Shown in pieces: positions 1 to 64,000 of a stretch of 64,000 nt of DNA. Made by a program: the position numbers and the translations under genes. The notes under the pieces are model-generated. The model worked only from the letters and a program-made list of their open reading frames with translations. It was not told the origin of the DNA and did no database searches. Origin of the DNA: Ophiura sarsii (lineage: Eukaryota; Echinodermata; Ophiuroidea; Amphilepidida; Ophiuridae); contig CM069455.1 in the NCBI GenBank assembly GCA_035610835.1, forward strand, positions 19,481,874 to 19,545,873, read 5' to 3'. How positions within the stretch are numbered: the stretch's first letter is position 1; every line of letters begins with the position of its first letter.

Positions 1-340
1 GTATACACATTGAAATGTAATTCCGAGCAAGAAAAATAATAAATGCCTTGAATAGATAGGTAAACATGCTTTCTCGACCCACTATGTATGAAAACGGCCT
101 CTAGATTACCATTTTAGCTTGGAGCCTGTCTGCTTTACAATAATGTTGGGGAAGGATCATTGTTCACACTTGCTCCTAGCCTGACGCTAATGAAATTTCG
201 AAGTATAGTTAGCAGACAGAGCGCGCAATCATGTATTTAATAAGTACCCGGGGATAATGTTTCACCACTTGATGATGCAATATCTCAATGATATTGTATT
301 ACTGCTCTTGCGGCAAGATCCAATCACAAGGCTGACAGCC
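1..340 (+). repeat. Dispersed repeat family A, copy 1
   Basis: This segment is clearly related to 1441-1720 and 6263-6560. Shared landmarks are 'aaacatgctttctcgacc', 'gcctgtctgct', 'agcctgacg' and 'gataatgtttcaccac'. The copies differ by substitutions and small indels, so the family is old. No coding potential or terminal structure is seen, and the left end is cut by the window edge. Confidence 0.8.
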
Positions 341-1440
341 CTGATTCAAAGCATTCATATTTATCCAAATTTAAGGATTTTTATAGCTTGAAGGTGCCCC
401 TTTTGCTATTTTCCTGCCTTTAAGGAGAAAACAGACAAATCTTCGAAAAATTGTCCTATTCATTTGATATCAGCTTACACCTTCGGCTCAACTTTTTCGA
501 TTACAAAGAGAAAATACCCTTTTCTGCATGTCGTCCCGGTGGCAACGTGGCATGTCGTAGTCATGACTACGACATCTATTTTAAACACTTCCTATATGTT
601 GTTATTTTGTAGAACGAATCTATGCCCCACTTCTGGCATTGAAATATTTTGCAAACTAAGTTAATGAAGTTTACTTTTGCTTTGTTCGCATCACGATTTA
701 TATTCGAAAGATGCTTGTTATACTAATCGCGCGCAGCAACGAGCCCAAAATAATGTTCACTTTTATTATTCCATAGCTTATGTAAAAAGAAAGATGCTGA
801 CGATCGAGTCGTCAAGTCTTTCGTAGGGAGCAACCATGATTTGTGTTATACAATATATAGGTGATACATTAGTAGCAGACGGTTGAACAGTAACGTCAAC
901 ATTTGTTACAAATGACGACAATGACAAAACACTGTACCGTAGAGTGTTATTATGATTTAGATGTTTAATTGAAAAGTATAAATAAATGTGTATTAGCTGT
1001 TGTGTAAATAGCTTTAAAAAGAGAACATAAAGTGATTGTTGTTTGCCGTATCTACATGTATACAAACCATTATAAACATCTTGAACACTCCGCTCCTTCA
1101 ATGGTCTCTTCATAAATGTGACCCGTCACATCAAAATGGACATGTTGGAAGCCTGGTGTCAAATCTGAGTTTTTGGTATGACCTGAAAGAGCACATTTTA
1201 AGCTTTGAAATGATACCATGTTGAAGGTAATCTGACTTTGTAATCACAAGATATAATTTGAAGAAGCAAAATTTAATCAATTGTTTTCTTTTTTTTTCAC
1301 CAAATATATTGGCCTCTATCTCAAAACTGTGTTTGCCGACAACATGTTTTTTCACGTGATTATTCACAAATGATCTCTCATCAATGCAGAGGCCATCCTT
1401 GACAATGGAACTACAAACTTCAGATGATACTAAATTACAC
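341..1440. other. Unassigned stretch
   Basis: No exon-like ORF, RNA gene or clear repeat boundary is seen. The ORFs are short, overlap on both strands and lack any recognisable domain. Confidence 0.5.
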
Positions 1441-1720
1441 GGAGGTAAAAATAGATAGGTGAACTTTGGCAAACATGCTTTCTCGACCGAATAAGACCTA
1501 TATAATAACCAATATAGCCTGGAGCCATGTCTGCTTACGTGGTGAATTCGGGGAAGTATCATGGTTCACTCTTGCCCCTAGCCTGACGGTAATGAAATTC
1601 CTAAGTATAGTTAGCAGACTGAGTACCCAGTCATGTCTTGAAATTAGTATCCGGGATAATGTTTATGATGCAATATCTGAATGATAGAGTACTGCTTTCG
1701 GGGCAAGCAAGGTACTATTC
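1441..1720 (+). repeat. Dispersed repeat family A, copy 2
   Basis: It aligns with copies 1 and 3 across most of its length, in the same orientation, with shared blocks such as 'aaacatgctttctcgacc' and 'tgatgcaatatctgaatga'. It lacks the 5' block of copies 1 and 3 (the region containing 'gtaattccgagcaagaaa'). Confidence 0.75.
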
Positions 1721-2146
1721 AAATATGCTCACTATAACTTATTTAGAAAGTAATCAAATCCATGGGTTTATTCAGGTTGGCTATTTTAGTTCCTTAATTA
1801 TAAGAAGAATACAAATACAAATCTTCCAATAACTTTACTTGACATTAGGCACTGGCATGCCCTAACCTTTTCGGTTACACCGGATTTATTTTTTATTATT
1901 TATCTTATTTATTTGAACAGCTTTTGAAGTTTGGTATCATGTTGGTTACCAGTATGTCCCATTTCTATCATTAAACAACTAAACAAACGATGAAATCCAC
2001 TTGAAAAGTGTACTTTAGGTCCCATATTCTGGACTGTACTAGTATCGTACGATATTGGAACACCATCGTTCGATACTGGTACAAAGTCAGGGTTTCTGTA
2101 TCGGCCGATACTGGCAAAAAATGACAATGACAATATTATGCAATGG
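1721..2146. other. Unassigned AT-rich stretch
   Basis: Nothing is recognised apart from clustered short motifs of the type 'tatcgtacgatattgg' / 'catcgttcgatactgg' / 'tatcggccgatactgg' at 2040-2115. These look like degenerate inverted repeats. Confidence 0.4.
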
Positions 2147-2268
2147 TCCGCTGTTCGGTGCATTTGTTCTAAAGCAGTGGGTCCCGACCTTTGGGTCGCG
2201 AACCCAGTTGGAGTCGCGACGAACTTTTTGGGGGGTCGCGGGCTAGCCTAATTTAACAAAACTAAATG
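2147..2268 (+). repeat. Direct duplicate of the left half of a hAT element plus flank
   Basis: It repeats 2477-2600 almost exactly. Both copies carry 'ttcggtgcatttgttctaaag', the CAGTGG terminus, the 'gagtcgcgacgaac' block and 'ctagcctaatttaac'. Because the flank outside the element is included, this is a local duplication after insertion rather than a second transposition. Confidence 0.8.
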
Positions 2269-2505
2269 GTGTCACACCATTATCCCTATACTTTATGTGC
2301 TTAAGAGATCAAATCAAGTCTAATTTTCTCAGCTATTGAGCGACTGGTTTGTTCAAATTAATATTTTCTTTGAAGATACTGATCTCTTTTATCAACAAAA
2401 ACATACATTTATTTGGGGTTGTCCTGCATTTTTCCCGCGACTGGACGTCGAAGACTAGTCCACTCTCCAAATCGCTGTCCGCTATTCGGTGCATTTGTTC
2501 TAAAG

Positions 2506-2708
2506 CAGTGGTTCCCGACATTTGGGTCGCGACCCCAGTTGGAGTCGCGACGAACTTTTTTGGGGGTCGCGGGCTAGCCTAATTTAACAAAACTAAAATG
2601 AATTATAATGTTGTATCATAGTAACACGTGACTTTGTTCTGTGAGGGGTCGTGCTCTGATGCTGTTTTCTGGATGGGGTCACCACCAGAAAAAGGTTGGG
2701 AACCACTG
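2506..2708 (+). mobile_element. Short non-autonomous hAT element
   Basis: The left end reads CAGTGGTTCCCGAC and the right end GTTGGGAACCACTG, so the termini are inverted repeats. The internal 'gggtcgcgacccc' block is typical of hAT elements of this type. Flanking 8-bp sequences are ttctaaag on the left and ttcgaaag on the right (7 of 8 match), which is the target-site duplication size of hAT transposition. It is about 203 bp long with no coding capacity. Confidence 0.8.
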
Positions 2709-2716
2709 TTCGAAAG

Positions 2717-3628
2717 GAACAGTTGTGTCAACTCTTATTATCAGAGAAAACACCAGTGTTGTTTGGTTAAATATGGAGGTTATAGTCTATACAAAAAACA
2801 AATAACAAACATATCTTTCATTAAGAGTACTTATCTTTTCTATACATTCAAATTTAATGGCTAAAGGAGGAGTCCCTTTTGAATTAAAAACACTGATTGT
2901 GATGGGCGCTAGCACAAATTGACTAATTTGGTAGTGTGGAATCTATTCTATATAGTCGACCTGTTGAACAGTTTAATGATGTGTAGACCTTGCTGTCCAA
3001 GGTCGTGATAGTAAGTTCAGAATTATAACATTGATTTTAATGAGTTTATCCCGTGTCTGTAAACAGAAATTACACATTTAAAATGTACAGAACATTCAAG
3101 TTCAATAGCGATACACATGTAATACAATTAAGACACCGACAATTCCGACTGAAATAATAGCCCTGTGCCCGGCCCCTTCGCAATCTTAAACCTATGTTGT
3201 TTCACCACATGATGTATTAGTGTGCTGCCTAAAGGCGTAATTCTTAATCAATTTCACGGCTCTTGTTTTCAATGTTCATACACCGTGCGGCGTATTAACG
3301 CATGGCAGGTTTGCCCCAATATACATCTTATGTTACTCCAGTATTGCAAGTACTACCTTCGACTCTAAGAGTATTTTGCGATTGTATTAATTTGGGCGTA
3401 AGAAGTCTAGTCGTGCGGGTTTTGGTTGACAATATTTCGCCTTCAGTAACTGCTTGACACCTCATTTACATATCGCACAGAACTAACTGAGTGAGTATTT
3501 CCATCGATTAATGGTCAAATAATCGAGCTTTTCTGCAAAAAGACTTCATATCTAGCAAAATCAGATGTATCAATAGGTTCAGCAAGTAACACAACTCACC
3601 AGCGTGGAAAGCAAAAGCCGATTCAATG
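2717..3628. other. Unassigned stretch
   Basis: No gene, tRNA or inverted-repeat element is recognised between the hAT element and the mariner. Confidence 0.45.
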
Positions 3629-3865
3629 TTCAGAAAGAACGGGCACTTTTTTCAAAAAATCATTTCTGGAATTTAACGTGCATGCCCAACATGAATGGCT
3701 ATTCTGAAAAGATACATTAATTCGCTTTAATTCCAAAACAGATTTTTTTGAAATCGAGTATTGCGTTAAAATGTTACACCAGTTTTAGTAGAGCCCACTT
3801 ATTTAAGGCAAATCCACAGGATGTCAATAATGCATCATATTATTACGGCTGGTTTATTTCATAAA

Positions 3866-4137
3866 CTGGGGGCTGAGGTCAAAAAAATTCGCACGGTCAA
3901 AAAAAAAATCGCACAGTACATGTACAATGTTGCCTTATATTTGACTATTTGGGCTGAATATACCCACACATAACCAGAACCCTGCACGCAATCTAGGTTT
4001 TTTATCATTTTTTCCCCCTATTTTCTTTTTTTCCCCCTTTTTTATTTTTTAGAGGGGGTGGGGGGCGGGGGCACAAATGGTTTTTTTTCGTCAGGGGCCC
4101 CTGCCCCCCCCCCCCCCCCCTGAGTTACGCCACTGTT
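3866..4137 (-). repeat. G/C-tract repeat family B, copy nested in the mariner
   Basis: On the minus strand it begins CAGTGGCGTAACTCA, followed by a long G tract, a 'gcccccgcccccc' block and later 'tgaccgtgcgaa'. The same order appears on the plus strand at 11284-11590 and 15001-15305, and partly at 60289-60545. The CAGTGGCGTA start suggests descent from a hAT-type terminus. Confidence 0.65.
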
Positions 4138-4158
4138 ACAGTTACCCAGTGTTCTAAA

Positions 4159-5342
4159 TCAATGTCCCGCCGCTCTTCCTACCACCTGAAGACCTTGAAG
4201 TTGAATGCAATTGGCTGCTCTGTCTCTCATGCTGTGGATTGCTCTCCTTGTGATCCTTGTGCGACGCAGAACTTGTACAGAGTTAATTATACGTTGTTGC
4301 AGCACTTGCAGATTAAAGGAAGTCCGGTAGAATATACCTTCTGCTTCAAGTAGCCCCAAAGAAAAAAATCTAATGGGGTGAGATCTGGTGAACAGGGAGG
4401 CCAATCTACACCATGTCCTACACCAATGACTCGGTTTGGAAAGAGTTCCTGTAGTCTATCATGTATCACTCGGGCTCGATGGGGACCTACGCCGTCATAA
4501 AGATACCAGAATCTGCGAATAGCCCCGTTTTTCTGTTGTCCAAACAGACATATCAACTCTGGAACAACCGTATTGTTAATGATGTCCAGATATCGCTGGC
4601 CGTTCAAATTCCCAGGAACGAAGACGGGTCCTATTACATTGTTGCCAATAATTCCCGCCCAAACACACAACTTTCTCCTATCATCGTAAATGTCACGAAC
4701 AAAATTCCGTGGTGGCTGATGATTTGGCGCGTAACAGCGTGTGTTGGTTAAAAAAAACTCTTCCGCTCATGTAGAAGTTAGCATCGATAATCACATGCAA
4801 GTCGATCATCATCATTTGCGGTCTATTAAGAAGCCATGGCAAAAGTTCGTTCTTCGGGCTGCATCTCTAGGTTGAAGGCCATGCCTTTGCTGCAGCCGAT
4901 ATGTGCGCCATTCAATTTCAAGCCTAGTGATCCGGTTGAAAGATGACTGTGAAAGGTTGGGCAATGGATTTCTTCTGGGCTAACTTCTGGATTATTGCGC
5001 AACGCTCTCCTTACTCTTGCAATATTTGCAGATGATCGTGCAGATCGCCGTCTCCCTGACCTATCTGCCTGTAGATTACGTGAAGATAGCCTGATACTTC
5101 TCTACATTCCGTTGAATTGTCGATCGTGATGGCACTCTCACTCTTGGAAATTGTATATGAAACAGGCGTTGAGTTTCTGTTATGTTACGTGTCCTATAAA
5201 AATGTTCAACCATAGACGTGCGTTGAGCAACAGTAAACTGTGGAGCCATGATGGACAACTCACAGCTCTGAATATGGTTGAGCAAAGGCTCCACCATATT
5301 ATTCAGAGCCGTGCAGTTTGTGTATTCAACCATGATATTCAA
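4159..5342 (-). pseudogene. Broken DD41D Tc1/mariner transposase
   Basis: The N-terminal part (5342 to about 5085) reads APQFTVAQRTSMVEHFYRTR, a helix-turn-helix start typical of this transposase group. The DDE core lies at 4287-4670 with LYDGVGPHRARVIHDRLQEL and later WPPCSPDLTPLDFFLWGY. The second catalytic Asp (in YDG) and the third (in PLD) are separated by 41 residues, so the spacing is DD41D. The C-terminal part (LQQRIINSV to HSMRDRA) continues in another frame from about 4320. Further frame changes occur near 5085 and between there and 4750. It is therefore inactive, though it once cut and pasted the surrounding element. Confidence 0.85.
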
Positions 5343-5647
5343 ATGTTACTGTGAATACAATGCCATTCTACATTCTATTCAAATATAGCGCGCTTTCTTA
5401 AATCGGCCATCGGGTGCAAAAATAGTATTGTGTTGTTGACATCCTGTGGATTTGCCTTAAAAAAAGTGGGCTCTACTAAAACTGGTGTAACATTCTAACA
5501 CAATACTCGATGTCAAAAATCTTTTTTTAAGAAATAAAGCGAATTAATGTATCTTTCCAGCATACCCATTCATTTTGTGCATGCACGCTCTAAATTCCAG
5601 AAATTATTTTTTGAAAAAAGTGCCCGTTCTTTCTGACTCACCCTGTA

Positions 5648-6262
5648 TGGGCAGATATATTTTCTAGCTGCAGCGTACATGTTCATCTAATTTACTCTTT
5701 TCCTAACGAATTCATTTGGTCGCAGGATACAAGCCACGCGCATGATAAGTATACAAATCCTCAACATATCTAACAGGCAAACATGTGCCTTGCTCTGTAG
5801 AACAAGTAATCAATTATTAAAAGAAACTGAATTTATATCATAGAAAATAATAAGAAAAACCTGTACGTGTGAACTAATTTAGATTTGCCGCAGTCTGTAC
5901 CTGAACTGTTCAATTGTGACCGTCACATCTATAAATATAAAGTGTGATATTGCTCACAGGTACTTCTAAATCGCCCAGTCGAATTCACGCTTTACATCAA
6001 CGTAAATAAATTGATTTTTGCACTTACAATCACAAATTAACCATTCGCAATAGCTACAAAAACCACTTATTTGACAGACATGAACAAAATGTACCTTTTA
6101 CGTACACGCCTTTTGAATTTAATAAACATTAGATATGCTTTGAGCTAACAATTGTATTCCTTATTTTAGAAAAATCATCGCTTTCCATGCATCAATTCCT
6201 CGAGAAGTTTGACAGCTTTGACAATACAACTGCAAAATCCAGATACTAATTTACAACTTGGA
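5648..6262. other. Unassigned AT-rich stretch
   Basis: No coding, RNA or repeat signal is recognised. Confidence 0.45.
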
Positions 6263-6560
6263 AATAAGAATATACACATGGAAATGTAATTCCGAGCAAG
6301 AAACATAATAAATACTTTGAATAGATAGGTGGACTTTGGCAAACATGCTTTCTCGACCCACTTTGTATGAATAAGGCCTCTATATTACCATTTTAGCTTG
6401 GAGCCTGTCTGCTACGTGAATTCAGTGAAGGATCACTGTTCACTCGAGTCCCGAGCCTGACGGTATGGAATTCATAAGTATATAATAAGCAGGCAGCGCG
6501 CGCAATCCTGTCCAAATAAGTACCCAGTGTAGTGTTTCGCGAGCTTACGATGAAATATCT
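6263..6560 (+). repeat. Dispersed repeat family A, copy 3
   Basis: It is the copy closest to 1-340, sharing 'gtaattccgagcaagaaa', 'aaacatgctttctcgaccc', 'attaccattttagcttgg' and 'gataatgtttc'-like blocks in the same order. Confidence 0.8.
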
Positions 6561-6710
6561 GAATGATGTCTACTAGTTCCCATTGATCTACATTGCAATG
6601 AAATGCATGTAATGTTGTGAATCGAAGGTCTTTAAGAAAATCCTGCTGCAAGTAGTACAATTGATGTGACTTCAGTTAAGGCCTCACTTATTTTTCTTAA
6701 AGACCCGTTA
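6561..6710 (+). repeat. Dispersed repeat family C, copy 1
   Basis: It aligns with 13580-13720. Shared blocks are 'gtctact.gttcccattga', 'ggtctttaagaaaatcctg', 'aagtagta.aatt' and 'gatgtga.ttca'. The match runs straight through the breakpoint of the indel that separates the two large duplicate units further right. Confidence 0.75.
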
Positions 6711-7284
6711 TTTTTTGAATAAGCCATATTCACGTTGTAGTTGGATATGGAAGGTTCATTATACTGATCCAGTGTAGATGTACTCACGTGTACGTTTCGG
6801 ATATGTCAACACTTTTGGTAGTTATGATCTTGACGACTCACGACGCGTTTAGCAGTCTTAGAGTTATCAGTTGATTTTCATCTGGGGGGATTTTCTGCCA
6901 GATGATAAAAGATCATCGTGAACGTGAGTGAGGATGAATTGCCCCTCGTCTTGGTTCATCGTGGAGATCCCTCTTTTTCTGCTCACTTTAACCTCTCGAA
7001 TCCATCTTGTATCTGTCTTGTTCCGTGCCTGTGACCATTGCCTCGCCCCATCCGATAACATAGTCAGAGTCCTCAACATGGTCCGTTATAGCTGATTTGT
7101 TTACATTAGTAAGCGATATCTTTCTCCCTGCTCTAGTAGTTGTTGTATTGTTAGCCTTCACTGCCTCTTTCTTGTGTTCGCTGAGTCGAGTGCCGTCTCC
7201 CGGTTTGTCTCCCGGTTTCACCGATGTAACTTTGTTAACAATTCTCGCATGGTATATCATAAATGTTATCGCGTTCGAATATAC

Positions 7285-8374
7285 AGGGTGAATCAAAAAA
7301 CATTGTGCACGATTTGGAGCGGCCATTTGACCTTGATGCGTGCATTGAACCATGGAATTGTTGTTGTTTGTATAAAGCGTTGCTAATCTAGTTTATCCTC
7401 CAAAAGTATGAAGGTAATCGAATTAAAAAATAAGCAAACTGTGGCAAGTTTTGTAAACTGACCGCATTTTTCGCCATTCCAATGGGATTTACACACAGTA
7501 AAATTGGTTTGGCTAAAATGGTCATTATTATCACATTAATTGTCAAAATGTTCCTGTAAAATCATTCTTTCACTCTGGGATAAGTAATTAATAGTCTGAT
7601 ACTGAGTTGTCAAATGAAAAGGCAAATCTGAATACAAGCATCACCTGTTACAGACCAAGAAATCAAGAAGTCTTCAAGAAGTGGAGGCACGTGACAGGCT
7701 ACACCGCAACAGGGGAATGGTTAGACGAGCTGTTCGTAACATGTTGGACAGGGAACACACATGTTGTCAGCAAAATGGTGGCCATGTCGAAGGAAGGCTT
7801 CATTCTCAAAACTTAATATCAGCAAACAACTAAATGATTTCTATTTTGAATTGCAAGGAAGCTAACATGTTATTGTATACCTTAAAAAAAAAAAACCTTT
7901 AGCAGAAGAACGTAACTCATACCGTGTGAACCTAAAGGCAAATGTAAATGACTTTTCAGTGCAACTATCAAGAAACAAAGTGTCTTCAGAACATTTCATT
8001 TGTGATTTTTAGTTTGTGAAGTATTATTTATTTCTACAATGTTTTACCACCTTTGGCTCATTTAATATACCAGGAACCTGTAATGAATTACAGGCACAAC
8101 AATACCTTTCTTGTAAACTCTCACTCCATATCATCATGCTGCTTCAATATTCATGTCTATATAAACTGTGTAAATCCCATTGGAATGGCGAAAAACGCGG
8201 TCAGTTTACGAAACTTGCCACAGTTTGCTTATTTTTAATTCGATTACTTTCATACTTTGGGAGGATAAACTAGATTAACAACGCTTTATACAAACAACAA
8301 AAAATCTATGGTTCAATGCACGCATCAAGGTCAAATGGCCGCTTCAAATCGTGCACAATGTTTTTGATTCACCC
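7285..8374 (+). mobile_element. Mariner-type element inserted in the Penelope ORF
   Basis: The left terminus CAGGGTGAATC and the right terminus GATTCACCCTG are flanked by TA on both sides, the target of Tc1/mariner elements. The inverted repeats run about 215 bp inwards. Examples are 'ttgtgcacgatttg' against 'caaatcgtgcacaa', and 'cattccaatgggattt' against its complement near 8175. The outer bases resemble the terminus of the 3.6-5.6 kb mariner. Only a transposase C-terminal fragment survives inside. Confidence 0.85.
7697..7834 (+). pseudogene. Mariner transposase C-terminal remnant
   Basis: The plus strand reads RLHRNRGMVRRAVRNMLDRE, then NGGHVEGRLHS and shortly after a stop. The VRRAVRNML and NGGHVEG motifs are characteristic of the end of mariner-like transposases. 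The catalytic core is absent, so the element is internally deleted and non-autonomous. Confidence 0.65.
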
Positions 8375-8524
8375 TGTAGTGCGGATCGCGTTCGTCTTAG
8401 GATGTACCACTCGATTCCGAATTGTGCAGTTTGGTTTCATTGCTATAGAGATTCGGTAAGATTTCATCGTTCTGGCTACACGTTCAGGGACAACTTAAAC
8501 ATAAGGCAGGACAACATACCACAC

Positions 8525-11500
8525 TTCTGGTGTCCTCATTTTAGACTATAATAGGCATCGACATATATGCCTACATTTCTTATTTAAATCCGTAACATCC
8601 ATGCTTATAGTTGACATAGAATCGTAGTACAAGCAAGTGATTGTATGTCGACATATTTTGATCTGAAACGTAAACTCTTGCTCTGCATGTTTATCGTTCT
8701 CTCTTTCGGCAATCTTTGATTTTGTGTCATTTGGTATAGCGCAGCTGTTTATGAAACTATGATAAATATAATGCATTATCGCTTTGCATTATTTACGAGG
8801 TATTATATCTCTTGACGTCGCCAACATAAACCATAATAAACTAATGGATTGCCATAATTACTGAAATATTTAAAGTAACACGATCAAAAGAAGGACTAAC
8901 GGCAAGAATATATCACGGCATTCGAAGTGAAATGTAAACATGGTAAATGTCAATGGTGTATTAAGATATTTGGATAACAAATCCAATAACAAGTTTGTTT
9001 CCAGTAGTAGCAAGCCTGAAAAGTCAAATGCGAAATGCGGGTTTTTTATTTTAGTTTTTTTGCTTCTTCTTTTCTTGACTTGAAATTAGAGAAATACATT
9101 TTATTTTCTGCTACTTGTGAATGGGGTATCGATTGTGGTGAGCGAGTCCCTTGAAAACGAGTTCCGCACGAACATTTTGAGTCCCGGGAAAAAAATTTAC
9201 CATCCTAAATCCGAGGTCGACAAAATAAAAATAAGCTTACTAAAGGAAAACTTGTGAGCTAAATTAAATCACTTATTTAATGCAAATGCAAATGCAAATT
9301 TATAATGGAGATTCACTTGAAATGGGTTTATTTAGTCAAATCAGTGCATTTTCGTTACTCTTATGCTCACTAAAATGTGATTTTCGCCGCGGATTTTCAC
9401 TTCCCTGTTTGCCGTTCGCCATTTTGAAACATGTTGGACACAATTTCGTCAAAAGATGGCGCCCTAACAATAGATTTTTTACCCGTTTTTTCTATTACAA
9501 AAAATGCGCAAGAATCAAGCGTCAACATTAAATGCGCGCTACTGGAAACAAACTTGTGTTTTATTTGGCCTAATATTGTCACTTTTTTCTGTTACAATCT
9601 CATATATTCAAGATATAAGACGTTATACGTTTGCAAGCATGAATGTATTTCAACACTCGCGCGACATTTATATGATATATAGATGAAACATTGGCGCAAC
9701 TGCGTAATGCAAGACTAGATATAAATCTTGCTTTAATAGTGTCGTTACACTTTGTTCCGTCGTGGACTTGAAACATCTAGCATTGTTTCCATGAATGTAT
9801 GTTAGAGTCAATATTCGCCCCTCTTCTCTTTTATTATTATGCCATACCGAATCTTAAAAACTAAATCCTAATTTCCAATTAAAGTTCGTAGAGTCCTGTG
9901 TGTCAAACACGACTACATACAACCATATTGTTATGAGTCTGAAAATCCTGTAAGTAGTAGAATTTTTGATGTGATTTCAATTCAGTCCTCTCTTGCATGT
10001 TTTAGTTGGGATTCAACTTCTTTTGAAAGTTATACCTAACTTAACTATGTATTATAATGTGGAGATGTGGAAGTCAGACGACCCTACTTTAACACATGTT
10101 TTACATTGTTTGTTTTCGGCGAAAGCCCTGCTGGTACTGTAGTGTAGTGGTGCTAAGCATGTTGGTACTGTAGTGTAGTGGTGATAAGCATGCTGGACTG
10201 CACAAGTAATCGTCTTTGAGAACAGTCCATTTTCATTGGATTTTGAGATTTTGTTCTTTTATGATAATCATCGGTGCAACAAATGGTAAGATACGTGCCA
10301 AGAGTTTAGTTTCTTGTCAATCGGAAATCACGCTATTTCGGAGCAAAGACGGTGTCATTAAAACCATGCAGTTTCCATGTCATCTTCCTGCATGCCATCC
10401 ATTTGTTATAAATACAACGTCATGTGTATATCTTCACCGGTGTAGTGTACCATCAATATGCTTCTTAGCTTTTAATATTGATCATCATGTCCATCTATTC
10501 CCTCTGGAGAACTGGGTGGAATTGCCATAAATCATAAATATTTAAAAAGTCTATTTTGTTGTTGTTTTTATTTTGTTTGTTTTATTTGTATTTTTAGGTG
10601 TGTTTGTTTATTCATGTGGGTTTTTTGTTTTGTTTTTCTTAGGTGATATTTGGTTCTATATTAATATCAGCTATTATGGCACCAGCTTTAAGTAGCTTAT
10701 AGACAGAATTGTAAGATAGGTTCCATGACTTCCTCCCAAAGATATTCAGATTGTAAACTCATAGTGTATACATACATAAGGAGTAATACGCAGTGATTGA
10801 GTGATATATTCTCCGAATCCTATATCAAATAGCATAGATTAAACTAAAGCCGTTATCAAATTACATATTTTTTGTCATCACGCAAACTTAATCCAAAAGA
10901 GAATGCGGAGGGATTGTGATTGAAAAAACCCAAACAAAATCATCTACGTCGCGTGCATTTAAATGTACAATACAATCATGGTACAAGTACACGGTGAAAT
11001 ACCAGTCTAGCAATTTGATCTCACTCTCTGTTAATAATTTATTTGCAATTTGTCAAGTGCGGAAAATCCATTCGTCGTCAGATCAAAGAACATTACGCTT
11101 CCCAGAATGCCTTTTTTTCATTTCAATTGTTCATACATATTTGCTATACTTTGCCACAATATAATATGTGACCTCTTGCACACGTTACAAACCTACAGTT
11201 TTCATTTATTTCATACCATCATCTACCCACACATTTATTCTAAACCCAAAACAACACGTAGACACGTCAGGTTAATGTCCAGATCAGTGGCGTAGCCCCA
11301 GTTGCCCCCCCCCCCCCCCCCCTGACAGTATTTGTTGTGCCCCCGCCCCCCTCTTTGGATATAGTGCTTATATGTGGGGTAACCATTTAAAAATGACCAT
11401 TTTCGCCTTGTTTTTAAAAATAAATGAACATTTTTTTGGAAAAACTGCTTAAAACCCTGAGGACTGGCCAATATTTGTTGACTACAGTGCTTTCGGACTG

Positions 11501-11700
11501 CGAAATTTTGTGTCCGTGCGAAATTTTTTGACCGTGCGAAATTTGTTGACTGGTCGAGATCTTGAAAGGTTGCCAAATGTGGTAAGATCCCACAATGCAT
11601 TCAGACTTAAACATAAATTCACAAAATATTTTTTGGCGAGATGTAAAATACGAGAATAAGTACCCAAAAAGAATAAATAAAGTTGCGGAATTCGACATAT
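8525..11700 (+). repeat. Large tandem duplication, unit 1 (3,176 bp)
   Basis: It begins 'ttctggtgtcctcatttt' and ends 'gcggaattcgacatat', where unit 2 starts at once with the same 'ttctggtgtcctc'. Apart from one 540-bp absence at about 9944 and C-tract length, only a handful of differences were seen (8770 against 11946; a T-run near 9485 against 12661; 11107 against 14826). It contains no recognisable gene. The 104-codon ORF near 10216 begins with TTG and shows no domain. A degenerate pair of SINE-like A-box segments lies at 10131-10200 and a G/C-tract repeat at 11284-11590. Confidence 0.95.
11284..11590 (+). repeat. G/C-tract repeat family B, copy 2
   Basis: It starts CAGTGGCGTAGCCCCAG, then an 18-C tract, 'gtgcccccgcccccc', and ends with repeated 'gtgcgaaattttttgac'-like phrases. 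It is duplicated at 15001-15305 and related to 3866-4137 and 60289-60545. Confidence 0.75.
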
Positions 11701-13579
11701 TTCTGGTGTCCTCATTTTAGACTATAATAGGCATCGACATATATGCCTACATTTCTTATTTAAATCCGTAACATCCATGCTTATAGTTGACATAGAATCG
11801 TAGTACAAGCAAGTGATTGTATGTCGACATATTTTGATCTGAAACGTAAACTCTTGCTCTGCATGTTTATCGTTCTCTCTTTCGGCAATCTTTGATTTTG
11901 TGTCATTTGGTATAGCGCAGCTGTTTATGAAACTATGATAAATAGAATGCATTATCGCTTTGCATTATTTACGAGGTATTATATCTCTTGACGTCGCCAA
12001 CATAAACCATAATAAACTAATGGATTGCCATAATTACTGAAATATTTAAAGTAACACGATCAAAAGAAGGACTAACGGCAAGAATATATCACGGCATTCG
12101 AAGTGAAATGTAAACATGGTAAATGTCAATGGTGTATTAAGATATTTGGATAACAAATCCAATAACAAGTTTGTTTCCAGTAGTAGCAAGCCTGAAAAGT
12201 CAAATGCGAAATGCGGGTTTTTTATTTTAGTTTTTTTGCTTCTTCTTTTCTTGACTTGAAATTAGAGAAATACATTTTATTTTCTGCTACTTGTGAATGG
12301 GGTATCGATTGTGGTGAGCGAGTCCCTTGAAAACGAGTTCCGCACGAACATTTTGAGTCCCGGGAAAAAAATTTACCATCCTAAATCCGAGGTCGACAAA
12401 ATAAAAATAAGCTTACTAAAGGAAAACTTGTGAGCTAAATTAAATCACTTATTTAATGCAAATGCAAATGCAAATTTATAATGGAGATTCACTTGAAATG
12501 GGTTTATTTAGTCAAATCAGTGCATTTTCGTTACTCTTATGCTCACTAAAATGTGATTTTCGCCGCGGATTTTCACTTCCCTGTTTGCCGTTCGCCATTT
12601 TGAAACATGTTGGACACAATTTCGTCAAAAGATGGCGCCCTAACAATAGATTTTTTACCCGTTTTTTTCTATTACAAAAAATGCGCAAGAATCAAGCGTC
12701 AACATTAAATGCGCGCTACTGGAAACAAACTTGTGTTTTATTTGGCCTAATATTGTCACTTTTTTCTGTTACAATCTCATATATTCAAGATATAAGACGT
12801 TATACGTTTGCAAGCATGAATGTATTTCAACACTCGCGCGACATTTATATGATATATAGATGAAACATTGGCGCAACTGCGTAATGCAAGACTAGATATA
12901 AATCTTGCTTTAATAGTGTCGTTACACTTTGTTCCGTCGTGGACTTGAAACATCTAGCATTGTTTCCATGAATGTATGTTAGAGTCAATATTCGCCCCTC
13001 TTCTCTTTTATTATTATGCCATACCGAATCTTAAAAACTAAATCCTAATTTCCAATTAAAGTTCGTAGAGTCCTGTGTGTCAAACACGACTACATACAAC
13101 CATATTGTTATGAGTCTGAAACAACTGAGATATCGAGAAGAGAGGCAGATATTTAGCAAAATTGCGAAATACAATACGCATTGTAAAATACCATCAGGCA
13201 AGAATGCTGTTAAATGTATTTGTGAATAATGACTTCTGATTTTATAAAAGTGATTCATCAAATCATAAATTGGAGTAACTAACGACGGGCCCGCGGTACT
13301 CACTGCATATAAGAATCCATTAGTGCGTCGGATGTATTTAGATAACTTCAAATTTATTATGCATTTATATTTAAAATTATAGCTGGATTTCACTTGGTCG
13401 ATTTCTAGTTGAGATTAAACATTAATGGAAATACCAAAGCTTATCCAACTGGGATTTGTCAGTACTGGTTTAGTATGGCGTCGTCGAAACGGCTCAACAT
13501 CGTATCTCAGGAAAAGTCCTAAGACGATTTCTTGTGCAGTCCAGCATGCTTCACTTTCATCACATGACCACTGCTGTTT

Positions 13580-13720
13580 GTCAACAGCGTCTACTGGTTC
13601 CCATTGACATTACATTGTAATAAAAGGCATATTATGTTGTTAAAAGAGGGTCTTTAAGAAAATCCTGTAAGTAGTAGAATTTTTGATGTGATTTCAATTC
13701 AGTCCTCTCTTGCATGTTTT
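13580..13720 (+). repeat. Dispersed repeat family C, copy 2
   Basis: It is related to 6561-6710. In unit 1 of the large duplication its left part is absent and only the segment from 'aatcctgtaagtagtag' onward remains (from 9944). Confidence 0.75.
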
Positions 13721-15000
13721 AGTTGGGATTCAACTTCTTTTGAAAGTTATACCTAACTTAACTATGTATTATAATGTGGAGATGTGGAAGTCAGACGACC
13801 CTACTTTAACACATGTTTTACATTGTTTGTTTTCGGCGAAAGCCCTGCTGGTACTGTAGTGTAGTGGTGCTAAGCATGTTGGTACTGTAGTGTAGTGGTG
13901 ATAAGCATGCTGGACTGCACAAGTAATCGTCTTTGAGAACAGTCCATTTTCATTGGATTTTGAGATTTTGTTCTTTTATGATAATCATCGGTGCAACAAA
14001 TGGTAAGATACGTGCCAAGAGTTTAGTTTCTTGTCAATCGGAAATCACGCTATTTCGGAGCAAAGACGGTGTCATTAAAACCATGCAGTTTCCATGTCAT
14101 CTTCCTGCATGCCATCCATTTGTTATAAATACAACGTCATGTGTATATCTTCACCGGTGTAGTGTACCATCAATATGCTTCTTAGCTTTTAATATTGATC
14201 ATCATGTCCATCTATTCCCTCTGGAGAACTGGGTGGAATTGCCATAAATCATAAATATTTAAAAAGTCTATTTTGTTGTTGTTTTTATTTTGTTTGTTTT
14301 ATTTGTATTTTTAGGTGTGTTTGTTTATTCATGTGGGTTTTTTGTTTTGTTTTTCTTAGGTGATATTTGGTTCTATATTAATATCAGCTATTATGGCACC
14401 AGCTTTAAGTAGCTTATAGACAGAATTGTAAGATAGGTTCCATGACTTCCTCCCAAAGATATTCAGATTGTAAACTCATAGTGTATACATACATAAGGAG
14501 TAATACGCAGTGATTGAGTGATATATTCTCCGAATCCTATATCAAATAGCATAGATTAAACTAAAGCCGTTATCAAATTACATATTTTTTGTCATCACGC
14601 AAACTTAATCCAAAAGAGAATGCGGAGGGATTGTGATTGAAAAAACCCAAACAAAATCATCTACGTCGCGTGCATTTAAATGTACAATACAATCATGGTA
14701 CAAGTACACGGTGAAATACCAGTCTAGCAATTTGATCTCACTCTCTGTTAATAATTTATTTGCAATTTGTCAAGTGCGGAAAATCCATTCGTCGTCAGAT
14801 CAAAGAACATTACGCTTCCCAGAATGTCTTTTTTTCATTTCAATTGTTCATACATATTTGCTATACTTTGCCACAATATAATATGTGACCTCTTGCACAC
14901 GTTACAAACCTACAGTTTTCATTTATTTCATACCATCATCTACCCACACATTTATTCTAAACCCAAAACAACACGTAGACACGTCAGGTTAATGTCCAGA

Positions 15001-15305
15001 TCAGTGGCGTAGCCCCAGTTGCCCCCCCCCCCCCCCCTGACAGTATTTGTTGTGCCCCCGCCCCCCTCTTTGGATATAGTGCTTATATGTGGGGTAACCA
15101 TTTAAAAATGACCATTTTCGCCTTGTTTTTAAAAATAAATGAACATTTTTTTGGAAAAACTGCTTAAAACCCTGAGGACTGGCCAATATTTGTTGACTAC
15201 AGTGCTTTCGGACTGCGAAATTTTGTGTCCGTGCGAAATTTTTTGACCGTGCGAAATTTGTTGACTGGTCGAGATCTTGAAAGGTTGCCAAATGTGGTAA
15301 GATCC
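15001..15305 (+). repeat. G/C-tract repeat family B, copy 3
   Basis: This is the unit 2 counterpart of 11284-11590, with a shorter C tract. Confidence 0.75.
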
Positions 15306-15455
15306 CACAATGCATTCAGACTTAAACATAAATTCACAAAATATTTTTTGGCGAGATGTAAAATACGAGAATAAGTACCCAAAAAGAATAAATAAAGTTG
15401 CGGAATTCGACATATGTGTTCACTTGAACCTTTGCTTACATGAATATGGGACATC

Positions 15456-15745
15456 TTAGACCAAACAAAGAAGAAGGTCTGTCTCAGAAGCCCGCTCGCA
15501 TTGGTATGTGAAATGAGCAACGGCGCGTAGGTCTATGCGCTAGGGCCTAACAAACTTTCTTCTTCTTTTTTTTTTTTTTTTTTTGATTTTTAAAGTTAAA
15601 AAAGTACTCTGTAAGCTTGGATAAGCAAAAAAAAATATCGCAAACCTCATAGCCTATTTTCTAAAAATAAAAAAAATCGCAAAGCCCTTAGCTTTTTTGC
15701 ACAATGTTTCTGAGACAGACTTTCTTCTTTGTTTGGCCTTATCGG
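15456..15745. mobile_element. Short inverted-repeat element
   Basis: The left arm 'accaaacaaagaagaagg' + 'tctgtctcagaa' is mirrored by 'ttctgagacaga' + 'ctttcttctttgtttgg' at about 15704-15742. The roughly 230 bp between holds T- and A-runs and no ORF. The type is a foldback or MITE-like element. Confidence 0.6.
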
Positions 15746-15814
15746 ATCTGGATGTAATGAGTTGATTGATGTATCTGATTTGATGAATGTTGCAAAGGAT
15801 CTTGGGAATGGTAA

Positions 15815-18436
15815 TATATGGTCAACTCTCATGAAAATAGTGCAAATGAGATTTCAGAAGTTGAAGAAAAAAATTGTCTCCAATTTTATTTATTACACTA
15901 TTTTTTAATAGTAGACATGTACTGGATACTAGATTTAAAATTTTGTGAACAACACTCATTGCATTTTTGTACAATATAACGTTGAATTTATATTATAATA
16001 TCACTTGTTTGCAGCTTTTGCTCCATGTTTATTACGTTATATACTTCCTATCAGCTCTAAATCAGAACGAGTTTACAAACTGTGATGCCAAAAACACAAA
16101 ATTATAGTTACGAAAGCATACTTCTACCAATTACAGCGAACAAAATGCAATGTAATTTTGTAAATTGCAAGTATTATGAATTGTTTTTGGTCTTCACATC
16201 ACTGTTTGAACCTCAGCTTTAAAACTAAAAAAATGCACGGTTTTCCAAAATGAATATCTTTGTGCAAAGTATAAAATATATCTTTAATCGTATCTTTTTC
16301 CAAGCGTTATAATGTGTTTTTAAAAGTTAGCTCAGAAACAATAAATATTATGCTTTACCAAAAACGCTGGCATTGGTATTCGGACTTTATGGGGTGGGTA
16401 ACGTAATAAACATATACAAACACATGTAAACAAATATATTCAACATCGACCAAGTCAGTTTATTTTGTACACAGACATATCTTGTAAATGGTATTTTAGT
16501 AAAAGTTAGGTTGCCTAAAGTCCACTAAAAGACAGTTCTATATATTGTCGACTTGCTCTTTTGATGTAGGGTAAATATGGTGAATAACGTAATAAACATG
16601 GTCACTAAATCGACAGATGTAACATGGCACTTTACAGATATGTTGTTAGACCATGACATTATTACCTTTATGTAAATTTTAATAGCACTAAATATTGAAT
16701 AGCCTTTTATCTCTTAAAATTAGTAAGATATTGATTTGTTTTATTTAAAATGATGGTAGTAGAATTGTTAATAAGATTGTACTCTGATGATCTTTTTGTC
16801 TCCACTGTTGCATTTGGTTCTGCCGGTATCGCCATTGGTTTTTTGCACTGTGTGGCATATATTTCTGTATAATAAAGATAACAAAAACAAAACAAAGTTA
16901 ATGACATATATTGCAGCTGTTTCAGCTAGGTATACCGTATTTATTCACACAATTATACGAATTGGTTTATTACGTTATCCAATAGCCATAGAACTATGCA
17001 TCATTGAAGCATGCAAACAAATGAGATTGTGTCAGTATGTGAGACAATATGTATGTACACTAAGTTAACATTCATAAACACATAATAAATGTTGAATCAC
17101 TATAACAGGGTGCAATTATATTTATCAAATGATGGAAAGTTTATTACGTTGTCCATTATAAGGTGGTTTCAGTCCTCACATAGAATAGTCCACATATTAC
17201 AATTATAACATTGGATACAATGTATGATACTCAAGTACATCAATCATGAAAGTTACTGAATTGACGCCAACATCGACATGAGACTAGACAATGAGGTTGG
17301 TTACGTTATCCCGTTTATTACGTTATTGGCAACTGCAACAGTGCCTAATGCTGGCTTATAACGTATATACAAAGCAATCAATGAAGATGTTAACGATACC
17401 TACTGCATTTCTTCACATTATTAACCCCATTCTGATATCATAGGTCCATTTTCAATGTGCTTAAGAGATCTATAATGACTTCAACTGTCATTCAGCTTAA
17501 TGTTCATATTACTTACAAGAAAAAATGAGGAATTCTTACCATTCGTCGTGGTTTTTTTGCATTGTACTTTCATCGAGTATCCCCCATGCATGCCTGCGAA
17601 AAGGGCCTGCCACGTATCTTTGTTTAATACAGTCGTAGAGAGCAGCTGTCTCTCTGTCGATTTATTCGACAACGTAATAAACGATAACGTAGTAAACGTT
17701 TTTCGTACTCAAAGTACCATGTAGACGATCTGGAAAGAGCTAGCGAGTGTTCCAAGTAACCACATAGTCTATGTATATGTATCAAATTGGTTTTTAACCA
17801 AAAAGTGTGTTTTGATACATAGTTCGGGAGAAATCTCAACAACGTAATAAACATCCTTAACAAGGTCGCATGCTTTGCAGCATTTTGATTTCTTCTCAAG
17901 GTCAGACATGCTGCTATAGATTTTTGATAATATTATTTTCCAACACCCATGTTCTTTTAGATTCAGAATATGTACATTTAAATGTTTAAATGTTAATTTT
18001 GAACAATGTTGATCCTCAATATGACGCAGGTAACGTAATAAACATCAACATCTCGGACAACATATATGAAACTGAAACAGGTAAACATCGTAAAAGATGT
18101 GCATTTTTTTTCTATCCATGGAATATCGCTATATGTTCCCTACAAATTATGACATATCTTGTAGAAAATGGTGCCCTATTTGTATTGTAATTAATAAAGG
18201 CAAAATATACATTTATGCCGCGGACATGGAAATTTCGCTAATTTGGGGTATATGAGGGCATTTTTTTGAGTGAAAACACGTTCAGAAGTATATCAAAGTA
18301 TATAGATCCAAGTAGAAAACATCAATATCTATCTAGAAAAGAAGTTTTTCAAGCAAGAAAACATTGCATAACACAGAAATGGACCAAAGACATCAAAAAG
18401 TTCATTTTGCACTGTTTTCATGAGAGTTAACCATAT
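15815..18436. mobile_element. Motif-array element with AACGTAATAAAC repeats
   Basis: The termini are inverted: 'atggtcaactctcatgaaaa' near 15817 and 'ttttcatgagagttaaccat' near 18415. The match continues inwards through 'tagtgcaaatga' and its counterpart. Inside, the motif AACGTAATAAAC, or its complement GTTTATTACGTT, recurs about ten times in both orientations: near 16028, 16396, 16575, 16960, 17138, 17312, 17670, 17683, 17840 and 18030. No transposase ORF is present. The motif may be a binding site for a transposase supplied in trans. Confidence 0.65.
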
Positions 18437-19170
18437 CTTCTCTGTCGTCATACAAGCCTAATGGATGTGGCATTGTATCATTGCGTTATGTCATTCAGGG
18501 AAATTACTTGCATGTGAGTGAGTGAGTTTATATGAAAGATCTTTACTGCACTTCTGGCGAGAAATTGTGTATCTGTCTTAAATGTTTCATGACACTTGCA
18601 CTGTGTAGCACTCTATCGAGTCCTATACGTAAACACCGATACCCATTAAAATGAGAGTGATATTGTTCGTCAAAATACTTACGTTGTCATTTCCCTTTGT
18701 ATTTTGCATTTTTTGCAGACGACATGTCTCTCAGCTTGGATTCTTGTCATACATCACTATGTAGTCTGCATCATTTTACATCATTAATATGTTCCTCGGC
18801 AATCAGACGTGGGTTTCGACTATGAAAAGTGCATCATCGGAGTCATATGAAGTTATTAGTTTGTCAAAGAGCTGCCTACAGCACGTGCCCCTTAATGACT
18901 GGATGTGTCCTCGTCTGTGTATGTGAGGGGAGGAGGCAAACATGTGCTTCCGGAATCCTTTTACAGGGAAAAGTTTTGTAAGTATTGCATTCAATTTTTA
19001 AGTCACACAATTCTCTCAGGGCCAGTTGGAGTAGACGGGCAATTAACCCTAACTCTACTAACACCACACGGCAACTGGGCGGAAAAAAATGTTTTTATAA
19101 CCCTGAGTGCAGGTTTTTTCAAAACGGACCCAGACTATATAACGAGGCGAATATACTGAGCCGAGTGTGA
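18437..19170. other. Unassigned stretch
   Basis: No gene, terminal repeat or RNA is recognised. Confidence 0.45.
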
Positions 19171-19175
19171 CTGAC

Positions 19176-19249
19176 AGCCGTGGTGTAGTGGTTATGATCT
19201 GGACACTGGTGCTGGAGGTCTGTGGTTCAAATCCGGGGGGGGGGGGGGG
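19176..19249 (+). repeat. tRNA-derived SINE head
   Basis: An A-box-like TGGTGTAGTGGTTA at 19181-19194 and a B-box GGTTCAAATCC at 19224-19234 are spaced as in a tRNA gene. There is no full acceptor stem, and the sequence runs into a G tract. It is therefore a SINE head or tRNA-derived repeat with an internal Pol III promoter, not a functional tRNA. Confidence 0.65.
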
Positions 19250-19861
19250 GGTCGGGGTGACATTTCTGGTGAATTTGGGGGATCGGAAAACAAATGTTGC
19301 CGTGTGGTGTACTAGAGTTAGGGTTATTGAAAAACTAGAAATCACGGTGCAAATATTGTTGAATGTTTACGAGATGACAGCTAGCTTGTTCGTAAGCTGA
19401 AGTAAAAATGACTAAATAAGTGTGATCAGATCACGACTGAGACGAAGTGAAAATACGTGGGGCCCCATGACGAGACTCCATTTGAAATCTACACCCCCTG
19501 TGTGGAAAATTTGCCTTCCATAGGATAACACACCACTAAATGGTTTCCCTATACGTGTACACGTTAAAGGGTTGTTACAAAGTACACAAAAAAACCATTT
19601 TTTTCCTTATAAAGCGACTGGATTTTTCAACTTTATATTTCTTACATTTCATGATATTTTTGATCATTTAATCACAACATTTATCTATGGTAACCCTAAA
19701 AGTTCCGAGAAATGAGCCCCCGGAGTTGGACAACTGGTGTACCGCCTTCATTTATCAGAACAAGTTGAGAAATGTTGAAACACATTTACGAAATTCTTCC
19801 AAAAATCCTACAAAATGCATTGAAAATATATCTTTTGCACAGTAGTATTAGATAATAGTCC
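19250..19861. other. Unassigned stretch with a G tract at its start
   Basis: A run of about 18 G follows the SINE head (to about 19252). The rest shows no recognised feature and may include the SINE body. Confidence 0.4.
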
Positions 19862-22143
19862 TACACTGCAAAAAGGTTGCTTAGATATTTACTCAACATT
19901 TTACACAACGTTGTTCAAGTATGCAACCGCTCAACTGTTAAGTAAAATGTGCCCCACACCGTTGGATAACATGTTTTCACCAACAGTTGAACAATTCTAG
20001 TTACTCAAAAGTTGGGCAATTATATTTACTCAACAGTTGTTCAAGTATGCAACAGCTCAACTGTTGAGCATTTTTTAACCATTATTTTGTTGAGTGTTTT
20101 ATTGTTTATTGGTTGTGGGCTTTTATTTAGTGATTTGTTGGGTATTTTAAACCTATACGAACATGACGAAATAAGCTTATTTAATACATGGACGACCACA
20201 GAGATTTAGACCGATCTATCACATGCGTGATTATACGGCGCATTGTGCCGACGCATGGCGTATACTCACCGCACGAGATCGCATGGAATTATATTTGTGG
20301 GTTATTCGATACTATAAACAGGGGTAAAAGTTGGGGCAATTAAAGGTACAAAGTATGACTGCTTAAAAATGAGACTAAAGGTATTGTTTTTAGACCGTAT
20401 CCATGTTATATTGTCTGACATAAATGCATTCGGTAATATTAATTTGTGCGTAGAACAAACGACGCCTACTTAAAGTACTACCGCCCGCATATTATAAAGT
20501 GCTCAACAAAAGAAAGTCATACACTTTGTTTTGGTCCTTAAGTAATTTTCGATTATTCGTTTATCAAACAGGCTGGATAGACATGTGGAGGAATCTTTTT
20601 GGCACATTTTGATACCAAACATAACACCTAACAACAAAGATAAACCATAATTAGCACCATTTATAGAAAATTAGATTTCTATAAAAGTCTCACTTTTCAA
20701 AAGTCACATTTTCAATACACTACGCGGGGGAAAACACCAATTGTAAACAAGCGCATAAGCTGTATCAGTCCCGTGTTGATCTCTCCGCATTTCCCCTCAA
20801 TGCGCGGGCTAATTCAAATTCAAAGTGTTATGCATGGGTGAAGGCTATGAATGTAAAGGGATTTTTATGAAAGGAGAACATGGACCGATTAAGCAAATGA
20901 TGTTTAGTCGTACAAGATCTTCATTTTTATCATACAAACAATACCTTTATTCTCTAAGTATCAATTGAGCGTAGGCCTAAGTCAGATTAAAACGAACGAC
21001 ATTTGCTCAAACGTGTTTTGAAATGACCATAGCGTGACATGTCAATAACCCTGAAACAATCGTTTATTATATACAACATTATTGACTTCCAAAAGCACTC
21101 TAGCCTTTTGAAGCGCAACGAGGAAGACTTACACAGAGAAAACGATGTACAAAATATCGCTGTTCAATTTCGGTTGTACACTTTTTCAAACAACAGATGT
21201 GTAAAAGTTATACATCGTTGTTTAAAGAAGACAACATTTTTTTAAACAGGTGTTGTTTACAGTATAAAGAACGCCGTTCACATCAATACAAAGTGATCTT
21301 GAACAACGTTGTTTAATTGTGACGTCACAAGTCACGTGTCACAATGATTCGTTCGCGATATGCTGCAAATTAATGGCCGCCGTATTTCGTTCGGTAAACA
21401 AATTTCGATTTTAAATCATAATTTTAAAGATTTTGCTGACAAGATGGGGAAATACAATCAAGAAAATAATGAAATATGATGACCAAAGAACCGATATAGT
21501 TTGATGATAGACGGCGAAGATGGATATTTTTTGCAAAAATATCATTTTAATTTCGCGATTTTGCTCCACAGACAGAAGGCATCCGAATTCGACAGTTCTG
21601 CCGTTCTGTCTGTGTACTTCAACACAAGAAATTCAAGTCTTCAAATCGTGCTGGAATTTTAAACAACTACCAGTAAACAACCCTGTTTTTTTAACAACCA
21701 TCATTTAAACAACCCTGCAGTTTTAAACAACCACCATTAAACAACCCTGGTTATTTAAACAGGCCAATTTCATCCATGAGGATTGAACAACTTTCTTTGA
21801 ACAACCCAAGATGATTGAACAACTTTCTTTGAACAACCCAAGATGATTGAACAACTTTCTTTGAACAACCCAAGATGATTGAACAACTTTCTTTGAACAA
21901 CCCATGAGGATTGAACAACTTTCTTTAAACAACCCTTGAAAATTGAACAACAATTTTTAAACAACACCAATGTGTAAAATCTGATTTTAAACATGTTGTT
22001 TAAAAAGTTAAACAACTAGGTGTTTAAAACTTTAAACAACCCCAGATGTTTAATATTTTGAGCAACAAGTTGCTCAGCTCACCCGTCAAACAGCAGTTGT
22101 TCAATTTTTTAAACATGTTGTTCACTTTTTTTTTTACTGTGTA
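19862..22143. mobile_element. Motif-array element with TTGAACAAC/GTTTAAACAAC repeats
   Basis: The left end TACACTGCAAAAA and the right end TTTTTACTGTGTA are inverted. Both subterminal regions are crowded with variants of 'gttgttcaa', 'ctcaacagttg' and 'tttaaacaacc'. The middle holds ordinary AT-rich DNA and no transposase. A 32-bp minisatellite (21781-21972) has grown from the same motif. It looks like a non-autonomous DNA transposon of about 2.3 kb whose superfamily is not decided by the ends. Confidence 0.65.
21781..21972. repeat. 32-bp minisatellite, six units
   Basis: The unit begins GATTGAACAACTTTCTTTGA and continues 'acaacccaagat'. Units start at 21781, 21813, 21845, 21877, 21909 and 21941. 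The first four are essentially identical and the last two are diverged. The repetitive minus-strand reading frame across it is a by-product of the repeat. Confidence 0.95.
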
Positions 22144-22281
22144 TACGCATCAATGTATATCATGAAACTACAATGGCAAGCTACCTGCTAAAGACAGATG
22201 TTGTATGACCCAATACTGGTTTTCATATAACTTAACTGTTAAGAGTGACTTTATTCGATCACTAAGCTAGTATAGCTTCAT

Positions 22282-22558
22282 AATTAGATCATAGTTTATG
22301 CGATAGATCAATGAGTATCGAGACATGATTAGATTATGCGGTAGACTAATGAGTATAAATACATGATTAGCTTATGCGATGGACTAATGAGTATAAATTA
22401 AGGCATGATTAAATTATGCGATAGACTATTGAGTGTAAAGACATGATTAGATTATGCGATGGACTGATGAGTATAAAGACATGACTAGCTTATGCGATAG
22501 ACTAATGAGTATAAAGACATGATTAGCTTATGCGATGGACTAATGAGTAAAAAGACAT
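22282..22558 (+). repeat. Minisatellite, about 38-bp unit
   Basis: The phrase 'gacatgattagattatgcga' followed by 'tagactaatgagtataaa' recurs about seven times with point changes and small length changes. Confidence 0.9.
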
Positions 22559-22822
22559 GGGTTTAGATTTAAAATATTATACGCGCGTTTAAACAGTATT
22601 TTCTATAGTTTCAGTTTGTTTCTTGAGAAGTTCATACATTTCTACAGATAAATTAATAAGGTTGTTTTTTCTAGTTGATTCCATACGCGTGGCAGAGGTA
22701 TATGTCAAATACTGACTGAACAAATGCTGTGAGAAGTTTGTTAACCCACCCTTCTTTTCACTGCTTCGAGGTGTGATGCGCCATACATCATCGCGAATAT
22801 ACTGTAATGATTTCCACATCAC

Positions 22823-23854
22823 ATCCGCACATACCCCCGTCTATTACCGACTTCTAAAAGCACTCTTGTCTGTAAAAAACGACGATGAGGAACTAATCAT
22901 CAAATCCATTCATCATCTTTATTAATGGATGCATGTCTCTAGTTCATGTATGTATGCCAATTTAATGAACGTGCGTTATTGCAAGAACACGTGTTTGTGA
23001 TTTTGTTTTAGCATGTTTAGCGCTTGAGCTTAATACTCTAGACACACAATATGCAAGCAATACATTAGTAAATTTAATACGATGGATACATTTACATCGA
23101 GTATTATAGTATTTACTTTATCTAGCTTTACTTGGAGAGCCATCGGATGTCATGTAACTTGACATTGTGTACCACAGGATATTAACGTTTAAACCGGCCA
23201 GTCGAGATGTTATAGTTAATAAAAACGTCATATATATAAAACTGTGTAATCTTATGACGCATTATCTTTGAAATATATATAAAAACAACAGGACGGGCGT
23301 TTTTTCGGCAATGATCCATCAGCCGTTATACCCCTATACCTTTTCGATAATAAATAGCAAAATGTAGGCCTCAAATATAATATTCTTATAAAATATAATA
23401 TAAGTAAAAATTATAATACAACATCTAATAATTACAATTATGTTATCACATTTTTTAAGTACTGGGTAGATATGTAATATACCGGCCCATACTAGCGGGT
23501 ACTCTCGCTAGCTAAAGTATTATGATCTCAATTAGATTACTGCATGATTTGAAACAAGTGGGCATAAGATTATTATACACATGAGATCAAAGTTGTAGAT
23601 CCCTGAATTACTTCTTTCATTTAAAATAGACTTTGTTCATCTGAGTTTTGTGCTATCTTTGAATATCGAACCCAATTTCAATACCCACTGGGGGGGGGGG
23701 GGGCAAAATTGTAGTTACCACATGCACCCCAAATACCCTACACAGCAAATGTGAAGTCAATCGAAGGTGCGAAAAGGGAAGAACATCTCAGGACAACATT
23801 TGGCGATTCCGTGTTATATTATAGATAGGCTACTTCTACTAAAATAGTATCATA
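22823..23854. other. Unassigned AT-rich stretch
   Basis: No gene is recognised. It contains a G tract at about 23690-23703. Confidence 0.45.
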
Positions 23855-24765
23855 AGGGCTGTTAACCATCAGCATAGCTTCAGTAAAACTGCTGTAGTAA
23901 CTCTTTATTATTAATGTAATCTATATTAAAGTATACAATTTTTTTGCAGAAAATGGTTCAATGAATCCAACCATGATCATGAAATTAACCATTTTGGAGA
24001 AAATTATAAAAAACACGACCCATTTTAGGTTCTGCAAAAATTACTCAAAATATAATTTGTCAAATTTTGTCATACTAGTTTTATTATAATCCTAATACAA
24101 TTCCCTATAACAACCTTTTTTTTTAAAATATCTTCATTATTTTAGTATTGTCGACCAAAAAGTGCCAACAAATCTGCTTTTGGAACTTTTTGGTCAATAA
24201 TTCCCAAAATAATAAAGATGTTCAAAAAACCCAAACACACCCGGTTCCTAGGGAATTCTATCAGGAATAATATAATAAAACTAGTATGACAAAAGTTGAA
24301 AAATATATTTTGAGTTATGTTTGCAGAACCTAAAATGGGTCAAAAACGTGTTTTTATAATTTTCTCTAAAATGGTCAATTTCATGATCATGGTTGGATTC
24401 ATTGATACCCTTTTATGCAAAAAAATGTATACTTTTATATAAAATTATAACGAGGGTAAAACCATCCAATGGAAGAGTGCTCAACCCTAAAGGGGAGCCT
24501 TAGTAAACAAAAAACACTTGACTTGTTTGACATAATCTTTGACATATATTAATCACTTTCTGTGAACATGTATTATAATATGTACCATTGTGTGACACTA
24601 CCATTAAACATCTAGCTTCTGAGGAGTGAGGGTCTGTTCTCAGGCCCCCACGAAACAGTACTGTAAAGCAATGTAAAATCAAATTTTATACTTTTATATA
24701 TATAGATTAAATGAATAATGAAGAAGTTACGGCAGTTTTACGGAGGGTTAACAGCCCCGTGTACC
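23855..24765. mobile_element. Foldback element / long palindrome
   Basis: The sequence from about 23930 to 24150 is the reverse complement of about 24210-24440, with a centre near 24178 and a loop of roughly 20 bases. Paired examples are 'ccaaccatgatcatgaaatt' with 'aatttcatgatcatggttgg', and 'catactagttttattataat' with 'tataataaaactagtatg'. The outer arms continue with 'agggctgttaacc' (23857) against 'ggttaacagcccc' (24745). In the right arm this outer part is separated by about 240 bp of extra DNA (24445-24685). No ORF is seen. Confidence 0.8.
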
Positions 24766-25480
24766 CACAAACCCCTGCTTCCATCCATGATCATAAATTT
24801 ACAGACACATCTGCATCTACATTTCTGTAAAAATGGTTATCCTTCTATAGTTTGTATCAGTTCTAATTGGTGAAGCCTCATATCAGCAGCGAATCAATGC
24901 AGAAAGACGCGGTCGCACATGAAGGGCAACAAGCGCACTGTGCACCATATGCGTGACGCCTGCGTACGGCGAAAACCGCGTGCGTGAGGCCATTATCTCG
25001 AGCGTACGCTTGAATTATTTTTGCGCGCGGGAGAGATAAAATACGAATATTTCTCGCCAATTTGAAACTGATTAAACTATAGTATGTATTATTCAGTGAA
25101 GAAAAAGATCTGAATAAAAATTAATATATTTATGCGTGACATTTACACGCCACACAACAAATCCGTATAGTAAATAAATGAAAGCTTTTGTGGAATTAGT
25201 AGACTGATGGATATCTGACGGGGGGGGGGGGGGGTGGGGGGGGGGGGGGGGGGAGGGATTCTAAATTGTACCTACCTCAGATGACGCATATACGACAGTG
25301 CCACTTGACATTTCAATAAAAGCTGTCTTTTTACAAATTTGCAATTATTGCAAATGGGGATAAAGCAAGAGCGGTGAAATACCTGGTTTAAAATGTTTTA
25401 AATGTAAATAAGGAAGTCCAGGGGTTCCTGAAGTAATTGTAAACATGGTGAAGAAGAAGTCTTATTTCCCAGAGATTTAA
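24766..25480. other. Unassigned stretch with a long G tract
   Basis: An interrupted G run of about 35 bases lies at 25220-25256. Nothing else is recognised. Confidence 0.45.
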
Positions 25481-25660
25481 TCTTGGGCGTTTAAAGCTGG
25501 CCTACCACTGTGGTAGTTCGCCACAGACGAACTGGGTCATAACACCTGTTCACTTGATGACAGACTGACAGAGTTAACATAGAGACATTTTAACCTTGTT
25601 AAATTCCCAAGAGATTGGATGTGGCTAAATAACCCAGAGTGGCAGCTCGCCTTTAAGGTT
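25481..25660 (+). repeat. Dispersed repeat family D, copy 1
   Basis: About 170 bp are related to the complement of 28800-28975 and of 58915-59050, and to the plus strand of 35335-35510. Shared phrases are 'cctgttcacttgatgacag', 'gttcgccacagacgaac', 'aaccttgtt' and 'agattggatgtggct'. It is a SINE-sized interspersed repeat without a visible Pol III box. Confidence 0.75.
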
Positions 25661-25674
25661 AACTGTTCAGACAA

Positions 25675-25780
25675 CCCCCCCCCCCCCCCCCCCCCCCCCT
25701 AAAAAAAGAAGAAAAAGAAAAGAAGAAATGAAAAGAAGATAAAAAGAAGAAAATGAAAAAGAAAAAAGAAGAAGAGTGAA
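25675..25780. repeat. C tract joined to an A/G-only tract
   Basis: About 24 C are followed by 'taaaaaaagaagaaaaag'-type polypurine sequence to about 25775. This is a low-complexity block with strong strand asymmetry. Confidence 0.9.
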
Positions 25781-26814
25781 CTCTTGTGAGTTTCCCAGTG
25801 AGTGCCGGAAAACAATTCTGTAAACTATGTTAACATGCTTAAAGTTGTATGGTGGACATTTTCATTTAAAAGCCTGTGTACAATTTTGAGTGTGAAATAA
25901 ATCGACAACCATCCTGATCGACAACCAATACTCATTAGCAGATTACTTGGTGGACAATCTGGCGTATTATTGTCTTATTCGAGCACTGGTAGTGACGCGA
26001 TGATTTCATTAAGATAGGGTTACGTTGTTTCAAAATGATCATGCCACATCAGTGCACTTGGGTGATTGTATAGCGATAGATGAGACCGCGTACTTTGATA
26101 TCATCATGGGACATGGTGAATAGCGTTGCACTTTCGAATGTTATCCTTTTGAATCTTTTGCCATGCAACTTAAAAGTTGCATAGTCAAAGATACTTGCCA
26201 AATCTATACCCAGGTGACGTTTCGTTTTCCCGATCGCAGCTTCAAGCAAACAAATCAAGAACTTGATGTTTTTCCCAAAGCTAATGGTATTAATTGTTGA
26301 CATATTTTGTACTTCAGGGCAATGCCTTCCATCGCCTTATGCGCAGAGTGATGTTTCTAAATCTTGCAGTATCCTGCATGCCCTATGCTTTTGCTGTTAG
26401 CAAAACATAATTGGAACTAACTCCCCATCCACATTTTGTTAGAAATCAAAACAACCATTTAGGATAGCACAGTAGACAAGCTATAGTTTCATCAGTTACA
26501 AATTGGCGAGAAATATTCGGTTTTATCTTTCCGCGCGCAAAAGCAATCCAAGCGCATGTGCGTGATAATATAGTCACACGCACGCGATATGATCCATACG
26601 CCCGCGGCAACCCATGTGATGCCACAGTACGCGTGTTACCTTCATGCACAAGCCCGCATCCTTCGATAAGGAGGCTACGCCAACTTGGAGCTGAAAAAAC
26701 TATAGTCAGATAATGCCGTACAAATATGATCCTAGAATTAGGTCCAACGGTTTTTTTTATCAAACATCATCAAATTTGGGGATGAAGGCCGCTGCAGACT
26801 GGGTCTTATTCTGT
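25781..26814. other. Unassigned stretch left of the assembly gap
   Basis: No supported gene. ORFs on the minus strand (26049-26303, 26446-26763) have no recognised domain and lie in GC-variable repeats-like DNA. Confidence 0.4.
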
Positions 26815-26914
26815 NNNNNNNNNNNNNNNNNNNNNNNNNNNNNNNNNNNNNNNNNNNNNNNNNNNNNNNNNNNNNNNNNNNNNNNNNNNNNNNNNNNNNN
26901 NNNNNNNNNNNNNN
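26815..26914. other. Assembly gap (100 N)
   Basis: Exactly 100 undetermined bases, the conventional placeholder for a gap of unknown length. Confidence 0.99.
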
Positions 26915-27020
26915 CACTTTTCTTTGGCAATTTTTTTTCTTCACATCAAGATATTTTGATATCAGATGACTCCCCATATTTTCTCATTATGTCTCTAAAT
27001 CTTAGGGGCCAGAAATGTTC
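26915..27020 (+). repeat. Dispersed repeat family E, copy 1
   Basis: It matches 55393-55495 closely ('tcacatcaagatattttgat', 'atcagatga.tccccat', 'aaatcttaggggccagaa'). The left end is lost in the assembly gap, so a collapsed repeat may explain the gap. Confidence 0.85.
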
Positions 27021-27418
27021 CATATATATATTATAGGCTAAAATGTGGTGAATTACTGCTAAAGGTGGTTGACCACCATCAGTGTTTATACTACTCATTA
27101 TTAATTGTGACCTTGTGCTTCTAAAATAAAACACATTGGAGTTATGCAACTCCAACTTTGGAATGTGACTGTTTAAGGATGACCTTTCATGTAACAAAGA
27201 AAACATCAAGTTGAAAATAGGGGTCTTCAATCAGAACATCTACCTTTAACAACACCAGTATGCTTCATTTTCAACTACTGGCTCCTATTGAAATTATATT
27301 GCAATTTACTTTTTGCTTGAAGTATAATGTAAGATAAAGGGTGATAAGCAGCCTGTTATCATTTATAATGGTGCCTTGTTCAGGTCTGATGAGCATGAAG
27401 CTGCTTAAGTGCAACTTA

Positions 27419-27944
27419 GGGATCACGTCAAAACTCGACCGCCCGTTGACCGCCGGTTACGACCGGTTCCGCCCGGTTCTCACAAAACGTGTCGTCTGTT
27501 ATAATATACACACATAATGAGGTCAAATAGTTAAACTCTGGTGAACACGACCGGTTGATACTGCCTCGTCACACGCGTTAGCAATAAAGTCTTGAGGTAA
27601 TGGTTTCTCAAGTCTCAGTTGACAACCAGTACAATACAGCTATTGATTTTCGCTGGGGTTGGCTTTTTTCAATCTGTTTATAGCTCAATTAACTTTTTAA
27701 AATCAATACCGAAAGTATATGAATGGTATTTTTTATATGGAACGATTATAGAGAGAGCTATTATGACCGCAAAGTAACAGATTGATAGTGTAAATTGGTC
27801 TGGTTACAGCATTAAGTCAACCGGCGGTTGTTCAGTGTTGCATGCGTGAATATTCATATACCAGTAAAACATTTGACCTGAAAGAACCGGGCGGAACCGA
27901 CCGTAACCGGCGGTCAACGGGCGGTCGAGTTTTGATGTCTTCCC
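27419..27944. mobile_element. TTA-flanked inverted-repeat element (PIF/Harbinger-like MITE)
   Basis: Arms of about 55 bp are mirrored, for example 'aaaactcgaccgcccgttga' near 27431 with 'tcaacgggcggtcgagtttt' near 27914. The element starts GGGA, ends TCCC and is flanked by TTA on both sides (27416-27418 and 27945-27947). A 3-bp TTA duplication with G-rich ends is the PIF/Harbinger pattern. No ORF is present. Confidence 0.75.
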
Positions 27945-27949
27945 TTACC

Positions 27950-28150
27950 ATAAACTCGATATTCGAAACCCCAAACGCGAAAATGATACTCGAAACTCGA
28001 AACTCGAAATTATAAAATCGAAACTCAATACTCGAAGCTCGATACTCAAAACTCGAAATTATTAACTCGAAACTCGATACTCGAAACTCAAAACTCGATA
28101 CTCGAAACCCGAAATTCGAAACTTGAAATTATGAAATTCGAAACTCGAAG
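27950..28150 (+). repeat. CTCGAAA-type short tandem array
   Basis: Roughly 20 imperfect repeats of 'actcgaaa' / 'actcgata' / 'actcgaaatta' of 8-12 bp. It starts directly beside the TTA-flanked element. Confidence 0.9.
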
Positions 28151-28304
28151 ATAAGTAACACACTATCAAAAATGTGACGAGGCTGCAGGGCAGGGCACAA
28201 TCCTCAGCGGCTGAGAATCATGCTTCGCTATTGGTGCTTCTCCCTCCATGCAAATCCCAAAAGTTGACAGCCCTTCAATTCTACGGATACCTTTAAATAT
28301 CACC

Positions 28305-29010
28305 ATAACTTCCGGGGGGGGGGGGGGGGGTACTTAGTAGATATGAGATCACGGGATGTGCCGCCACATAGGGTCCCATTTTTCACCCGTCCTTCAGCCA
28401 TGAGCCAAATCGTATTGTTTCTTCTTTATTTAAGTCATACTAATTAATTGCTTGCTGTATGAACGTTACGGTTGAGAACACTTTTAAGGTTAATTCCGCA
28501 TAATTTCAGGAATTTATTTTTAATGTACACACCACCTGAGACCTCATCCTATACTGTTATTTCACTCCATTGTTTTTTACGAATGGAGCGATAAACACAA
28601 TTACTCTCCATTCGTAAAATCAGGAATGGAGAGCTATTGCGAAGAATGGAGAGATTTATTACTAAGAATGGAGAAAGGGATCCTGGTGGGGTCTAGGGTC
28701 GAAGTTCCTGGAAGTTATGCATTTTAAAGGCAATGATTCAGCATTCTGAATAAAACATGAGTGAAATCCAAACACAAATTGTGCTCATTCAAATTCTAAC
28801 TTAAAGGCATGCTACCATTCTTGGTTGCTAGCCACCTTCTGTTTTCTTAGGAATTTTACAAGGTTACAATTTCTCCATGTTGCCTCTGTCTGCACTGCCT
28901 GTCACCAAGTGAACAGATGTATGACCAGTTCGTCTGTGGTGGACTGCTAAAGTAGTAGGCAAGCTTTAAACAACATCCACACCAAGTGGATAGGGTCCAG
29001 GCAGGGATAC
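28305..29010 (-). repeat. Composite repeat block, copy 1 (includes family D)
   Basis: It matches 58655-59100 in order: a G tract, 'tacttagtagatatgagatc', 'atagggtcccatttttca', 'ggcaatgattca', then family D ('aaaggcatgctaccattctt' to 'caacatccacaccaag'). Family D lies in minus orientation here. An extra 'gaatggagag'-rich segment at 28565-28680 is absent from the other copy. Confidence 0.85.
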
Positions 29011-29580
29011 TATTAACTTTGGGATAGGAAAGTAGTATACCAACGTACGTAGCGAAAACGGACCCTTTTGCATATTTGAATAAATTATGGTTATCGTCCG
29101 GAATGTGTCGGTGACCGGCGTTTAACGCGTTTTAACAATGTTCAATGTTTAACCAGGTTTAACGGCAGGTTAAACGGCATGTTAGTCAGCATAGGTTTGG
29201 GGGCGCTGCAGACGACGGTGGCCACGTAAAACCTAAATTTTGAATTCGTAGTGAATAACACGTAATCGCGAATTTTAAACTATCATTTTGACAAATACAT
29301 CATAATCAAAAGGATTTTTATCGTTAACCGGGCGATGACTGTTAAAAATAATTCACAATGGTGCACTCCCGTTGCCAAATTGGGTCGTCTGAGAGACGCG
29401 TGGCCAGCGTTGCGTCGTCTGCTACAATCATCACGCCTGATCGGTATAGCGCCCCCAATTCTATGCTGACTAAGTTCAATTTAAAAGTGGACCCGATCGG
29501 CAAGCTCAGTGACATACCCCTGGTCCAGGGCGACGCCTAAAAGCTCAAGGATATTAGGCAAATTGATACGTACACCGGAG
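29011..29580. other. Unassigned stretch
   Basis: No gene is recognised. It sits between two blocks that are adjacent at 58.6-59.3 kb, so most of it is either an insertion here or a deletion there. Confidence 0.45.
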
Positions 29581-29720
29581 TTGATTTTTTAATCCAACGG
29601 TTTTAGGATGAAATAATTTAGTTTCATCATGTGATGATTTTTCTGGAACCATTATCAAAAACTCATTTTACATTGAAATCAATGGGGATTTAATATTTTC
29701 GACCGATCGTGTCCATCATT
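29581..29720 (+). repeat. Repeat block shared with 59120-59263
   Basis: Common phrases are 'gagttgattttttaa', 'ttttaggatgaaat', 'attttacattgaaatcaatg' and 'gaccgatcgtgtc'. A G tract follows at 29723-29755. Confidence 0.85.
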
Positions 29721-30107
29721 AGGGGGGGGGGGGGGGGGGGGGGGGGGGTGGGGTACCGCGCCATTTTGTCCCGAAGCATTGGTCATGACGTCATATTTTG
29801 GTCGATTTTCTGAACTTTTGTATTGGCTTTACGTGCATAATATATGCCCTTGGCATCATACTTTCGCAGGTGTATGGGTCCACTTTAAATTTCAGATGTT
29901 CTAAAATGGATGGATTTGATAAAGAATTTGATAAAGAAACACGATCCACACACCTCAGAATTGCAAAAAAATGCTTAACACAAGTCCACCTTTTGTGCCT
30001 TTGAAACAGAGTGTTTGCCGGGAATGTAGAATCACACAGTGCATAAACCCATGACCCCGGTGCATGTTCGCTGTGTATAACAGATCGTAATATGAATGCA
30101 ACACGTC

Positions 30108-31978
30108 ACGTCTATGGTTGGCCGAGTCCGCCATAACGTATATCTATACACGTATTGATATACGTACTCGATTTTCGAACACGCGTATTCGAATTTCAAA
30201 CCACGTGGTTGATATTGACCAATTCCAATCGAGTTTCGAGTACGTTTGATAGAGAATAAAATTCGTGGGGAAAATACACGCATTCGAAAAGTATCCTCGT
30301 ACATAAACATGAAATATCACAACTACAATTATCTTTTTAATGGAAATTAAAGCATTATAACATGTGAAGTTTTATTTCCTGAATTTATGTGTATATATTT
30401 AGGTCCCTATTATACAAACTTTATTTATGATTTTGTACTATAGCGCTGCATGACCGCCGCGTGTGATACATTCACTATACTGGCATTGTCGTACACAACA
30501 CATTGTATAGCCTCGGTATACCATATGGCAGGTAATAGGATCCTGCTATGGGTATACGAACAATGACCTGGCCTTGGTAAATTAATGTCTTTGCCCTGTA
30601 GTATATTTCAATGCACATTGCACAATGTATGTTTAGGTTGTACTGTACAAACACAGAATTGATTGATGTTAATAATTAGACTTCCGGGAGAAAATACTGT
30701 GGGCAATTTCTCAATCTGTTTGAAGAAGAGGAAATGGTATGATATGACCTCTTTTGAATTGCCTATCTCAACAAGCTCACAGACATGAGCATGAGCAATT
30801 GGGCACGAGGAGGGGGCAGGTCTGTGATCTGGGGCATAGCCGGCTATTTTGTTGGTATATAAAATAAATCGAGTTTGTCATTTCATCTGGGGTGGGCATC
30901 GGGGGGATGCAACCTACCCACCTCTAAGTTACGCCCCTGGTCACAGCTCCAATATTTACAATTGTCGTGGGGAAAACGTTCTTGACTGGGGAAAAGTGCA
31001 CCCCACCCCCATTCCAAAGATTTCTGACTGGGGAATTGCACCCCATCCCCACCACCCCACCCTACACTTAAACCTTAATATTCCAGTGACCCGGATAAAT
31101 GTAAGGCACGAGTGAATCAATAATAATATCAGTCAGAGATTGGAGATTCAACACCCCCCCCCCCCCCTCCCCAATATACAATATAGACCCCATTCCAATT
31201 TTTTTTTAAATAACAGGGTCATGGTTAGTAGCTACCTCTTCTTACAAAAATATAAATCTTGATCTAATCAAATCAAAATAAACTAAATCTGTAATTTAAA
31301 GTTTATAGGACGCTGCACTTAAATATTTAAAATAAAATCATAGTTATTGTATTCACTCCATAAATAATTGTACTTGGCTCACCCACATTAATTGTACACA
31401 ACTCACTCCTCAAATCGCTCCACAACTCGCCCCCCCCCCCCAGTGGCGTACCCAGCTTTTGAAACTGGGGGAGGGGGGACACGACCATAGTTGTACCTCC
31501 GAAAGGCATGATTTACCGACAATCTTTTTTTTTACAGACTCCCCAAAAATCGTAAAACCAGGCACAAAAAACTGGACCCCCCTGTGTACACCACTGCTCG
31601 CCCCACAACTCGCCTCACAACTCTCCATCTCTCCATACACCTCACTGTACAACTCTATACACATCAACTCTCCCATCCCATTCACAACTCGCCATTTAGC
31701 CACTACTAAACATGTTTAAAATATGTTGATATTTGGCCTAACTATAACCTAAATTTCCCTGAACGAGGCTGTTTACTATTACAGGACTATATTACGCGGG
31801 CTCCAAATGTCTGTACCGCGTAATTGAAAAATATTATCAAACGTATTCGAAACTCGATTAGAATTGGTCAATATCAACCACGTGGTTTGGAATTCGATCA
31901 CGCGTATTCGAAAATCGAGTACGTATATTAATACGTGTATTGATATACGTTATGGCGGACTCGGCCAACCATACACGT
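30108..31978. mobile_element. Inverted-repeat element of about 1.9 kb
   Basis: The arms at about 30108-30255 and 31833-31978 are reverse complements, for example 'tatggttggccgagtccgcc' with 'ggcggactcggccaaccata', and 'caaaccacgtggttgatatt' with 'aatatcaaccacgtggtttg'. The interior has no transposase. It contains C tracts and a small nested CAGTGGCGTACCC...CACTG element (31441-31595). Confidence 0.8.
31441..31595 (+). mobile_element. Small hAT-like element
   Basis: It begins CAGTGGCGTACCC and ends TGTACACCACTG (imperfect inverted ends), about 155 bp. 'ctcgcccc' occurs on the right flank and, extended by a C run, on the left. This fits an 8-bp target duplication blurred by C-tract slippage. 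Confidence 0.5.
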
Positions 31979-32251
31979 CAGTACGTCACGACACGAAGCT
32001 AAGCTTAGCTTCATGGTTCAGTCGCACACTGATTGTGGACCGTATACTGTAAATGACGCCATTTTTTGTGTTAAAAATATCACCGTTTTTTCCGTTCTTT
32101 CAAAAATAAGGAGTATAATCATATTACAAACACATTTTGTGCGAGAGAAACACACAAATTTTGCAAAAATGGCACAATAAAAATCCGTTCGTTATAAATA
32201 AATGGATATGGCTAAATATTAAAACTATCACAATTATATTCATCGGTCTCT

Positions 32252-32310
32252 GTGGCGTGCATACGTCGCCATTTCGTTGGCAATCGGCAATCACGGGTTC
32301 GATTCCCGTA
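32252..32310 (+). repeat. tRNA-derived sequence with intact T arm
   Basis: A B-box GGTTCGATTCC (32296-32306) sits in a perfect T arm (ACGGG-TTCGATT-CCCGT, 32293-32309). An A-box-like 'tggcgtgcatacg' is upstream near 32252. No acceptor stem can be closed, so it is a SINE head or tRNA relic. Confidence 0.5.
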
Positions 32311-32837
32311 AATTGCTTGTTATCCTTTCATTTTTCTATCTTTTAAACTTGATGGTGGATTAATGTATCATCAATGTTATAAAAATAAAAAAATTATAAA
32401 GACCGCCCATGCGTTTATAGTTTTCTTTTTATTTATCTATCTATCATTTAACTCTTGATTTATTTAACTTTTTATCTAAACAATTAAAATGCGATTATAT
32501 TATTGCTCGATAAATAAGTGATTTAAATTGAGTTCAGTTTGATAATGATAGCAGAACTTGTTGTAAAATCATTTAACAAGTGTGCCCAACAATTTCTCCT
32601 TTGCACACTTTGTTTATACATTCAGAGATATCACCTTTAGCTTGTTATAGCTAGGCCAATATACAATTGTAAGCAAGTTTGCGACCTCTTTGATTTTAGG
32701 CTGGTAACACAATTCCATAGTGCTTTTTGTTAAAACAGTGTAAATTATGTTTTTCAACTGTACGTATCACGTGATAACCACGATCGTTTTCGCAAAATAT
32801 CGCAAAATGGCGCGGTATCCTCACCCCCTAGTCCACC

Positions 32838-33700
32838 CTCTGATTTTTCTTGAAAGCAGAATGTTGCCCTCATGCGTTGAATATTCGAAATTTTATGCAA
32901 TTTCCTGTTATGAAAACATCATCACATTTCCTTTTTAAATGTAAATGTCGCCCTCTAGAGTAGAGTAATAGAAATGCTACGTTATGTGTTATAATTTTTA
33001 AAACAAAGCAGGATGTTTATGTTCAACAGAGGGCGGTTGTACGGGATTTGAACGTTGCCATTAGATTTGCATTATAAAGTTGCTACTTTATAGATGAGGT
33101 GACCGTTGTTTACATCCAATATTTATCAACAAACGCAACGGTCGAAGGGACTGGACTGTCGATACACGCTTGAGAAAACACCATATGACCACAACACTGT
33201 CCGCTATGCCGTGTTGCCCTTTATAATGCTTTGGCGCGGGTTTTAAAAGCACGGGTCCTAAACAAAACAGGATGCGTGCGCAAACTGCCGGGCAAAGAAC
33301 AATGGCAACTAGCCACGTTTTGCCCGGTGTGACGTCACCTGTCACCCCATCTATTAACTATGTTTTTAAAACAAAGGAGGGATTTTTCAAACAGAGGGCG
33401 GCACTGCATACAAGGCTAATTTGTGTGCGATTTAAATATACCAATATTAACTGTTAACCAACAAAACAAATACATATAAAATAGCGCTAAAGTACGCGAC
33501 GTGAAATTCTAGTATGTTAAGGTAGGCCAATGCTTTGCTAAGGATTATAAAGTGCAAAACATTCTTCGCAGCGCTGTACACGCATAAAATGCGAAATGTA
33601 TACGTGAACGACTGAACACTTGAATGAAGGCTAGAATACGTTGATAAAATCAAGTCGCACATTGTGAGTGATTACGAACCAAACAGACAGCAGAGCACTA
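32838..33700 (+). repeat. Large repeat family F, copy 1
   Basis: It matches 59264-60290 over several hundred bases ('cttgaaagcagaatgttg', 'aacagagggcggttgtacgg', 'aggtaggccaatgctttg', 'accaaacagacagcag'). The two copies differ by insertions: 33091-33353 here, and 59695-59797 plus a 31-bp segment near 59870 there. A diverged partial copy of its right part follows at 33826-33970. Confidence 0.9.
33091..33353. mobile_element. Short inverted-repeat insertion inside family F
   Basis: It begins TAGATGAGGTGAC and ends GTCACCCCATCTA, and is absent from the matching position at about 59949. The flanks carry TTA on both sides, compatible with a TTA target, although the empty copy keeps both TTA triplets. 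No ORF of note. Confidence 0.65.
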
Positions 33701-33701
33701 A

Positions 33702-33760
33702 ATAATAATAATAAATCAGTATTTATATAGCGCCTTTTCCAAAGGGCTCAGAGCGCTGTA
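33702..33760 (+). repeat. (AAT)n plus 'tatatagcgcc' interspersed repeat
   Basis: 'aataataataat' is followed by 'atttatatagcgccttttcc' and 'cagagcgctgtaa', a phrase common in LINE/SINE 3' ends of marine invertebrates. Confidence 0.55.
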
Positions 33761-33825
33761 ATGTTGCTGCTGGTGAATCATACTATGCGGAGCACATTTA
33801 ATTTCTCTAATTTTACCCAGCAGTA

Positions 33826-33970
33826 CACGTTAAGGTAGGTCAATACTTTGCTGAGGATTAGAAATTGCCACAATTTCGTCACAGCGCTGTATATACATGC
33901 ATACAACGTGAAATTGATACGTAAACGACTGAATAAATGAGCGAAAGCGCGAATACGTGGATAAAACAAT
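33826..33970 (+). repeat. Diverged partial copy of family F
   Basis: It is similar to 33515-33660 ('aggtaggtcaatactttgct', 'cagcgctgta', 'cgactgaa.a.atga', 'gaatacgt.gataaaa'). Confidence 0.7.
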
Positions 33971-34302
33971 GAAGTTCATCATCTTTCAATCGGTCTAAAT
34001 TGAACAGGTGAATAGAGTGACAGGTCTACCATAAGCTATATTACACGCAATGCAATACCATATACCATAATACAAGGCATGTGAGGTAGGCCTATGCTTA
34101 GTGGTCTTACGGATAACCTATGTTAAAGGAGCACAATGAACGATATTTAAAATTTAGTTCAACTTTGCCATTTTACATGTGGATGCATGCTGAATAGTAT
34201 GCTGAATACATATTCCTGAAGTTTGTGTCCGCCATTGAAAAGGCTCCGTCACATCTTTCGTGTCATGTTTTTAAGATCGCATACATCGTCTAGTCAATGA
34301 AC

Positions 34303-34967
34303 AGTCAGCTGTAGAACGGGGCCCGTTTCAATTGAGGGCGCTCTATTTAGTGACGCACTGCCGTCATTTTTTTACACGGCGATTCATCAAGTGACGGAAG
34401 TCCGTCGCCCGCCGGAATACGAACAAAAAGCACTTTTCAATAGAGGGCGGGCTTGGGAACGACTCTGCGTTGCCAAGGGAACGGCCTCACGTCACAGTAA
34501 TTTTCAAAATTCATAAAAAGCCGATTTTGCAGATTTTAAACAACGAAATAACTCTCTTATCACAGAGATAACCGTTACAAAGGCATCACTTCTGAATACT
34601 ATAGGGCTTATGTTTAATGTAAAAATGATCACACTTACCCTAAAAATTCTATAAGATGGTGTAATCTTGTGTAGAAAATGGTGGTCTCATCGCAGAAAAC
34701 CGGTCAAAAAAGACATAATTTTAGCTTGTGTCGTGTGATGTTGGGGTCAAAGGTTAAATTAAATCATCGAACTGGATGTCGCAAGGAGTTCTGGTACCTT
34801 ATGCTGCCCTCAACTCGATAGATAGTTACTGTTTATGCAGATAATTGGGGGTAAAAGGCGAAAATTCAATCATTGCGCAAATTGACGGGTGTGCGTTACC
34901 TTGGTTACGTACACCCGTCGTTTTAGAGCGCCCTCAATTGAAACGGGGCCCCGTTCTACAGCTGACT
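34303..34967. mobile_element. Inverted-repeat element of 665 bp
   Basis: The left arm 'agtcagctgtagaacggggc' and following bases is mirrored by the right arm ending 'gttctacagctgact'. About 43 bp pair nearly perfectly, including 'caattgagggcgct' with 'agcgccctcaattg'. No transposase is present. Confidence 0.8.
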
Positions 34968-35334
34968 GATGAAGGTAGGCAGTTAAACAAGTGACATATG
35001 GTGTTCGTATGGAACCATAAAAGGTATGGGTGTAAATTCCTCTTGAAACATCAGTGTCCGAAAATACTTTCGAGTTATTGTATGTACTCTTCTCTTAATA
35101 AGGCAAGTCGAGAACCGGACAGAATCTATATAGAGACATCTCTTTAAGCAGTTGTAATATATATGGCGAATATATCAGCTTTTCCAACATCTGAAACAGA
35201 TAAAGAAATAGCCTAATATTAATGTAATTTGACTTGACTTAAAGTTCAACAATATAAATCATATGACTATTGAAATGCAGACATGAGTCACTAAACACAG
35301 GAAGGAATGTAAGAATAATATACTGTTTTAAAGC

Positions 35335-35510
35335 ATGTTTAAAGCTACCACTAACTAGAAGAGTTCGCCCAAAACGGACTGGTAATAAACCTGCTAACTT
35401 GACGACAGCGTACAGCGTTAACATGAGAGGAATTGTAACCTTGTCTTGTCAGCTTCTCAAGAGAGCTGGATGTGGCTAGCAACCCAGAGTGAGAGCATGC
35501 TTTTAAGATA
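35335..35510 (+). repeat. Dispersed repeat family D, copy 3
   Basis: It is in the same orientation as 25481-25660 and diverged: 'aagctaccact', 'gagttcgccc', 'acttgacgacag', 'gttaacat', 'aaccttgt', 'gagctggatgtggct'. Confidence 0.65.
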
Positions 35511-35739
35511 TACTATGCAATAGAACCAGCTACCCAAACATATATTTCTTGCCAATGAAATGCAATTTGCGTGATACACTTTGATGAACTTGCATAAGCT
35601 TACCCGGATATCCGTCCGATTTGACATTCAAAACACACCTTGATACTAGTATTAGTCGGTATCAGAGTCGAAACAATGGGAATATTAACCCCTAATGGAT
35701 TCAAATGCACAACATTCTCCAATGTCTTTAAGTTCATAA

Positions 35740-36740
35740 GTTGATAAGTAAGGGATCAGAACTGATTTACTTGGAAGCCTTGACCAATTTACCTTCAAAT
35801 TTGATTCAAGTCACTTGCGTGTAAAGTTTATTGTATACAAACGCTGGTACATATCCTACGTTTTGTTCAAAACCGCAGTTTGTGCCTTGGATCATAATAA
35901 TCCAACCAGGGAGGTGTTAAATAGAAAGGAGTGTGCACGACATTTTAAATCCTATTCGCGTACCCTCTCAAGTACCACTTATCCGACTACGCCTTTGTAC
36001 CAGTCAGTTACCATGAAAGGCCCTACCACTCCAAGCATCCTATTCATTAGAAGCCTGCGTTACGAGTTTCTGTCACAGTCGACCGCGCATCACTCTACTT
36101 GATCGTACTAGGGACCTGTTTTGAAAACGACCGGTTGTGATCTTTACCGGAGAAACATTAGCTAAATTCCGACCAGTTACGAGTTATGACAGCAAAAACG
36201 CGATCAAAATTGGACGATTATAGCGAAAGTTACGACATTTTCGGCAATTCCCCACAATGCATCAGTATAAAACACCTATTTTTCATACTGTTATCATATT
36301 TTTACGCGGATAAGTGCGGACATTATAACATAAAGCAAATTAAAGTAGACTATTTTCCGCATCTATTGCATGTAATTTTGTTAAGGCCCAAATTGGCCCA
36401 AATGTAAAAAATGTGTGACAAGTTCGGAAAAAAGTACCGGAAGTACTTCTGTCTGTGGATAACATTAATGTGTGCGGCACTAGGTTTTGATGTAGGTGTC
36501 GCTGAAGCAATGTCTTGTGGGTCAGTAAAATGTCCATTTGGTTCGCGTCTCGGCGATCGATCATCATCTAACGGATTAACTTAATGCTAATCCCGGCATT
36601 GATAACTAATGGGCATAACGCACGTGCGGACAATAAATTACCTCTTCGTGCACTCTCCTTTCTATTTAACACCTCCCTGATCCAACCAGTCGTCCCATCA
36701 CATCCACTTTTATTAGGATTTTAGATCATAAAATGCCTGC
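35740..36740 (-). pseudogene. Decayed tandem copy of the last exon, split by an insertion
   Basis: On the minus strand it encodes GWIIMIQGTNCGFEQNVGY, the same stretch as the intact last exon at 36782-37144. The codon that is Trp in VTW of the intact exon is a stop here. The surrounding non-coding bases ('agttgata.ctaa.ggat', 'agccttgacca') are also duplicated, so the unit is a tandem DNA duplication rather than a retrocopy. A hAT-like element (35907-36679) is inserted in it. Confidence 0.85.
35907..36679. mobile_element. Non-autonomous hAT-like element in the duplicated exon
   Basis: It begins CAGGGAGGTGTTAAATAGAA and ends with the complement TTCTATTTAACACCTCCCTG, with about 30 bp of inverted ends including 'gtgcacga' / 'cgtgcac'. 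The flanks repeat atccaac(c) (35900-35907 and 36680-36687), a 7-8 bp target duplication. The exon sequence on either side rejoins exactly. CAGGG ends and an 8-bp duplication are the hAT pattern. No transposase is encoded. Confidence 0.85.
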
Positions 36741-36781
36741 CAGTTCATATAGTTGATAACTAAAGGATAAGACCTGATATA

Positions 36782-37144
36782 CTATAAAGCCTTGACCATT
36801 TTACCTTCAAATTTAATCCAAGTCACCTGCGTGTCAAGTTTACTGTATAGAAACGCTGGTATATATCCTACGTTTTGTTCAAAACCGCAGTTTGTGCCTT
36901 GGATCATAATAATCCAACCAGTCGTCACATCACATCCACTTTTATTAGGATTTCTTACCCAAAAATGCCTGTCACTCGGTATATTTCCTACTATATCAAA
37001 AAATGAAGATTGTGGCAAGATGTCGGTGTATGTGGTATACGTGAGGCGATCAAATGACATCCAGTTATCTTTAGTGGAGTTTTGTCCATCAAAACTCATT
37101 TGAAAAAGCTCGTCACCCAACGAATTGTACAATATCAACTCCAC
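36782..37144 (-). CDS. Last exon of an EGF-containing gene: C-terminal domain, second half, with stop
   Basis: A consensus acceptor (ttttag before GTGGAG) opens 120 codons and a TAG stop. The protein starts VELILYNSLGDELFQMSFDG and has NWMSFDRL, a RHFWVRNPNKSGC segment, GWIIMIQGTNC and AFLYSKL. It joins in phase 0 to the exon at 38223-38419. From memory, this alternation (VxLxLY, NW-SxxRL, two cysteines, LYS) resembles an unnamed domain in many secreted marine-invertebrate proteins. I cannot give it a database name or function. Two cysteines 18 residues apart may form a disulphide. A possible AATAAA lies about 70 bp past the stop (minus strand, 36708-36713). The 3' half has a decayed tandem copy immediately downstream. 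Confidence 0.75.
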   Translation of the reverse strand: MELILYNSLGDELFQMSFDGQNSTKDNWMSFDRLTYTTYTDILPQSSFFDIVGNIPSDRHFWVRNPNKSGCDVTTGWIIMIQGTNCGFEQNVGYIPAFLYSKLDTQVTWIKFEGKMVKAL

Positions 37145-37854
37145 CTAAAAAGACACAGTAATGATTTCAGTATGACATCTCACAACATTATTTAGAGAAT
37201 AATGACTGCGTGACAGCTGTTTTCGTGAATTTGTTTTGAAATCAGAGGATGTTGTTATGGTCTGAGGACGTGTTCGGACAATTTCGAACGACTATAATAA
37301 CAACCGGGGATTTCAAATAGAATTAAAGAAAACCGCTGTAAAGCAGTCATTATTCTCATTCATTTCTGAAAAAGATGCATATTTATCCAACTCAGTGATT
37401 TGTACCGATATAATCGCGCTAATAATTAATTAGTTTTCTGTGTATTATTTTGTCCACCCCTTTTTAATTATTATCAACCAATCAGAAATAAGCTTTAATC
37501 TTGTTTTCTCATAACTCATTGAATATTCAGTTTAGGGGCGTGAGGCTTTAATTTGATTGGTCGGTCAATGAGCAAAACAATCCAACACTTTGGCGCACTA
37601 CCTCGGGCAAATATTAGTAACCTGCGCTTCGCGTGCGCGTTCTCATAAAACGATTAATTTTATTGGAACGCACTAGGTACGCAGCTATCGCGATTATTCA
37701 TGAAGTAATTAAGGCTATACAATGATAAAGTGTGCATCATTTACATAGTAAAATAAAGTGCCTCGTTGTAATTATATGACGGTGTTTATTCTACCGTGTA
37801 ATTGATGCATGGCTGGAACCAAATATACACTTTTCTCCTTATTCTAAACTGTGT

Positions 37855-38003
37855 GAATATGCCTCTCGTTCTCGAATTGAATCTTGTATCAAGGACATAA
37901 AATCGTGGATGACTGCAAATAAGTTCGGTGCTTCGGAATAGGTTGTCTAGAGAGATGGCGCATTATAAATGCATTATTATTATTATTATTATTATTATTA
38001 CAT
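37855..38003 (+). mobile_element. CR1/L2-like LINE 3'-end remnant
   Basis: The plus strand reads SRIESCIKDIKSWMTANK, which matches the segment after the FADD motif in CR1-like reverse transcriptases. It then jumps to a 3' end 'gcgcattataaatgcatt' followed by an (ATT)n tail. It is a heavily deleted LINE copy lying in the intron between the two last exons. Confidence 0.6.
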
Positions 38004-38222
38004 ACACCTTCATAGTACATAGCTTTTACGGTTTGGTGCTCTCAAAAGTTTGATTTACCCTTCAAAAAAAAAATAAAAAAAATAAAAAAAGTAAAGTAGC
38101 GATGTAACGCTATTCTTCACTGTTTCGCCAATGGTGTACTCAGTCGAAAGACTAATACCAAGTGAATTCCGTTCATATTAGTATGTTTAAATCCTGCAAA
38201 GCTTAATTGCATTTTTACTTAC

Positions 38223-38419
38223 TAGTTGAATATTCAGGTTTTGCCAATTATCAATGTCTGCACTCTTATAGTGACCCGGGAAACTGACATCCAGTTGTTT
38301 AGCCTGGGCGATATCTTCGTTTACGCCTCCTGAATTGGCGTATATATCATACGGACCTGGATTGTTTAAGTTATTACCATGTTTTCCTGCAACTGCTTTG
38401 AAAACTAGACGTCTTTTAC
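38223..38419 (-). CDS. Penultimate exon: first half of the C-terminal domain
   Basis: This 197-bp exon has an acceptor 'gactttccag' and a donor GTAAGT. It encodes KRRLVFKAVAGKHGNN, then NPGPYDIYANSGGVNED and HYKSADIDNWQNLNIQL. It starts in phase 1, which matches the phase-1 ends of the EGF exons upstream, and ends in phase 0, joining to 36782-37144. The LVFKAVAG start and the YKS...DxW pattern are the usual beginning of the same unnamed domain. No cysteine is present in this half. Joining across the roughly 8.6-kb intron to the EGF exon at 47.1 kb is inferred from phase and order, not shown. Confidence 0.7.
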
Positions 38420-38439
38420 CTGGAAAGTCATACCATGTC

Positions 38440-40195
38440 AATTTAGAGCAATATTATGTTTATTATATTTACACATATTTTACTCTCTTTTATAATAGAG
38501 TCTGACTATCAGAAAGACTTTCCTGGACTCATAAATCTACTTTGACTGTATTTTCCATAAAAACCCATCACAGAACGTCCCGTATGGGTGTGTTCACTGG
38601 TGTACAGTTGCAGTAACAATGTAAACGGCGTTAACACGGTTTCAAACCATGGCCTTATATTTACGAACGGAAAACCCACTCATACAATAAACTGCCCTGG
38701 TACCATGACAACGTATTTCAAAATCTGAATTTGTAGTATCAAGGACACGTAATGCTCTGTAACCTAAAAGTTTCATGGTTATAAATGTAATTTGAAACCA
38801 AATGCATTTCTAAGACAAAATCACTGATAGAGGGCGTTCCATGAAAATATCGCATAATAATTAATATGCCTTTAATTCATTTACATAAATATAGAAAACA
38901 AACTTCGATCGAAGTCCCTAAGTTTGGGTAATAATTACATACATGTATCGTGTTCAATATACACAAATGAATGTTTTAACACTTTCCGCGCGGCTAGATG
39001 TACCATATACTAAATAGATTTTTCAGAAACCTTTCCTGACTTTCATAGTCTATCTCAAGGATTACTGAACCAACACTAGGCATGTCTGTACTTATTTCAA
39101 TGCACTTCTCATGGTGATTCTAAATATGATAATGAAATTCAATAATTTTGACATTTTTGAAACATTTTGTAACATTTTGTTATGTCGTCCCAGTGGTCGT
39201 CCGCAGCTGCCTGCCGCGTAGAAAGTGTTAATATGGGTGCAATAATAAAAATATTTTCATAAGGTGAAAGATGAAACATCTCATCTTTCACAAAAATAAT
39301 ATTTTCATTGCACGAATGAAAATCATACACTATTTGTTTTATATAACACCTTCGGTAGGTGTCATAAAAAACCGGAAACTTGCAGTCCTACGCTACTGAG
39401 TAAGCTTATTTTAATGTTGTGGCTGAACAAAGTTACATCGGTAAGTCGAATTTATAAGGGCGCACAGCACTAAATCACTCCTCGTTTTGTGTAATGGTAG
39501 TGTTCCGGCAAAAACAAAACTCGGTTTTGTGATAAAGTGGGGTCCTTTGGGAATTAGTTTGGCGTGAGGGTAGCATTATAATTATAATTAAAATGAACGA
39601 TAATCTCTTGTACTTTGCAAAATTATGATTTTCGATTGTACCGACAATTTATCACGTGGATGTACACATGTGCTCGGACACGTGTGCTCGGAGGCGGTCA
39701 GAAGGCGAGCGTACGGGCTGACAATTATAGGGGTGGCGCTGTTTAAATGAACATATCGTAATATCGAATTGGAAGGCGTATCTGTTCTTAAACGATTTTA
39801 TGAAATGTTAATATTTGTTTATTAGAATGAAGTATTCGAGACATTCCAAAAAGAGTTACTAAGGCCCCAAAATCGCGACTCTTTTAGCTCTATTTTATAC
39901 GTAATCCAATGGGCGGTTTATATAGTGCTGTGCCCCCTTGTATCAAAAATGCGGTAATATTTTTCAAGCAGTGACATTTAACTAGATTTTGGGGAAAATA
40001 TTATCAAAGGTTTAGTAAAACGCCTCTATTCGATAATTGTATTATAAATATTGAATTTACATTTACTATGACATTTGATTCATATTTCGTAATGTCGGTG
40101 TATTTCTTATGTATTTTATTGGTTTTTTTTACCCTGATATATTTAATGATTCGCCATGGCAGAGGTATACAAGTATTAAATCATGCCATTAACTC
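38440..40195. other. Intronic or intergenic stretch with a small hairpin
   Basis: No exon with good splice sites was recognised. A short hairpin GTGAAAGATGA...TCATCTTTCAC lies at 39263-39290, flanked by mirrored 'atattttcat' phrases. Confidence 0.4.
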
Positions 40196-40198
40196 TTA

Positions 40199-41162
40199 GG
40201 GCAATTCCGTAGTTGCGGACGTACATTTCAGACACTTCGAGGGCTTGCAAAATCTAAACTATACCAGTTGCTTGATTGTTAACACCCGGGTTTCAAGTAT
40301 CTCTAGTAGGAGTATAAAACCTGAAAATTCCTTTGCTGTACCATTTTCGGTTAATGAGATATGGTGTGAAAACCCTCCGTTGCGGACGTACGCAGAGAAA
40401 GTGATTTTTTCAGTACACCTGTATTCTTATCAAAAGTTCTCTGAAGTGTTCAGGTCTGCAATGAAAACTAATATTGTTTTGTTTGTAAGAGGGACAAACT
40501 TTAAAAAAAAAAAACAGAGACAATTATCAGAACCTTTAACTTTAAGTTAAAATTGACCGATGTTTATCCGTTGCGGACGTACATATTAGTGTTGCGGACG
40601 TACATCTGTGAACTAATTCACAGATGTACGTCCGCAACACTTCAAGAGACCATGTATTGAATATGTAAACAGATACAGAACAAAATAAGTTTTGAACATT
40701 AAGTATGAATCATCAGCTTTAGAAAAATACTTACTTCATTGGTTTCCAACATTGCCAAAGTATTGAACGGAGCGGTTAAAAGTAGCAGCTTTTGGGAAGT
40801 GTGCATCCGCAACAGAAGGTACTAAATTTAATCCAAAATGCACAATTCTTAAATAATTGGTCATTTTAAGTCACTATTTTATATGATACATAACACATGT
40901 TTATTGTTGCATTGATTCTATCTATTTGTAATACTTGCCTTAGTTCATTCATGGAAATAATTGCACTTCCATGGAGCGATTTCTACTCAAAAATGCCCTG
41001 TACGTCCGCAACAACCTCAAAATCAGCCAAACCAAGAATGTTAGGTCAAGTTCCATGAAACTACAACCCAACCTTTGATATGATACATAAATTAGGTTAT
41101 TTCGACGATTTTCAATTTTTTCAATTTTTTCAATTTGGGTTACCTAATTGCGGAACTGCCCC
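40199..41162. mobile_element. TTA-flanked element with TTGCGGACGTACA motif array
   Basis: The left end is TTA-GGGCAATTCCGTA and the right end reads CGGAACTGCCC-C-TTA, so the termini are inverted and TTA flanks both sides (40196-40198, 41163-41165). Inside, TTGCGGACGTAC or its complement occurs at about 40214, 40378, 40570, 40591, 40627 and 41003. Two of these form a perfect hairpin at 40589-40640. No transposase ORF. The TTA duplication suggests the PIF/Harbinger type. Confidence 0.7.
40589..40640. repeat. Perfect 24-bp hairpin with a 4-base loop
   Basis: The arm starting 'gtgttgcggacgtacatctg' is followed by 'tgaa', loop 'ctaa' and the exact complement. Both arms contain the motif of the surrounding element. 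Confidence 0.95.
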
Positions 41163-42419
41163 TTAGCAAAACTTTGATTATAAAATACAATAATTACTTT
41201 TGCAAACATATGTATTAAAAATTGGATGTGACGGTTTATTTAATAATATAAAGCACCCTCTACGTTATGTGATTTCAAAACCTGGAAAAGCGCAAACTTG
41301 TGATACCGTTTACACCATAACTCAAAAACGAAATGTCGGATTTGTATAATATTTGGTATATAATATTACGCATACAACGGGCTACAAATCATGACGCCCG
41401 TCTTTTGAAATTCATTTCCAAATTTGAATTATAATGCAAAATTAGCTGATTAGTCGATCCTTGGTTGCCATGGCAACGATATAAACAAATCGGCTCTATC
41501 ATTTTGTGCGGAATGTTACTTTCAGTCACCAACCCATAACATTACATCAAGTTTGAAAGTTTGTGATATGGGCTAAATTAGGGTATGTATCACTATTGGG
41601 TCCAGCCATGGGCAACTTGTGATAGTTGTTACCCAATATAGGGGCTAATGACCCAAGACCCCCCTTAAGAGAGAAGATCTGTAAGCAAAACTCTTAAAAT
41701 TCAGACAAAATCAAAAAAATCAAATTTCCTGAAAATGGTGGTGGTGAAAGTGTTTGGTGAGGTAGCAATAAAAATGATATTAAAAAAATCGGATTTGCTT
41801 TGTTGCCATGGCAACAGGGAAAACAAAAGAACATCCGATATAGCAAGAAATTGCTATTTGAAAATCTCAAAATTTGAGTTTTTTTGCAAATTGTCACAAA
41901 AAGTGTAATGAATAAAAATTATTACTGCTTATATATTATGTTGCTACACGTGTTGCTCTACAACAAAATAAATAATACAAAAATAAATTGCGTTTCGGGA
42001 AATCCCCAAATGGATGCTTAAAAATCCCCATATTTGACCAATTTCAGAAGTCTGATTTTAGGTCAACTTTGAACCCGTGTATAAATCCAGGTAGTGATAT
42101 GTTTTATATGTCCAATTCAGGATAGAAACAATGAATCTTGCTCAACTCAAATCTACTTTAAAATAACTGGGATATTACTTTTTGAAAGGGTACTGGCCCG
42201 TCAAATTTGTCTCATTCTGTAAAAAGGCTCAAATTGAATGTATTAACATTTTCATGTTTCGGGTACTCGAAAAGGTAAAATATCAAGTATAAAGTCAATT
42301 ATATTGTTTAAAATGTCTCATACTAGTTTTGTTTTAATTTATTTTAGCCAAATAAATAACTATTTGCGCATGCGCAGAATTTATACAGCTAATAACTTGC
42401 TTATTCCTATATAATAATC
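41163..42419. other. Intronic stretch with a repeat shared with 47588-47697
   Basis: 41550-41662 is nearly identical to 47588-47697 ('tttgtgatatgggctaaatt', 'gggtccagccatgggcaact'). Otherwise nothing is recognised. Confidence 0.6.
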
Positions 42420-43425
42420 ATGACATTTGGTCAGTTACTCTATTGGATAAAAGATTTCCTGTCAGATCGTACCCAGCAAGTCATTTTGGAGGGAAAGAAG
42501 AGCAGTGTTGCCAATGTCTCATCGGGGGTACCCCAAGACACAGTACTGGGGCCCTTATTGTTTCTGGTTTTCATCAACGACCTGTCTGAGTGTGTTTCAT
42601 CAAGTATTCGCCTCTTTGCTGACGATGCCCTCCTATATAGACCTATCCAATCCCAAGAGGAAGACCTCGCTAATCTACAGCTATGGGAGAAGAAGTGGAT
42701 AATGTCTTTCAACGCAGACAAATGCGAAGTGTTAAGAATCTCCAACAAGAGAAACAACATCATTGGAGTATCACCTATTTCATCCATGAGACTGCACTCC
42801 GTACCGTAGAAGAGGCGAAATATCTTGGTGTCACCATCCATAAAAATCTCAACTGGAAACCTCACATCAACAATATCTGCAAAAAAGCAATAGCACCCTT
42901 GCCTTCATCCACCGCAACCTGAGGAGATGTCCTTCTAAGATCAAGGAACAGGCCTACAAAACATATATTCGTCCCACCCTTGAGTATTCGTCTTCAGTGT
43001 GGGACCCACACACCTCAGAGCTGATCTCCTCGATTGACATGGTGCAGCGACGTGCTGCTAGATTTGTTACGTCTGACTACAAACAAAAAAGCAGCGTGAC
43101 CAAGATGCTACATGAACTTCGATGGCAGACTCTCTATGAACGCCGGGCTCAAAGTAAAATCCTCATGATGTATAGGATCATGCATGGCATTGTCGCCATT
43201 CCTGCTGCTCCACCCTACTTGCACCCTTCTTCAAACCTAACCAGAGGTCACCATCTTCACTTCCAACAGCAACACTGCAGGATCCTTTCATACCAGCACA
43301 GTTTCTTTCCAAGTGTCATTTGCATTTGGAAAGCATTTGGAATGCACTACCATCCACTGTGGTATCAGCTCATGCAGTCTCTGGAGATCTTCCGGAGCCG
43401 CCTGAAGCCACTCACCCTTTGCTAG
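42420..43425 (+). pseudogene. Non-LTR retrotransposon reverse transcriptase, 5'-truncated (Jockey/CR1-like)
   Basis: Frame 1 (42420-42809) has WIKDFLSDRTQQV, GVPQDTVLGPLLFLVFINDL and the catalytic SIRLFADDALLYR. The invariant Gly of the GVPQG motif is Asp here. The frame shifts near 42795 to EEAKYLGVTIHKNLNWKPHI, and again near 42890 to RNLRRCPSKIKEQAYKTYIR and LEYSSSVWDPH, ending FRSRLKPLTLC and a stop. The order FADD, YLGV, RPTLEY, RAARF is that of the reverse transcriptase and downstream thumb of APE-type LINEs. A GTAGAA repeat at about 43538-43557 looks like the 3' tail. Two frameshifts and missing upstream motifs make it dead. It is antisense to the EGF gene. Confidence 0.85.
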
Positions 43426-43559
43426 CCAGCCATGGGCTCCATTTTTACTTGCACCTGAGAGTTTTTGTTTACGTACCCTTCGTTAATTAATGTTCCCATG
43501 ATCGGAACCATTGCATCAAATACGACAATACTTGTGGTAGAAGTAGAAGTAGAAGTTAG

Positions 43560-44206
43560 ACAGGCACCCGGTACAAACATCACCACTCTGCACCATCAAT
43601 TAACATGCTGCAGTACTTCACCTGTGCCTAACACTACAATTCAGGTAAAACATTTTGTAGAACACTCATATCTTATATTTTTACAATATACATTACAGAA
43701 TTGGCTCTATACATGTAAACAACACCAACACATAATTTGGTGTTTCAATTTCATAATATGCAGGCTTGCATCAATGTCCAAAACCAATGTCATGGCCAAT
43801 TGGGTAAACAATCAAACATATAGTAACTATCTTAGGAAAGTGGACTATAATTTATATCATGGCTAGCTATAAGCATGATAAGCCACGTTGAAAACATTTA
43901 GCAAAACATATTATATAAGGCAATAAAACATGTTTAGCATGCCCTCCCGCTTCCTTTTTGGGTCAACTTATTTGGGCTTAAACTATTTTATACAGATATA
44001 TCTCCACAATAAACATTAATAAATTGAGGTGAATTGGTTGGTAGCATATACCAGGGAATTATATGTGATTGTATAGTTGTCTACATATTTTGTACTTTGA
44101 CAGGTAGTGTGTGATGTACAGCAGAACCCGTTTATAAGCAGCAAATGTCGTGTTCGTTTCATCCATATGTGGCCAGTCCTTGTGGACATATTCCAAGAGT
44201 TCCTTC
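43560..44206. other. Unassigned intronic stretch
   Basis: No recognised feature between two LINE fragments. Confidence 0.45.
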
Positions 44207-44830
44207 TCAGGAAACTGTCTTTGTTCTTGGTTGGTTGGTATATACGTTTTTCTGTGATGACTGACAGCTCGTGACTTTGGTGATGACACGCCACTTTCGT
44301 CGGTCAGCAGCCAATCGATAAATGACTGAAGTAGGATGCCCAACCATAGTTTTTATTCTGTCAAACCATCTTGACCTGTGCCGGCCTGGTCCGCGTGCAC
44401 CCTCGATCTTGCCCTGCATGATCACCTTCTCTAGACAGTTTCTTTGGCGCCGGGCAATATGATCGAAATAAGAGAGAGTTTGGGAATTGATCAGCCCAAG
44501 TAGCCTTGTCTTCACACCAACCTCCTGTAGCACACTTGCGTTGGTTCTCTTCATGACCCAGGTGATCCTTAGCATCCGGCGCCAACACCACATTTCAAAT
44601 GCATTGATTTTATTGCAGCTTGCAGTTGTCAGCGTCCAGGGTTCACAGCCGTAGGTTGAAATAGGGAAACGAGTGCTTTGACCAGACGTACCTTGGTTGA
44701 TATAGTGATGCCTCTGTCAGCCCATATTTTTAGAGCTGTGTCATTGCAGATCTAGCCATAGCCAAACGACGCCTGATTTCTGTATGACATCCTCCTTCTT
44801 GTGTGATGAGAGATCCGAGGATCTTTTTGT
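44207..44830 (-). pseudogene. APE-type LINE, C-terminal fragment of the reverse transcriptase ORF
   Basis: The minus strand reads LGSLITQEGGCHTEIRRRLA, then ALKIWADRGITISTKVRLVK, YGCEPWTLT and MWCWRRMLRITWVMKRTN. It continues with LSYFDHIARRQ, GRHRSRWFDRI and LAADRRKWR before a stop. These are the usual C-terminal motifs of RTE/Jockey-type LINE proteins. At least two frame changes (near 44745 and 44665) break it, and the catalytic core is missing. Confidence 0.8.
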
Positions 44831-45222
44831 TCTTACCAACTGCAATAAAGACATTTCATCACATTTGCGCAGTCTACAACTTATGAAACCAGTGGAGATG
44901 GAAATGAAATAGATGTGATTCTCTCTAGGGTAGGCAAGTTTGGTTAGATCCAGTAAAGGTGGCAAAACAAATGAGACTAGATAGCAAAGGACAGAAATGG
45001 CGATGACAAAAAAAGCGATTCAGTACAAGTGAATATTTGACATCCCAACAGATATCAAGTTTTTTTCAAGACTTGCATCAAAGAAACGGACAACTGGAGG
45101 AGGACTAATCCGGAAAGATTTGGATGAAGTCAATGAAGAAAATGAAAATGGTTGTGACAGTGCATGTGAATTAGAACAATCGGAAAACCTGAGAAGAATT
45201 GTAGAGAGAGAACTACAACTTA

Positions 45223-45709
45223 GGGAACAGTTTGTACGCGATAAATTTATCGCGACTGTATCGGGGCCTAATATGTTTTGGACCCGATGTTTTTCAAGTT
45301 GATACGCGATAAAATAGTCATCAGGCCCCGATAAAATAGACATCGGGGCCCGATACGAGGCCTCTGCCATACCCTGGGGTATGTTTAGCAAATAGAGCGG
45401 GACATTGTTTAGCAAATACACGAGGATAATACAATTTACGTTAAACATCCATAATCAATAACATTATCTCTAAAAACATGAAATGCTGAATTTGTACCTT
45501 ACAACTAGAATAAATAACCCGAAGCTCTATTTACATACCGACCACTTATCTTTCGTTATATTTAAACAAGCGGTAATACGCTACTCGATAAATAATCCTT
45601 TGCTACTCGCAACTGTACGCGATAAAAATCTCATCGGGGCCTGATAAAAAACTCATCGGGGCCCGGAACATTCTCGCAATTTTTATCGCGTACAAATGGA
45701 ACTGCTCCC
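45223..45709. mobile_element. TTA-flanked element with TACGCGATAAA motif array
   Basis: It begins TTA-GGGAACAGTTTGTACGCG and ends CGCGTACAAATGGAACTGCTCCC-TTA. The ends are inverted and flanked by TTA (45220-45222, 45710-45712). 'gtacgcgataaa' and 'tcggggcc' are repeated several times inside. Its outermost bases (GGGNNCAGTT) resemble those of the 40.2-41.2 kb element. Confidence 0.75.
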
Positions 45710-47036
45710 TTACTCATCCAATAATTTGCGGATTATTGAATATTTGTGAGCTGGTGAAAAAGCAGAAACTCTCGTCTAGTACTAATATTCGGACTCTTAT
45801 TGACATTAGTAACCAATGGGTATCAGTACAAGTGATATAACAACACATATCAGGTGAAAGGCTCCATATATTGATAAGATTAAAACATTTGTTGGTCAGT
45901 GCTCTTGCAGTCGACACTGAATTCAATAAGCACCATCCAACTATGTTTTTACATCATTCTCCCATTAATCAGTATTTTTATGTGAAAATATAGTGTTCAA
46001 TCTCAATTTTCAGAGATAGATAATGTATGCATGCATGTGAAGGGTGTAGGTTAATTGGTGGGTGCGGGTTTAGGGGTGATGTGGTGGGTGGGTTGGATAG
46101 GTTGGTGTGGTAGGGTTAGCTTGGGTGGCAGGGTTTGGTTGGGGTGGTTGGGATAAGTTGGGGTGAGTGATCTTTTAATTTTCAAAGAATTTGCATGTTT
46201 TCAGATTTTAAAGATAACTCTGCATTCCATTATTTCAATGCTGTTATAATGTATGTCAAATTATAAATATGCATGCCCTACTTAGAGATACAAAGGTCAT
46301 TCCTGACATCACCTCTGAAAAAAAAAAAAAAATTAGGACACAAAATTATCCCAAATAGCTAAACATTTCATTTCCTATGCAGGATTAACATATTGGGACA
46401 TGTTGCATTACCTTAGATATAACAAACTGTAAAATTAGATTTAGCATTTTTTATGAAAATAGCCATTTTTGTAGAATGTGTGTAACATACAGGACCAAAT
46501 ATCCCAGTTATTTTATTTCCTGTATGATTTACCAAAGGTATGAATAGTTAAATCCATGAACAAAAATATTTCAAAAAACACTACCTCGGCTGCTGTGGCG
46601 TTTCAAAGTTGAGGTAAAATGAGGTTATGGAAAATCGCTAAAAAGAGTGATTTTTCAAAGGTTGTATTGGGGATTTAAAAAAGTGCAGACAAATCTGGCA
46701 ACATTTTTTATGTAAAGTTGAACAATGATACATTATAGTAAAATCATAATTGATATTATTTTATGTAGCAGGTTTTTTTTTGTCAGTAGCACAAACCTAC
46801 CCTATTCAGACTCTTGAAAATGGTAAAATACTTCAATTTTCATCATCATATTTTGAATTGCGTTGCCATGGCAACCATGACACTAGGGGGATCATCATGG
46901 TAGGACAAACTATTTGACTCAAGACCTATATCCTGCCAAAGTGTCGATTAAATTTGGTGAACTTCATTTTTTAATTTTGTCTGAACCTTGCTAAATGCTT
47001 CTGGACCCTATCTCTTAAATAGCTTTGATAACTTAC
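45710..47036. other. Intronic stretch with a G/T-rich tract
   Basis: 46038-46168 is a strongly G- and T-rich strand ('gggtgggttggataggttgg' and similar) that could form G-quadruplex or simple secondary structure. Otherwise nothing is recognised. Confidence 0.6.
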
Positions 47037-47150
47037 TTATTTCACAATTATCACCAACAAACTCCCTTAGACACTGGCATGTGTACGAACCGGTGCCATC
47101 CACACACCCCCCTCCATTTTTGCAAGGGTTAGACTCACACTCATTGCTAT
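47037..47150 (-). CDS. EGF-like exon 3
   Basis: This 114-bp exon is bounded by 'ttttgcag' and donor GTAAGT and is symmetrical phase 1-1. It encodes [18 protein letters not shown], then [17 protein letters not shown]. The six cysteines have EGF spacing, C-x4-C-x5-C-x8-C-x-C-x8-C. One EGF module per exon is the rule for extracellular receptors and matrix proteins. The usual G before F in the last loop is E here (REF). The NEC start is reminiscent of calcium-binding EGF, but the full D-x-N/D-E signature is not complete. It is next to the C-terminal-domain exons in phase. Confidence 0.85.
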
Positions 47151-47587
47151 CTGCAAAATCACGTTTATGTACAAGGGTCATTCAATAAGTTCTACCTCCT
47201 CACTCATAACATCGCTAATATGTATCAGTTTTAGACATATGAAGAAGCCCGGTATTACAAGAATCATATGATATTCAGAACTCTATATTTAAGGAAACCT
47301 TTATATTAGTGCCTTTACAGAGCAATACGATTCCAAATTACTTCAAAATTATGGTTTGAAGAGGTTGAAAATAGATTGTCTTGCCGCAGAACAGTTTATA
47401 TTCTAAATTCACTCTTAAACCATGATTTTGTAGTAATTAGGAATCATATCACCCGGTAACTCAGAATGTATTTATGATTTATGATCAGAACAAGCAAATC
47501 TGCTGTCAAAATAAAATCAAGGATAGAGGGCGTCCCATGGAAAAGATCGCATAATATGTCTTTAAAATATATAGTGTCATTACAATT

Positions 47588-47870
<283 letters not shown>

Positions 47871-48005
47871 TTATATCTAATAATAAATCTTCTGACTACC
47901 CCCAATCCAGAGTCCGTCCGATTGCAGGGACATTTGTAATGCCCCATTGGGATACTCAATGGTCAGGTCAAATGACCAAAGTAACATTATTAGTTATGTT
48001 CGCAT

Positions 48006-48677
48006 TAGTAGGGTCATTATCTTGGATTCCGTGAACATTTTCTTGCTACCTTAGTTTCTTAGTGAATTTGTCAACTATAACCATTTTAAAAGAAAATGAG
48101 CTCCCATGCACCTCTCAAAAGTGACGGGAACGTTCTTTTATAGCGCAAATTCCAAAATGGCCGCCATACAGGGGCCCAAAAATTCAAATGGCTTTAATTA
48201 AGCTAAAAAGCACACCACATTGTTCGGCTGAGCACAAGGATTCCGAAAAAGTATAGTTTGCCCTACTTCCGATGTTTGGTTAACGAGTTATCGGGTAAAA
48301 CGTATAAAGGTCGTTGACCTTTGCATATGGGGTCAAAATTTAAACTTGCTCCTATTTTACAAACAATATCTCAAATTGTTCGTCTGATTGCAAGGATTCC
48401 AGAAATTATAGTTTTTACCACCTAGAGTGTCTGTTGTACCTTATAAAGGGGTCAAAAGGTCAGATTCTATATAGGTCAATGTACCTTGACCTTTTGACCT
48501 ACATAAAATATTCCCGGTTGTAAAAGAAACACTATTTCTGGAATCCTTGTGATCATACGTCACTTTTGAGAGGTGCATGGAGCTCATTTTCTTTTAAAAT
48601 GGTTCTAGTTGACAAATTCACTAAGAAACTAAGGTAGGAAGAAAATGGTCACGGAATCTAAGATAATGACTCTACTA
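48006..48677. mobile_element. Inverted-repeat element inside an intron
   Basis: Arms of about 115 bp are mirrored, for example 'taccttagtttcttagtgaa' with 'ttcactaagaaactaaggta', and 'agctcccatgcacctctcaa' with 'ttgagaggtgcatggagct'. The ends are 'tagtagggtcattatctt' and 'aagataatgactctacta'-like. No ORF. Confidence 0.8.
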
Positions 48678-49717
48678 CATGTCATGTAATTCCATTACAA
48701 CTACAACAGCATAATAAATCACAACAAGAATATGAACTTATACAGCAGTATCAACACTTTATTACAAATTTATTACAAAATCGTTTTTTCTCAATATGGC
48801 CGACAAATAGTATAATTATTTCAGAACCGTCGCTTTGACCAGGTGGTGAAAGCATCCATGTTTAGTTTAGATAATATTAGTTTGGATACATATTAGTTTA
48901 TATTTGAGTCGTAGATGGTGTTGTATGAGTGTTTTGAGCCGTAGACGGTTCTGTAATCAGAAAAGGTTTATGTATATTGTATAACAAACAATATATTATA
49001 CAATCACATTTATGTCTCCAAGCAAAAAATAAACACTGCAGTGCAAAATAAATAATGTTATTAGTTACCAAATTATTTCAGGTGGAGTTTACAATAGCTT
49101 TTATCTAAAAGTTGTGCCCATTTAAATAGATGAGTTGGGCCAGTGTCGCCGTTTTGGGCATTAACAATTGGTAAATTATAGTGATTATTGACTTTGAACC
49201 ATAAAGTGATCATTACGCAGGGTTTATGAGAGAGGAAACATAGTTATGTTTTTTTTTTTTTTATCTTTCGTTTTCCTTTTAGAAACATTTAAATATTTGT
49301 TATTTGTTTAAATACCGATTCTTTTGAACTTAAATATGTCTACCACTGAACAGGGTTCCAACTCGATATTCGTAGTGTGATCCATTTATTATAGTTTGCC
49401 ATCGATTTGTCACTTAAATGTATTATGCAAAAGTGGTTTTGCGACTACTTTAGACTATTGACTATATCTTCATCATGATACCACCGATTTGAGCTAAAAA
49501 CAACATTTATTTTGTAGAGTAAGTAATTGTTTCTAATGACAAGAAAAACAAAACAAAAATGACAAACTTCTAACCAGGTTTGTTTAAATGTAATACTTTG
49601 TTTGGTTACAGTATGTATCAGACATATGAAAAAGTCCGGTGAAGAAGAATCCTAAATGATTTTCAGCATTGAAGCATGATTATATTTTATTGCCTTATAT
49701 AAAGATTCAGCACTTAC
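48678..49717. other. Intronic stretch
   Basis: The part next to the exon (49608-49675) resembles 47216-47290, another sign of exon-plus-intron duplication. Nothing else is seen. Confidence 0.5.
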
Positions 49718-49831
49718 TTATTTCGCAATCATCACCAACAAACCCGATAAGACACTGGCAGGTGTATGAACCGATGCCATCCACACAGGATCCTCTATTT
49801 TGGCAAGGGTTAGACTCACACTCATTGCTCC
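49718..49831 (-). CDS. EGF-like exon 1
   Basis: This 114-bp phase 1-1 exon has donor GTAAGT and acceptor 'ttttcag'. It encodes [18 protein letters not shown], then [17 protein letters not shown]. It is the most upstream EGF module found on the minus strand. The usual NGG before the third cysteine is NRG here. The gene must have further 5' exons (signal peptide and more) that are not certain in this window. Confidence 0.9.
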
Positions 49832-50104
49832 CTGAAAATGGAAATTATTAGACCGGACATGAAAAAGGATGTGTTTTAACCCTAACTCGCCGGGTGTATT
49901 TTTGGGATGAAACTAAATAATTCCAAGTTGGGGGAAATCAGTACCAGCCGCTAGCATTGTAGGGATTTGTAGTGTGTAGGGTTGTAAGGGTTTATGAGAT
50001 CCGTATTTTTTTTAAATGTTCTCAAATAATCTATAATTTCTTTTGTTTTGTTTTTAATTTGAGGGTATTTTACAATGTTTTTGTTTTTATATTTTCCATA
50101 TTAT

Positions 50105-51741
50105 TAAATCATCTTTATTCAGTCAAATAACCACATAAAAATAAAGAAGAGAACATTAAAAACCAAGACAACTGGGGCCTATACTGACCACCAGGCAAGG
50201 TGTTACATAAAGTACTATTGCACAATGATCGATATAAAAATCACATATAACATTAAAAAGGGAGGTGAGTCGGTCGTGACAGACCTGCTGCCATGAGGAC
50301 CTATATACAATTGGTAACGTTCCAATCCCGTTCGTGTCTTGATTGGAAAATGGAAAAAGAAGACATCAGACTCTTTTTCGAGATGTTGTTTTTGAGAGCT
50401 GTGTATTTAACGTTGCATTTTAGGGTTCGTAGGAGACCTCTCAGACGTGTCTTATTAGATTTTGTTATGAGGCCCCTTGATCCTATTTCAAAGGGGATCA
50501 AGGAGCACTTGTAGCCTGCGTCCGAGATATCTCCTACCAGGGCAGCATATCTGTCAGTCTTGAGTTTATTAGCTTTATCAACATTTGTTTCAAACGGCAC
50601 TGTGAGCTCAAATAAAATAATCCTTTTTTGAGCAGGGAATGTTAGAACAATATCAGGTTTTTGAGCTGTTGGTATGATGTCAGGAGGAACTGTCCCCCCT
50701 CCGGTGAGGTACTCTTCTATATCAGCGTTGATCAAGAATCCCTTGTCTTTAAAAGTCACACTATCTTCGAAAGCGGAGATCAGAATGCGGATGATATTGT
50801 TGATATGGCCGCCAGAGGTAGCGATCAAGCATCTGATTACAATTGTTGAGGATGTGGAGAAGAGTACCTTTTTTGGAACAGAGGGGGCAGTTACTACTTA
50901 GACGTTTCCCCCATTTGCAAAGGTTTGCAAATGTGGGGAGACTGTCAATTGCAGCATTAATTGCAAACTTAAGAACGCCTTCAGGAAGACCATACATAAT
51001 AGATTTCCACGTAAGATTATTTTCAGTTTCAAAGAGTAATTTTGCCGTGTCCCCCTGAGTGATGAGTGGTTCAACTACCGACTTCCAATCTTTTTTCAAA
51101 GTTGCTTTGACCTTGTTTTTTGTATTTTTCCAGACCGGTGGCTGTTCGGAATCTATGGAATTACAGTGGACTTGGTCCGCGAGAGCGATAGTGGAATATT
51201 TATTGCTCCAAGTCGATTCTCTTTGGAGTTTTAAGTCCAGTGCTTTGTTGGTAGTTGAATCACCAAGACATCGGGTTCTACTGTACAATAAGCAGTGAGA
51301 AACATAATATATATCAGAAACACGTGGGATATCAAGTCCACCATTCATATGCACCAGGGCTATGTTAGCACCATATTTGGACGTGCCCAGCCATTTCTTA
51401 ATAAATTGGTCACTTTTTCTATCAAGACAGAAACGCATAGATGGTAGGCAGTATCTACTGTACATCGCAAGTTTGTACTCGTTGCGGACGGGAGAACTAT
51501 CAATATTGGCAATACTTGATTCAAACTTGGAGTGAATCATATCATAAATATTACTTTGGCTGCCAGAGTGAGTGATAAGGGATCCGAGAAAACGTTGGGG
51601 GTCTTCTTTGACAGGAATGATACGCGTACCATCTATGTTGTATTCAACCACCTTCGGGACTCCACCACAAAGGGAAAGTGACTGACATTTACTTGGTTTT
51701 AATGTGAGACCCATGCTTTGTGTCTTGGATTGGAGTTCATT
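50105..51741 (-). pseudogene. RLE-type non-LTR retrotransposon (R2-group-like), 5'-truncated
   Basis: The minus strand starts in the reverse transcriptase downstream region, MGLTLKPSKCQSLSLCGG, then RFLGSLI and a long thumb-like region. A zinc-binding motif CPLCSKKGTLLHILNNC follows (C-x2-C-x7-H-x4-C). The frame then changes near 50815, and the C-terminal nuclease follows with KPDIVLTFPAQKRIILFELT and VPFE, the PD...E core of the restriction-like endonuclease. This is followed by EIGSRGLITKSN. The CCHC knuckle plus RLE arrangement is that of the R2/R4/NeSL/HERO group. A possible 3' end lies near 50105 ('gaataaagatgatttaat'). The catalytic YxDD part is missing and one frameshift is present, so it is inactive. 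It lies in sense orientation with, and probably within, the EGF gene. Confidence 0.85.
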
Positions 51742-52901
51742 CTAACAGAGGCCATTATTGCAAATAAAATGTCTCAGAACTTTTATCGTAGTGTAATCAT
51801 GATAATGGTTATAAGGAATAAAAACCTTCGCAGCGGACTGTAAAGTAGAATTGTTTGGGATTTTGACGCTCTATTCAAGCCATTATGAAATGATCATACC
51901 ATTGTAATGGCAAAGATGACAATAGTATTCAGGAACAGATCTACGAACTAGTGACATGATATATTTCAAAAGGAATGAAGCGATTGCAGCGAACACAAGA
52001 TAATAGGAACATGTAACGTTTACAAAATGAATTTCATTTACTACTCTAAATATATATGCATAGCAAAGATGATAAAATGTACGAACAAAGAAGAAAAAAT
52101 GAGACACAAATTATTACAATATAACTGTGTAAACGTGTTACCATGGATACGTTTCTGGCCTAATCAAGTTGATGACATGATAGTGAATACGATCTTTGTT
52201 TATTGAGATTATTGCAATTAATTTTAATTAAAAAGCAGGGTTCTTGTATCAAAGTGCGTTCGTAAAGGTTAATTAAAACATATTATATATTATTTATGAC
52301 ATGGGTAGGTTAATGAAAACATTATATTACATTTAACTTAGTGCTAGAAGTACCTGCGTCTATTCATCAAAATTTTGTAGTATTGTATATAATTATTTAG
52401 ATTATTTACAGTTTTGATGTTTATATAAATATAAATGTCCTGTCTCCCATGCCTAAATGTTAATCGGCCAATGCTGGTAATTGGCGGGCCATCATGGTGT
52501 CCCTTAACTTATACTAGATATGGTTAACTATTCTTTTCATGGCATGTCGTATCCCTCCGAACAATTTGAGACCATTCTGAGCAAAATCGGAGCATTTTGA
52601 GAATTTGATCCATGTACCAAAATAATTAGGAAAATATTGACCATTGACCTTTTGCCCTGTATCTTGGAAACTAAGCATCGTGTGGAAATACAACCATTAT
52701 TTTTGTTGCTCTTAATGATCTCAGGAACAGTTTGATATACATACCACCGGAATCTCAGCATGTTTGCAATTTGACCCCTGTAGTACTTTCAGGAGGTCTA
52801 GGGCCTAGGGACATAATGTCTTGGATGACCTAAGTAACTTTAGGGGGTCAAACCTTCTGTACTTTGTGGGTTGAAATCATGTGTGACAGGCTCCCAAACT
52901 A
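51742..52901. other. Unassigned stretch
   Basis: No recognised exon, repeat or RNA. Confidence 0.45.
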
Positions 52902-53846
52902 TACACTCTCAGAACAGGTATTAAATAACCATGGGTTAAAAGAATGTTGGTTAAAAAGTATACAACATTGGTTAAAAATGAAGCGTTGGTTAAAAATTAC
53001 TTTTAATACTGCGTTGGTTAAAGAGTAAAAATTTAATCAATTTTTAGTTTATTCAACGTTGGTTAAGGCATCATAATTTTAACCAACAATAGGTCATAAC
53101 AAGATTCCCGCCAAAGAATTTCATTGGCGAGGACAATATTTTGCGCATATTATTTAGACCACGTCAGAATTTGTATATGAAATCAATCGTGTTATTGTCC
53201 GCTCCTGGTATTTACATTGGCGCTCTTCAATTGCCAAACTAATATTGGACCAATATTGGTTTTACATTGGTGCTCTTCAATTGGCATTATGTTGGCAACC
53301 AATATTGTTCCAATAATGGGCACATTATACCAGGGGCGGAAATAACACGATTGATTTCATATACAAATTCTGACGTGGTCTAAAAATTGCGGCCGCTGGT
53401 TAAGTTATCGCATCCCGGCCTCGTGGCTAGGATCTTGTGCCTTGTCCTGTCCCTTGTTGGTCCTGGCCACGGGTTGGCGCCAATATTGAAAGCCAATATC
53501 GGGCCAATGAAACATCAATATTGTAATGTTGTATGGGTTAAAGTTTAGCACAAAAAAGAAGAAGTTTAACCAACATTTTTTAACCAACTACTGTTGGCCA
53601 ACAAATGACCAACAAATGAGTAAAAATTGTAACCAACCACAGGTTAAAGTTTAACCAACCACTGTTGGTCAAAACATATTAACCAACAAATGATTAAAAT
53701 GTGTAACCAACCACAGGTTAAAGTTTAACCAACAGCTGTTGGTTACAGTTTTAACCAACCAATTGTGTGGTTCACCTGGTAACCTCCCGTTGGTTAAAAT
53801 TTTAACCAACATGGTTAAAGATTTTAACCTTTGTTCTGAGAGTGTA
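52902..53846. mobile_element. Motif-array element with TTGGTTAAA repeats
   Basis: The termini TACACTCTCAGAACA and TGTTCTGAGAGTGTA are perfect inverted repeats of 15 bp. Both sides are filled with dozens of variants of 'gttggttaaa' (left) or 'tttaaccaac' (right), so the two halves are themselves inverted. The centre holds a separate 58-bp inverted repeat at 53153-53386. No protein is encoded. Confidence 0.75.
53153..53386. mobile_element. Nested inverted-repeat insertion
   Basis: The arm 'tttagaccacgtcagaattt' through 'gttattgtccgctcctggta' is mirrored by 'taccaggggcggaaataaca' to 'aaattctgacgtggtctaaa'. About 58 bp pair on each side. Between them are 'ttggcgctcttcaattg'-type direct repeats. 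Confidence 0.85.
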
Positions 53847-54308
53847 GAGTTTTGGTCACTGGGATGTTTGTATAAGAAGCGGCTCGGCCAAGATCCTTCT
53901 TTTTTTCTTCTTTTTTTTTGGGGGGGGGGGGGGCAAACTTTCTAGCACTAGCTCCATGCTGCTATCTGCAAATTCAGATGTTGTGTACATTGAACACTCA
54001 GAGGTGAAGATTTTAAGCGAGCTCTGCAGTGATGGCACCCAGATCTACGGTACCCCCATGCAACCCCCACCAGATGCCCACAGGAAAATGTAGATAAAGA
54101 CTAATTGACATACCATGTGGCTAGTGAGTTCTCAGATCTAATTTTAAAGAAATGATGGGATTCTTTATTATTGATTAAATTGTTGATAATGCTGTTGAAG
54201 TTTTTATTATCTTTGTGATGTGATTATCAGCAAGCTGCCTCCGATGGACACTGGATTGGGGTAGTCAGAGATTGGTGTAAACAGAGGATCTATTTTAGAT
54301 ATACTTAC

Positions 54309-54590
54309 AGCATAATTGAGCTCTTTCCAGTAGTTGGTCAAGCATCGCTGGTGTCCAACTAGTGCTGTTGGTAATCGCATTTGGTTGGTCCGTAAACCAG
54401 AAATGATCGGGTACCACATCTTGATCGACTTTCAAGCAGCCTTGTGTACTAATAAATGTAGGCGCCACTACCCACTGGCAGTAACACATTTCTATCCACG
54501 GCAGTGACCATCGATATCGTCCAGTAGAAGGGTCTAGTCTTTCCCTTAGCAGACACACATGTGCGTTCACGGTCGATGAGAAGTATGCTA
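54309..54590 (-). CDS. Candidate upstream exon, unrecognised
   Basis: A strong donor (GTAAGT after TATGCT) closes an open minus-strand frame with FSSTVNAHVCLLRERLDPST, then YRWSLPWIEMCYCQWVVAP and VPDHFWFTDQP, ending ERAQLC in phase 1. Phase 1 is what the EGF exons accept. The peptide has a cysteine and tryptophan content like an extracellular module, but I do not recognise the domain. The acceptor side is weak, so the left limit is uncertain. It may be a real exon of the same gene or a chance ORF. Confidence 0.35.
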
Positions 54591-55392
54591 TATAAATTTG
54601 ACCATTTTAGAATAAAATCGTATTTTCTTAGGTTAAACTAGACAAAATTTGACAATTCTAGCATAAAACAGCTACGTTTTTCGCACCAGCGAGTTTTCAT
54701 ACCAAATTAGTTAGAACTAGACAGAATTTGACAATTATAAAGTAAAATGGCAAAAAATTTAGCGCGCTTTGCGCGCATCTTCTTTTCTTCATTCACCTTA
54801 CAAATTATTGCCCCCACCCCTGATTATGATGCTGGTGCCGCCAATGGTTGGTGTGATATTATCAGGAATAAAGGTGCCATTTGAAATTATTACCTTCATT
54901 TTATTGTCATTATATCATGCACTGCGAGCGATCAACCCCGTGTAGGTAACAATCAGATGTTGCAGTTTTTACTGATTTTTTGGATACGTTGTAAGGGTAA
55001 CAATTGCCTTAATATCATCGCAAATCTAACTACTTTCCAGTGAGAATCACATCAATCATGCTTACCTATAAACAAATATAGTCTTAGCGTATGCAGGGTA
55101 TTCGTCAGATAGTCCATGCTATGTTATATGATTTTCTTCTTGAAATATATCCCGGAATATAACTTTAAGGTTTAATATTGCAATTGTATGTTAGTACTGA
55201 AAAGTACTTCGCTCTCTATTTTGAAATCGTGGCATTATAAGTGTGACAGATGATGGCTATGCCTTTGTCTAGTCCGTCATCGTCACCATGGTAACGCGAG
55301 ACAACTTAATACGGATTTGCCATAGGATATCTTAAGGGGTGGGTAGGAAACCTCAAAGAAGATTTCTTAAAGGTGTATGTTCTGATCACTTT
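54591..55392. other. Unassigned stretch
   Basis: It contains three loosely repeated phrases 'agacaaaatttgacaattct' between 54600 and 54740. Otherwise nothing. Confidence 0.4.
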
Positions 55393-55495
55393 ATTTTGGC
55401 AATGAATTTTTTTCACATCAAGATATTTTGATATCAGATGAATCCCCATCTTTTTCTCATTACGTCTGTAAAATCTTAGGGGCCAGAATCAGAAT
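55393..55495 (+). repeat. Dispersed repeat family E, copy 2
   Basis: It matches 26915-27020, the sequence just right of the assembly gap. Confidence 0.85.
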
Positions 55496-56467
55496 TTTGT
55501 GAGGGCCTTACAAAGCTAGTCGTGCGGAACTTTTGCTACTGATCCTCTATCCAAAATTGATTAATCTCGTCTGGTCCATCAATTAATGACTACAAAACCA
55601 TTGGCGCATATCATACCTTTTAATTTGATATGAATGAGTATGTCAGCCAAAGCGGCTCAATTTGTTTCCCGAATAGAAATAATAAACAATATGCTTTTAA
55701 CATGTTTATTTCGTTCGAAACTTCTCAAAAATCAAGCTAATTGAAGTATGTAACAAGCTCTTTCATCGTACATACATTATTGATTAGCTATGTTTTTAAA
55801 TGTTTTTTTTCTATTCCATCATATTCATGTTTTGAGTTTAGTTTGTCATTGTAATCTTTCGTGGCATTGATATTTTTGGAACATTGTTTTTATTTTTTAT
55901 ATTTTGATCAAGGAAAGTTGATCATCAAAAGGGTTTTAATGTATTCGTTTTAATTTTGTAATTGTTTATTGCTACAATGGTGTTAATTTGCACCATTTCA
56001 AGTTGATACAAGTGCAGACAGATAGCTACTGATGTTTTATAGTTTATATTTATTGAAATTCAAGTGTATGAGTTACCATCACCATATCATAAATGTATTG
56101 TTAATTATAGGCTAAAATCCTAATCCATAGGATTGGTTCTTTTATTATGTTATGGGAAGTCTATTTGAGAGTCAAAGCCAATCAACTGGTCTGTGTACTT
56201 CAAAAACTTGACCATGCAGTAATCTCTTTCACCAGTTCATTAAGTTTAAAGGTTTTTTGTATTGTGTTGGAGTTACTTATTCATTTCTGTAGCAGAGTTT
56301 AATTTTTGGTTTTGTTTATATAATGATAATAATAATAATACTAATAAAACACTAATGATAACGTTAAGGAGAAATAATACATGACATTAACTAACAATAA
56401 CATTCATTAACATTAATAATTAAATTATGCTAATTTATTAAAGTTTTCACAAAATTTGCACGATTTT
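55496..56467. other. Unassigned AT-rich stretch
   Basis: AT-rich DNA with an AAT-type microsatellite near 56325. No gene seen. Confidence 0.5.
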
Positions 56468-56512
56468 TACGACGGGCTGTCTTTAGTCACTTGCTAGGGA
56501 CAGCCCGTCGTA
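56468..56512. repeat. Strong hairpin, 14-bp perfect stem
   Basis: TACGACGGGCTGTC is mirrored exactly by GACAGCCCGTCGTA around a 17-base loop. It is GC-rich against an AT-rich background. Confidence 0.9.
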
Positions 56513-56628
56513 CAAATATGCAAATTCATTGAATATTTGAATAAATTTGCATAATTAATTAGCTCTTAAAGTAATTCCCGTTGTTATTTATAACGGAATA
56601 AAGAGCATTATTAGTTGATGAAAGAAAC

Positions 56629-56664
56629 TACGTTAGGGCGAAATACTATTTTCGCCCTAACGTA
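56629..56664. repeat. Strong hairpin, 15-bp perfect stem
   Basis: TACGTTAGGGCGAAA is mirrored by TTTCGCCCTAACGTA around a 6-base loop. A third, near-identical half ('tttcgccctaatgta') lies at 56690-56704. Confidence 0.9.
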
Positions 56665-56971
56665 ATAATGAGTGAATATCAAAAACCTGTTTCGCCCTAA
56701 TGTACCTGTTAGCAAAGTAATAATAATAATAATAATACTATTATTTAATAATAATAATAATAATAATAACACACACTTATATATAGCTTAAAGCAGCGGC
56801 ACCAATGCGCTTATATGTTTAACAAGTTACTAGGCAACTGCTACTTAAGTCACCCATGTAGTTGTAAGGGAAGTTATTTTAAATCATTTTCCATCAGAGT
56901 CACTAAAGTAATAAAGTCCATCTTATTTCAGCCTCCATCGGCACATCTTACTTTAGTTACTAACAATTTGG

Positions 56972-57197
56972 CATTATGTTCCGACTCCTTAACACTTTTG
57001 TGTGTCAATTGCCCACTACGTGGTCCACTTGTAAGACTGCAAAGGACATAATGATGCCATAAGGGCATATTATAACCTTCATAACCCTGAAAGTGGACCA
57101 CATAGTCAGAGGTTGATAAACTCTTAGATGATTTATTACCAGCGAAATGTCAAATCACAGGTTAAAAAGTGTTAAGGGAGTGGGAACATAATGGATT
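56972..57197. mobile_element. Foldback element
   Basis: 'gcattatgttccgactcctt' + 'aacactttt' is mirrored by 'aaaaagtgtt' + 'aagggagtgggaacataatg'. An inner pair 'ctacgtggtccact' / 'agtggaccacatag' brackets the centre. The ORF at 56815-57051 overlaps its left part and is not a gene. Confidence 0.7.
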
Positions 57198-57686
57198 ATG
57201 CATACATTTATATTGGAGATTTAATGAAGTTATCATGAGTTTAGTTAAGTGTTAACACATCTATGAGGGCTCCGGTTTATCGCCTTTGTTTTAGTTAATT
57301 TTCCCCGACAAACACCCCTACAATCTGTTCGTGAAGCATCAGCAAAATTAGTTTTAGTAATCAGCACGTTTCGATATACCACCCTGCGACAAGTACAATA
57401 TCAAAACATTTTGAATTAAAAACATGCCATCCGAGTTGGCGGGGACTTGACAGGATATTTATGAAGAAAGCATATTATGATAGTTTATGCTCACCCTTCA
57501 GTGGGACTGTTCCTCCACCCATTTTCAACAACATTGAGTACAATTGTGTAAATAATGTGAATATCTATTGATATTTTAAGGCTACAAATTGTATGTATTT
57601 GTTATTTGTGCAACTCCAGCACAAACTCTTTGAGATATATATATACATACATAAAAATTCAAAGTTTAGACCTTCCGAGAAAGGGA

Positions 57687-57729
57687 GTCGTTACTCTGAG
57701 TTTCATGCTTAACGCAATCATCAGACGAC
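57687..57729 (-). ncRNA. Type I hammerhead ribozyme, copy 1
   Basis: Minus strand, in order: stem I 5' strand GTCGT (57725-57729), invariant CTGATGA (57718-57724), stem II TTGC-GTTAA-GCAT with three good pairs plus a U-U next to the core, invariant GAAA, stem III ACT-CAG-AGT (3 bp, 3-base loop), the cleavage nucleotide A, and stem I 3' strand ACGAC (57687-57691). All core nucleotides are present. The very short stem III is usual in animal type I hammerheads. Predicted cleavage lies between 57692 and 57691, after the A that follows AGT. Activity is inferred, not shown. Confidence 0.85.
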
Positions 57730-58046
57730 AAGGATACTGATTGTGTGACTGGTTGGCTATGGACTAGATTAGTATGCATACACTTTCAATGGTGTTTAAT
57801 CACTAAAAGTGTGTCACACTTCTCCAGCCCGTAAGCCAGCCAGTCCATTTCTCAGGACCGGTCTAAAAGCTTCGAGGATAGCTTAATAGTGCTCAACTGA
57901 TAAAAAGTCAGGAGCATAACATAAAGTATAAAGTCATGAATATCGAATCGATTTCATGGTCAGACTATCTTTCGAATAACAGTGCTCAAATCCAATAAAG
58001 GATGAGCTATATAAAAATTCAAAGTTTAGACCTTCCGAGAAAGGGA

Positions 58047-58089
58047 GTCGTTACTCTGAGTTTCATGCTTAACGCAATCATCAGACGAC
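58047..58089 (-). ncRNA. Type I hammerhead ribozyme, copy 2
   Basis: Identical to copy 1, exactly 360 bp further on. It includes GTCGT-CTGATGA, GAAA, the ACT-CAG-AGT hairpin and ACGAC. Predicted cleavage lies between 58052 and 58051. Cleavage at both sites would give a unit-length RNA. Confidence 0.85.
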
Positions 58090-58258
58090 AAGGATACTGA
58101 TTGTGTGACTGGTTGGCTATGGACTAGATTAGTATGCATACACTTTCAATGGTGTTTAATCACTAAAAGTGTGTCACACTTCTCCAGCCCGTAAGCCAGC
58201 CAGTCCATTTCTCAGGACCGGTCTAAAAGCTTCGAGGATAGCTTAATAGTGCTCAACT

Positions 58259-58654
58259 AATAGTGTATGTATTTTATTCGTAAACTGTGTTTAAGTACAT
58301 GCAAATCCAAAACAACCCCTTTGAGATACACACTGTTGAATTGAGGCATGCATTTGTTGCTCCCAGCGTCTTTACATTCGTAGATTCTGCATAAATGAAA
58401 TCAGGCTATCAAGCACGAATATACATGAACTACTACCAGTGAAGTGGAACCAGTGAATTGGAACCGCTCAAAATACATTTACAGTTGATTAGAAAATATT
58501 TCAAAAATAATAAATGGTGCAGAACAAATGGAGTCTCTCTTATTAAAAAGAAATCATCTCGATTTAATGGTATATATAAAGGGTTGTCTGAAGATAAATT
58601 TATTGTTGGTATGGCAACGGTAGTATAAGATATGGATATGAATATCATTGAAGA
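58259..58654. other. Unassigned stretch right of the ribozyme repeat
   Basis: Its first 70 bases share 'gtatgtattt' and 'tttgagata' with the left flank of the ribozyme repeat (57589-57637). This may be a remnant of a target duplication or chance. Confidence 0.35.
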
Positions 58655-59263
58655 CTGGGGGCGGGGGGGGAGGGGTACTTAGTAGATATGAGATCATGGG
58701 GATTTGCCGCCAAATAGGGTCCCATTTTTCAACCGTCCCTAAGCCATGGGCATAATCGTAATGTTCTTCTTCACTTTTAAGGTTAAAAGTTATGCATTTT
58801 TAAGGCAATGATTCAACATTCTGAATCAGTAATTTTGGTATTTTCTCACATGCCTACTTTGAGTAAAACATGAGTAAAATCCAAACAAAAAGTGTGCACA
58901 TTCAAATTCTAACTTAAAGGCATGCTACCATTCTTGGTTGATAGCCACCTCCAGTTTTCTTGGGAATTTTACAAGGTTTATACAATTTCTCCATGTTAAC
59001 TTTGCACTGTCTGTCACCAAATGAACAGATGTATAACCAGTTAAACAACATCCACACCAAGAGGGTAGGGTACAGGGGCGAAGCCTAAAAGCTCCAGGGT
59101 TTTAGACGAAGTGATAATAACGCTGGAGTTGATTTTTTAACTCCACGTTACAGTTTTAGGATGAAATGATTTAGTGAAACATGTGATGAATTTTCTGGAA
59201 TCATTATCAAAATTCATTTTACATTGAAATCAATGGGGATTTAATATTTACGACCGATCGTGT
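58655..59263 (-). repeat. Composite repeat block, copy 2 (includes family D)
   Basis: It matches 28305-29010 and then directly 29581-29720, including 'tacttagtagatatgagatc', family D at 58915-59050, and 'attttacattgaaatcaatg'. Confidence 0.9.
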
Positions 59264-60290
59264 CTACCGTCTGATTTTCTTGAAAGCAGAATGTTGGCCT
59301 CATGCGTTGAATAAATGAAATGTTATGTATTTTCCTGTTTTGAAAACATCATCACATTTCCACAGACGACGGTGGACACGAACGGCCGTTAATTTTGAAT
59401 TTCCGTTGGTTTCAATGTAACAATGGATTTTGATTATATGACCCCATACAATTCATCACACGTTGGAACTAAATTATTTCATCCTAAAACCACTGTGGAT
59501 GGCTAACCATCCGCAGTTTCAGTATCATTTTTTGAATTTAAACCGTTGTTAAGCGTTCGTCCCATTCACTTGATCACGTAACCTCGTTCGCATATTTTAA
59601 CCTGAATATTTGTGAATACGCCCGTGTCCAGCGTCGTCTGCATTTCCATCTTAAATGTGAATGTCGCCCTCTAGAGTTAAGTAATAGAAATGCTGGCATA
59701 ATCCTGTTATACCCTACACACCTACATCGGTAGTATGCGTCGTTCTTAAAATCATGCACTATGAATACCTCTGTGAAGGGTATAACAGAATTACTCCGAA
59801 ATGCTACGTTATGTGTTATAATTTTTAAAACAAAGCAGGATGTCTTTGTTCAACAGAGGGCGGTTGTACGGGATTTGTTTAAAGATTCCCTCTCTCCCTG
59901 AAATGTGAACGTTGCCATTAGATTTGCATTATAAAGTTGCTACTTTATTAACTATTTTTTAAAACAAAGGAGGGTGTTCTTTTCAAACAGAGGGCGGCAC
60001 TGCATACAAGGCAAATTTGTGTGCGATTTGAATATACCAATATTAACTGTTAATCAAGAAAACAAATACATAACAATAGCACTAAAGTACGCGAAGTGAA
60101 ATTCTAGGATGCTAAGGTAGGCCAATGCTTTACTAAGGATTAGAAAGTGCAAAACATTCTTCGCAGCGCTGTACTGCATACAATGCGAAATTGATACGTG
60201 AACGACTGAACACATGAACGAAGGCGAGAATACGTGAATAAAATCAAGTCACTCACTGTTAGTGATTACGAACCAAACAGACAGCAGAAC
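59264..60290 (+). repeat. Large repeat family F, copy 2
   Basis: It is the counterpart of 32838-33700 in the same orientation. It carries an extra segment around 59355-59640, the 103-bp insertion below and a short 31-bp insertion near 59870. It lacks the 33091-33353 insertion. Confidence 0.9.
59695..59797. mobile_element. 103-bp MITE with 8-bp target duplication
   Basis: The ends GGCATAATCCTGTTATACCC and GGGTATAACAGAATTACTCC are imperfect inverted repeats. It is flanked by gaaatgct at 59687-59694 and 59798-59805. The related sequence at 32970-32985 has a single gaaatgct and no insertion. Confidence 0.9.
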
Positions 60291-60545
60291 ACTCAGGGCC
60301 GTCAGATGGGGGGGGGGGGGGGGGTGCGTTGGGTGCGGACGCACCCCCCTGGATTTAAAAAAAAAAAATTGTTAATGTAAAAATTGCGTTTTTCTTATAG
60401 TTTCAAATTTCAATGATAGTAAAACTACTCATAAAACATTGACTACAGTGCTTTTTGGACTGCGGAATTTTGTGTCCGTGCGAAACATTTTGACGTGCGA
60501 ATTTTTTTAACTTCAACCCCCCCCCCCCCCCCCCCCCCCCCCCCA
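60289..60545 (+). repeat. G/C-tract repeat family B, copy 4
   Basis: It has a G tract at 60309-60322, 'gactacagtgctttttggac', 'ttttgtgtccgtgcgaaa' and 'gacgtgcgaattttttt' in the family order, then a C tract of about 26 (60519-60544). Confidence 0.75.
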
Positions 60546-60777
60546 AGCAAACGATGCTAATACACCTACGACGTCACCCACATTAAATTGAAGACTGAAA
60601 CAATCATTGTAAACCAAACTAAAACAATCCAAACATCACGCCCCCCCCCCGTTTTTTCTTTTTTATTGTCATCACAAATACAAATACTTACCCTTTCGTC
60701 GATGTGCCAGTCACAAACACAATTTACTAACCCACTGACCCTCCACCTCTCCTGGGTTTGTGCCGGTGTGTACGAGG

Positions 60778-61716
60778 GTTGGTCATTAAGTTATAAAAGT
60801 GATCATGGTATGGGATGCATGAGTAATTCTATTGCGCGATAGTGTGATCAATACAAAGTATGAACCTTTGTCTTTCAAACAATGCACTTTTGGACTTTTA
60901 AGTATGAATTATGACGTCACAGCATTAGCTTAAAGGAAGTAAACTCTGGACACTGCCTGACATCTGTCAATATTTAGCTGGATATGAAATAGGTTGAAAT
61001 ATGGGTCGATAGATACGTTTGCGTATATCTCGGCAATTCAAGCAAGTTGTGGCAGCCATATTTGATTGATAAGTTCATGTATATCTTAATTTTGATTATC
61101 AACATAATTATTCACATTGATTTAAGCAATTTTCAATGTTTCTGATTAGATTTTGAAGGCACAGTTCAAAATTATCTGCTGTCTTCGCATGCGCATATTT
61201 TCTGTAGGTTTCATGTGAACAAGTTCCGATAATTAGGTAACTATCTAATGGAATCGCCCAAACTGGTTAATTTCTTGGATTTGTCCTCATTTTTTTCAAT
61301 GGAAAAGGGCTATTTGAAATACTGATATTTGTGTACTTTTTATTCAATTGCTTTTCTTTACTTTTTCCTCTTATACTACATATTTCAAATTTGACAGGGA
61401 TTAAATTTATTATCTTAGGTATCATATTCATGCCACAAAAATGGGATTTACCTGCTTCTGGTGTCATGTTATGCAATCTTCTTACCACGTGTTTCTTACA
61501 AACATTTCAAATTTCCCGCCAAATAATTGATTTAGCAGCGTCCAAAGTGTACTTACTTTAGGCTAATGCTATGACGTCATAGTTCATACTTAGAATCCAA
61601 AAGTGCATTGTTGGAAAGACGAAGGTTCATACTTTGTATTGAGTAACACTATCTCTCAATAGAATTACTCATGCATCCCATACCATAATCACTTTCATAT
61701 GAGATTGGTATCATGG
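60778..61716. mobile_element. Inverted-repeat element of about 0.94 kb
   Basis: Arms of about 140 bp pair: 'catggtatgggatgcatgag' near 60804 with 'ctcatgcatcccataccata' near 61667, and 'acaatgcacttttgga' with 'tccaaaagtgcattgt'. Small indels occur between the arms. The interior (60940-61560) has no transposase. The 76-codon ORF at 61331 has no recognised domain. Confidence 0.8.
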
Positions 61717-62599
61717 CGACTAAACAAAGAATTCAAGATGGAAAACCAAGTACGTTATGGCTTATCAAACAATTAAATATGTTCTATGGGCCCGACGAAC
61801 CCATAATTTCTTGGTTTTTTTTATGGAGGTGGGTTTGGAAATTAGTGTAAAATTTGAAACAAATTGACAAATTTGAAGAAAAAAGACACATTTTGAAAAC
61901 AATTGAACATTTTTGTACATTAATAACAACCAATGACTTTTACATTTGGAATTAAAATAAAACATGAACACTTGAACTTGAAATTTAAAGACCTGAGCGT
62001 AAGAAGTGAACAGAAAGTGTTATTGCATTGAAACTTGCATGGATTTTTGGTAAATTTAAGTTTCATTACACATAGGAGTTCTTGACAATCATGACGTTTT
62101 GTTCAAAATAAGTATTAATAAAATGTATTGATTTTTACCTTTGTCATTTCTTGCGCTCAGATTGGATCCATGGATAATTATCATATTTAAAGATATCAGA
62201 ATTAATAATATTGGGTGGTTTCTTTTTAATATTCGGAAAAATGTATCCGTCGGGCTCATAGAACAGGGTGTTTTCGTCGCCATGACGAAAAGGATTACAA
62301 CTTTAAAGTAATCATGCATTTGTAGAAGGTTGTTTACCTCTCAGCAATTTTCTAATCAAGTAGTTACATTTTATTGGACTCGTTAAAAGGCCCTTTTGAT
62401 CATATATATATATAAACATACATTTAACACAATTAGTAACTGACCAGGTGATAAATGTGCTTTTACCTCAAACACTATGACTCCTATATAGACATTATTG
62501 AGTTTAAATTATAAAGTTGTTGAGAATGGTTGATTATTTAGGAAGTTACAATCCCAAATGTAATTTCAAGTACGATTTTCATTTTCGAACCTTTGTTTT
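61717..62599. other. Unassigned AT-rich stretch
   Basis: No recognised feature. Confidence 0.45.
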
Positions 62600-62690
62600 T
62601 CTGCCCGCGGACTCGAACCGGCAAATGATTGATTACTTGTATTAGTAGTGCTAATTCACTTGCCCAGGTTGTTGGGTAGTCGGCCGGCCG
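62600..62690 (-). repeat. tRNA-derived SINE head
   Basis: On the minus strand an A-box-like TGGGCAAGTGAATTAGC (62650-62666) is followed by a B-box GGTTCGAGTCC (62609-62619). The spacing is tRNA-like, but no cloverleaf can be closed, so this is a SINE or tRNA relic. Confidence 0.55.
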
Positions 62691-62734
62691 CATTGGTACG
62701 AGTTGCATTGGTACGGTTGATCTATTACATCACA

Positions 62735-62945
62735 CACGCTTTACTCTCTTAATGTAAACGAGTGAAATTGTCACTCGTGGTTCAGAGTGAAGTCATTGTC
62801 ACTCGTAAAGAGTGAGTTTTCACTCGGTGTCGAGTGACTTTTCATTCTGTGCGGTTGATGAGTTCAGAGTGAAATTATTGTCACTCGAAAAGATTGATTT
62901 TCACTCTGTGTCGAGTGACTTTTCACTCTGTGCGAGTGATCAGTT
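62735..62945. repeat. GAGTGA/TCACTC motif array
   Basis: About ten GAGTGA and eight TCACTC words alternate in about 210 bp ('gagtgaaattgtcactcg', 'gtcgagtgacttttcactct'), forming two tandem halves of about 100 bp. The array resembles the other motif-array elements, but no terminal repeat was found. Confidence 0.75.
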
Positions 62946-63234
62946 GTACCAGATTTAAATAATTTGAGAGCCGGAACACAATCAAATAGAAAAATATTCA
63001 AACACTCAAAATATTCTTTATTTTATTAAATTTAAACAATATTGATGTGATAATTAATGAAGATATCAATGTTTATTGTTTCTGTAATAATTTTAAAGTC
63101 CAAATAATGATTAAATATAATAAATAACATTAATGAAACGCGTAAAGACATCATCGATAAAAAACACCATAGAAAGTAGAGTTAGATACTTTTACATAGA
63201 GAAATATCATGTTAATATATGATATCGTTTCACT

Positions 63235-63720
63235 ACACACTTAAAAATAGGTAGTCAAAATTTGACTACTTTCTGTAGTCATTTTCAAATGACCCCTTAG
63301 TAAGTCATATATGACCCTTAATAAGTCAAATATGACTGCATACGGGGTTGATCTTTATATTTTGATTTCGTATGAATTAAAAATAACTATATGAATGAAG
63401 TCATATTTGACTTCTATTAAAAAGTCATTTTAAAACAACCCCCATTTGACCCCCATACAGGGTTCTTCATCTTTTGACTTGGTATGAAGTGGAAAATGAC
63501 TATGTTAACATAGTAGTAATTTGACTGGTTTGGGGGGTCACTTTGGAATAGCCCTGGATGTAGTTAATTTGACCACCATACGGGGTTGATATTTGCCTTT
63601 CGACTTTGAATGTAGTTAAATTCGACTTTGTATGTAGTTAATAATAACTAGGTCTATATGGAGTTACAATTTAACTGCAGCAAAAGTCATCGTCAAAATG
63701 ACTACCATGCCAGTCAAATA
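63235..63720. repeat. AGTCAAA/TTTGACT motif array
   Basis: It starts 'cactacacacttaaaaatag' and then has more than twenty copies of 'agtcaaa', 'tttgact' and 'atgactt' variants, plus 'catacggggttgat' repeated three times. The start resembles the TACACT-type ends of other arrays here. A matching right end is not seen before the window edge. Confidence 0.65.
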
Positions 63721-64000
63721 TTAAATATTTTATGAATATTTTTGACATAACAATAGCTCAATCCTTCAACCAATTCAAAGAATAACAGCACATATTATTT
63801 CCATGTATTCAATTTCATCTACAATAATATGAAATTTAATTAAACACTATTTGAAAAACATGTCTCACAACGCCGGCGTCTTGATTAGGCAAATCATCTC
63901 ACAACTAACGTGAATAACACCATGGAAAGTCGATTCGTAGGATAGTATACTGGTACATATCTAACCAAAAGAATTTAAGACATCACTGCTTGATGGCAGT

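Follow-up and report, generated by a model that had tools for sequence, protein, structure and literature searches.

The Array and Its Surroundings

The window analyzed here is a 64,000-nucleotide stretch of the Ophiura sarsii genome (contig CM069455.1). On its minus strand, 57651..58258 holds an array of 1.69 laps of a 360-bp unit, very probably a retrozyme, with the transcript strand running 58258 -> 57651. Comparison of the window with itself shows two identical 248-bp stretches, 57651-57898 and 58011-58258, offset by 360. The remaining 112 bp of the unit (57899..58010, minus strand) occur here only once, the 5'-most lap of the transcript being incomplete. Each lap carries a minus-strand type I hammerhead motif: hammerhead 1 at 58047..58089 (58089->58047), with a predicted cut at 58052/58051, and hammerhead 2 at 57687..57729 (57729->57687), with a predicted cut at 57692/57691. 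The cut-to-cut distance predicts a 360-nt monomer RNA (57692..58051, minus strand), and unit position 1 is 58051. Past the second cut lies a 3' tail, unit positions 1-44 (57648..57691, minus strand), which stops at the preferred 3' end of the family; identity with the other lap stops at unit position 41 (57651). An earlier, sequence-only reading of the window had described two hammerheads in an exact 360-bp tandem. The repeat, the identity of the 248 bp common to both units, and both motifs stand, but not two full units, the array comprising 1.69.

The unit has a GC content of 39%, and its longest ATG frame, read around the circle, is 37 aa; no reverse transcriptase (RT) or GIY-YIG frame lies within 57651-58258. 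An LTR layout is absent from the unit, whose lap series is not LTR-like (PBS and PPT were judged by eye). Pfam scans of 52001-64000 were empty, which is weak evidence, as the same type of scan missed the Penelope-like element (PLE) of locus L347 described below. The frame of that PLE has no match in the whole window (tblastn, E <= 1e-3).

An imperfect direct repeat flanks the array on the plus strand, with its left half at 57587..57637 and its right half at 58259..58328. The halves are 83% alike over a 29-bp core, and the right half, in a loose alignment, starts exactly at the array end. An equal score was reached in 3/2000 random pairs. This repeat is no exact target-site duplication (TSD), and no exact TSD was found at the window copy. 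Because its halves are 83% alike and the units of the array are identical, the ages of the two look unequal, with the flanking repeat apparently the older.

Remnants of LINE-type reverse transcriptases lie elsewhere in the window at 42396-43425 (+) and 50301-51741 (-), with RVT_1 above its cut-off and zf-RVT below its own. A recent large tandem duplication occupies 8525-15415 (8525-11700 vs 11701-15415, 99.8% identical), and a 536-bp stretch, 13122-13657, is limited to its second copy.

The Hammerhead Motif

The minus-strand motif of each unit reads GTCGT CTGATGA T TGC GTTAA GCA T GAA ACT CAG AGT A^ACGAC. Its core is CTGATGA...GAAA, H17 is A, and the predicted cut follows this A. Stem I (GTCGT/ACGAC) is open and has 5 bp, stem III (ACT/AGT) has 3 bp, and stem II begins with a U·U mismatch at 10.1/11.1, followed by 3 bp. 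The invariant type I core (CUGANGA...GAA, A15.1-U16.1, H17) is present in each unit. The full hammerhead set claimed by the sequence-only reading is thus right in its core, 3-bp stem III, H17 = A, and 5-bp stem I, and incomplete in leaving the U·U pair unmentioned. By eye, loops I and II show a CCUU/AAGG pairing with a 12-nt bulge; in mussel retrozyme hammerheads, most of the usual loop-contact letters are missing (PMC7229834).

Stem II of natural hammerheads may begin with U10.1-U11.1, and this mispair supports more cleavage than every other one, according to PMC3088659. Axolotl HHR_Amex2 likewise has a U·U at the base of helix II (PMC7229834), and by eye so do the PLE hammerheads of L297 and L312. 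The same UUGC/GCAU stem II occurs at 13 viral loci (L241-L253, IMG/VR contigs), where the full stem reads UUGC-AAAA-GCAU. Stems I and III are paired in all 13 when G-U is accepted, and six distinct stem I hairpins occur. Neither of two viral control patterns found a match, one with a stem II that is not complementary and the other with a different U·U stem, so U·U is no general trait of viral contigs. The viral loci share the U·U stem II of the unit but have type III topology, and the likeness is presumably convergent. By eye, these type III hammerheads lie just upstream of an ATG. Among prokaryote contigs, a long pattern found 0 relatives and a short pattern two unrelated matches.

A descriptor with stem I >= 5, stem III >= 3, and stem II >= 3 bp, in which the first pair of stem II may mismatch, matched once in 10,000 windows simulated with a third-order Markov model. 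With stem I loosened to >= 4, four matches per 10,000 such windows were obtained. Two independent loci of the actual window pass this looser form, 57724/58084 and 24619, and no locus of the reversed window does. Among natural viral decoys with a core and stem III, stem I reached >= 5 bp in 1/120, and stem II was absent there. At the thresholds used, the window holds no type II or III hammerhead and the unit no plus-strand core.

The covariance search proposed by the sequence-only reading came back empty. No Rfam family matches the window at gathering, neither RF00163 nor any other hammerhead family matches the array even at E <= 10 (111-base test), and the motif at 24619 has no Rfam hammerhead match. 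Silence at gathering is weak evidence because 10 viral control loci with the canonical pattern were equally silent (hammerhead match in 0/10; 8/10 passed the stem check), and Rfam was dropped as a judge of the motif for this reason. Two controls were found in the 111-base test, a canonical type I hammerhead at 28.4 bits and a viral type III hammerhead at 28.0 bits; with the canonical control found and the window motif missed, the latter appears divergent and weak.

Dispersed Copies and Conservation

Further genomic copies, which the same reading had led one to expect, are abundant. At least 106 places in the 1.574 Gb assembly match the unit, full-length relatives among them, with 40 of 1409 candidates scored. 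A core pattern with 27 fixed letters, CTGANGATTGC-N5-GCATGAAACTCAGAGTA, has 417 exact matches genome-wide and the reversed pattern 0; the abundance of the hammerhead core is not chance. By eye, the matches listed have C, A, or T at N7. Unit lengths in the genome are 360 and about 352-354 bp.

The mapped set comprises 40 loci (39 fetched plus the window) with 76 complete hammerheads. Lap series of 1.0, 1.7, 2.0, and about 3 occur, several loci having one lap, and the laps mostly adjoin directly. The longest series among the matches listed, six hammerheads at 354-bp spacing, lies at C3:74074419-74076221. Locus L276 (C7:78195739-78197632) holds five laps head-to-head, three one way and two the other, and has the form of an inverted retrozyme insertion.

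Hammerheads in general leave N7 free to vary. In the mapped hammerheads N7 differs from the window in 43/76, and the other 42 positions differ in 15/3192 cells. The core is changed in 2/684 cells and U10.1/U11.1 in 0/152, and at least one pair is broken in 9/76 copies. Of the 40 loci, 19 have T at N7, 16 have C, and 5 have A. With one vote per locus, 0/42 of the other hammerhead positions vary in >10% of loci, vs 32/317 elsewhere in the unit (Fisher p = 0.015); counting N7, the figure is 1/43 (p = 0.07). Mean divergence outside the hammerhead is 5.3%. With N7 counted, the hammerhead is more divergent than 43/360 of the circular 43-nt windows, which shows conservation in further parts of the unit. 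A scan of mutations within the genome, covering positions N7 and G8, found G8 changed in 2 genomic copies vs 417 with G8 kept. A free N7 beside a near-fixed remainder shows selection for catalysis; this natural mutation record of a ribozyme makes that selection visible without a bench assay.

Ends and Insertion Targets

End positions were counted for the 43 blocks longer than 300 bp in the 40 loci, with the duplicate-like pairs L278/279, L280/281, and L289/290 included. Of the 43, 27 have their 3' end at unit positions 39-45, 12 at 122-138, and 4 elsewhere. The 5' ends fall at positions 33-41 in 19 blocks and are otherwise spread; none of the 43 lies at unit position 1, the 5' end of the cut linear monomer, the nearest being 357 and 20. 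TA runs in the target blur the ends between unit positions 39 and 44.

TSDs were sought without L279, L281, L290, and the loci with TA-rich flanks, which leaves 24 loci. Seven of these have a TSD of at least 8 nt (8-14 nt), against a shuffle mean of 2.49 and a value of 7 reached in 4/2000 shuffles. Five of the seven TSDs consist of A and T only, the exceptions being L278 and L282. Insertion flanks are 81% AT vs 64% further out. In 16/40 loci (duplicate-like pairs counted) an inverted block adjoins, a pattern like that left after twin priming.

Penelope-like Elements and a Possible Link to the Unit

The other locus that passes the looser descriptor lies in a hammerhead-bearing PLE end region at 24515..24709 (+), a sequence also found 3' of the L347 PLE frame. 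The region runs on to about 24745, in sequence common to L336-L338. Its type I hammerhead (24615..24669, +) has a predicted cut after 24665 and a perfectly palindromic stem III (ACAGTACTGT). An inverted piece of the same PLE (24442..24513, minus strand; 100% to L347 4027-4098) is joined head to head with 24515, forming a truncated inverted PLE end. This end is high-copy, with at least 40 genomic matches (40 scored of 666 candidates).

In L347, the same motif as at 24619 is found 364 nt downstream of a 644-aa open frame that contains YRDDG. Over 547 residues, the frame shares 54% identity with P0020 (Solemya velum), which passes the whole-protein Pfam cut-off for GIY-YIG (26.2 vs 22.6 bits), with no single stretch passing alone. 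For the L347 frame itself, Pfam gave no match and the solved structures no relative; on its sequence we call the element a PLE. Having missed it, Pfam was dropped as a PLE finder and replaced by tblastn with the L347 frame. The frame recurs, 95-99% identical, in 7/12 of loci L335-L346, and tblastn finds other PLE pieces, 44-50% identical to it, in L296, L297, L311, L312, and L334.

Seventeen L347-family tails were compared past the cut. Five (including the reference L346) continue in one shared sequence, four (the window copy and L336-L338) in a second, and eight enter flank matching no other; seven of these eight end 33-36 nt past the cut and one at 28. The last 20 nt of the retrozyme and of the L347-family PLE are coterminous and agree at 15 positions, a level reached by 5/20,000 random flank 20-mers and 2/1101 AT-matched ones. 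Without the end condition the likeness is weak, 335/5000 random 44-mers matching the L347-family tail equally well. Outside the tail, the unit and the L347 PLE are not significantly alike (best E 0.36).

PLE coding pieces adjoin the unit in 4/39 fetched loci (L296, L297, L311, L312). A different hammerhead follows 27-135 nt after the end of the PLE frame in L296, L297, and L312, and the tail past its cut measures about 45 nt in L296 and L312 and 40 nt in L297 (hand counts, TA-blurred). An unbroken TA tract follows the PLE tail in L297 and L312, and then comes the retrozyme, 3' end first; in L296 the PLE tail is followed by a further stretch, a TA tract, and the retrozyme, again 3' end first. 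Retrozyme and PLE 3' ends thus face each other over one TA tract in 3/40 loci. The cut-to-end distance is usually 39-45 nt for the retrozyme and about 33-45 nt for the three hammerhead PLEs. In the L347 PLE family the end letters resemble those of the retrozyme, and the other two PLEs end in other letters.

A common enzyme would explain the shared targets and cut-to-end distance, as would a mere common liking for TA tracts. For the L347 PLE family, the likeness of the end letters may reflect a borrowed start signal.

RNA Folding and a Proposed Mechanism

As a circle, the 360-nt RNA folds to -110 kcal/mol (z = -6.2). The plus strand is equally stable, and an equally low z occurs in 2/87 background segments; matched in this way, self-pairing was set aside as proof of a retrozyme. 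The hammerhead fold of the monomer has -4.1 kcal/mol vs -9.5 for the best fold of the 43-mer (5.4 above it) and lies 9.8 kcal/mol above the best fold in a 101-nt context. Paired hammerheads come to -19.8 kcal/mol, no more than 2.5 away from the best dimer; two separate monomers in their best folds have -9.5 each. With a near-palindromic stem III and a weak single-copy fold as the reasons for favoring the dimer, this folding model suggests that the hammerhead probably acts best as a dimer. Cleavage of axolotl HHR_Amex2, with its U·U, is slow in the monomer and better in the dimer, according to PMC7229834. The hammerheads of newt and salamander satellites, as presented there, also combine a weak monomer fold with a palindromic or near-palindromic stem III, for which dimer action is plausible; the unit differs from them in its stem III of 3 bp with a 3-nt loop.

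In the mechanism that we propose, a minus-strand transcript would fold a type I hammerhead in each unit, best as a pair, and the predicted cuts at 58052/58051 and 57692/57691 would release a 360-nt RNA. A host RNA ligase would close this RNA to a circle, as expected from other animals (PMC7229834); we infer both cleavage at the predicted sites and the circle. A cut AT-rich target would then prime a reverse transcriptase, which would begin close to UAUAUA (39-44 nt past the cut) or at another site around 122-138 and copy one or more laps until it stops. This enzyme would most likely come from a PLE, since hammerhead PLEs end similarly past the cut and in the same kind of target.

Alternative Explanations

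The observed laps are explained both by a circular template and by an uncut multimeric one. A process in which uncut multimeric RNA is copied from a start near unit position 34, with the hammerhead dispensable for moving, is unlikely without being far-fetched. The clustering of 5' ends at 33-41 (19/43) would fit such a start, although it may stem from the TATATA at 39-44 joining TA-rich targets. Reptile PLE hammerhead mutants insert like wild type in vitro (PMC11167929), and yet the hammerhead here is strongly constrained, with only N7 free, where an unneeded ribozyme would differ.

We regard as quite improbable the view that the unit is the solo terminal repeat (pLTR) of a PLE and no independent retrozyme exists. 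Type I hammerheads and partial tandem arrangements are indeed known from PLEs (PMC11167929), hammerhead PLEs are present in this genome, with PLE coding pieces beside the unit in five loci, and the stem III ACT/AGT and helix II U·U of the unit also occur in the PLE hammerhead of L312. However, in L296, L297, and L312 the PLE has a hammerhead and tail of its own that differ from those of the unit, which is oriented the opposite way on the far side of a TA tract, as for an insertion. The similarity of the unit to the L347 PLE, at best E 0.36, and the missing match of the L347 frame in the window speak against this view, as do laps that mostly adjoin directly. None of the 40 loci mapped, out of a family of far more, holds a PLE frame flanked by same-direction copies of the unit.

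That a segmental duplication or ordinary satellite DNA made the tandem, with a hammerhead-like motif in it by chance, is scarcely credible. The tandem organization and the identity of the units are what such an origin would produce, but a simple duplication gives 2.0 copies where 1.69 are seen, and the 417 exact cores on many contigs (reversed control 0), the variation at N7 only, the TSDs, and the inversions all oppose it. An LTR-type, plant-like retrozyme with two 248-bp LTRs around a 112-bp body, although the repeat can be drawn as 248-112-248, can be all but dismissed, given that the laps elsewhere number about 1, 2, or 3 and break off at many different points instead of following a fixed LTR layout, a short exact TSD is missing at the window ends, and the hammerhead is type I vs type III in plants.

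Relation to Known Systems

At the sequence level, we find the motif, its selective conservation, the copy number, the ends, the AT-rich targets, TSDs above chance, and the inversions, and the array is very probably one insertion of a metazoan non-LTR retrozyme, non-autonomous and without a protein. The match to metazoan retrozymes suggested by the sequence-only reading is upheld by the genomic copies, the unit length, the GC content of 39%, the type I hammerhead, the lack of an ATG frame longer than 37 aa, and the self-pairing. The sequence features by which retrozymes are recognized are found here: tandem units of ~150-450 bp with one type I hammerhead each, dispersed copies, GC < 45-50%, no coding, TSDs >4 bp where they occur, and strong self-pairing. 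Linear and circular RNA of unit length would be a further, expected feature.

Published retrozymes are likened to the unit here by their features. Those of the mussel Mytilus galloprovincialis resemble the unit in having a type I hammerhead per unit and one-to-few tandems, lengths of 350-390 bp, low GC, no ORF, a self-paired RNA, and co-existing PLEs (PMC7229834). They differ from it at helix II, which starts with U·U here. Hammerhead PLEs resemble the unit in their type I hammerhead, partial tandems, internal RT start, AT-rich targets, and tail of 30-40 bp (PMC11167929), but they encode an RT and a GIY-YIG endonuclease, and the unit encodes nothing. The start site of the reptile PLE is not homologous to its target (PMC11167929), whereas the UAUAUA of the unit could pair with TA-rich targets.

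Metazoan non-LTR retrozymes are a known kind of element; new here is the 3' end, usually 39-45 nt past the cut. As possible movers of animal retrozymes, PMC7229834 names LINEs or PLEs, with a general preference for PLEs. One genome now gives a concrete, testable link to PLEs. A limited literature search found no earlier report of a shared retrozyme-PLE end. The ends and targets point to Penelope-type machinery as the most likely mover. That the retrozymes of this animal are parasites of PLEs, using a PLE-type RT start 33-45 nt past the hammerhead cut and the same TA-rich targets and being copied as circles, is a serious possibility that we nonetheless lean slightly against, and the PLE pieces beside retrozymes pull both ways on it. 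If it holds, the cut-to-end distance and the lap series would be a genomic print of an RT running round a circle.

Further hammerhead families were revealed by a looser stem II loop pattern, which has 115 genomic matches with N7 = T. Among 20 further loci, stem I of >= 4 bp is found at the expected place in six (L315, L317, L319, L323, L333, L334); L320 and L322 show odd stem matches only and the remaining loci none. With so few keeping stem I, many appear decayed. Loci L315-L332 belong to such families, with other stem II loops (e.g., CUUAUUG) and an often decayed stem I, and by eye CTTTGAA recurs in the tail in 11/18 of them.
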